Source of the DNA: Candidatus Sumerlaeota bacterium
GTDB lineage: Bacteria; Sumerlaeota; Sumerlaeia; JABWBI01
Length of the DNA stretch: 34,929 nt
Reading direction: 5' to 3'
NCBI GenBank assembly: GCA_016928695.1
Contig: JAFGKF010000046.1
Span: forward strand, 1-34,929
Shown here: positions 1-34,929 of the stretch, in pieces
Position numbering within the stretch: position 1 is the first letter of the stretch
Layout of the letters: each line of letters starts with the position of its first letter
Made by a program: the position numbers and the translations under genes
The notes under the pieces: generated by a model
Database searches by the model: none
The model's input: the letters and a program-made list of their open reading frames with translations, nothing else
Told to the model about the DNA's origin: nothing

Positions 1-98
1 CTGACATCGGGTGACGTTGAGTGAAGTCGCGGATCGCTGTGTTCAAACACTCTGTGTCACACATGGCTTATCTTCGGCGACTTGGGCGCGGCTCGCCA

Positions 99-121
99 TT
101 CGAATCCCACCCTCTCCGCCA
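99..121 (+). pseudogene. tRNA-Ser 3'-end remnant
   Basis: The 23 bases from the T-loop to CCA (TTCGAATCCCACCCTCTCCGCCA minus nothing) match the 3' end of a bacterial tRNA-Ser. The complete tRNA-Ser at the right of this window has the same sequence except that it lacks one C in the T-stem. The bases to the left do not form the 5' T-stem or any other tRNA arm, so this is only a fragment. Such fragments are typical of the distal attachment site left when an element integrates into a tRNA 3' end. With this orientation the element would lie to the left of the window, not to the right. Confidence 0.7.
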
Positions 122-164
122 GTCTGTGCTCCGTGCAGCGCTCCCAGCGGAGCCCTGATCAGGG

Positions 165-770
165 TCACTGAGTCCCCGTGACACCGAAGAGCCCCTCGAG
201 GGCCGCGATGACCTCGGCGTTTGTCTCGACCTCGATCAGCGGGATGCCGCGCCGCTCGGCGATCGCGGTGAAGAAGTCGTCCTCGTTGCCACCGGACTTG
301 ACGATCAGCGCATCGGCCGCATCGGCCACCAACTCGCACAGATCGTCGCTGAGCTCCCCACGCCGGGGGGCGCCCCCGACGTGGACACCGAGGATTTTCA
401 CATGGGCCGCGGCGGCCATCGCGAGAACCGCCTCACCGCGCTCGGCCTCTGTGGCGGCGTCCACACCTGCGGCGGCGAGACAATTCGCCGATCCCCCCAT
501 CGCCACGATCAGCGTGGCGATGCCCTCGAGGTTCTCTGCCTGCACCTCCTCGACCAGCTCCGATCCGATGCTCGCACGGCGGCAGATCACATCGACGATC
601 GAGCCGTCGGCGCGCCCCACGGTGGTGACGAGGGCAGGGGTGGCCCAGACGATCTCTTCGGGGGTCGAGTCGGTCTCGCCCGACTCCTCGGTCTCCTGCG
701 CGACCGATGCGCCTGAGATGAGCGCTGTCAGGCAGAGTGTGATCAGCCAGGTGAGCCGGGTGTCTTTCAT
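165..770 (-). CDS. DUF6305-like secreted protein
   Basis: This encodes 201 residues. I start it at MKDTRLTW because GGAGAGGTGA lies just upstream of that codon; the longer ORF adds an unlikely Arg-rich stretch. An N-terminal signal peptide (LITLCLTALISGASVAQ) leads into an acidic linker and then one compact domain. The domain has a glycine-rich loop (IVAMGGSANCLAAAGVDA) and the segment KILGVHVGGAPRRGELSDD, followed by ALIVKSGGNEDDFF. From memory these match DUF6305, a small exported family of unknown biochemical function. It is the last gene of the leftward group headed by the NtrC-like activator, but a 509-bp gap separates it from the next gene, so it may have its own promoter. Function is unknown. 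Confidence 0.75.
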   Translation of the reverse strand: MKDTRLTWLITLCLTALISGASVAQETEESGETDSTPEEIVWATPALVTTVGRADGSIVDVICRRASIGSELVEEVQAENLEGIATLIVAMGGSANCLAAAGVDAATEAERGEAVLAMAAAAHVKILGVHVGGAPRRGELSDDLCELVADAADALIVKSGGNEDDFFTAIAERRGIPLIEVETNAEVIAALEGLFGVTGTQ

Positions 771-1279
771 CGAATCACCTCTCCTTCTCCGTTGAGCGTG
801 TGACACCCCCATCCCGCGGGATGTTCAGGGGATCTCAGCGGCGGTGTCATCAGCGGGAGACGAGATTGCTGATCCTGTTGAGAGCGGCAATGAAAATGGG
901 CCTCGCCCTTCATTTCCCCTTGTATCTTGCCTCTTGTGCTCGGCGCCGGACTTTGGCGTCGTTTTGCGGAGGGATCAGGGGCGGGGCGCGCCCCGCCCCT
1001 GATCAGCCGACGGGCAGACCGTTTCCCCTCAGGTCCTTGACGAGACCGTGGGTGAGCCTGTCGACCAGCTGGCGAATGGAGGTGGAGCCCTCACCTCCGC
1101 CGAGATCATCCCCGCATCTCTGTGGGCCACACACTGCTGCTCCTCCCACTGACTTGACATCGGAGTCCCGCTCCAACCCAGCACACTGAGAGGGGGGGGA
1201 TATCAAGCAGTGATTCCCGCAGCGTCCTGAGGACCCCAGGCGATCAGAGTGGCTCGACAGAGTCTCGGCTCTTCAGTGA
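771..1279. other. Intergenic region without a convincing gene
   Basis: The 509 bases between the DUF6305-like gene and the LolA-like gene hold no ORF I trust. A 67-codon leftward ORF (1003-1206, TTG start) stops exactly at the palindrome described below. It has no clear ribosome binding site and no family I recognise. The stretch contains a 32-base perfect palindrome and a bulged hairpin (AATGAA, AAT bulge, GGGC, loop CTC, GCCC, TTCATT at about 883-908). The promoter of the DUF6305-like gene should lie here, but I see no strong -35/-10 pair. Confidence 0.6.
973..1004. repeat. Perfect 32-bp palindrome
   Basis: GATCAGGGGCGGGGCG is followed directly by its exact reverse complement, giving 16-bp arms with no spacer. 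Neither strand continues into a T-run, so it is not a textbook intrinsic terminator. It could form a cruciform or a very stable RNA hairpin, or act as a dyad binding site. It lies about 200 bases upstream of the DUF6305-like gene start. Confidence 0.85.
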
Positions 1280-2101
1280 TCAGTGGAGAGCCGTGGTGCT
1301 GAACGCGGAGACCACCGGCATGTCCGCCGGGGGATTGATCTCGAAGACCCCGTCGCCGATCGGCTCATCGACATCGAGCCAGAGATACTCCTCGGTCACT
1401 CGGCTGACGACCTCCGAGGTGGCGGCGCCCATGGTCATCTCGACGCGGCGAAGGAGATCGGATTCCCGGTCGATGGCCAGCGTGAGTGTCAGGGTGGCTC
1501 CCCCCCGCTCGGCCGTGATCTCGAACACATCGCAGGTGTTGTCGGCGATCTCGGCGCTGTCCAGTGCCTGAATCTCCCCGAGCTCCTCCGGCCGGAGCGC
1601 CGTCAGGGGAGGGGAGGCCATTCCCAGCGCTGCGGGGAGAAGCACTGATGAGCCCATGCCGCACAGGACCAGATCGCGCTCCGAGATCTCCGAGAGATCC
1701 GTGGGCGCCTCGCCGACCCTGACCTGGGAGAGGACATTCGACACACAGAGGATCTGCTCCCCGTCGCTCACGATGAGGCCGTCGGTGGTCTCACTCGGCG
1801 AGATCACCGAGACGCGGCATCGGTTTGGTCTCTCCAGAGTCACGTCGAAGATCCGGACGGCGGCACGCTCGGAGGCATTTCCCTCCCCGGGGATGCCGGG
1901 GATCACGGTCCGCTGATGAATCTCGCCGTGGAGCGTGGTGAACTCAGCCCCCGCCACGCGCTCCACTGTCGCCTCCAGCCCCACGGGATCAGGCCCCTGG
2001 GCGGGGATCAGCGCGGTCAGGCTCAGGGCCAGGCAGACAAGAGCGAGTGCACCGAACGCGGGTGCTGTGGTTCTGATCGCGTGGAAATGGGCTCTGTTCA
2101 T
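1280..2101 (-). CDS. Secreted LolA/DUF2092-like protein
   Basis: This encodes 273 residues. The start at MNRAHFHAIR is chosen because AGGGAG sits about nine bases upstream and a normal signal peptide follows (ALALVCLALSLTALIPAQG). The mature part alternates short beta-type segments and has the sequence VTLERPNRCRVSV followed by DGLIVSDGEQILCV. This resembles the 'proteins/lipids extracted, flag, set' beta-sheet pattern of LolA-fold and DUF2092 exported proteins. The C-terminal motif DGVFEINPPADMPVV is also typical of that fold. No lipobox cysteine is present. It starts 71 bases after the NtrC-like activator and is probably co-transcribed with it. LolA-fold proteins bind acyl chains, but the ligand here cannot be read from the sequence. 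Family assignment is by pattern only. Confidence 0.6.
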   Translation of the reverse strand: MNRAHFHAIRTTAPAFGALALVCLALSLTALIPAQGPDPVGLEATVERVAGAEFTTLHGEIHQRTVIPGIPGEGNASERAAVRIFDVTLERPNRCRVSVISPSETTDGLIVSDGEQILCVSNVLSQVRVGEAPTDLSEISERDLVLCGMGSSVLLPAALGMASPPLTALRPEELGEIQALDSAEIADNTCDVFEITAERGGATLTLTLAIDRESDLLRRVEMTMGAATSEVVSRVTEEYLWLDVDEPIGDGVFEINPPADMPVVSAFSTTALH

Positions 2102-2172
2102 CTCTGGAACTCCCTGAGTGTGAGCGCTGCGTCCACTGTGCACCCGGAGTGGCTCGCTGATCAATCTCTCTC

Positions 2173-3570
2173 TCAGATCTCCTCTGGTCTGTGGACACCG
2201 TAGTGGATCAATTTGTTGTAGAGAGTTCGCTTTGTGATCCCCAGGCGGCGGGCGGTCTCCGCCTTGTTGCCCCCGCAGCGCTCGAGCATGCCCAGGATGT
2301 GACGCCTCTCCATCTCGCCGAGGGTGGCGTCGGGCGAGGCGGGGAGCGACCTCGGTCCCCCGTTGCCGTTCGACTCACGGATGGATGCGGGGAGATCCCG
2401 GGGTTGAATCACACCCCCCTCACAGAGAATGCTTGCGCGCAGGAGGACATTCTCGAGCTCCCGGACGTTTCCGGGCCAGTGATGGCGCATGAGGCAGGCG
2501 AGGGCCTCCTCGCTCAGCGCGGGCGGTGGTGTGTCGCGTGGCAGGCGCTCGGAGAGAATGAGATCGACGAGAGGCCCGATGTCCTCAGGCCGCTCGCGCA
2601 GGGGAGCGATCCTGAGGGTGATCGCCGCCAGACGGTGGTAGAGGTCCTCGCGGAATCGCCCGGCGGCCACCTCCACCTCGGGGTCCCGGTTCGTCGCCGC
2701 GACGACGCGGACATTCGATGGGATGAGGCGTTTTCCTCCGATGCGTCGGCACTCCTGGAACTGGAGCACACGGAGAAGCTTCGCCTGGAGCTCGGGGGGG
2801 GTCTCCGTGATCTCATCGAGAAACACGGTCCCCCCGTCGGCCAGCTCGAAGAATCCAGGGCGCGCCTGGTCTGCGCCGGTGAAGGCTCCGCGCTCATGGC
2901 CGAAGAGCTCGCTCTCGATCAGCGATGCGGGCATCGCGGCGAAGTTGAGCGTGAAGAGCGGCTGGTCCGCGCGGGCACTGTGCGCGACGAGACTGCGCGC
3001 CACCACCTCCTTGCCCGTCCCGCTCTCACCCGTGATCAGCACCGAGATGTCGGTCGGGGCCACACGCTCGATCATCCCTCGGAGATCCCGCATCAGCGAG
3101 GAGTGACCCACGGGGTGCTGGGCAGCGCAGGGCGCGCGGAGAGACCCTCTCGGGGTCACCTGGCTGCGCCGCCTCAGTCTCCCCTGCTCCATCGCCATTT
3201 CGAGTGATCGCTCCAGCGCCTGGGGCGGGACGCTCTTCTCGAGGCAATCGCATGCGCCTCGCCGCATGCCGTCCACGGCGCGGGCGACGTCCGAGGGGGG
3301 CGAGAGCAGGACCACAGGGAGATCGGGGTGTCGCATCGCGATCTGCTCGAGCACCTGCAGGCTCCCCCTGCCGGGCAGACAGAGATCCAGCAGCACCGCA
3401 TCGAACTCCCCGCCCGAGAGCGCCCTCAGGCCCTCGGAGCCACCGGCGGCGGTCGTCACAGCGAAATCCCGTCGAGTGAGCTCGTCGCTGATTCTCTCGA
3501 GCGGCGTGATCCCGCAGTGAATGACCAGGACACTGCCCCGCGACGGGGAGCGGCGATCCGAAGATCTCAT
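2173..3570 (-). CDS. Sigma-54-dependent activator with degenerate receiver
   Basis: This 465-residue NtrC-family regulator has three domains. The receiver (about 14-125) keeps the phosphoacceptor region VLLDLCLPG (D62) and K112, but the acidic pair that binds magnesium is replaced by H18-C19 (VLVIHCG). The AAA+ domain (about 150-390) has Walker A GESGTGKE, the sigma-54 contact loop GAFTGA and Walker B GGTVFLDEI. A Fis-type helix-turn-helix closes the protein (NKAETARRLGITKRTLYNKL). The missing acidic pair suggests signalling that is phosphorylation-independent or controlled by another ligand. It is more distant from the other two activators in this window than they are from each other. A sigma-54-like site lies about 80 bases upstream. 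No kinase is adjacent. Start codon choice is moderate because the ribosome site is weak. Confidence 0.93.
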   Translation of the reverse strand: MRSSDRRSPSRGSVLVIHCGITPLERISDELTRRDFAVTTAAGGSEGLRALSGGEFDAVLLDLCLPGRGSLQVLEQIAMRHPDLPVVLLSPPSDVARAVDGMRRGACDCLEKSVPPQALERSLEMAMEQGRLRRRSQVTPRGSLRAPCAAQHPVGHSSLMRDLRGMIERVAPTDISVLITGESGTGKEVVARSLVAHSARADQPLFTLNFAAMPASLIESELFGHERGAFTGADQARPGFFELADGGTVFLDEITETPPELQAKLLRVLQFQECRRIGGKRLIPSNVRVVAATNRDPEVEVAAGRFREDLYHRLAAITLRIAPLRERPEDIGPLVDLILSERLPRDTPPPALSEEALACLMRHHWPGNVRELENVLLRASILCEGGVIQPRDLPASIRESNGNGGPRSLPASPDATLGEMERRHILGMLERCGGNKAETARRLGITKRTLYNKLIHYGVHRPEEI

Positions 3571-3647
3571 CGCCGCTTGGCCTCGCTGGGAGGTGAGCTG
3601 AGCATCGCCGACGCAGTCACAGTGAGAGAGGCCGTCTTCAAGTTCAG

Positions 3648-3663
3648 GGCCAATCGTGCGCCA
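3648..3663 (-). promoter_or_regulatory. Candidate sigma-54 promoter of the degenerate-receiver activator
   Basis: On the minus strand the site reads TGGCGCACGATTGGCC. It has the invariant GG and GC dinucleotides separated by ten bases, and TGGC at -24 matches well. The -12 element is TGGC rather than TTGC. Transcription would begin about 65 bases before the activator gene. Confidence 0.4.
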
Positions 3664-3702
3664 ATCTGCGGATCACATCACGGGCCGCCGACGATTGCCG
3701 AG

Positions 3703-3718
3703 TGGCACACTTGGTGCT
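3703..3718 (+). promoter_or_regulatory. Candidate sigma-54 promoter facing a structured intergenic RNA
   Basis: TGGCACACTTGGTGCT has a perfect TGGCAC -24 element, ten-base GG-to-GC spacing and GC at -12, although the -12 reads GTGC rather than TTGC. No protein gene begins within 500 bases downstream. The predicted start near 3730 falls immediately before a run of inverted repeats. Confidence 0.45.
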
Positions 3719-3729
3719 GACCGCAACAT

Positions 3730-3902
3730 GCAATGCGACAATCGCATTCTGGGTTCCGGTGAGGCGGCCCTGTGCTTGGAGGGACGGTGGTCTTTCCCCC
3801 ACGCTGGGGAGCCACCACACATGACCGCCTCACCAGCCTCTCTCCCAAAGGGCATCGCACACCTCCGGAGCACACCACTGAGGTGAGGATGTCACACCTC
3901 AG
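3730..3902 (+). ncRNA. Candidate structured non-coding RNA
   Basis: This non-coding stretch has stacked complementary segments. A hairpin AATGCGA-CAA-TCGCATT lies at 3732-3748. A 10-bp perfect pair, GGTGAGGCGG (3758-3767) with CCGCCTCACC (3825-3834), encloses an inner stem, GGTGG..TCCCC (loop) GGGGA.CCACC (3786-3816). A closing hairpin, CTGAGGTG with CACCTCAG, lies at 3878-3902. The order and nesting suit a folded RNA of about 170 bases starting at the sigma-54-like site above. It matches no RNA family I can recognise. It could instead be protein-binding dyads. Confidence 0.35.
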
Positions 3903-3976
3903 CTCACCCCCCCTCTGCCCTGTGTCCCCCCCGGTGAGCTCTCGGATCTCCTTCTCGCCGTCGACCCCTCAGGCCT

Positions 3977-4006
3977 TTGTCACACGGCTGTCACAAGGCG
4001 TGTAAT
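3977..4006 (+). promoter_or_regulatory. Candidate sigma-70 promoter with overlapping direct repeats
   Basis: TTGTCA and TGTAAT are 18 bases apart. The repeats TGTCACA-CGGC-TGTCACA overlap the -35 element and the spacer, as an operator would. A third TGTCACA lies near 3890. The transcript would reach the nonaheme cytochrome through a leader of about 280 bases, so this may be a basal promoter beside the sigma-54 one. Confidence 0.35.
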
Positions 4007-4110
4007 TATTTCCTCTCGTGCACAGTCACCCGAGGGACAGACCCCAGAAAAACCGGGAGTGGTCATCGGGGCGCATCAATGCCCGGCGGTGACCAAAGGC
4101 CCCTGAATTG

Positions 4111-4128
4111 AGTGATCCACAGATCACT
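4111..4128. promoter_or_regulatory. Dyad AGTGATC-N4-GATCACT upstream of sigma-54 promoter
   Basis: A perfect 7-bp inverted repeat with a four-base spacer lies about 60 bases upstream of the -24 element of the cytochrome promoter. Position and symmetry fit an activator or repressor site. No second copy was noticed in the other control regions. Confidence 0.35.
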
Positions 4129-4189
4129 GAGGAAGCGCATTGGTCATGTGAATCCACTCCCTGCCCCATGAGTCGCCGCGGGGGGTGAG

Positions 4190-4205
4190 CGGCACCTGCG
4201 TTGCA
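4190..4205 (+). promoter_or_regulatory. Sigma-54 promoter of the nonaheme cytochrome
   Basis: CGGCACCTGCGTTGCA matches the consensus TGGCAC-N5-TTGCA at all but the first base, with the required ten bases between GG and GC. The predicted start near 4216 leaves a 75-base leader. That leader contains the 14-base dyad CCTCAC-GT-GTGAGG (4226-4239) before the ribosome site GGAAGGTGAGG. Confidence 0.7.
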
Positions 4206-4290
4206 TCTGTGAAGTCCGGGACAGGCCTCACGTGTGAGGTCTTCCAGAGACAATGCTGAGGCAAACTTGGGGAAGGTGAGGTCTCTCTCG

Positions 4291-6444
4291 ATGAATTCCC
4301 GAATCGCTCTTCTGCTTTCCGTGGTCATGGCGCTGGGGCTTGGCTCCTCCGCCTGGGCTGCCACTGAGGATTCCAAACCCGAGGGCACCGTCTGCGGCGA
4401 CGGCAATCAGCGCCTCGATGGGGATTGGAACACCGATTTCACCGCACTCTACGGCACCCCTCCCGCCGGCTGCTCGACTTGTCACGATGGCATTCCGGCG
4501 CTGAACCCTTACGGTGACGACGCCGACAACGCCTCGGGCGCCAACCGCACCGCCAAATTGCAGGCCATCGAGGGAGACGACAGCGACGGCGACGGCGTCT
4601 CGAACATTGATGAGATCAATGCCGAGACGAATCCGGGAGACCCCGGCGACGCGCCGGCGGTCGCCACCCACCTGGGCTCCGCAGCCTGCGCCGGCTGCCA
4701 CTCGGTGGCCGGTGTGCGTGATCAGTACACCACATGGCAGACCACACTGCACTCGATGATCTACCGCGATCCCTCCCCGTCGACGATTCTCCCGACATGG
4801 GCGGGGGTCGTCTCGGTGGAGGACACCGCGGCCGGGCTGGGCCCGATCTGGGTCCAGCTGACGCAGGAGGGCCCCGCGAGTCCGGCCCAGGACTTTGTGG
4901 CCACGATCTACAGCGATGCCGGTCTGACCCAGATGGTCGCCGGACCGATGACGGTCGTGCGGGTCAACGGCGCGGCGCACATCGCCGAGAATGCCAACGA
5001 CGACGACTTCCTCTCGCGCGGGATCGCGGAGGACGACAACCCGATTCTCCCCGGCACACCCCAATACTACCCGGGCGAGTCGCCTTATCTGGGCCCGCAG
5101 CTCTACCAGGTCGCCATCGGGGATCAGCACTATGTCCTCCCCATCCAGTTCAACCCGATCCCCGATTTGGACGGCGAGAACGGCGGCTGGGTGGCCTACG
5201 AGCTGGGCGACTGGATCGACGCGGGTGACAATCTCGTCCTCGAGGCCCTCGACTCCGATGAGTTCAACTGCGCGGGCTGCCACATGACCGGGATCGAGGA
5301 GGTCTCCTTCAACGCGGCCGCCTCCGCCTTCGTCCCCGGCACCGCTCATGAGATCAGTGGGGCCTACGACCTGGTGAGCTCCGGCGTGATCGACGAGTTC
5401 GTCGGGTGTGAGGCCTGCCACGGTCCCGCCAGCGAGCATCCCTCGCTCGCTTTCACCCCCGGTCTCGCCAGCGGTGAGCGCGGCGTGATTCGCCCCGACC
5501 TTCTCACCGTGGACCAGCGCGTCGACATGTGCGGCGCCTGCCACAGCCGTGGCACCAGCCAGGGCATGGTCAACAGCCAGACACTCCCCTATCCCTATCG
5601 GGATGCCGCGCCCCATCGCCCGATTCCGGGCGATGTCTGGGGCGACTTCTTCGTGGACGGCGGCGAGTGGTGGATCGACGAGACCGGGCTCCGGGTCGCG
5701 GCGGCGGACAACCAGCAGTACCAGGAGTTCATCGAGACCAACCACTTCAACTTCCAGTTTCACCGACTGACCTGCGGCGACTGCCACGACAGTCACGGCA
5801 CGGACAACGAGCACGACCTCATCACCGACAATGAGGGCGATCCCGTCGACGGTGCGCGTGGTCTCGGCTCGGCCAACCCGAACAATCTCTGCATCTCATG
5901 CCACGCAGGGCACGGGCCGTTCGACAATGCTCTCGCGGACATCAACTTCGAGCGCCACACCTGGCACGATCCGCTGGGCACACACGGGAATCCGGACTGC
6001 ACCAACTGTCACATGCCCGCGACGGTGACGTCCGCCGTGGAGTACGACATCCACTCGCACTCCTTCCATGTGCTCCTGCCCGAGGTGACGATCAATGATC
6101 AGGATCCCAACTCGTGCATGATCATGTGCCACACAGGCAGCCGCCACACCAGCTGGGACTCGGTCAACAGCTCCAGTGGTCCGGTGAACACCGATATCAC
6201 CGACTGGACCGAGCCCGTGGACGTCACCATCTCGGAGTGGCTGAGGGCGGTGACCCCCTCGTCTGCCGCGGTGACCTTCCACCTCATCGGCAGCCCGGAG
6301 TATGTGGCTGTGGGCGCCAGCGATCCCGACTGGGTCGCGGCCCTGGACCACAACGCCGACACCGAGGCGACAACGGGCACGGATGCCTCGCCGTTCGTGA
6401 TCGATGCAGCTGACATTGTGACCTTCGTCGAAGCGGGACGCTGA
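4291..6444 (+). CDS. Nonaheme cytochrome c with dockerin-like tail
   Basis: This encodes 717 residues. The start at MNSRIALLL is set by GGAAGGTGAGG upstream and a clean signal peptide ending SSAWA. Eight CxxCH sites (CSTCH, CAGCH, CAGCH, CEACH, CGACH, CGDCH, CISCH, CTNCH) and one CxxxCH (CMIMCH) give nine predicted hemes. The segments CAGCHSVAGVRDQYTTWQ and GCEACHGPASEHPS recall the cytochrome c554-type multiheme superfamily used for electron transfer or small-molecule reduction. The C-terminus has calcium-loop residues DHNAD, an 11-residue insertion, then VIDAADIVTFV. This reads as one interrupted dockerin type I repeat. It is monocistronic, between its own sigma-54 promoter and a strong terminator. 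Periplasmic or surface location is likely; the substrate is unknown. Confidence 0.9.
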   Translation: MNSRIALLLSVVMALGLGSSAWAATEDSKPEGTVCGDGNQRLDGDWNTDFTALYGTPPAGCSTCHDGIPALNPYGDDADNASGANRTAKLQAIEGDDSDGDGVSNIDEINAETNPGDPGDAPAVATHLGSAACAGCHSVAGVRDQYTTWQTTLHSMIYRDPSPSTILPTWAGVVSVEDTAAGLGPIWVQLTQEGPASPAQDFVATIYSDAGLTQMVAGPMTVVRVNGAAHIAENANDDDFLSRGIAEDDNPILPGTPQYYPGESPYLGPQLYQVAIGDQHYVLPIQFNPIPDLDGENGGWVAYELGDWIDAGDNLVLEALDSDEFNCAGCHMTGIEEVSFNAAASAFVPGTAHEISGAYDLVSSGVIDEFVGCEACHGPASEHPSLAFTPGLASGERGVIRPDLLTVDQRVDMCGACHSRGTSQGMVNSQTLPYPYRDAAPHRPIPGDVWGDFFVDGGEWWIDETGLRVAAADNQQYQEFIETNHFNFQFHRLTCGDCHDSHGTDNEHDLITDNEGDPVDGARGLGSANPNNLCISCHAGHGPFDNALADINFERHTWHDPLGTHGNPDCTNCHMPATVTSAVEYDIHSHSFHVLLPEVTINDQDPNSCMIMCHTGSRHTSWDSVNSSSGPVNTDITDWTEPVDVTISEWLRAVTPSSAAVTFHLIGSPEYVAVGASDPDWVAALDHNADTEATTGTDASPFVIDAADIVTFVEAGR

Positions 6445-6515
6445 GAAGGTCACCCAGACTCTGAGGCAGGCCTCGTCCTGCCCAGATAACCAGTCCAAAG
6501 ACCCCACAATACCCC

Positions 6516-6549
6516 AACCCGCGCCCACCCCCGGTGGGCGCGGGTTTTT
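6516..6549 (+). terminator. Intrinsic terminator of the nonaheme cytochrome
   Basis: A perfect 14-bp GC-rich stem (AACCCGCGCCCACC, loop CCC, GGTGGGCGCGGGTT) ends in TTTTT. It separates the rightward cytochrome gene from the convergent regulator gene, whose stop codon lies 12 bases farther on. Confidence 0.93.
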
Positions 6550-6560
6550 CACATCATCCG

Positions 6561-7958
6561 TCAGTGGCGGAGCGCGGTGACGTCGATGCCGAATTTCTCG
6601 ATGAGGCGGTAGAGCGTCCGCCGATTGATCCCCGCGCTCTGCGCGGAGCGGCTGACGTTGCCCCCGTGCTCGCGCAGCAGATCGACCAGATAGTCCCGCT
6701 CGAAGTGGTCGATCAGCTGGCGCTTGGCGCGGTGAAATCCGTGACCCTCCCCCTCATCCGCCGCCCCGGGGGGAGGCAGATGCTGAAGCGCCTCCGGGAG
6801 ATCCTCGAGAGTGATCAGGGGGCCGTCGGTCAGGACGACGGCGCGCTCGATGACGTTCTGGAGCTCGCGGACGTTTCCTGGCCAGGTGTGAGCCTCAAGG
6901 GCCGACATCGCCTCGGGGCTGATGCCCCGGAGCCGCTTGTCAACCCGGCGCCGGAGCGACTCGAAGAAGTGATTCGCCAACATCGGGACATCGCCATAGC
7001 GCTCCCTCAGCGGGGGCATGTCGACGGTGAGGACATTCAGCCGGAAGAAGAGGTCCTGGCGGAATCTCCCCTCATCGCAGGCGGCGGTCAGCTCGCGGTT
7101 GGTGGCCGAGAGGATCCGGACGTCGACGTGGATCTCCTCGCGGCCCCCGATGCGGCGGAAGCAGCGCTCCTGGACGACCCGGAGGAGCTTGGCCTGGAGC
7201 CCGAGGCTCATCTCACCGATCTCGTCGAGGAGCACGGTGCCACCGTCGGCCAGCTCGAAGATCCCCGGCTTGAGTCCCACCGCCCCAGTGAAGGCCCCCC
7301 GCTCGTGCCCGAAGAGCTCGCTCTCGAGCAGCGTCTCGGGCAGGGAGACGCAGTCGATCGGAACAAACGGCTTCGAGCGGCGATGACTCGCGCCGTGGAG
7401 GCAGCGGGCGGCCACCTCCTTGCCGGTGCCCGACTCCCCCGTGAAGAGCACATTGGCGTCGGTTCGGGCCACGCGGTGCAGCAGGCGGACCACCTCGCGA
7501 ATCGCGTCGCTCTCCCCCACCAGCGTCTCGCAGCCCCTGGGCTCGCCACCCGCGCCCGACTCACCGCGCTCGGGCTGCGCATCGCGGTGCGCCAGGGCGC
7601 GGCGGATGCAGTCGGTCAGCTGCGTTCTCTCAACAGGCTTGGTCAGGTAATCGAAGGCCCCAGCCTTGACCGCCTCGACGGCCGACTCGATGGTGCCGTA
7701 GGCGGTGATGATGATCACCGGTGTGCGGTCGTCGTGCTCCATGGACGCCCTCAGGACGCCCATGCCATCGAGCCGGGGCATCTTGAGGTCGGTGAGAACC
7801 ACGTCGGGCTGATGCTCGGCCAGCAGATCCACGATGTGCTCGGGGTGGGTCGACGTCACCACACGGTGGCCCTCGAACGACAGGATTCGCCGAAATCCCG
7901 CGAGCATGTCGGGCTCGTCATCGAGCAGCAGGATGCAGCGGTCGCTCTCAGTGCTCAT
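6561..7958 (-). CDS. NtrC-type sigma-54 response regulator
   Basis: This encodes 465 residues. The start at MSTESDR follows AGGAGGAGAAGAGG, and its ATGA overlaps the stop of the upstream kinase gene. The receiver is canonical: D13-D14, phosphoacceptor D57 (VLTDLKMPRLDG), T85 and K107 (YLTKPVE). The AAA+ domain has Walker [15 protein letters not shown] and Walker B GGTVLLDEI. The C-terminal Fis-type domain reads [23 protein letters not shown]. It is the obvious partner of the overlapping histidine kinase and the last gene of the resB-ccsA operon. It is strongly similar along its whole length to the activator at 13259. Likely targets are the sigma-54 promoters of the cytochrome genes nearby (inference). 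Confidence 0.96.
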   Translation of the reverse strand: MSTESDRCILLLDDEPDMLAGFRRILSFEGHRVVTSTHPEHIVDLLAEHQPDVVLTDLKMPRLDGMGVLRASMEHDDRTPVIIITAYGTIESAVEAVKAGAFDYLTKPVERTQLTDCIRRALAHRDAQPERGESGAGGEPRGCETLVGESDAIREVVRLLHRVARTDANVLFTGESGTGKEVAARCLHGASHRRSKPFVPIDCVSLPETLLESELFGHERGAFTGAVGLKPGIFELADGGTVLLDEIGEMSLGLQAKLLRVVQERCFRRIGGREEIHVDVRILSATNRELTAACDEGRFRQDLFFRLNVLTVDMPPLRERYGDVPMLANHFFESLRRRVDKRLRGISPEAMSALEAHTWPGNVRELQNVIERAVVLTDGPLITLEDLPEALQHLPPPGAADEGEGHGFHRAKRQLIDHFERDYLVDLLREHGGNVSRSAQSAGINRRTLYRLIEKFGIDVTALRH

Positions 7959-9403
7959 CCCGCCAACCTCTTCTCCTCCTCGGCGTGAAGGGGAAGATCG
8001 ACGGTGAAGGCGGTGCCGCTCCCCAGCTCCGAGACCACGTGCAGGCCTCCGCCGAGCTCCTCGATGAGCCGCTTGCAGATGCTCAGGCCCAGACCAGTCC
8101 CCCCCTGGCTCTGCTTGGTGGTGAAGAAGGGGTCGAAGATCCTCTCCATCACCTCGGGGGCGATCCCCGTCCCCGTGTCCTCGATGCAGATCAGGGCACG
8201 TGGGCACTTGCCATCGCTCAGGGTGGATCGGATCGAGACCCGCCCCCCCTCGGGCATGGCGTCGGCCGCGTTCAGCAGGAGATTCACGAAGACCTGCTGA
8301 AGGGCGCTGGGATCACCGAGGATCGGGAGCGGGCTCTCCCCCACATCCGCCTCGATCTTGATCCCGCGCTTCGAGAGCGTGTCGCCGACGAAGGCGAGGC
8401 TCTCACGCAGCACCCGCCGGATGTCGAAGCCGAGCGACTGGCGCCGGGGCGACTTGCGGCAGTAGCGCAGAAGGCCCTCGACCGTGTTGGCGATCCGCTG
8501 GCTGTGCGTGCGGATGACACCGAGGTCCTCGGCGAGCGAGGGGGAGAGGCCCTGCCCCTCGGCCTCGAGCTCGAGCGCATCCAGATGCGAGAGGATCACG
8601 CCGACAGGGTTGTTGATGTCGTGGGCGATACCGGCGACGAGCTCCCCGACGGCGGCGAGGCGCTCGGCGTGGAACACCTCGCGCTGGGAGTCGAGCAGCT
8701 GCCGGTGCTTGCGCCGGAGGGTCAGGAGCAGTCCATCGAGACTGGTCGTCAGACGCCTCAGATTCTCGGGGTAGGTCAGCTGGAAGATCTGACAGCGCGA
8801 GCAGAGCCTCGCGGTGCCCGAGCCGGCGGCCGCAGAGGGATCGGGCGAGAACAGCGGGCAGGCGACGAGGTTCGGGCACCGGTCCGGCTGGGGTTCGATG
8901 TTGAAGGCCTCCGGGATCCCCTCGAGGTCATCGCTTGTCTCCACCACGTCGCTGAGCTGATCGACCATCTCCGCCAGGAGGCCATCGAGGCGCTTCATCT
9001 TCGCCGTCTGCAGGGCGGAGTCGGTGATGTCGCGCGTGATCTCAACGGCGAAGGCGGCTCTGCCATCGGGACCGGGCACGGGCAGCGCCATGACCTCGAG
9101 GAAGAGAGTCATCTCCTCCTCACCGCGCTCGATCACATACTCCTGCTCGGCGGGTTTGCCTGTCTCCAGTGCACGCGGGACAGGCCATTCGCGGAGCCCC
9201 TGTGGCGTGCCCGGGTGCAGGGGATCGGCGCTGTGGCTCTGAAAGGGGCGCAGCTCCTCCGAGGTCCGCCCGAGATCGTTGGCCATCACGCAGTTCAGGG
9301 CGTTGTCGTAGACGCGGACCGCATAGGGCAGCCCTGACAGAAGCACGCGGAGAAGCGATTCATTCCCGACATCGATCGGTGCAAGGCGCTCTTTGGACTT
9401 CAT
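7955..9403 (-). CDS. PAS sensor histidine kinase with cysteine cluster
   Basis: This encodes 482 residues. The start at MKSKERLAP follows GGAGGGAGATC. No transmembrane helix is evident, so it is probably cytoplasmic. A PAS-like sensor (about 15-130) ends in the usual EITRDITDSALQ. It is followed by an unusual segment with four cysteines, CPNLVAC and CSRC (about 174-202). A linker then leads to HisKA (GELVAGIAHDINNP, H261) and the HATPase domain (NLLLNAADAMPEGG, DTGTGIAPE, GTGLGLSICKRL). This is an NtrB-type kinase. The cysteine cluster could hold a metal or iron-sulfur center that senses redox state, but this is inference. The gene lies 28 bases after ccsA and overlaps its regulator. Confidence 0.94.
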   Translation of the reverse strand: MKSKERLAPIDVGNESLLRVLLSGLPYAVRVYDNALNCVMANDLGRTSEELRPFQSHSADPLHPGTPQGLREWPVPRALETGKPAEQEYVIERGEEEMTLFLEVMALPVPGPDGRAAFAVEITRDITDSALQTAKMKRLDGLLAEMVDQLSDVVETSDDLEGIPEAFNIEPQPDRCPNLVACPLFSPDPSAAAGSGTARLCSRCQIFQLTYPENLRRLTTSLDGLLLTLRRKHRQLLDSQREVFHAERLAAVGELVAGIAHDINNPVGVILSHLDALELEAEGQGLSPSLAEDLGVIRTHSQRIANTVEGLLRYCRKSPRRQSLGFDIRRVLRESLAFVGDTLSKRGIKIEADVGESPLPILGDPSALQQVFVNLLLNAADAMPEGGRVSIRSTLSDGKCPRALICIEDTGTGIAPEVMERIFDPFFTTKQSQGGTGLGLSICKRLIEELGGGLHVVSELGSGTAFTVDLPLHAEEEKRLAG

Positions 9404-9431
9404 CTCTGTGATCTCCCTCCGATGTGTGGGA

Positions 9432-11135
9432 TCAGCTCTCCTCCACGCCGTCCCGGGATCGCCCCTGGCGCAGAGACCACCACGCGCCCGTGCCCGCCGC
9501 CGCCAGGGCCGCGACCACAAGCACACTCCAGAGGATCATTCTCTGCGTCCCCTCTCCCGCGGTGATCGCGGGGGTGTTGCCCGCGTAGGAGTGGAGACCA
9601 GAGAGCACGAAGTTCACTCCGAGGTAGGTGAAGAGCACCGCCGCGTATCCCCCGATGCTCGCCCAGGCCATGCCGACGCCGCGCCAGCCGTGGACCAGGC
9701 GCACATGGAGAAAACCCGTGTAGATCAGCCAGGTGATCAGGGACCACGTCTCCTTCGGGTCCCAGGACCACATGCGGCCCCAGGCCGTGTCGGCCCACAC
9801 GGCGCCGAGGACGATCCCGATGCCCAGGAGGGGCCATCCGAACTGGATCGCCCGGTAGATGTAGAGGTCCAGATCCTCGAGACTCGGCGTCCACCGCATG
9901 AGCCGCGGCATGTGGCGCCTCATCAGGTAGAGCACGGCCATCGCGAAGGCGATGGTGAAGGCACCGTAGGAGAGCATCATGCATGTCACGTGGTAGTCGA
10001 GCCAATAGGAGTTGAGCACGGCCCGCAGGGGCTCGATGGCGTCGTTTCCGTACACATCCGAGCTCAGGAGCCAGCGGTAATAGATGAAGGAGAGCGCCGC
10101 CGCGCTGAATCCGACCACGCGCATGCGATGCATCCCCTCGAAGATCAGGGCGAACAGGATGATGAACACCAGCCCCGTCGTGGTCGCCTCGTACAGGTTC
10201 GACAGCGGCATCCGCTGGATCAGATAACCCCGGGCGACCGCGCCGAGCACGTGGATGATCCATCCCGCGCCCATCACGATCATCGCCGCCAGCCACCAGC
10301 GGTCGCCCCGCGTCACCAGGGCGATGAAGAACAGAATCGCGCTGACCACGTAGGCGAACGACGCCCAGAAGTAGGGCCTGTGCACCGTGTAGGCGTGGTC
10401 GACCGCCAGGCGTGTCGACGACGTGTAGTTCGGCAGGGTCGGCAGCAGGGTGACGAGCGCCTCCGCCGCCGGGCGCGCGGCCGTGGCGTCGTCGGCAGCG
10501 ACGGCGTCGAACAGGGCCTCGAGGTGGCCGCCGGCCTCTTCGGCGCCGGCGATGCCGAGCCGCTTCGCCTCCTCGACGGTGTGCCAGCCCCCCTCGGGGT
10601 CGTTGGGATCGGGGATCAGGCGCAGCGAGGGCCCGAGGTCCGCCACCGCGTTGATCCGGCTGAAGAGGCGCAGCGCGGCGCTGTGGATGGGCTCTCCCTC
10701 CTGGGTCGCGAGGAGCACCTGGCGCGCCACGGCCAGGGCGCGCCCCTCCCCCATCACCTGGCCGGTCTGGTCGAAGCGCAGGCAGTCGCCCAGCCGCAGC
10801 GTGCGGTGATCGACCGTGATGCCGACCTCCTCGAGCAGCGGCAGCAGCATGTCGCCCTCGACGGGGATCAGCCAGCGGTCGGCCAGCAGGCCCGGGCGCG
10901 AGGCGAGGAGCAGCGTCAGCGCCACCTTGTCGTCCTCGCGGATCTGGCGACGCAGTGCGATCTCCCGCAGGCTGTCGCGCGCAAAGGTCGCGAGCGACTT
11001 CTCCATGCCCGCCGACTGCACCGCCAGGCGGTCGAACCCTGTCTCGCGCCAGACGTCGCCGAGCCCGGCCGGGGCAGCCACCGCGGTGGCTGTCAATCCC
11101 AGCAGGGTCAGGCCGATGAGGATCGCACGGTTCAT
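9432..11135 (-). CDS. ccsA: Cytochrome c biogenesis protein CcsA (System II)
   Basis: This 567-residue membrane protein is half of the System II heme-delivery and ligation complex that attaches heme to apocytochromes c outside the inner membrane. A signal-like helix is followed by a periplasmic domain (about 20-235). Eight or so membrane helices then include MPLSNLYEATTTG and the tryptophan-rich WWD segment, GRMWSWDPKETWSLITWL. Histidines flank the WWD region (DYHVTCMM, HVRLVHGW and LSGLHSYAGNTP), as expected for heme handling. The extra N-terminal periplasmic domain makes it longer than plain CcsA (about 300-400 residues). Its ATG overlaps the resB stop codon, so the two are translated together. 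The many hemes encoded nearby explain its presence here. Confidence 0.95.
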   Translation of the reverse strand: MNRAILIGLTLLGLTATAVAAPAGLGDVWRETGFDRLAVQSAGMEKSLATFARDSLREIALRRQIREDDKVALTLLLASRPGLLADRWLIPVEGDMLLPLLEEVGITVDHRTLRLGDCLRFDQTGQVMGEGRALAVARQVLLATQEGEPIHSAALRLFSRINAVADLGPSLRLIPDPNDPEGGWHTVEEAKRLGIAGAEEAGGHLEALFDAVAADDATAARPAAEALVTLLPTLPNYTSSTRLAVDHAYTVHRPYFWASFAYVVSAILFFIALVTRGDRWWLAAMIVMGAGWIIHVLGAVARGYLIQRMPLSNLYEATTTGLVFIILFALIFEGMHRMRVVGFSAAALSFIYYRWLLSSDVYGNDAIEPLRAVLNSYWLDYHVTCMMLSYGAFTIAFAMAVLYLMRRHMPRLMRWTPSLEDLDLYIYRAIQFGWPLLGIGIVLGAVWADTAWGRMWSWDPKETWSLITWLIYTGFLHVRLVHGWRGVGMAWASIGGYAAVLFTYLGVNFVLSGLHSYAGNTPAITAGEGTQRMILWSVLVVAALAAAGTGAWWSLRQGRSRDGVEES

Positions 11136-12940
11136 CCTCTGTCCTCCGTCAGGTCTTTTCCCACGTGATCGAGCAGCTGGGCGAGTCTCGCACGTCGTCC
11201 CCGCGCCTGGCCCCCGATCAGGATGCGCTTTCCCGTCGGGTCCACCCAGGCCCAGACGCGGCAGTGTGTGAATCCAAAGGCCACGAAAGGCCCCAGCAGG
11301 AACAGCAAAAAGCTCAGGTAGAAGAACACCCTGAGGCCCATGGACTCACGCATGACCGAGAGCCCCGAGTAGGCCGCGGGCAGCCGACCCGCCACAGCGG
11401 CGGTGTAGGGACCCACGCTCGGAGTCTCCACGACCTCCGCCTCGGCGGTGGGCTCGGGCAGCTCCGCGGCGGCGAAGAGGTCCCGGACCTCGCCAAGGGT
11501 CAGCCCCTCGAGCTCGTGGCGCTCCCCCGCCTCCACCTCGGTGACGGCGACATCGATGGTGATCGGATCCCCCTCACGCCACTCGAGAAGGCTGCTGGGA
11601 CTGTAGCGCTCGAAGGTGAGCGTCACCGGAAGATCGCTGAACCGCATCTCGCGGAACTGCGCGGCGTAGAAGGCCAGGTCTGAGCCGACGGGCCCACCAT
11701 GGCTCAGAAGCGTCCACTGAAGAGCGGGATTGGTCATCTCCGCCCCGTCGGAGGCATGCCCCGTGGCGCTGCGGCGATAGTTGGGGTGGAGAGCGTCGAT
11801 GCGCACCGCCCAACCCTCCGCCCCCGCGTGGGAGTGCGTGTGCGCGGTCGCCGCGCTTTCCTGCTCCAGCGGTCCGCTCGCGACCACGGTTTCACCGCTG
11901 AGAACGCGGAACTCGCGGCCATCGGGGGTCTCGAACATGAGATCGGATTGGGGGATCGAGACACGGATGCCGGGTGCGGCATCGAATCGGGGAAGGGGCT
12001 GCCCACTCCGCGTATCGGTCAGCTGGATCTCCATCCGCCCCTCGCCGCGGAGCCTGAGATAGTCCCTCTGGTCCATGCCCCCGAAGAACCTCTCCATGTT
12101 TCCCCCGAGCGAGTCGTCGAGCATCGCGAAGGACGACTGGCTGAATTTCCAGCCCCGCCATCGGAGGGCCACGTTCATGTTGACCGGGTGGAATGAGGAC
12201 GTCCCGTCGCCGGGGAAGAGCTCGATGGTCGAAGTGAAGGCGCGGGGGATCTGCGTGTTCGGGAAATAGTCGGCGTCGAAGTCATGGAGCCGGACCGTGA
12301 AGGGCATCTCCTCGATGCGACTGCGGCCGGGATTGTCCGGATCGGGGGCCAGGTACCAGTCGCGGGTCATGCCCTCCCCGATCCAGAGCATCGCTCCGCC
12401 GGGTGCCCCTCTCAGATGAGCGCTCAGCGAGAGCCAGATGCCTCCCCCCAAGAGCATCAGAATGCCCACATGGGTGATGACGGCGCCCCAGCGCTGGAAG
12501 ATTCCGCGCTGCGCGAACATCCCCGATCCCTCGCTGGAGACAGGTCCGATGTGCCGCTCGAGGGCCTGCCGCAGGCGCTTGGAATCCCCCCGTCCCGGGA
12601 TGGTCTTCGAAACAGCGAGTGATTTGAACGCCTCGGGTTGATTGATGACGGGGCGCGACCAGGGGAGCATCAGGGTCAGCCGGGTGGTGTTCCAGGTGGC
12701 GGCGATCAGGTTGAGGGCGGTCAGCGCCATCAGGCCGATGAACCACAGCGAGTGGTAAACCCAGCGCTGAGCGGTCTCTGTGTCCCATCGGGACTCGACC
12801 AGGGTCCCGATGATGGAGGCCACGGCCAAGCAGATCAGAAGAGCCACACCCACCTTGACGCTTCTGATCAACGCCCACAGCCGCCCCCCCGCGGGGGAAG
12901 GCGCGGTCTGAGACGCGGCACTCTGTCTGTTCAAGTTCAT
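11132..12940 (-). CDS. resB: Cytochrome c biogenesis protein ResB/Ccs1 (System II)
   Basis: This encodes 602 residues if started at MNLNRQSAAS. Two membrane helices near the N-terminus (VGVALLICLAVASIIGTLVES; WFIGLMALTALNLIAAT), a third after GAVITHVGILMLLGGG, a large periplasmic domain with WRGWKFSQSSF, and a last helix (VFFYLSFLLFLLGPFVAFGF) give the ResB/Ccs1 plan. ResB holds apocytochrome c and, with CcsA, forms the System II synthetase. The ORF could extend upstream to 13045, but that part lacks a hydrophobic or conserved look and covers a probable control site, so I exclude it. The ribosome site is weak. It is first in a four-gene leftward operon with a sigma-54-like promoter upstream. 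Confidence 0.93.
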   Translation of the reverse strand: MNLNRQSAASQTAPSPAGGRLWALIRSVKVGVALLICLAVASIIGTLVESRWDTETAQRWVYHSLWFIGLMALTALNLIAATWNTTRLTLMLPWSRPVINQPEAFKSLAVSKTIPGRGDSKRLRQALERHIGPVSSEGSGMFAQRGIFQRWGAVITHVGILMLLGGGIWLSLSAHLRGAPGGAMLWIGEGMTRDWYLAPDPDNPGRSRIEEMPFTVRLHDFDADYFPNTQIPRAFTSTIELFPGDGTSSFHPVNMNVALRWRGWKFSQSSFAMLDDSLGGNMERFFGGMDQRDYLRLRGEGRMEIQLTDTRSGQPLPRFDAAPGIRVSIPQSDLMFETPDGREFRVLSGETVVASGPLEQESAATAHTHSHAGAEGWAVRIDALHPNYRRSATGHASDGAEMTNPALQWTLLSHGGPVGSDLAFYAAQFREMRFSDLPVTLTFERYSPSSLLEWREGDPITIDVAVTEVEAGERHELEGLTLGEVRDLFAAAELPEPTAEAEVVETPSVGPYTAAVAGRLPAAYSGLSVMRESMGLRVFFYLSFLLFLLGPFVAFGFTHCRVWAWVDPTGKRILIGGQARGRRARLAQLLDHVGKDLTEDRG

Positions 12941-12980
12941 ATCTGTCAGCGATCTTCGAGTGTGCACAGGCGACCTGCAC

Positions 12981-13002
12981 AGTGTGGCGCACATGCCACA
13001 CT
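12981..13002. promoter_or_regulatory. Perfect dyad AGTGTGGC-N6-GCCACACT
   Basis: Eight-base arms are exact reverse complements around the spacer GCACAT, a layout typical of NtrC-family enhancer sites. The 13-mer GCCACACTCTGGC, which starts in the right arm (12995-13007), occurs again at 29755-29767 before the OTR-like cytochrome. A looser version, TGTGAC-N6-GCCACG, lies at about 14739-14756 before the large cytochrome operon. Confidence 0.55.
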
Positions 13003-13087
13003 CTGGCTCTGATTGGCCCCAGGAACCCCCGTTGGCGTGTGCCATTGGCGCATCATTTGGCCGCTCACTGATGTTTGGGGGTCACAG

Positions 13088-13103
13088 GGCAATCCGTATT
13101 CCA
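13088..13103 (-). promoter_or_regulatory. Candidate sigma-54 promoter of the resB-ccsA-kinase-regulator operon
   Basis: The minus strand reads TGGAATACGGATTGCC, with TGG and TTGC elements and ten bases between GG and GC. The predicted start near 13077 gives a leader of about 137 bases before resB. Confidence 0.6.
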
Positions 13104-13198
13104 TCTTGGATTTCCATCGCATGCTGATGGCGATTCGCGTCTCCTCCCCTCTCCGAGCCAGGGGCGCGTTGACAATCCAGGGTCTCGGACGGAACGAT

Positions 13199-13214
13199 TG
13201 GCTATGCCTTTGCA
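13199..13214 (+). promoter_or_regulatory. Sigma-54 promoter of the second NtrC-type activator
   Basis: TGGCTATGCCTTTGCA matches TGGC and TTGCA with correct spacing. The predicted start near 13225 lies about 35 bases before the ATG. The activator gene may therefore be autoregulated or controlled by the paralogous regulator. Confidence 0.68.
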
Positions 13215-13258
13215 ATCCATTCCGGGGGATGCCGACTCTCGTCCCCAGGCCTGATCCG

Positions 13259-14689
13259 ATGAACAGAACCTCGCACCCATCCGACCAGCGCTGCCTGCTC
13301 CTCATCGACGATGAGCCCGACATGCTGTCGGGTCTCGCACGCATCCTCTCGCTCACAGGCCACCGCGTGGCGACCTCCTCCCGGCCCGAGCAGATCCGGC
13401 AGCTGCTCGATGAGCATGCGCCGGACGTGGTGCTGACCGATCTCCGCATGCCGGGGCTCGATGGGCTCGGGGTGCTCCGCGCCACGGTGGAGCACGCGCC
13501 CGACATCCCGGTGATCGTTCTGACGGCCTATGGCTCGGTCGACTCGGCGGTGCAGCTCCTCAAGGAGGGGGCCTTCGATTACCTGACCAAGCCGGTGGGG
13601 CGCGACAGGCTGATCGAGGCGGTGGAGCGCGCGCTGGTGCAGCATGAGGTGCAGCGTGATTTCAACGCCGACCCGGAAGCTCAGCGCGAGAAGCTGGGCT
13701 GCGCGGGACTCGTGGGGCACAGCGAGGCCCTCCGCCACACCGTCGCGCTCCTGCGCAAAGTGGCGCGGACGGATGCGAACGTCGTCATCACGGGGGAATC
13801 GGGAACGGGCAAGGAGGTGGTGGCCCGCTGCCTCCACTCGGTGAGCCACCGCACGTCGAAGCCGTTCATCCCCGTCGACTGCGCCTCTCTGCCCGAGACG
13901 CTGCTCGAGAGCGAGCTTTTTGGCCACGAGCGGGGCGCCTTCACGGGGGCCATCGCGCAGAGGCCGGGCGTCTTCGAGCTCGCCGATGGCGGCACCCTGC
14001 TGCTCGACGAGATCGGGGAGATGAGCCTCTCGCTGCAGGCCAAGCTTCTCCGCGTCGCCCAGGAGCAGTGCTTCCGGCGAGTCGGCGGGCGCGAGGAGAT
14101 CGGAGTCAACGTCCGCATCCTCTCGGCCACCAATCGCGATCTGGCCCGGGCCTGCGAGGAGGGGATCTTCCGGCAGGACCTCTACTACCGCCTCAGCGTC
14201 ATCACCGTCCCCCTTCCCCCTCTGCGCGATCGCCAGGGCGACATCAGGATACTCGCCCATCACTTTCTCGAGTCGTTCATGCGGACAGCGGACAAGAGGA
14301 TCGAGGGCTTCACCCCGGAGGCGGTCGCCTGCCTGGAATCGCATCGCTGGCCCGGCAATGTGCGCGAGCTCCAGAACGTCATCGAGCGCGCCACGGTGCT
14401 CTCCGATGGTCTCCTGATCACTCCTGACGATCTGCCCGATGAGATCGCCCATCGGAGCGGCGTCTCCCCGCCCTCCATGGGCTTGGACTCCGTCTCCTCG
14501 TTTCACGCGGCCAAGCGCGACGTGGTCCAGCGCTTCGAGCGGGATTACCTGGTCGAGCAGCTGCGCCGCGCGCACGGCAACGTCTCGCGCGCCGCGCGCG
14601 ATGCGGGGATGAACCGGCGGACGCTCTACCGCCTGATCGAGAAATTCGACATCGACGTCGAGGCGATCCGCCTCGGCGAGGCGGGCTGA
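13259..14689 (+). CDS. NtrC-type sigma-54 response regulator, paralog
   Basis: This encodes 476 residues from MNRTSHPSD; upstream codons lie in or before the promoter. The receiver has D17-D18, D61 ([12 protein letters not shown]) and K111 (YLTKPVG). The AAA+ domain has [14 protein letters not shown] and GGTLLLDEI. The Fis-type end reads [23 protein letters not shown]. It is closely similar throughout to the regulator at 6561-7958, including the helix-turn-helix and the tail (LIEKF-IDV). The two probably arose by duplication and may bind similar sites. No kinase gene accompanies this copy, so it may share the kinase at 7955 or use a distant one. It lies directly before the large cytochrome operon, in the same direction. 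Confidence 0.95.
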
Positions 14690-14758
14690 ATCGCCGCCGC
14701 CACACCCCTCGAAATCAGAGACCCCCCAGCCACAGCACTGTGACACGTCTGCCACGTG

Positions 14759-14774
14759 GGGGTGAGAATTTGCC
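14759..14774 (+). promoter_or_regulatory. Candidate sigma-54 promoter of the large cytochrome operon
   Basis: GGGGTGAGAATTTGCC has GG and TTGC with ten-base GG-to-GC spacing, but lacks CAC in the -24 element. The predicted start near 14785 falls just before a hairpin of 8-bp arms (CCCCTGAG at 14787, CTCAGGGG at 14812), so the transcript would begin with a stem-loop. Confidence 0.4.
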
Positions 14775-14786
14775 CGCGAAAACAGG

Positions 14787-14819
14787 CCCCTGAGGTCACT
14801 CGGCTCTCTCTCTCAGGGG
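14787..14819 (+). other. Leader hairpin of the large cytochrome operon
   Basis: CCCCTGAG and CTCAGGGG pair over a 17-base loop rich in CT. It lies between the putative promoter and the first gene. A hairpin at the extreme 5' end could stabilise this long messenger (inference). Confidence 0.5.
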
Positions 14820-14904
14820 AATGGGATTTGCGCTGGGGGGGCGGCAGGCAGACGCCGGTCCTCGGAGAGGAGCCCCTGCCACGCCCTCGCCGCAGGGTGA
14901 TGTG

Positions 14905-15333
14905 ATGGACGCGAGGTGTTCAATCCCACACATGGCCTCGCAGCCGCAGATTCTGATCTGGGCGGGTGACGCTCAGAGAGCCCAGTGCATCGAGGCGGCC
15001 CTCGGTGAGCTCCTGGAGAGCGGGGCGATCGTCTGCCATCACCAGCAGGCCCCCGAGGATGTGATCGCCGCCGTGCTCGACAGCCGCGCCGATCTGCTGA
15101 TCGCCGATCTCGGCGAGGTGGGGCCCCGCGGCGTGACCACGCTCAGGAGCTGTCGGCGCGTGTGCCCGAGGCTGCGGCTGATCGCGATCGCCACCGCTTT
15201 CAACGAGCACTTCCGCCGGGGCGTCTTGCCGCTGGGTGTCCATTTTTACCTGGCAACTGATTTCGTGGAGGAGGAGCTTCAGGAATCGGTCCGAAGCGCG
15301 CTGGGGCTCTCACCCCGCGGCGCCGCGCCCTGA
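14905..15333 (+). CDS. Degenerate receiver-like protein
   Basis: This encodes 142 residues. I start it at MDARCSIPH because AGGGTGAT precedes that ATG; MASQPQ at 14932 is a second option. The fold pattern of a CheY-like receiver is visible: a first strand ILIWAGD, then DLLIADLGEVGPRG with a possible phosphoacceptor aspartate, LRLIAIATA, and a last helix. However, the acidic pair is absent (WAGD) and the usual lysine position reads YLATDF. It has no output domain. It is the first gene of the twelve-gene cytochrome operon, 73 bases before the tetraheme gene. It may be a stand-alone regulator or adaptor; phosphorylation is doubtful. Function is unknown. Confidence 0.7.
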   Translation: MDARCSIPHMASQPQILIWAGDAQRAQCIEAALGELLESGAIVCHHQQAPEDVIAAVLDSRADLLIADLGEVGPRGVTTLRSCRRVCPRLRLIAIATAFNEHFRRGVLPLGVHFYLATDFVEEELQESVRSALGLSPRGAAP

Positions 15334-15406
15334 GCGCTGCGCCGCCGCCCGGAATCCGCAGCCTGTGCGCTGCCCCACCCCGAGGAAACAGAAGGAGAAA
15401 GGGATC

Positions 15407-16048
15407 ATGGAGAGGAGAGCCTGGAGAGCCCCCCGACGATTCATCTTGTCAGCGCTGACCTCTCTGGCCCTGGTCCCCCTGACCCAGGCCCAGATCACCG
15501 GATCAGCGCACGATCTGTCACCGCTCGACCCCGATCGACGTCTGTGCATCTTCTGCCACACACCGCACGGTGCCGACACCAGCGTGGCCGACGCCCCGCT
15601 GTGGAATCACGCGACGACGAATCAGAACTACGTGGTGTACGACAGCCCCACGCTCGACGCCACCGTCGGGCAGCCGGTCGGCGCCTCGCGCCTCTGCCTG
15701 AGCTGCCATGACGGGACAGTGGCGGTCGACGCCTTCGGGAGCTCACCGGGGAGCTTCTTCCTCGGGGGGCCGGGGGCCGTCGGCTCCGATGGACTTCTCA
15801 ACGACCACCCGATCAGCTTCCAGTACACCGACTCACTGGCGGTCCAGGACGGCGAGCTGCATCCGCCGTCGGTGACCTCCTCGCTGCTCGGCAGCACGAT
15901 CGACGACGATCTGCTCTTCAATGGGAGCATGGAGTGCAGCTCCTGCCACGACGTCCACCGTGGTCCCGCCGCCGCCGCCGTCAATGATGCCCTGCTGATG
16001 ATCCCGCAGACGGGGAGCACGCTCTGCCTGGTCTGTCACAACAAGTGA
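15407..16048 (+). CDS. Tetraheme cytochrome c, doubled-CxxCH type
   Basis: This encodes 213 residues. The start at MERRAWRAP follows GAAGGAGAAAGGG. A signal peptide (FILSALTSLALVPLTQA) precedes four heme sites: CIFCH, CLSCH, CSSCH and CLVCH. The sequence LCIFCHTPHG, then SRLCLSCHDGTVAVD and DHPISF, recurs in the N-terminal part of the 12-heme protein at 20835, so the two share a module. Such small tetraheme proteins usually shuttle electrons in the periplasm or on the cell surface. It stops six bases before the first NHL lipoprotein gene. Confidence 0.92.
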   Translation: MERRAWRAPRRFILSALTSLALVPLTQAQITGSAHDLSPLDPDRRLCIFCHTPHGADTSVADAPLWNHATTNQNYVVYDSPTLDATVGQPVGASRLCLSCHDGTVAVDAFGSSPGSFFLGGPGAVGSDGLLNDHPISFQYTDSLAVQDGELHPPSVTSSLLGSTIDDDLLFNGSMECSSCHDVHRGPAAAAVNDALLMIPQTGSTLCLVCHNK

Positions 16049-16054
16049 GCGGCG

Positions 16055-17155
16055 ATGTCATCCCATGCTCGCCGTCTGCTCGCCCTGAGCCTCTGCGCCC
16101 TGGCCGCCTGTGCGCGGGTGCCCGAGGAGCCTCCGCGGCCTCCGATTCTCTACCCCCCGCCGCCTGACGCCCCCCGGGTTCAGTATCTCACCTCCATCCG
16201 CTCGGTCACCGACATGCCCCGGGCCACCTCGCGCCTGGCCGACATCGTTCTGGGCCCGCCCGAGGAGGGAATGCGCGTCTGGAAACCCTACGGTGTGGCG
16301 ATGGCGGGGACGCACCTCTACATCTGCGACACGATCATCAACAACGTCCTCATCTTCGACTTCGCCGACGGAAGCGCGCGGAGCCTGAGCACCAACCTGG
16401 GCGCCGACGTCCTCCGCAATCCGATCAACATCGCGGTGGCAGACGATGGCACCAAGTATGTCGCGGACGCGCTGCGTGGGCAGGTGGTCGTCTTTGGCCC
16501 CGATGATCGCTATCAGACTGCGTGGGGCACCCCCGAGGAGATGACGCCCTGCGACGTCCTCGTCGTCGGCGACCGGCTCGCGGTGGCCGATCTCCTCGAC
16601 GATGAGATCGAGATCTGGGATCGCCGGACGGGCGAGCGGCTGTCCTCCTTCGGGGGCCCGGGCTCCGGACCCGGTCAGTTCCGCGCGCCGACGAATCTGG
16701 CGCTCTCACCCGACGGCACGCTGTGCGTCAGCGAGACGCACGGCTTCCGAGTGCAGCGTCTGACGCTCGAGGGCGACCCGATCCTGACCTTCGGGGAGAT
16801 CGGGACTGGCTTCGGGCAGTTCACGCGCCCCAAGGGGGTGGCGGTGGACCCCGCGGGGCGGATCTGCGTCGTCGACTCGGCCTTCTCCAACGTCCAGATC
16901 TTCACCGACTCCGGCGAGCTGCTCATGTTCTTCGGGGGAGCGGGCCCCAACGTCTCGAATCTCGACCTGCCCGCGGACATCGAGATCGTGACCGATCCCG
17001 TGTCGCTCGCGCTCTTCGAGCCGTTTGTCGCGCCGGGCCGCCACATCTCTCATCTGTTTCTCGTGTCGAGCCAATTCGGAGTGCCGCGGATCAACGTCTA
17101 CGGCTTCCTGGATGAGGGGGAGACCCCCACCGATCACGGCCGGCCGGTTCCATGA
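16055..17155 (+). CDS. NHL-repeat beta-propeller lipoprotein (1)
   Basis: This encodes 366 residues. The signal peptide ends in a lipobox (LAAC, Cys19), so the protein should be lipid-anchored. After a proline-rich linker (PPRPPILYPPPPDAP) come repeated blades typical of NHL proteins: KPYGVAM..LYICDT..NNVLIFD, NPINIAVADDGTKYVAD, APTNLALSPDGTLCVSET..FRVQRL and RPKGVAVDPAGRICVVDS..NVQIF. About six blades are expected. NHL propellers bind proteins or small ligands and have no heme of their own here. The gene lies between the tetraheme and pentaheme genes and overlaps the latter by four bases. A scaffolding role in the outer-membrane electron conduit is inference. Confidence 0.92.
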   Translation: MSSHARRLLALSLCALAACARVPEEPPRPPILYPPPPDAPRVQYLTSIRSVTDMPRATSRLADIVLGPPEEGMRVWKPYGVAMAGTHLYICDTIINNVLIFDFADGSARSLSTNLGADVLRNPINIAVADDGTKYVADALRGQVVVFGPDDRYQTAWGTPEEMTPCDVLVVGDRLAVADLLDDEIEIWDRRTGERLSSFGGPGSGPGQFRAPTNLALSPDGTLCVSETHGFRVQRLTLEGDPILTFGEIGTGFGQFTRPKGVAVDPAGRICVVDSAFSNVQIFTDSGELLMFFGGAGPNVSNLDLPADIEIVTDPVSLALFEPFVAPGRHISHLFLVSSQFGVPRINVYGFLDEGETPTDHGRPVP

Positions 17156-17760
17156 GAGCGGAGGGAGGCGATCAGCCGGAGAGAAGCGGCCACCGATGGT
17201 GGCGCTGGGCCCTGGCCGCGCTCGTCGTCTCGCTGATCGCCTGCTCCGCACAGACGCGTCATCGCATTCTCTCCACTCTCTTCGACGGTGTCCCCGAGCC
17301 GGGCGCCTCCGCCGCCCCTGAGCCGACCATGGCACGGCTGATGAATCCCGATGGCGCCGCGGCGGACTCCGTGATCGAGCGTGAGATCCATTGGACGTCG
17401 GTGCACAGACCCTATGCCCAGGGGGCCTGCGACGCCTGCCACCGGGGAGAGATCACCGAGGCGGTTGCGGCGCTCAGCGACGGCCAGTGCCTGAGCTGTC
17501 ACTCCACGGAGATGCTCTCGGGGGGGTGGGATCATGCCCCGGCGGCCCTTGGTCTCTGCAGCCTCTGCCATGTGGCGCACGTCTCGATGCACCCGGCGCT
17601 CCAGTCTCAGGCGCAGCCTGAGCTCTGCATCTCCTGCCACGCCGATCCCACGCTGATGACCTCCATCGAGGTGCACCGCGGCGCTGGGAATCAGCGCTGC
17701 ACGGCCTGCCACGATCCGCACCGCGGCTCGCCGGTGGCGCTGGGGAGTGGCGTGAGGTGA
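17152..17760 (+). CDS. Pentaheme cytochrome c lipoprotein
   Basis: This encodes 202 residues. A basic N-terminus and a hydrophobic stretch end at LIAC-S, a probable lipobox near residue 31. Five CxxCH sites follow: CDACH, CLSCH, CSLCH, CISCH and CTACH. The spacing of paired sites (LCSLCHVAHVSMH; CTACHDPHRGS) is of the cytochrome c3/doubled-CxxCH type. It overlaps the NHL gene before it (ATGA) and the barrel gene after it (GTGA). This position, directly before an outer-membrane barrel, suggests it is the heme partner threaded through or docked on the barrel, as MtrA is on MtrB; this part is inference. Confidence 0.9.
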   Translation: MRAEGGDQPERSGHRWWRWALAALVVSLIACSAQTRHRILSTLFDGVPEPGASAAPEPTMARLMNPDGAAADSVIEREIHWTSVHRPYAQGACDACHRGEITEAVAALSDGQCLSCHSTEMLSGGWDHAPAALGLCSLCHVAHVSMHPALQSQAQPELCISCHADPTLMTSIEVHRGAGNQRCTACHDPHRGSPVALGSGVR

Positions 17761-19772
17761 TCGGGAGGTCGTGCGCCAGCCCATGGCTGCTGTCCGCTCC
17801 CGGGGCTCTGCTGGCGCTGGCGCTGGCGCAGGGGATCGCCGCCCAGAATCACCGCGATCTGCGCCGGGTCGAGCCCCAGCCGTTCGCCGTGACCGACTGG
17901 GGGGGTGAGCTGGGCTTCGAGTTCATCTGGCGGCGGGAGGAGCAGACGTCGGACCGGGGCAATGATTTCTCCCGCGAGCTCCGGCGCTTCGAGGAGTGCA
18001 TCGAGCTGACCGCCGAGGGATTCGTCTATCACCCGCTCTTCATCGAGTACGACGCGCTGGTGCGGTTCGGACTGCTGCAGCACCGCTTCGAGGCGGACCC
18101 GGGCGACAGCGGATCGGACAATCTCTTTCTCAACGAGTACGACATCACCGTGCGCGTGCTCCAGGAGAAGCCGGTGAGCCTCCGGGTGCGCTCGCAGCGC
18201 CGCGACGACGTGGTGCGCGACCTGTTCAGCGACGTGATCGAGTTCGAGGAGATGTCCCACGGCATCGATGTGATCTTCACCAACTCGCTCATCCCCTCGC
18301 GCCTGAGCCTGACACACCGAGACTATGAGCAGCGGGGTTTCTCGTCGGACTCCGACTCCACGCTGGACACGGTGGAGTGGGTCTCGCACCTGCTGCCCGC
18401 ATCGCGTGCGCCGACCGACTTCCACTGGCTCCACCGCGACTACGGGGAGGACTTCACGGGCCGCAACAGCGGGATCACTCTGCGGCGGAGGACCGATCTG
18501 ACGAGCCACGACCTCAGCGCCACGAATGTCTGGCGCATCGACCGCGACGGGCGCCTGCGACTGACGACCTCGGGGCGGTTCTACGACCAGACGGGCTCGA
18601 CCGAGGTGCGTCAGTGGCGCGCCAGCGAGCGCCTGGACTATGAGATCACACCCCGTCTCGACAGCCACCTGAGCTACGCCTACGACCAGGTCGAGACCGA
18701 GGCCCAGACCACCCGGACACACCGCGCCCGGGCGGGGCTCCACCACCGCCTGTACGAGAGCCTCGACACCTTCGCGGAGGCCCGCTGGCGCAACACGTCG
18801 TTCGGCGGGGGGGATGATGAGACCTCGGTGGGGGGCGGCATCCGATTCGCCTATCGCAAGCGGACGCCGCGGGGCCTGCTGTCGGCGGGCTACAGCTTCG
18901 ACGTCGACCGGATCGACCGCGGCGCGGGGGGCACGAACCGCTCGGTGACGGATGAGCAGGTCGTGCTCCTCGACGGTGTGATCACGTTTCTCGAGCGCTC
19001 AGACATCCTGATCAACTCGATCGTCGTCTCCGACGTCACGGGCCTGATCGTCTATGTGCGCGACCTGGACTATCGCATCATCCCCGTGGGCGATCGCTTT
19101 CAGATCGAGCGGATCTTCGGCGGCGCGATCGCCAACGGCGAGCTGGTGCTGGTCGACTACACCTATTTCCAACCCGTGGACGTCGCCTACGTTCAGATCG
19201 CGCAGTCGTTCAATGTCCGCCACGACTGGCAGCGGGGGCTCCTGGAGGGCCTGGCGCTCCAATACCGCCTCGCGGACCTGCGCAGCTCGGGTGACACGGG
19301 GGGAATCGATCTGCTCGAGTTCACAAGCCACACCTTCGGGATGAACTATCGCTGGCGCTGGCTGGAGTGGATCGAGGAGGTCGAGATCTTCGACGCGAAC
19401 ATCTCCCCGCGTAATTCGCTGCGCAGCGCCCTCCACGCCCACTTCAGCCCCTGGCACCGGACCCGGGCGCGGGCGGGCATCGAGTATCTGATCATCGACT
19501 TCACCGACTCGGGGGAGGAGGACACCGATCTCCTGACGCTGAGCACCGACCTCCGCACGCAGCTCGGGCGCCGCACCGAGTGGGAGATCGAGGCGCTCTA
19601 CCGGGTGGAGCGTGGCCGCAACGACGAGGACAACTTCGGTGTCGCGAGCACCCTCCGCTGGGCCTGGCGACGCCTCACCGCCGAGGTCGGATTCCGCTGG
19701 GAGATCCGCGACCGCTCTGGCACGGAGCGTGATGACATCATAGCCTTTGTGGCGGTGACCCGTGAGCTCTGA
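17757..19772 (+). CDS. MtrB-like outer-membrane beta-barrel porin
   Basis: This encodes 671 residues with a GTG start inside the preceding stop (GTGA) and GGGGAG upstream. A signal peptide (LLALALAQGIAAQ) is followed by some twenty or more amphipathic strands, with alternating Arg/Glu/Asp and hydrophobic residues. Examples are PVSLRVRSQRRDDVV, RLRLTTSGRFYDQTG, SHLSYAYDQVE and LTAEVGFRWEIRDR. The last strand ends in FVAVTREL. Size and context, between a lipoprotein cytochrome and multiheme proteins, match the porin of porin-cytochrome complexes. No CxxC motif like that in the N-terminus of Shewanella MtrB is present. It would insulate the heme chain across the outer membrane. Confidence 0.87.
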   Translation: MIGRSCASPWLLSAPGALLALALAQGIAAQNHRDLRRVEPQPFAVTDWGGELGFEFIWRREEQTSDRGNDFSRELRRFEECIELTAEGFVYHPLFIEYDALVRFGLLQHRFEADPGDSGSDNLFLNEYDITVRVLQEKPVSLRVRSQRRDDVVRDLFSDVIEFEEMSHGIDVIFTNSLIPSRLSLTHRDYEQRGFSSDSDSTLDTVEWVSHLLPASRAPTDFHWLHRDYGEDFTGRNSGITLRRRTDLTSHDLSATNVWRIDRDGRLRLTTSGRFYDQTGSTEVRQWRASERLDYEITPRLDSHLSYAYDQVETEAQTTRTHRARAGLHHRLYESLDTFAEARWRNTSFGGGDDETSVGGGIRFAYRKRTPRGLLSAGYSFDVDRIDRGAGGTNRSVTDEQVVLLDGVITFLERSDILINSIVVSDVTGLIVYVRDLDYRIIPVGDRFQIERIFGGAIANGELVLVDYTYFQPVDVAYVQIAQSFNVRHDWQRGLLEGLALQYRLADLRSSGDTGGIDLLEFTSHTFGMNYRWRWLEWIEEVEIFDANISPRNSLRSALHAHFSPWHRTRARAGIEYLIIDFTDSGEEDTDLLTLSTDLRTQLGRRTEWEIEALYRVERGRNDEDNFGVASTLRWAWRRLTAEVGFRWEIRDRSGTERDDIIAFVAVTREL

Positions 19773-20838
19773 GCCCAGACCCCGCCGCCGGTGGACCCGG
19801 GCACTCGGGGTGAGCCTCGCCCTGGCCCTCGCCCTGTCGCTCAGCATGTGCGCCCGCCGTGGCCCGTCGGGCCCGAGAGCGGACGCGTCCCTCGACATGG
19901 TCTGGCCCGCGCCGCCCGAGCCCCCACGCGTGCGCCTGCTGCAGATTGTCGAGTCCCCCCAGGACCTGATCGCCGGTGGGGGGCTCTGGGCAGGGCTCCA
20001 GTCGATCGTGGCTGGCGAGCCGACCGAGCGCCTGGCCACGCCGAGCGCCCTGGCGGTGAATGAGTCTCTCGGTCTGGTGGTGGCGGATCCCGGTGTGCCG
20101 GGCGTGCACATCTTCGACTGGGTGAGGGACGAGTATCACCTGGTCCAGGGTGATGACGAGCACCCCCTCGTCTCCCCCGTGGGCGTGGCGATCACACCCG
20201 ACGGCGTGATCTGCGTGAGCGACTCCGCCCGCGGGGCCATCGTGCTGATCTCGGCGGACGGCGAAATCACCGGTGAGATCACCGACCCCGGCCGGCTTCT
20301 CCGGCCCGCCGGCCTCGCCTTCGATCCCGAGAGCCGGGAGCTGATCGTCGTCGACGTTCTCGCGCACGGCCTGAAGCGCTACACACTAGGCGGTGTGATG
20401 ACGCTGTCGTGCGGTGGCCAGGGGATCGAGCCGGGGCAGTTCAACTTCCCAACCCATCTCTTCCGAATGGCGGACGGTCGACTCGTGGTGACCGACTCGC
20501 TCAACTTCCGCCTCCAGGTGCTCAGCTCCACGGGACAGCCCCTGGCGATGATCGGCAGGCTGGGTGATGCCCCCGGCTGCCTGGCGCGGCCGAAGGGTGT
20601 GGTGGCCGACAGCGAGGGCAACATCTGGGTCGTCGACGCCCAGTTCGAGAACATCCAGGTCTTCGATCCGGTGGGACAGCTCTTGCTTCACTTCGGCGGT
20701 GCGGGTCAGGCGCCTGGCCAATTCTGGCTCCCGGCGGGGCTCGCGATGGATGGTGAGAACCGCCTCTTCGTCGCCGACACGCACAACCGCCGCGTTCAGA
20801 TCTTCCAGTGCATGCCTGGACCCGAGGTGATGCCATGA
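19762..20838 (+). CDS. NHL-repeat beta-propeller lipoprotein (2)
   Basis: This encodes 358 residues. The GTG start lies within the end of the barrel gene (11-base overlap). The signal peptide ends at a lipobox-like LSMC (Cys30), followed by Arg-rich residues. NHL-type blades are clear: TPSALAVNESLGLVVAD, SPVGVAITPDGVICVSDS, RPAGLAFDPESRELIVVD, FPTHLFRMADGRLVVTDS, RPKGVVADSEGNIWVVDA..NIQVFD and LPAGLAMDGENRLFVADTHNRRVQIF. It is a paralog of the propeller at 16055 with the same pattern of lipid anchor and proline linker (PAPPEPPRVR). It is translationally coupled to the 12-heme gene (ATGA). It probably sits at the outer membrane beside the barrel. Confidence 0.92.
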   Translation: MSSEPRPRRRWTRALGVSLALALALSLSMCARRGPSGPRADASLDMVWPAPPEPPRVRLLQIVESPQDLIAGGGLWAGLQSIVAGEPTERLATPSALAVNESLGLVVADPGVPGVHIFDWVRDEYHLVQGDDEHPLVSPVGVAITPDGVICVSDSARGAIVLISADGEITGEITDPGRLLRPAGLAFDPESRELIVVDVLAHGLKRYTLGGVMTLSCGGQGIEPGQFNFPTHLFRMADGRLVVTDSLNFRLQVLSSTGQPLAMIGRLGDAPGCLARPKGVVADSEGNIWVVDAQFENIQVFDPVGQLLLHFGGAGQAPGQFWLPAGLAMDGENRLFVADTHNRRVQIFQCMPGPEVMP

Positions 20839-22517
20839 GAGTCGACGTGAGACCCCACTGGTCCCCGCTGATGGTGACGGCAATCACTCTGCTCGCGGCC
20901 CTCCCCTCCGCGTGGGCGGGGCTGAGCGTTGTCGACTCGCCCCACAACCTCTCGGTGACGGGGCCGGGGCCCATCCACGCGATCAGCGAGGATCGGATCT
21001 GCATCTTCTGCCACACACCGCACGGCAGCCGCACCTCGGCGCCGCTCTGGAACCGGAACGACTCGACCGCCTCGTACCAGCCCTATGAGAGCTCGTCGCT
21101 CGACGCCGCCCCGGGGCAGCCGACGGGCACCTCGAAGCTCTGCCTCTCCTGCCACGACGGAACCATCGCGCTCGGTCAGCTGGTCTCGACGTTTCAGGTG
21201 ATCCCCATGACGGGCGGCGTCACCACACTGCCGCCGGGCCACGGGCTGATCGGAACGGATCTGCGCGACGATCACCCGATCTCGTTCGTGCCCGTCCTCG
21301 GCAATCCCGAGCTGGCGCCGCCCTCGGCCTGGGGCGAGGCCCTGAGGCTCGACGCCCTCGGGGAGTTCCAGTGCACGACGTGCCACGATCCCCACGACAA
21401 CGTCTACGGCGACTTCCTCACGATGGACAACACGGACGGGGCGATGTGTCTGGTCTGCCACACTCTGACCGGCTGGCCCAGCGCCTCGCACGCCGACGCT
21501 CGCCTCAGCGCGGTGGTGCTGCCCCAGCACATCGGTCCCATCCCCGGTGGGTGCGCCGTCTGCCACGTCCCCCACGGGGCAGGCTTCCCCCCGCTGCTGC
21601 GCGGAGCGTCCGCGGACGAGGCGGTCTGCCTCGCCTGCCACAGCGGCAATGACCCGAGCGCCCCCAACATCGCCGCGGCGCTGCGTCTGCCATCGGGGCA
21701 CTTCGTCGACCGCCACCGCGGGGAGCACCGCGCGGACGAGTCGCCGAGCGAGGCGGCGACCCACGCCACGTGCGTCGACTGCCACAATCCCCACCGCTCG
21801 ATGAATCGGCCGTCGCGCGACGCACTGGTGATCAGCGGTGCCCTGGAGGGCGTGCGCGGTGTGACGCTCTCCGGCATCGAGGTGGACGAGGTGCAGTTCG
21901 AGTATGAGCTCTGCCTGCGATGCCACAGCGGGCGCCAGGCCGAGCCGTGGGGCTTCCCCGTGCGGCGTCAGCTCGAGCAGTTCGACCTCGCCCGCGAGAT
22001 CGATCCCGGCAATCCGTCGTTCCATCCCATCGCTGCGCCGGGCCAGAATCCCGACGTCCCGAGCCTCCTCCCGCCGCTGACGGAGGGGAGCCAGATCCAG
22101 TGCACGGACTGCCACAGCGGAGGGCAGAGCGGTGTGGCGGGACCTCACGGATCGATGCACGACGGACTCCTGGCCGGGGAGAACCAGACGGGCACGGGGG
22201 TGAGCGAGAGCCCGCGCGCGTATGAGCTCTGCTATCAGTGCCACAGCCGCTCGAGCATCCTCGCCGACCAGAGCTTCCCCGAGCACCGGCTTCACATCGT
22301 CGAGGCGCAGGCGACGTGCTCGGCCTGCCACGATCCCCACGGTGTCAGTCTCACCCAGGGCGACCCGATGAATCACACGCACCTGATCAACTTCGACATC
22401 TCCGTTGTCGACCCCGATCCCACGTCGGGGCGCAGGGAGTTCGTCGACATGGGAACGCAGGCGGGCACCTGTTATCTCACCTGCCACGGGCGCGTCCACG
22501 GGCCGGAGGGGTACTGA
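20835..22517 (+). CDS. Dodecaheme cytochrome c
   Basis: This encodes 560 residues. The start at MRVDVRPHW overlaps the preceding stop and follows GAGGTGAT. A signal peptide (LLAALPSAWA) precedes eleven CxxCH sites (CIFCH, CLSCH, CTTCH, CLVCH, CAVCH, CLACH, CVDCH, CLRCH, CTDCH, CYQCH, CSACH) and a terminal CxxxCH (CYLTCH), giving twelve predicted hemes. Its first part repeats the module of the tetraheme protein at 15407 (ICIFCHTPHG, KLCLSCHDGT, DHPISF). The rest continues with paired CxxCHxPH units. There is no lipobox and no membrane helix, so it is a soluble periplasmic or secreted protein. It lies between two NHL genes. Confidence 0.93.
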   Translation: MRVDVRPHWSPLMVTAITLLAALPSAWAGLSVVDSPHNLSVTGPGPIHAISEDRICIFCHTPHGSRTSAPLWNRNDSTASYQPYESSSLDAAPGQPTGTSKLCLSCHDGTIALGQLVSTFQVIPMTGGVTTLPPGHGLIGTDLRDDHPISFVPVLGNPELAPPSAWGEALRLDALGEFQCTTCHDPHDNVYGDFLTMDNTDGAMCLVCHTLTGWPSASHADARLSAVVLPQHIGPIPGGCAVCHVPHGAGFPPLLRGASADEAVCLACHSGNDPSAPNIAAALRLPSGHFVDRHRGEHRADESPSEAATHATCVDCHNPHRSMNRPSRDALVISGALEGVRGVTLSGIEVDEVQFEYELCLRCHSGRQAEPWGFPVRRQLEQFDLAREIDPGNPSFHPIAAPGQNPDVPSLLPPLTEGSQIQCTDCHSGGQSGVAGPHGSMHDGLLAGENQTGTGVSESPRAYELCYQCHSRSSILADQSFPEHRLHIVEAQATCSACHDPHGVSLTQGDPMNHTHLINFDISVVDPDPTSGRREFVDMGTQAGTCYLTCHGRVHGPEGY

Positions 22518-23422
22518 TGCGCCGCGGCCTCTGGATCATCGCCGCCGTGTTCGCTCTCACCGTGGGGGAGGTGTGCGCCGCCGTTCCCCTTGTGGGGTGC
22601 GAGCCCGCCGGTGTGCTCGAGCCCTCCGGCGATCTCGCGCTCGTCATGCCCAGCGCCGCGATGGAGATGGCCGATGGCCGATGGGCCATTCTCGATGGCG
22701 TCAGCGACCGCATTGTGTTCACCGACGCCGAGGGGCATGGGCTCTCGAGCATCGGTGAGAGTGTTCTCAGCTCGCCACTCGGGCTGACGCTGGATGACGA
22801 GGATCTCCTCTGGGTGGCCGACAGCGGCAATCGCCGCGTCGTCGCGCTGACCCCGGAGGGGGATCTGGTCGGGGACTATCCCCGCCCCGATGATCCCGCG
22901 TTCGACCCCGTGGATCTGGCATTCGATCGCGATGGCTCGACGCTCCTCGTCGTGGACAACGACGGGCACCGCGTCGTGAGCCTCGACACGGAGACCGGCC
23001 AGTGGGGGGAGGTCTGGGGAGAGTACGGCGAGGGATTCGACCAGTTCAATCACCCCTTCTCCATCGACGTCTCCGCCACGGGGCGGCGTGCGGTGGTCGA
23101 CGTTCTCAACAGCCGCCTGATGATCCGCGACCCGTCGTTCGACTTCACCTTCGAGATCCGCGACTGGGGCGTCGACGCGGGGCAGCTCTATCGCCCGAAG
23201 GGCGTGGCGATCGACAGTGGGGGTCGGATCTTCGTCTCGGACAGTGTGCTGGGTGTCGTCCAGGTCTTCGATGCCGGCGGTCTCCTGGTCGGCGTCCTGG
23301 CCGACGGCGATGAGGTGCGTCACCTGCGCACGCCCACGCGCCTCAGCCTCGGCCGGCAGGGGCGGCTCGCGGTCGTCGAGATGCGCGCCAATCGCATCTC
23401 GCTCTGGGATGTGGAGCCATGA
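22517..23422 (+). CDS. NHL-repeat beta-propeller protein (3)
   Basis: This encodes 301 residues. Its ATG overlaps the preceding stop (TGATG), with GGAGGGG five bases upstream; the longer ORF in the track is not used. The signal peptide (LWIIAAVFALTVGEVCA) lacks a good lipobox, unlike the other two propellers, so it is probably soluble. Blades include SPLGLTLDDEDLLWVADSGNRRVVAL, DPVDLAFDRDGSTLLVVD, HPFSIDVSATGRRAVVDVLNSRLMI and RPKGVAIDSGGRIFVSDS..VVQVFD. It lies between the 12-heme and 24-heme genes and is coupled to the latter (ATGA). This repeats the cytochrome-propeller alternation seen earlier in the operon. Confidence 0.9.
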   Translation: MRRGLWIIAAVFALTVGEVCAAVPLVGCEPAGVLEPSGDLALVMPSAAMEMADGRWAILDGVSDRIVFTDAEGHGLSSIGESVLSSPLGLTLDDEDLLWVADSGNRRVVALTPEGDLVGDYPRPDDPAFDPVDLAFDRDGSTLLVVDNDGHRVVSLDTETGQWGEVWGEYGEGFDQFNHPFSIDVSATGRRAVVDVLNSRLMIRDPSFDFTFEIRDWGVDAGQLYRPKGVAIDSGGRIFVSDSVLGVVQVFDAGGLLVGVLADGDEVRHLRTPTRLSLGRQGRLAVVEMRANRISLWDVEP

Positions 23423-26091
23423 GGCGAGGGGCGCTCATCTCCGCTCTTCTCCTGGCGACCGTGGCCGGTCTGCCGGGCCAGACGGCGGACTCCTCCCGTG
23501 AGTGCGCGATCTGCCACATCACGTGGATGTCGACCTTCCTCGACGAGCAGCGCGACGCCGATCTGATGGCGATGCCCGAGGGCCCGATGGTCAACGACGA
23601 GGACATGTGCTTCTCGTGCCACGACGGCTCCATCGACGATGCGCGCGAGCTCGTCTTCCTGGAGCATGGCCACCGGACGGGCATCACCCCGGATGACGGG
23701 ATGACTGTTCCCCGGGAGCTGCCCCTCGATTCGCAGGGTCAGATCCTGTGCGCCACATGCCACACCGCCCACCGCGTCGATCCCCACTCGGCGGACGATC
23801 GCATCTCCTTCTTCCTGCGCATGCCCAATCCCAACTCCGAGCTCTGCATGGCCTGCCACGGGGAGAACGCGGAGCACGCGGGCGCGCGCAACCACCCCAT
23901 CGGCGTCGATGTGGAGGGGGACTGGCCCCCGGAGCTCACCGAAGCCCTCGGCATGCGCGGCCGCGATCACGATGTGACCTGCCAGTCGTGTCACGCACCC
24001 CATGGCTCGGGGCTGAGCGATCTCCTCGTGATGCCGGTGGGGCAGAGTGAGCTCTGCACCACCTGCCACAGCGGGCACCTCGCCGCGGGTGCGGGCGAGT
24101 GGCCCCCGAGCCACCCGGTCAACCTGATCCCTGAGGAGGGGACGGACATCCGCCGCCTCGTCGAGCACGGCGGCCGCCTGGGTGAGGGGGGACGCGTCGT
24201 CTGTCTCTCGTGCCACAGCACGCACCGGGGAGTGGCCGACGGTGGCGTTCTCGTGATGGACAATCGCGACGACGCGCTCTGCCTGCTCTGCCACGATGAG
24301 ATGACGAGCCTCGGTCACACGCCCCATGCGTTGGCCTCGACTGCCTCTGAGCTCTCGAATGTCCAGGGACGTCCCGCGGCCAGCGCGGGGAGCTGCTCGG
24401 GTTGCCATCTGCCCCACGGGGCGATGGGTCCGATGCTCTGGGCGCGGGAGCCCGAGCCGGGCGCGAGGGGGCAGGCGGCACTGTGTCTCTCATGCCACAG
24501 TGGAGCCCACGGTGACGACATTCCTTCACTGACGAATGTCAATCACCCGCGCGACATCGCTCTGCCCGCGGGCATGGGCAGTGGCTCACTGCCGCTCTTC
24601 GGCGCCGACCTGCATCCGAGCACTGAGGGGAACCTGGTCTGCTCGACGTGTCACCTGATCCACGATCTCCGCGAGGGCGCGGCGATCTCGCAGGGCGCGG
24701 AGGCCACTCTCCGCCTGGACAATGCCGGTGATCAGCTCTGCCGGCAGTGTCACGGGGCGGAGTGGGACACGGTGAGCGGCGGCCACCACGACCTGACCGC
24801 GATGCAGGGGCAGGGGCTCTGCTCGCAGTGTCACACGGTTCACCGAGGATTCGGCCCCCACATCTGGTCGCGACCTCTCGGCGCGGGTGATGCCCCGGCC
24901 GAGCAGCTCTGCGGCTCCTGCCACGGCGATCCTCACATGGCGGAGGCCTCGCCGCCGTCGAATCATCTCCATCCCGTGGCCGGGGGATCGCCCGCGATGG
25001 GCGAGGGCTCCGTCGTCCCGCTCTTCAACCGCGCGTCGGCTCAGCGAGATGCTGAGGGGGCGATGACCTGCCTCTCCTGCCACGATGCTCACCATCTGCC
25101 GCGCGATGCGACGGAGGCGACGCGGCTCTCCACGCGCGGGGAGTCGCCGCTCTGCCGGTCCTGTCACTCCGAGGCGGCGGCGCTGCGCGAGAGCGCTCAC
25201 GGCAGGGTCGCCTTGCAGATGGGCGACACCTGCGGCGCCTGTCACCGTTTCATCGACGAGGATGGGAGCGGCGTGCGATTCGGCACGGCTGGCGCGATCG
25301 CCGAGTCGGGCGACGCTCTCAACTCGCTCTGCCTGACCTGCCACGCCTCGGGGCATCGCATGCTCGATGCGCATCCGCTCGCCGAGGCCTTGGACCTGGA
25401 GGTTCAGCCCGCGCATCTGCCGCTCTTCGACGCCACCGGGGAGCGCAGCGACGAGGGCCACATGACCTGCGCGACCTGCCACGAGCCCCACGGCTTCCAT
25501 GCGGAGGGCGATCTGCTCCGCCCCGCCGAGGGCGACGACCCCGCGCTGTGCACCGACTGCCACCGTGCTCAGCGGTCGGTCGCGGGGACGGATCACGATC
25601 TCCGCATCACGGCCCCCGGGACCGAGAACCAGTGGGGCCAGCGGGCGGAGGACGGCACGGTGTGCAGCGCATGCCACACCGCTCACCCCCGCGAGCCGAT
25701 GCCGCTGCTGTGGGGAGGTCCACTGGGCGAGGGCGCGGACTTCGTCTCGCGCACCTGCACGGGGTGCCACCGCGAAGGCGGGGCCGCGCGCCCCGTCCCC
25801 CATGCGACACCGAGGCATCCGGAGACGGCCGTGGCCTTCTGGCTGGAGGGCGGGGCCTCGGGCGACGGGGCCATCACCTGCGCCACCTGCCACGATGCGC
25901 ATCACTGGGGGGCGGAGCCACCAGGTGTTGACAGTGAGGGGGATCTTCTGACCAGCTTCCTGCGGCGAGGTGTGGCGGCCCAGATCTGCTCCCAGTGCCA
26001 CGGGCGCGAGGCGATGGTCCGGCACTTGCTCTTCCACCGGGGGCAGAGATGGGGACAGTCGGCTCTCGTCCCCCGGGAGACTGACCAGTGA
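23419..26091 (+). CDS. 24-heme cytochrome c built from tetraheme modules
   Basis: This encodes 890 residues with a signal peptide (ALISALLLATVAGLPGQ) and no anchor. I count 24 CxxCH sites, from CAICH near residue 29 to CSQCH near the end. A unit of about 140 residues repeats. Each copy starts with a PLF- or LGEGG-type lead and a CxxCHxxH pair, for example GNLVCSTCHLIH, GAMTCLSCHDAHH, GHMTCATCHEPHG and GAITCATCHDAHH, followed by an LCxxCH and a second pair. The leads fall near residues 97, 247, 389, 531, 665 and 804. This gives five full tetraheme modules with half-modules at both ends. It is probably an extended heme wire, periplasm-spanning or extracellular. It is coupled to the NHL gene before it and to the membrane cytochrome after it. 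Confidence 0.93.
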   Translation: MRRGALISALLLATVAGLPGQTADSSRECAICHITWMSTFLDEQRDADLMAMPEGPMVNDEDMCFSCHDGSIDDARELVFLEHGHRTGITPDDGMTVPRELPLDSQGQILCATCHTAHRVDPHSADDRISFFLRMPNPNSELCMACHGENAEHAGARNHPIGVDVEGDWPPELTEALGMRGRDHDVTCQSCHAPHGSGLSDLLVMPVGQSELCTTCHSGHLAAGAGEWPPSHPVNLIPEEGTDIRRLVEHGGRLGEGGRVVCLSCHSTHRGVADGGVLVMDNRDDALCLLCHDEMTSLGHTPHALASTASELSNVQGRPAASAGSCSGCHLPHGAMGPMLWAREPEPGARGQAALCLSCHSGAHGDDIPSLTNVNHPRDIALPAGMGSGSLPLFGADLHPSTEGNLVCSTCHLIHDLREGAAISQGAEATLRLDNAGDQLCRQCHGAEWDTVSGGHHDLTAMQGQGLCSQCHTVHRGFGPHIWSRPLGAGDAPAEQLCGSCHGDPHMAEASPPSNHLHPVAGGSPAMGEGSVVPLFNRASAQRDAEGAMTCLSCHDAHHLPRDATEATRLSTRGESPLCRSCHSEAAALRESAHGRVALQMGDTCGACHRFIDEDGSGVRFGTAGAIAESGDALNSLCLTCHASGHRMLDAHPLAEALDLEVQPAHLPLFDATGERSDEGHMTCATCHEPHGFHAEGDLLRPAEGDDPALCTDCHRAQRSVAGTDHDLRITAPGTENQWGQRAEDGTVCSACHTAHPREPMPLLWGGPLGEGADFVSRTCTGCHREGGAARPVPHATPRHPETAVAFWLEGGASGDGAITCATCHDAHHWGAEPPGVDSEGDLLTSFLRRGVAAQICSQCHGREAMVRHLLFHRGQRWGQSALVPRETDQ

Positions 26092-27245
26092 GAGGGCGAA
26101 TGCGAGCAGCCTTGGCAGCGGCGGTGGCCTCCCTGGTGGCCGTCTCCGCTCTCGCCGAGCTCGACGATGAGTCGTGCCTCCTCTGTCATCAGTACGACGG
26201 TCTCGCCTTCAGCGGGGCCGAGGGCGAGCCCATTCACCACTTCGAGGTCGACCCCGATCTCTGGCTCCAGAGCGTCCACGGGGGCGTCGCCTGCCGCGAC
26301 TGCCACCGCGACGTGCAGGAGCTTCCCCACGGAGCCGTGGAGCGGGTCAACTGCGCGGTGACCTGCCACGTGCTGGATCCCTCGACGAACCGCCCCTTCA
26401 CGCACGCCCCTGAGATCGGCCGCTTCGAGTCGAGCGTTCACGGCGCGGGGCGGGCGGATGATCCGTATCCCGAGGATCGCCCCACGTGTCTCGACTGCCA
26501 TCAGAACCGCCTCTTCGCGGCGCATGAGGGGGCGTGGGGCGCCACCGATCAGCTCGTCCAGGAGACGCTCGTCCGATGCCGCGGGTGCCACCAGGATCCC
26601 GCATGGAGCGAGTACGTTCTCTCCCACGTGATGCACCGCATGCGTCGCCGCCGTCCCCCCGAGGAGGTGGTTCAGCTCTGCACCTCCTGCCATGAGGACG
26701 TCGAGCGCATGGCGCGCCACGGTCTCGTCCCGATGTGGGACTTCCGCGACTCCTTCCACTGGCGGATGATTCTGCTCGGCGATCCCGACGCGCCCGACTG
26801 CCTCTCGTGCCATGTGCCCGTCGGCTACTCGGCCCACGAGATCCACCACCGCGACGATCTGCGCTCGGCCATCAACGTCGAGAATCTGCGGGCGACGTGC
26901 AGCAACCCCGGCGGCGCGCAGCGGTGCCACACCGGTGCGACGCAGGCGTTCGCCGAGGCGCGCATCCACTTCTCGGATCGCCGCGCCTTCGAGATCATGC
27001 AGGACGAGTCGCTCGATCCGGATGTCCGCGCGCTTCTCGCTCAGCGCATCGAGAACCAGGAGGCCTTCATGCGCGCCGACGAGTTCCGGTTCTGGATCCT
27101 GGGGCTGATCAGCCTCCTCTACAAGGTGATGATCGGCGCCGTCATCGGCGGGATGATGGTCCACCAGATCCTCGACTTCATCGCCCAGCTGCGTCTGCGC
27201 AGGCGAAAGGCCCGCGCGCGGGTCGGTGTGGGAGGTGACGCCTGA
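26088..27245 (+). CDS. Inner-membrane multiheme cytochrome c
   Basis: This encodes 385 residues from GTG inside the preceding stop (GTGA); ATG at 26100 is a good alternative. A signal peptide (ALAAAVASLVAVSALA) precedes six CxxCH sites (CLLCH, CRDCH, CLDCH, CRGCH, CTSCH, CLSCH) and one CxxxCH (CAVTCH). An eighth possible site has eight residues between the cysteines (CSNPGGAQRCH). A membrane helix near the C-terminus (FWILGLISLLYKVMIGAVIGGMMV) is followed by a basic tail (LRLRRRKARARV), so the hemes face the periplasm. With the cytochrome b encoded next (TGATG overlap) it resembles a split form of the CbcL-type quinol-oxidising cytochromes. Confidence 0.9.
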   Translation: MRGRMRAALAAAVASLVAVSALAELDDESCLLCHQYDGLAFSGAEGEPIHHFEVDPDLWLQSVHGGVACRDCHRDVQELPHGAVERVNCAVTCHVLDPSTNRPFTHAPEIGRFESSVHGAGRADDPYPEDRPTCLDCHQNRLFAAHEGAWGATDQLVQETLVRCRGCHQDPAWSEYVLSHVMHRMRRRRPPEEVVQLCTSCHEDVERMARHGLVPMWDFRDSFHWRMILLGDPDAPDCLSCHVPVGYSAHEIHHRDDLRSAINVENLRATCSNPGGAQRCHTGATQAFAEARIHFSDRRAFEIMQDESLDPDVRALLAQRIENQEAFMRADEFRFWILGLISLLYKVMIGAVIGGMMVHQILDFIAQLRLRRRKARARVGVGGDA

Positions 27246-27997
27246 TGGCCACGGCGCCCACCATCCCCAGCCATCCCATGGATGATCACGAGCTCGTCTT
27301 CGTCCGGCTCAACAAGCACGAGCGCGCGCAGCACGTGCTCTTCTTCGTCTCCTTCCTCCTCCTGGCGGTGACCGGCTTCACGCTGCGGCTGCCCGAGGAC
27401 TGGATGCGCCGCCTGGGTGAGATCGGCATGGGCTACGAGGCGCGCAGTCTGGTCCACCGCGCGGCGGGGATCGTGATGATCCTGGTGAGCCTGGCGCACA
27501 TCTACTACGTCCTCTTCATCCGCGAGGGCCGCGAGTGGCTGCGCGACATCTTCCTCCGCCCGAGCGACATCGGCGAGGGGTTCCGCAACGTTCAGTTCTA
27601 CCTGGGGCTTCGCCGCGATCCCCCGCGCTTCGGCCGCTTCAACTACAAGGAGAAGATGGAGTACTGGGCGCTGTTCGTCGGCAACACGCTGATGTCGATC
27701 ACCGGCCTGATGATGATGTTCGAGTATCTCTGGCCCCAGCTGGCGCTCGACATCGCCGCCCTGGTCCACCGCATGGAGGCGATCCTCGCCTGCCTGGCCA
27801 TCATCGTCTGGCACATGTATGAGGTGCACCTGCGCCCCGGCCGCTTCCCCCACAGCCTCGTCTGGTTCCACGGGCTCATGGACGAGGAGGAGATGGAGGA
27901 GGAGCACCCGGCGCACCTGGAGGAGCTGAAGAGGCGGGGTGGCAGCCGCGTTCTCCGCATCCACCGCGAGCGGCCCGAGGGGGGCGATCATGAGTGA
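27245..27997 (+). CDS. Cytochrome b (b561/FdnI-type) membrane subunit
   Basis: This encodes 250 residues with GGGAGGTGA before the overlapping start. Four membrane helices are clear: HVLFFVSFLLLAVTGFTL, AAGIVMILVSLAHIYYVLF, YWALFVGNTLMSITGLMMMF and MEAILACLAIIVWHMYEVHL. Histidines H30, in VHRAAG and AHIYY, and in VHRMEA and WHMYEVH could bind two b-type hemes, as in the FdnI/HydC family. The C-terminal tail is very acidic (MDEEEMEEEH). Its likely role is to oxidise menaquinol and pass electrons to the flanking membrane-bound cytochromes c. It overlaps the next gene by eight bases. Confidence 0.92.
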   Translation: MATAPTIPSHPMDDHELVFVRLNKHERAQHVLFFVSFLLLAVTGFTLRLPEDWMRRLGEIGMGYEARSLVHRAAGIVMILVSLAHIYYVLFIREGREWLRDIFLRPSDIGEGFRNVQFYLGLRRDPPRFGRFNYKEKMEYWALFVGNTLMSITGLMMMFEYLWPQLALDIAALVHRMEAILACLAIIVWHMYEVHLRPGRFPHSLVWFHGLMDEEEMEEEHPAHLEELKRRGGSRVLRIHRERPEGGDHE

Positions 27998-28793
27998 GCC
28001 GAGGCATCCCCGCGCCGCCTGCCAGACGTGGATCGCATGCCTGATGTGGCTGCTGGGCTATCCCATGGCCGTCCTCTTCTTCGTGCTCACCGTCTGGCTC
28101 ATCTATCTCCTCTACTTCGACAGGAGCTGGGAGGAGGCGATGATCAGCCGCCACACACGGCGCGAGACCCACGCCGCCGATCAGGCGCAGATCGAGGCGC
28201 GCCGCAGCCAGTTCCACATCCAGATCCCCTACTCGCTCGACACGCTCGTGGATCCGCCCGTCTGCGTCACCTGCCACACCGCCTATCCCCACAGCGAGAA
28301 CACGCGGACGCGGGCCTACCTCAACGCCCATGGCACGCACCTGGCCTGCGAGACATGCCATCATCGACCCGATGCGTCCGAGGAGATCGTGTATCGCTGG
28401 ATCGACGACTCGACCGATCAGATCGTCTCCTCGGTCACCGGCTCCCGCGGCGTCTACGGCGCCCACGTCTATCCCTGCCGCGTCGGCAGCGGCGAGCAAC
28501 TTCGGCGCATGGGCAAGCGCGTCAGCGAGCCCGAGTGGGGCGCGCTGGCCGAGCGCGCGGAGGGCCTGACCCTCGAGCAGCGCCGCGCCATCTGCGATCC
28601 CGCGCACGACGAGCTCCAGGGCGAGCCGATCGGATGCTCCGAGTGCCATCGACCCGACGGGCCGCTCGACTTCGCTGCGCTCGGACACGGCGAGCGCATG
28701 GCGCAGCGGCTCGAGAATCTGGAGGTCGTCCAGATGCTCGAGAGCGCCGCGGAGTTTCATTTCCCTGACATCCGAGGGACCCGGAGCCCCTGA
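27990..28793 (+). CDS. Membrane-anchored triheme cytochrome c
   Basis: This encodes 267 residues from MSEPRHPRA; the ORF-track start lies inside the cytochrome b gene. One uncleaved helix (LLGYPMAVLFFVLTVWLIYLLYF) anchors it with the remainder in the periplasm. Three CxxCH sites are present: CVTCH and CETCH, about 35 residues apart, and CSECH near the C-terminus. About 110 residues without heme sites separate the last two. Extra histidines (HTAYPHSENT, CHHRPD) could be distal ligands. Gene overlap ties it to the cytochrome b and the multiheme membrane cytochrome, so the three probably form one inner-membrane complex. I do not recognise the family more closely. Confidence 0.85.
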   Translation: MSEPRHPRAACQTWIACLMWLLGYPMAVLFFVLTVWLIYLLYFDRSWEEAMISRHTRRETHAADQAQIEARRSQFHIQIPYSLDTLVDPPVCVTCHTAYPHSENTRTRAYLNAHGTHLACETCHHRPDASEEIVYRWIDDSTDQIVSSVTGSRGVYGAHVYPCRVGSGEQLRRMGKRVSEPEWGALAERAEGLTLEQRRAICDPAHDELQGEPIGCSECHRPDGPLDFAALGHGERMAQRLENLEVVQMLESAAEFHFPDIRGTRSP

Positions 28794-28805
28794 GTCGGAC
28801 GTCCC

Positions 28806-29714
28806 ATGAGGCTCCTCCGCTCATCCGCAGCCGCTCTCATCGCCCTGACGCTGGGCACATGGCCGGGCGTCACCCAGCCGCCTTCGGCTGTGCCATCCGC
28901 CAACCTTCCCCCCAATCCCCACTGGCGCTCCGGGGAGTGCTCGCTCTGCCACGGCGAGGGGGAACCCGCGAGCATTTCCGCGCCCGACTGGGAGGCGGTC
29001 TGTGCGAGGTGCCATGATCTCGAGAGCATTGGAGCGCAGGTCCACCCCTTCGGCTTCGAGCCTGGGGCACTCCTTGACCGGATGATGTCGAACGGCGTGC
29101 CGCTGGCCGATGGCCTGCTCACATGCGCCTCCTGCCACGATCTGCGTCCCCACTGTCGGCTCGACCGCGACGCGCAGTCCTCCAATCCCGCCATGCTGCG
29201 AGGCCCCGGTGGGGGCGATGTGGTCTCGCTGTGCTTCCAGTGTCACGACGAGGAGCCCTTCATCCGGCGCGATCCCCATGTGCAGGTCCGAGCCGACGGC
29301 TCGCCGATGGAGGACAAGTGCCTGATGTGCCATGAGGCGAGCCCAGGGGGGACGATGGACCGCTCGCTGCGGGCACCCGCCGCGGTCATCTGCGCCGCGT
29401 GCCACGTGCTGGAGAATCACCCGCAGGGATTCGATCACGCTCTCACCGCCGACGCGGAGACCGTGCGCGCCATGGTGCGGGCGGAGATCGGCGACACCCT
29501 GAGTGGCATGACCCCGAGCCAGATGGACCGCTACATGGCGATGCACTCCCTCCAGCCACGTCGGCTGCCGCTGGGTGAGAACCGGGAGATCACCTGTTTC
29601 ACCTGCCACGATCCCCACGACCCTCGCCTCCCCGAATTCGAGGGGGCCGAGAGGCATGCGCATCGCCTCCGAATGGACTCCGCGGCGCTGTGTTTGGCCT
29701 GTCATGAGATGTGA
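28806..29714 (+). CDS. Octaheme cytochrome c, periplasmic
   Basis: This encodes 302 residues with a signal peptide (SAAALIALTLGTWPGVTQ). Eight CxxCH sites are present: CSLCH, CARCH, CASCH, CFQCH, CLMCH, CAACH, CFTCH and CLACH. This is about one heme per 38 residues, a density typical of cytochrome c3-like electron carriers rather than enzymes. It begins 12 bases after the triheme gene, the only clear gap in the second half of the operon, with a weak ribosome site. It may carry electrons from the inner-membrane complex to the outer-membrane complex. The substrate or partner is inferred from position only. Confidence 0.9.
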   Translation: MRLLRSSAAALIALTLGTWPGVTQPPSAVPSANLPPNPHWRSGECSLCHGEGEPASISAPDWEAVCARCHDLESIGAQVHPFGFEPGALLDRMMSNGVPLADGLLTCASCHDLRPHCRLDRDAQSSNPAMLRGPGGGDVVSLCFQCHDEEPFIRRDPHVQVRADGSPMEDKCLMCHEASPGGTMDRSLRAPAAVICAACHVLENHPQGFDHALTADAETVRAMVRAEIGDTLSGMTPSQMDRYMAMHSLQPRRLPLGENREITCFTCHDPHDPRLPEFEGAERHAHRLRMDSAALCLACHEM

Positions 29715-29948
29715 GTCGATACCCTCCCTGATGCCTCAGATCTGAGACAACTGGGCCACACTCTGGCCTGAGTGGCCTCTTCACCCGGGCGGTGTGAAAA
29801 ACCAACAAGACCAATCAATTCAGCACTTCAGGGGCAGATTCAGATTCGCTTGACGTCCCAGACCCTCAGGGAGTCCTTGGAATGGAAATTGTTCCCTTTT
29901 TCTCAAATGTGGCCGCACGGCCATCGATCTTGCCAGGGGAATGGTGAA
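29715..29948. promoter_or_regulatory. Control region before the OTR-like cytochrome
   Basis: The 234 bases contain a 12-bp palindrome CTCAGATCTGAG (29735-29746), the motif GCCACACTCTGGC (29755-29767) followed by GAGTGGC in opposite sense, a weak sigma-54-like site (29878-29893), and the 14-base dyad TGGCCG-CA-CGGCCA (29910-29923). The motif stands about 120 bases upstream of the putative -24, a usual enhancer distance. No terminator with a T-run ends the preceding operon here. Confidence 0.5.
29878..29893 (+). promoter_or_regulatory. Weak candidate sigma-54 promoter of the OTR-like cytochrome
   Basis: TGGAATGGAAATTGTT has TGG and correct spacing, but GT replaces the nearly invariant GC at -12. 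The TGGAAT element matches the one at 13103-13088. The predicted start near 29904 precedes the dyad at 29910 and lies 45 bases before the ATG. Confidence 0.3.
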
Positions 29949-31793
29949 ATGGCGAAACAGGCAGGCTCCCAGATCCGGATCACACTGGCGGCGGCGTTGG
30001 CGATCGGGACGCTGATCTCTCCCACCTGGGCGGAGGAGTTCGATCACACCGGCGTCTTCGGAAGCTCGTACAGCGGAGCGCAGGAGTGCATGTCCTGCCA
30101 CGCCTTCATCAGCGGAGCCGTGGACCTGGAGGTGATGAACAGCATCCACTACCAGCTGCGGACCGAGAACCCGAACGTCGCGATCCCCGGTGGTGGAAGC
30201 CACGGCATGATCGACCGCGCCTGCGCCCTGCGTGGGACCAGCATGTTCACCGAGTACGAGGCCAACTGCGGCGCCTGTCACGTCGGGGTCACCCGGCCCT
30301 TCGGCGATCCGCAGACGGGCGAGCCCTACGAGTGGCAGGTGGACAACATCGACTGCCTCGTCTGCCACGCGCCGGTCTATGACATGGACAACGACGGCGT
30401 GGCCGGGGCTCATGAGAGCTCGGAGGATCGCGTGCGTGGGTTCCGCGCCGACCTGGGCTTCGAGATCTGGCACCAGGACCGCATGGTGAGCACCGCCGAG
30501 ACCGTCGGGACCCGCGTGACCCGCGACGCCTGCCTGCGCTGCCACGAGCACGGCCAGGGCGACTACGTCTTCAAGCGGGGCACCCCCTTCTCCCCCGAGA
30601 CCGACGTGCACGCCGCACGCGGCTTCAACTGCACCTCATGCCACCGCGTCAGGGATCACCAGATCGCCCGCGGCTCGCGCGTCGCCGACATGCACGGCTG
30701 GGAGCGCCAGGACGTCGAGGTCGACTGCACGAACTGCCACTCGTCGACCCCCCACACCGAGTGGCCCGCCTACAACCTGCACACCACGGGGCTTCACGGC
30801 GTGATGGCCTGCGAGACCTGCCACATCCCCTGGACGGCGGGTGTGGAGCGCCGCGTCTGGACGTCGACGTACGGGGTCACCTCGGGACCTGAGTCCAACG
30901 TGCCGACCTACAACGCCGAGTCGGGCCGGTGGGAGTACCACGAGGAGGACACCGACGGCCTCATCCGCCCGGTCTATCGCTGGTTCAACGGCGGGGCGAG
31001 CATGCTGGCCGAGCCGATGGCGAACCCGAACAGCTACGACTTCCAGCTCCCCAACCGGAGCACGCCCGGCGCGCGGATCTACCCCTTCCGCAACATCGTC
31101 AACGGGATGGTCATGGACCGCCGCGGCATCGCCATGGACCCGGAGTTCGATCCCCAGTTCACGATGCTCGCCGCGTTCCAGGCGCAGGCCCCCACGTACA
31201 TCGCGATGGGCTTCATGCGTCCCGAGGGGCTCAACGCCGCGGAGCAGAACCTGCTCTCGCAGTTCCCCAACCTCCTGATGTTCTCCTGGGGCGAGTACTT
31301 CGCCACCGGAGACGTCACCACGTCCGTCAACCTCGGCCAGGGCCAAGTGGCCGCCATGATGAGCGGCATGAACACCGCCACCATGACCCGCGAGGAGCTG
31401 ATCGCCCTCGGCCAGATGACATGGAGCGGTCAGCCCACCGGGCTCGATCTTCCCGACAACCCCTTCGACCCGACCTATGTCGCGGACATGGATCCCACGA
31501 CGGCTGTCGGGTCGTTCATCCAGCTGAGCCACGCCATCAGCCGCGACAACGCGCTCCGCTGCGTCCACTGCCACTCGCCCGAGGGCGTGATGGACTTCAA
31601 CACCCTGCTCTACAGCCCCGACGACCAGTACGACCTCTCCCACGCCCTGACCTTCAAGAGCCACGAGCAGGTCGTCGATCACCTGCTCGGCCGCACCGAG
31701 TTCATCGGCAGCGAGCGTCTCCAGGCCGACGCGAACCAGGATGACGTGATCGACATCTCCGACGTCGTTCTCCTCTCCGACGTCGGGCTCTGA
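29949..31793 (+). CDS. OTR-like octaheme cytochrome c with dockerin-like tail
   Basis: This encodes 614 residues. The start at MAKQAGSQIR follows AGGGGAATGG and begins a signal peptide ending SPTWAEE. Eight CxxCH sites are present: CMSCH, CGACH, CLVCH, CLRCH, CTSCH, CTNCH, CETCH and CVHCH. The segment VDCTNCHSSTPHTEW..NLHTTGLHGVMACETCHIPW and the later VYRWFNGG are characteristic of the octaheme tetrathionate reductase (OTR) family. Those enzymes reduce sulfur or nitrogen compounds in vitro; the true substrate is often unknown. The C-terminus ADANQDDVIDISDVVLLSD is a good single dockerin type I repeat with calcium-loop residues D-N-D-D. It has its own control region, separate from the large operon. 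Confidence 0.92.
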   Translation: MAKQAGSQIRITLAAALAIGTLISPTWAEEFDHTGVFGSSYSGAQECMSCHAFISGAVDLEVMNSIHYQLRTENPNVAIPGGGSHGMIDRACALRGTSMFTEYEANCGACHVGVTRPFGDPQTGEPYEWQVDNIDCLVCHAPVYDMDNDGVAGAHESSEDRVRGFRADLGFEIWHQDRMVSTAETVGTRVTRDACLRCHEHGQGDYVFKRGTPFSPETDVHAARGFNCTSCHRVRDHQIARGSRVADMHGWERQDVEVDCTNCHSSTPHTEWPAYNLHTTGLHGVMACETCHIPWTAGVERRVWTSTYGVTSGPESNVPTYNAESGRWEYHEEDTDGLIRPVYRWFNGGASMLAEPMANPNSYDFQLPNRSTPGARIYPFRNIVNGMVMDRRGIAMDPEFDPQFTMLAAFQAQAPTYIAMGFMRPEGLNAAEQNLLSQFPNLLMFSWGEYFATGDVTTSVNLGQGQVAAMMSGMNTATMTREELIALGQMTWSGQPTGLDLPDNPFDPTYVADMDPTTAVGSFIQLSHAISRDNALRCVHCHSPEGVMDFNTLLYSPDDQYDLSHALTFKSHEQVVDHLLGRTEFIGSERLQADANQDDVIDISDVVLLSDVGL

Positions 31794-31839
31794 GGCCCCG
31801 CGATCCCGTCTGACCTGAGAGATCATCCAGAGGCCCCAA

Positions 31840-31889
31840 CCGGACAGACAGACAGACAGACCCCTATAGGGCCCTGTCTGTCTGTCCGG
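31840..31889. terminator. Large hairpin after the OTR-like cytochrome
   Basis: CCGGACAGACAGACAG and CTGTCTGTCTGTCCGG are perfect 16-bp complements around an 18-base loop that itself holds CCCTATAGGG. It begins 46 bases after the stop codon. No T-run follows, so it is an atypical terminator or a messenger-stabilising structure. Confidence 0.6.
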
Positions 31890-31934
31890 ATACTATCCTC
31901 AAATCCGTTCAGCCAGCCAGCCGCACACCTATTG

Positions 31935-31958
31935 GGAGTGGCTGGCTGAGCCCCTCAT
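31935..31958 (+). repeat. 24-bp direct repeat, copy 1
   Basis: GGAGTGGCTGGCTGAGCCCCTCAT is identical to the copy at 32052. The copies start 117 bases apart and the first is followed by a hairpin (CCCCTCTCCC-AGGATC-GGGAGAGGGG). Confidence 0.9.
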
Positions 31959-31978
31959 TCCCCCTCACCCCCTCAACT

Positions 31979-32006
31979 CCCCCTCTCCCAGGATCGGGAG
32001 AGGGGG
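31979..32006. repeat. C/G hairpin between the direct repeats
   Basis: CCCCCTCTCCC and GGGAGAGGGGG pair over the six-base loop AGGATC. Elements of this look are often scattered between genes in high-GC genomes. No T-run follows. Confidence 0.7.
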
Positions 32007-32051
32007 ACGGGGGGTGCGGGCTGCGGCCCATTTTCAACGCCGCTGTCGGTA

Positions 32052-32075
32052 GGAGTGGCTGGCTGAGCCCCTCAT
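32052..32075 (+). repeat. 24-bp direct repeat, copy 2
   Basis: This is an exact second copy of the sequence at 31935-31958. After it comes CCGTTCGGCTGACTTCGGCGAGCTCAGTCGAG-type sequence, which is palindromic in part and resembles dispersed intergenic repeats. Confidence 0.9.
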
Positions 32076-32153
32076 CCGTTCGGCTGACTTCGGCGAGCTC
32101 AGTCGAGTCGAGCTCACGACGAAGCCCCAGCCCTTCTCCCCCACAGATCCATC

Positions 32154-32177
32154 GTGCCGGAATTCCCATTCCGGCAC
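32154..32177. repeat. 10-bp stem hairpin upstream of the tRNA
   Basis: GTGCCGGAAT, loop TCCC, ATTCCGGCAC is a perfect stem. It precedes the dyad TTGCAGA-TC-TCTGCAA (32181-32196). It could end transcription entering from the left, but lacks a T-run. Confidence 0.6.
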
Positions 32178-32289
32178 CCATTGCAGATCTCTGCAACAGC
32201 AGTCACCTCAGCCTGTCCATGAAGGCCTCAAATACTGCGCAGCAAAGGGTTCATGGCTCTGCAATCCGTTTCCTTCGCTGCGTCCAGGC

Positions 32290-32377
32290 GGAGAGGTGCC
32301 CGAGTGGCTGAAGGCGCACGCCTGGAGAGCGTGTGTGCGCTCCACGCACCGTGGGTTCGAATCCACCCTCTCCGCCA
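32290..32377 (+). tRNA. tRNA-Ser (anticodon GGA)
   Basis: The acceptor strands GGAGAGG and CCTCTCC pair, the discriminator is G and CCA is encoded. The anticodon loop CTGGAGA (stem CACGC/GCGTG) gives anticodon GGA, serine. A long variable arm (GTGCG/CGCAC) is present, as required for tRNA-Ser. The T-arm reads GTGGG-TTCGAAT-CCAC, one C short of the usual CCCAC, so the T-stem would have only four pairs. This is either a real deletion that could weaken the tRNA or a sequencing error. Confidence 0.9.
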
Positions 32378-32400
32378 GAACTCTCGCAGCTGATCTGAGA

Positions 32401-33447
32401 TCAGGGCTGCGGGTCCTCGGGGGAAGGTCCCACCGACACAGCACCTGCCATGGGAATGAACCTCGCCCCGGGATAGCTGAAGATCTCCTCGAGGCCTGGG
32501 GGCACGACTCCTCCATGGAACCGATCGATCACCTCCTGGCTTGTCAGAGAGCCCATCAACAGAACTGACATTCCCTGTTCGTTTCGCCTGTGGAGCTCCT
32601 CCAGCGTGGGTGGATGCGGATGTGCCCTGAGATATTCCATCTCCGCCTGTTCAGCCGTCCGATGTCCCTGGGAAAGAGGGGCGATGGGATTCCGCCCACG
32701 CATGATTCGCCGGAAATGAATCGCTTGACGATCCGTCCACCACCGACATTCGTAGACCACGCCTGAGGGGGCCTCTCTGAGGAGCGCTTTGAGCAGCACC
32801 TCCCTCAGCGTCAGGCCCTCCAGATCACTGAGATCCATCCTGAGCTGTCTCATCTCCTCGTTGACCTCGTTGGTCACAAACTGAATCTCCCCGCGTTCGT
32901 TCACGCCGAATCCCGTCGGTGAGGGGGTGAGGCCGAATCCGCTGAAATAACCATTGGCGAGCTCCAGTCGCCCCTCAGATCCGAGTGATACGAAAATCTC
33001 CTCGATGGTCGCCTCATCGCTGGCCAGGGAAGGCAACACCTGCGAAAGATAGGTCTCGTCCGATCCCCTGGGAAAGAGGGAAACCGCCGCTCGATTGTCA
33101 ATGGATTGAGCGACCCAGGCAAAATCCCCGAGCTGACGTGCCATGTCGTCGAGCACATTTGCGATGGTCTCATTCTCATACGAGCCCTCGACTCTGGCCT
33201 GCCAATTGGCGCCCGCGGATCGTGGCTGTTCCACACAGACCATGAGCCGCAACTGCTCCGTGAGGACATCGCTCAGGTGCTGGGCTGACAAGTCGATCTC
33301 GAGAGTGATTCGCTGACCCAGCGCCCCTGGAACTGAATCGCCAATGACGCCCTGAGGGATTCCCTCTTGACACATGAGAAGTGCGAGAACCACAGGGACA
33401 AGGTGCTTTTCTGGGTTCCCGTGGTTTCTCTCACACCTTGCGCTCAT
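32401..33447 (-). CDS. Secreted protein with STN-like N-terminal region, unknown function
   Basis: This encodes 348 residues. The start at MSARCERNH is uncertain, because the ribosome site is weak. A hydrophobic stretch (LVPVVLALLMCQEG) may be a signal peptide. The region LEIDLSAQHLSDVLTEQLRLMVCVEQ..VEGSYENETIANVLDDMARQLGDFAWVAQ resembles the STN-like short domain of secretins and related receptors. A second similar unit may occupy about residues 205-260 (LSDLEGLTLREVLLKALLREAPSGVVYECRW). No barrel or other catalytic motif follows. It is last in a three-gene leftward group read toward the tRNA. I do not recognise the family; the GC content looks lower than in the cytochrome block. Confidence 0.65.
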   Translation of the reverse strand: MSARCERNHGNPEKHLVPVVLALLMCQEGIPQGVIGDSVPGALGQRITLEIDLSAQHLSDVLTEQLRLMVCVEQPRSAGANWQARVEGSYENETIANVLDDMARQLGDFAWVAQSIDNRAAVSLFPRGSDETYLSQVLPSLASDEATIEEIFVSLGSEGRLELANGYFSGFGLTPSPTGFGVNERGEIQFVTNEVNEEMRQLRMDLSDLEGLTLREVLLKALLREAPSGVVYECRWWTDRQAIHFRRIMRGRNPIAPLSQGHRTAEQAEMEYLRAHPHPPTLEELHRRNEQGMSVLLMGSLTSQEVIDRFHGGVVPPGLEEIFSYPGARFIPMAGAVSVGPSPEDPQP

Positions 33448-33492
33448 CTCATCAGGGCCATCTTCCCAGCTCTTTGGAAAAATCTCTGCACC

Positions 33493-34401
33493 TCACGGCA
33501 TGATCAGATCTGCTTGGCTGGCAACCAAGTCACTGAAATCTTTGAAAGTCCTCAGCTCATCAAGCAGAGCCGCGTCAAGCCACTCGAGATCTCTTCCCTG
33601 TGGATCGATGTTCTCCACAATCTCCAAAATGATCCGATTTGTGAACAGACCATAGCGTATTGAGGTGTCCATGCGAAGGACGAAACCCTCTGGCAACTCG
33701 GCCGCTCCCACGTTTGCCGCTTCGAACACAGAGTCCACATAGTGACTGAGGATCTCTGGCCCTGGAAGAAGATCATCTCTGACCCTGTCCACTTCAATGG
33801 TTCTGACAATGCCTTCACGGGAATTTTCCCACATGTCCTCGGGCGTGTGGGCAGCGGCTGCAGCCAGTTGCATGAAATGCCCCTCGTCGGAACAGAGGGC
33901 TTGAATCTCATCCCAATCATCTCTCTCAATGCCAATGGGTTCCAGAACCTCCAGGTAGATGACCTCCTCACTGGCGGGATCCTGCCTGAGTCGTTCCGTC
34001 GCACGCAGAATGCTCTGAGATCTCTGGTGCAGGACCACATCGGACCGGACACCTCCCTGGGTCACCATCTCCTCATAGTGAGCTCTGGCCTCCTCCTCCG
34101 TGACCTGAATCCCCAGTCTGTCGCGGAGATCATCAATGGCCCTGTCTCTCAGAGTATTGAAGAGAAACAAGCCGTGGCGATTCCCATCGAGAAACAGAGA
34201 GCCTGCAGCCTCCACCTCCTCTCTGAGGGCGTCCATCTCAGAGGCGTCAACCCCCAGGTCATCCAGTGTTACGGGTTCACCGAACGCCACACACAGGACA
34301 TCGGCAGTGCCCGCAGTGGCAAATGGTGGGGCAATTGTCATCAGACTCCATATTGCCGATAGGATGGCTCTATTGATTGCCAATGGGAAGCTCAATCTCA
34401 T
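33493..34401 (-). CDS. Secreted protein of unknown function
   Basis: This encodes 302 residues. A signal peptide-like start (INRAILSAIWSLMTIAPPFATAG) is followed by a mainly helical, acidic protein. The region FLFNTLRDRAIDDLRDRLGIQVTEEEARAHYEEMV recalls the N-terminal helices of SurA/PpiC-type chaperones, where a similar 'TEEEARAHYEE' segment precedes the isomerase domain. No parvulin domain is visible. Two cysteines are present in the mature part. It lies 45 bases upstream of the STN-like gene and 34 bases after the TolB-like gene, so the three are probably one operon. The function is unknown; a chaperone link is weak inference. Confidence 0.65.
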   Translation of the reverse strand: MRLSFPLAINRAILSAIWSLMTIAPPFATAGTADVLCVAFGEPVTLDDLGVDASEMDALREEVEAAGSLFLDGNRHGLFLFNTLRDRAIDDLRDRLGIQVTEEEARAHYEEMVTQGGVRSDVVLHQRSQSILRATERLRQDPASEEVIYLEVLEPIGIERDDWDEIQALCSDEGHFMQLAAAAAHTPEDMWENSREGIVRTIEVDRVRDDLLPGPEILSHYVDSVFEAANVGAAELPEGFVLRMDTSIRYGLFTNRIILEIVENIDPQGRDLEWLDAALLDELRTFKDFSDLVASQADLIMP

Positions 34402-34435
34402 TGCAGGTTAGCCTCAGATTCCATTGACTGTTGTC

Positions 34436-34929
34436 TCAATCGTGACTGGACCATGGAGCCTGTCGCAGAACACCATTGTGGAGAATCTCCTCTGCGCGCC
34501 CGCGGAAAGGGGTGCCCTCTGCCGTGAGGAGAATTTGGGTCAATCGCCCATTCATCCCCACCTCCTGCCCCAGAACAACCCCATGGTCGGGGCTGAACAT
34601 CAGGGGGCCGGAGATCTGCCTCTCTGTCACCTGTGAGGCCATTCCACTCCCATCCGCCGCCTGTCTGCAGAGCCTCAATCCGTCCCTTGTGAACAGAACC
34701 TCGTTCTCATCGACCCAGATGACAGAGTCGGCAGAGATGGGACCATCCGACACAGGGAGAGTGAGAACATCGCCACTCGCGACATCGGCGATGTGAACCG
34801 CCACTCCCTGGTTGAAATCAAGCATCGCAGTGAATGCGAGGCGTGATCCCCCTGGAGACCAAGCGGGAGGAGACGAGGCGAAGGGAGTTCTGGAGGGCCC
34901 AGAGAGTGTGGACTCCTCCCCACTCTGCA
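34436..34929 (-). CDS. TolB-like beta-propeller protein, 5' end outside window
   Basis: The ORF track starts this at an internal ATG (34825), but the frame stays open to the window edge, and the extra residues read PAWSPGGSRLAFTAML. That is a classic TolB/WD40-like PD40 blade (P.WSPDG..LAF). At least 163 residues are therefore present and the N-terminus is missing. Further blades are IWVDENEVLFTRDGLRLCR and LMFSPDHGVVLGQE. The protein may be a secreted or periplasmic propeller. It is the first visible gene of the leftward group that ends at the tRNA. It is a different propeller type from the NHL proteins in the cytochrome operon. Confidence 0.75.
   Translation of the reverse strand, partial: QSGEESTLSGPSRTPFASSPPAWSPGGSRLAFTAMLDFNQGVAVHIADVASGDVLTLPVSDGPISADSVIWVDENEVLFTRDGLRLCRQAADGSGMASQVTERQISGPLMFSPDHGVVLGQEVGMNGRLTQILLTAEGTPFRGRAEEILHNGVLRQAPWSSHD

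Follow-up and report, generated by a model that had tools for sequence, protein, structure and literature searches.

Does a tightly packed run of twelve genes, rich in multiheme cytochromes, encode one route that carries electrons from the quinol pool to the cell exterior, and could such a route end in a cytochrome filament? How cells charge cytochrome nanowires and what joins these nanowires to the outer membrane is an open question, from which PMC10954620 sets out. The run lies in the window, by which we mean the whole stretch of DNA analysed here, an entire contig of 34,929 bases from a Candidatus Sumerlaeota MAG (4.17 Mb, 92.8% complete). Its genes (B to M, 15407-29714) are all located on the + strand. 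When the best start codons are used (ATG at 20835, 22517 and 27990), neighbouring genes share 1-11 bases at nine of the eleven junctions; only B-C (+6) and L-M (+12) are separated.

The block comprises 63 c-heme motifs, distributed over B (4), D (5), G (12), I (24), J (7), L (3) and M (8). Shuffled proteins of the same composition average 0.02-0.44 motifs each. In the whole window 80 motifs are counted, 17 of which come from two cytochromes outside the block, a 9-heme protein (4291-6444) and an octaheme protein N (29949-31793). Lipoboxes are found on C, D and F, and signal-peptide-like N-termini on B, G, H, I and M. A membrane anchor is present at the C-terminus of J and at the N-terminus of L. 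NHL, cytochrome b and multiheme domains in the block were confirmed by Pfam and NCBIfam searches. Gene calls, motifs, these searches and an AlphaFold2 model of the barrel thus bear out the inventory of the sequence-only reading, which had listed cytochromes with 4, 5, 12 and 24 hemes, three propellers, a barrel, a cytochrome b, a triheme anchor and an octaheme carrier, most of them sharing bases with their neighbours, together with about 80 c-type heme sites.

Close upstream of the block ccsA/resB and two-component regulators are encoded. A small receiver-like protein A (133 aa, 14932..15333, + strand) ends 73 nt upstream of B; 14932 is its best start, 14905 is in frame and possible. It matches Pfam Response_reg with 5.6e-4 and 20.5 bits, which is under the Pfam cut-off of 30.2. 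Weak relatives of A occupy the same position in two other loci (L025, E 3e-4; L023, E 0.016). The pseudo-receiver counted earlier as the first part of the conduit hence persists as a receiver-like ORF with a weak match, and it probably stands outside the electron-transfer machine. If A is real, its role is likely regulatory. Sigma-70-like patterns in the block region (2 vs 0.7 in shuffles) and terminator-like patterns (3 vs 3.0) do not provide a clear gene separator. We claim no sigma-54 promoter for the block, since the one site (GGGAATGGGATTTGCG at 14817) is weak and high-scoring sigma-54 sites in the window number 44, which is below the 56-67 seen in mononucleotide shuffles.

The octaheme protein N begins 234 nt downstream of the block and matches TIGR04315 with 126 bits, under the cut-off; tetrathionate/nitrite reductase-type cytochromes are related. 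These two observations would fit a respiratory chain that stays in the periplasm and reduces a soluble acceptor, for instance via N, with the barrel serving another role. N lies outside the coupled block, however, and relatives conserve few parts of the block as well as they do the barrel and the OmcE-like proteins. We consider such a periplasmic chain very improbable.

Judged by gene neighbourhoods in relatives, the block consists of two conserved cassettes, an outer-membrane cassette B-G and an inner-membrane cassette of J, K, L, H and I together with M. The outer-membrane cassette starts with B (15407..16048, + strand), a secreted, UetA-like tetraheme cytochrome of the OmcE family, with four heme motifs and a family profile that matches OmcE. 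C (16055..17155, +) is an NHL propeller lipoprotein (NHL repeats 3.8e-11, lipobox LAAC). It is followed by D (17152..17760, +), a pentaheme lipoprotein with 5 CxxCH and the lipobox LIAC, which resembles part of MtrA (chain 6r2q_A, E=3.7e-10). E (17757..19772, +) is a UetC-like outer-membrane beta-barrel. Its AlphaFold2 model (pLDDT 92.1) has about 28-29 long strands and an insert at 405-475. No curated family matches E above cut-off, and it has no sequence similarity to MtrB; homologues of at least 600 aa number 67 among the loci fetched. We did not assign E to a family by structure, as Foldseek scores many barrel families alike (MtrB at rank 3, TM 0.35). F (19762..20838, +) is the second NHL propeller lipoprotein (NHL 2.9e-25, lipobox LSMC). 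The cassette closes with G (20835..22517, +), a UetJ-like 12-heme cytochrome with 11 CxxCH and one CxxxCH, which shares 46-50% identity with eight Sumerlaeota relatives. Seemingly longer 12-heme proteins of 860-930 aa (L069, L071, L078, L087, L095, L183) were considered as fusions, but their extra 300-340 residues match no NHL. We read them as ORF over-extension across an overlapping F.

OmcE is the tetraheme nanowire subunit of Geobacter, where it polymerises. Over the full length, the family profile of B matches OmcE (7TFS, E=3.6e-42) and 9YUQ (3.7e-40). All four heme motifs are conserved, as are four candidate distal His (in HDxS, TPH, NDHP and CHxVH), so that B shares with OmcE both the full-length tetraheme homology and the candidate distal ligands. 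The family profile of G matches 7TFS as well (3.5e-39), and G alone does so with 1.4e-24 over residues 15-208. By sequence comparison, B and the N-terminal third of G (~200 residues) are homologues of OmcE and of 9YUQ, whereby G has 8 further hemes compared with OmcE. In a tree, the B-type proteins and the N-terminal domains of G each make up a supported clade of their own, and OmcE belongs to neither. According to a review, one His ligand of the interfacial heme in OmcE is supplied by the adjacent subunit (PMC12954529).

The inner-membrane cassette opens with H (22517..23422, + strand), the third NHL propeller, which is secreted (NHL 1.6e-14), and I (23419..26091, +), a cytochrome with 24 CxxCH. 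Homologues of I with 16-24 hemes occur in Gammaproteobacteria, Nitrospirota, Desulfobacterota, Planctomycetota and Sumerlaeota; its AlphaFold2 model reached a pLDDT of 46 and was discarded. J (26088..27245, +), a relative of CbcL in its c-type part, has seven hemes (6+1) and a C-terminal TM anchor. K (27245..27997, +) is a diheme-type cytochrome b of the FdnI/CbcL family with a predicted quinol site (PF01292 5.8e-14; profile vs FdnI, 1KQF_C, 4.6e-12). L (27990..28793, +) is a triheme cytochrome with 3 CxxCH and one N-terminal TM anchor. M (28806..29714, +) is a secreted cytochrome with 8 CxxCH that is predicted to be a periplasmic carrier; homologues of M adjoin G or J in four loci (L020, L181, L182, L184).

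Natural gene fusions give the strongest sequence evidence on how these proteins may associate. J is fused to K in four planctomycete genomes, H to I likewise in four planctomycete genomes, and K to L in Desulforhopalus (L138) and in L101. From this we infer that J, K and L would form one complex and H and I another, and the fusions also favour the view of the inner-membrane cassette as one unit.

The quinol module had been taken for a Cbc-type complex. Profile scores and a tree point to a CbcL-related module that is split into two genes, and not to Cbc5/CbcBA. The Geobacterales proteins used for comparison were assigned to CbcL or Cbc5 from their domain composition together with gene order. 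The J profile scores 113 bits against the CbcL-type protein and 26-40 bits against the CbcA-type; for K, the values are 202 bits against the CbcL-type b domain and 22-28 bits against the CbcB-type. With scores this far below those of CbcL, Geobacter Cbc5/CbcBA was rejected as the parent of J-K. In a tree of 42 b domains, which carries a long-branch warning and is unsure in its finer order, the Uet-linked P proteins described below stand beside CbcL (100/99) and K is placed elsewhere in the family. The K of the window clusters with Desulforhopalus and proteobacterial sequences, that of a second Sumerlaeota genome (G012) with another set. As the two belong to different clades, the inner-membrane cassette appears exchangeable. 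B and G of the window cluster with other Sumerlaeota sequences. Going by these trees, it is the quinol cassette that appears exchangeable, and the outer-membrane cassette appears resident.

The outer-membrane cassette was found in about ten phyla. Among 40 Sumerlaeota genomes the barrel is present in 12, and most of these carry B-C-D, then P, Q and X, then E-F-G. P is a CbcL-like fused protein (10-11 hemes plus cytochrome b) and Q a 14-heme protein. X is secreted and, by eye, resembles a thioredoxin. The window and G012 possess J, K, L, H, I and M instead; in G012 the two quinol modules occur together in a single run. When named genomes were scanned with the 12-heme profile, at least 567 relatives emerged, the best 80 loci of which were analysed. 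According to the record titles these include Planctomycetota, Nitrospirae, Verrucomicrobia, Bacteroidetes, Calditrichota and Gemmatimonadales, as well as Acidobacteria, Gammaproteobacteria, Desulforhopalus, Myxococcales and others. Near G in these best 80 of at least 567 we found the barrel 67 times, F 68, C 58, B 55 and D 47 times. BCDEFG is intact in 23 of the 80, many loci being cut by contig ends.

Both cassettes are linked in two Sumerlaeota genomes (G000 and G012), in L093 and L101, in Desulforhopalus sp. IMCC35007 (L079 + L138) and in a gammaproteobacterium (L075 + L139). A UetJ-like protein is present in 12 of 369 sampled Gammaproteobacteria, and in 7 of the 9 gammaproteobacterial loci examined the inner-membrane cassette, or its start, adjoins the outer one. 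Three of them (L181, L182, L184) show a complete collinear B-C-E-F-G-M-J-K-L-H-I. D is absent from these arrays and hence not indispensable. As whole blocks, the cassettes change places between lineages: B-C-D-E-F-G-H-I-J-K-L-M in the window, J-KL-H-I-M-B-C-D-E-F-G in Desulforhopalus and B-C-D-E-F-G-x-J-KL-H-I-M in L101. Genomes of Nitrospirota (L147, L148) and Planctomycetota (L149-L152) carry both cassettes on separate contigs, and most outer-membrane cassettes have no inner-membrane cassette nearby.

These findings bear on whether the cassettes work together at all. Two independent systems might simply stand side by side, a Uet-type conduit and a respiratory cytochrome module that are co-regulated and exchange no electrons directly. 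The missing linkage in Nitrospirota and Planctomycetota would agree with this, as would the exchangeable inner-membrane cassette and the frequent pairing of the outer one with P and Q as another quinol module. Yet the linkage is repeated in three phyla with permuted order, which is hard to explain without functional coupling, and we regard two unconnected systems as unlikely. The sequence-only reading was right that a porin-cytochrome conduit and a quinol-side module occur in one coupled block. The combination, which it called unusual, is not unique, as the gammaproteobacterial loci show. A machine of fixed stoichiometry, which it derived from the order, finds no support, as the cassettes are permuted, swapped or unlinked elsewhere and B is homologous to the polymerising OmcE. 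Taken together, the two-cassette combination is recurrent and modular across the genomes compared, and apparently unnamed. A literature search gave no description of the J-K-L-H-I cassette, of a link between this cassette and Uet, or of the kinship of UetA/UetJ-type proteins with OmcE; the original Tenderiales Uet and OmcE structure papers were outside its reach, and priority is not established.

We conclude that the block is probably a two-cassette extracellular electron-transfer locus, a conduit from quinol to the exterior that possibly ends in an OmcE-type filament. Each step of the following route is drawn from family knowledge and conserved linkage. K would oxidise menaquinol on two b hemes and pass the electrons to the anchored J (7 hemes) and L (3 hemes). 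I, together with the propeller H, and M would carry them over the periplasm. The barrel E, the MtrA-like D and the 12-heme G could provide the passage through the outer membrane, outside of which the tetraheme B would take over, perhaps in the form of a filament that starts from G's OmcE-like head. C and F, as NHL lipoproteins, probably have a part in assembly or docking. Gene content, homologies, the conserved cassettes, the fusions and the modelled barrel are what the analysis shows; complex formation, the order and direction of electron flow, filament formation and the NHL role are all inferred here.

The same parts could also run in reverse, from Fe(II), a cathode or another cell to quinone in a lithotrophic lifestyle. 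Uet is discussed as an electron-uptake route and has been proposed as such for Tenderiales and Gallionella, multiheme chains are able to work in both directions, and with the cbb3-like heme-copper oxidase in the genome oxygen could be the acceptor. In this 92.8% complete genome, however, no RuBisCO was found, RuBisCO being the sole CO2-fixation route looked for. Moreover, the quinol module has its closest match in CbcL, the protein that oxidises menaquinol when Geobacter respires metals. On account of these two points export appears more likely than uptake, which we hold to be rather improbable.

For the export conduit, a more specific arrangement can be put forward tentatively. B may polymerise on the OmcE-like head of G, with the other 8 hemes of G placed in or through E and the quinol oxidase encoded in the same operon; G would then be the missing adaptor between nanowire and conduit. 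Within one block lie the genes for a nanowire-type cytochrome, for a 12-heme protein that shares its domain, for a barrel and for a quinol oxidase. The pieces recur across phyla, which makes the idea of G as adaptor testable. In uncultured phyla, the J-K-L-H-I genes could moreover serve as a set of markers by which to recognise quinol-linked extracellular electron transfer.

Several known systems share parts with the block. The probable OmcE orthologues of two Geobacterales genomes (54% and 40% identity to 7TFS) are encoded with resB, ccsA, two multiheme cytochromes and an NHL gene. NHL genes and resB/ccsA are thus common to both loci, with ccsA/resB upstream and the NHL genes inside in our block, whereas the two Geobacterales loci have no barrel. 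As in MtrCAB and other porin-cytochrome systems, an outer-membrane barrel gene stands beside multiheme cytochromes, one of them MtrA-like; the barrel differs from MtrB in sequence and the quinol module lies within the same block. Cbc5/CbcBA (PMC11434368, PMC7726332) likewise has a 7-heme c-type protein adjoining a b-type cytochrome; near them a 12-heme protein and a sigma-54 activator are encoded. Here the similarity is remote only and does not place J and K in CbcA/CbcB; the Cbc5-type loci examined have neither barrel nor NHL gene, and their 12-heme protein is not a homologue of G. CbcL is closer, combining a c-type multiheme part with an FdnI-like cytochrome b. It differs in Geobacter by its single chain and by 9 instead of 7 hemes; the window has two genes, the extra 3-heme anchor L and a separate branch in the tree, and fused 7-heme forms occur in Planctomycetota.

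The outer-membrane cassette resembles the undecaheme electron transfer cluster Uet of Ca. Tenderia and Gallionella (PMC10734462, PMC13386937), a correspondence drawn to Uet from its published description. In both, a single cluster unites an 11-12-heme and a tetraheme cytochrome with a barrel porin and a pair of NHL proteins. G is the counterpart of the undeca/dodecaheme UetJ within a very large homologous family, and B, E and C + F are those of UetA, UetC and UetH/I, with synteny across phyla. Homologous loci with Uet-like order were also seen (L187, L188). The peptidylprolyl isomerase UetB and the triheme UetD/E/G are absent from the cassette, which has the pentaheme D instead; it is hence a Uet-like variant rather than a strict member. 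What the block has in addition to Uet is the cassette on the quinol side, along with a third NHL protein and the 24-heme cytochrome.

All 11 Paired_CXXCH matches of the whole Sumerlaeota genome (11/11 in G000) are located on the single contig of the window, and the detected multiheme capacity of this MAG therefore depends on that contig. The contamination of G000 is estimated at 3.5%, and the contig may itself be a contaminant. However, its tetraheme OmcE homologue (B) and its 12-heme cytochrome with an OmcE-like N-terminus (G) cluster with other Sumerlaeota sequences.

The predicted extracellular electron-transfer block is directly adjoined by ccsA and resB, which belong to the System II pathway of cytochrome c maturation, and by genes for sigma-54 activators and a histidine kinase (6561-13045 and 2173-3570, minus strand; 13256-14689, plus strand). 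Nearby ccsA/resB-like genes and regulators of similar kind are likewise found at many related loci. A nine-heme secreted protein is encoded at 4291-6444. It is preceded by two good -24/-12-like sites (3703 and 4190); across the window as a whole such sites show no excess. Downstream of the block, at a distance of 234 nt, lies a secreted octaheme cytochrome (29949-31793), a relative of the octaheme tetrathionate reductases that matches their family model TIGR04315 at 126 bits, below cut-off.

Other Sumerlaeota also exhibit a receiver-like ORF of ~135 aa immediately 5' of the tetraheme gene (L023, 12757-13161; L025, 8161-8589), weakly similar to that of the window (E 0.016 and 3e-4, respectively).

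The inner-membrane quinol cassette J-K-L-H-I occurs in two tandem copies in a Nitrospiraceae MAG (L148), whereby the cytochrome b (K) of each belongs to a different clade. In another Sumerlaeota genome (G012, locus L020) one run comprises the outer-membrane conduit and both quinol modules, namely the CbcL-like P with the 14-heme Q, and J-K-L. At a further related locus (L093, 14030-14946) K is divided between two reading frames, which may reflect a sequencing error or a broken gene.

The OmcE locus of Geobacterales (L222, L225) consists of resB, ccsA, an 11-heme and an 8-heme cytochrome, an NHL gene and OmcE. The presence of this NHL gene suggests that NHL proteins are general companions of OmcE-type nanowires.
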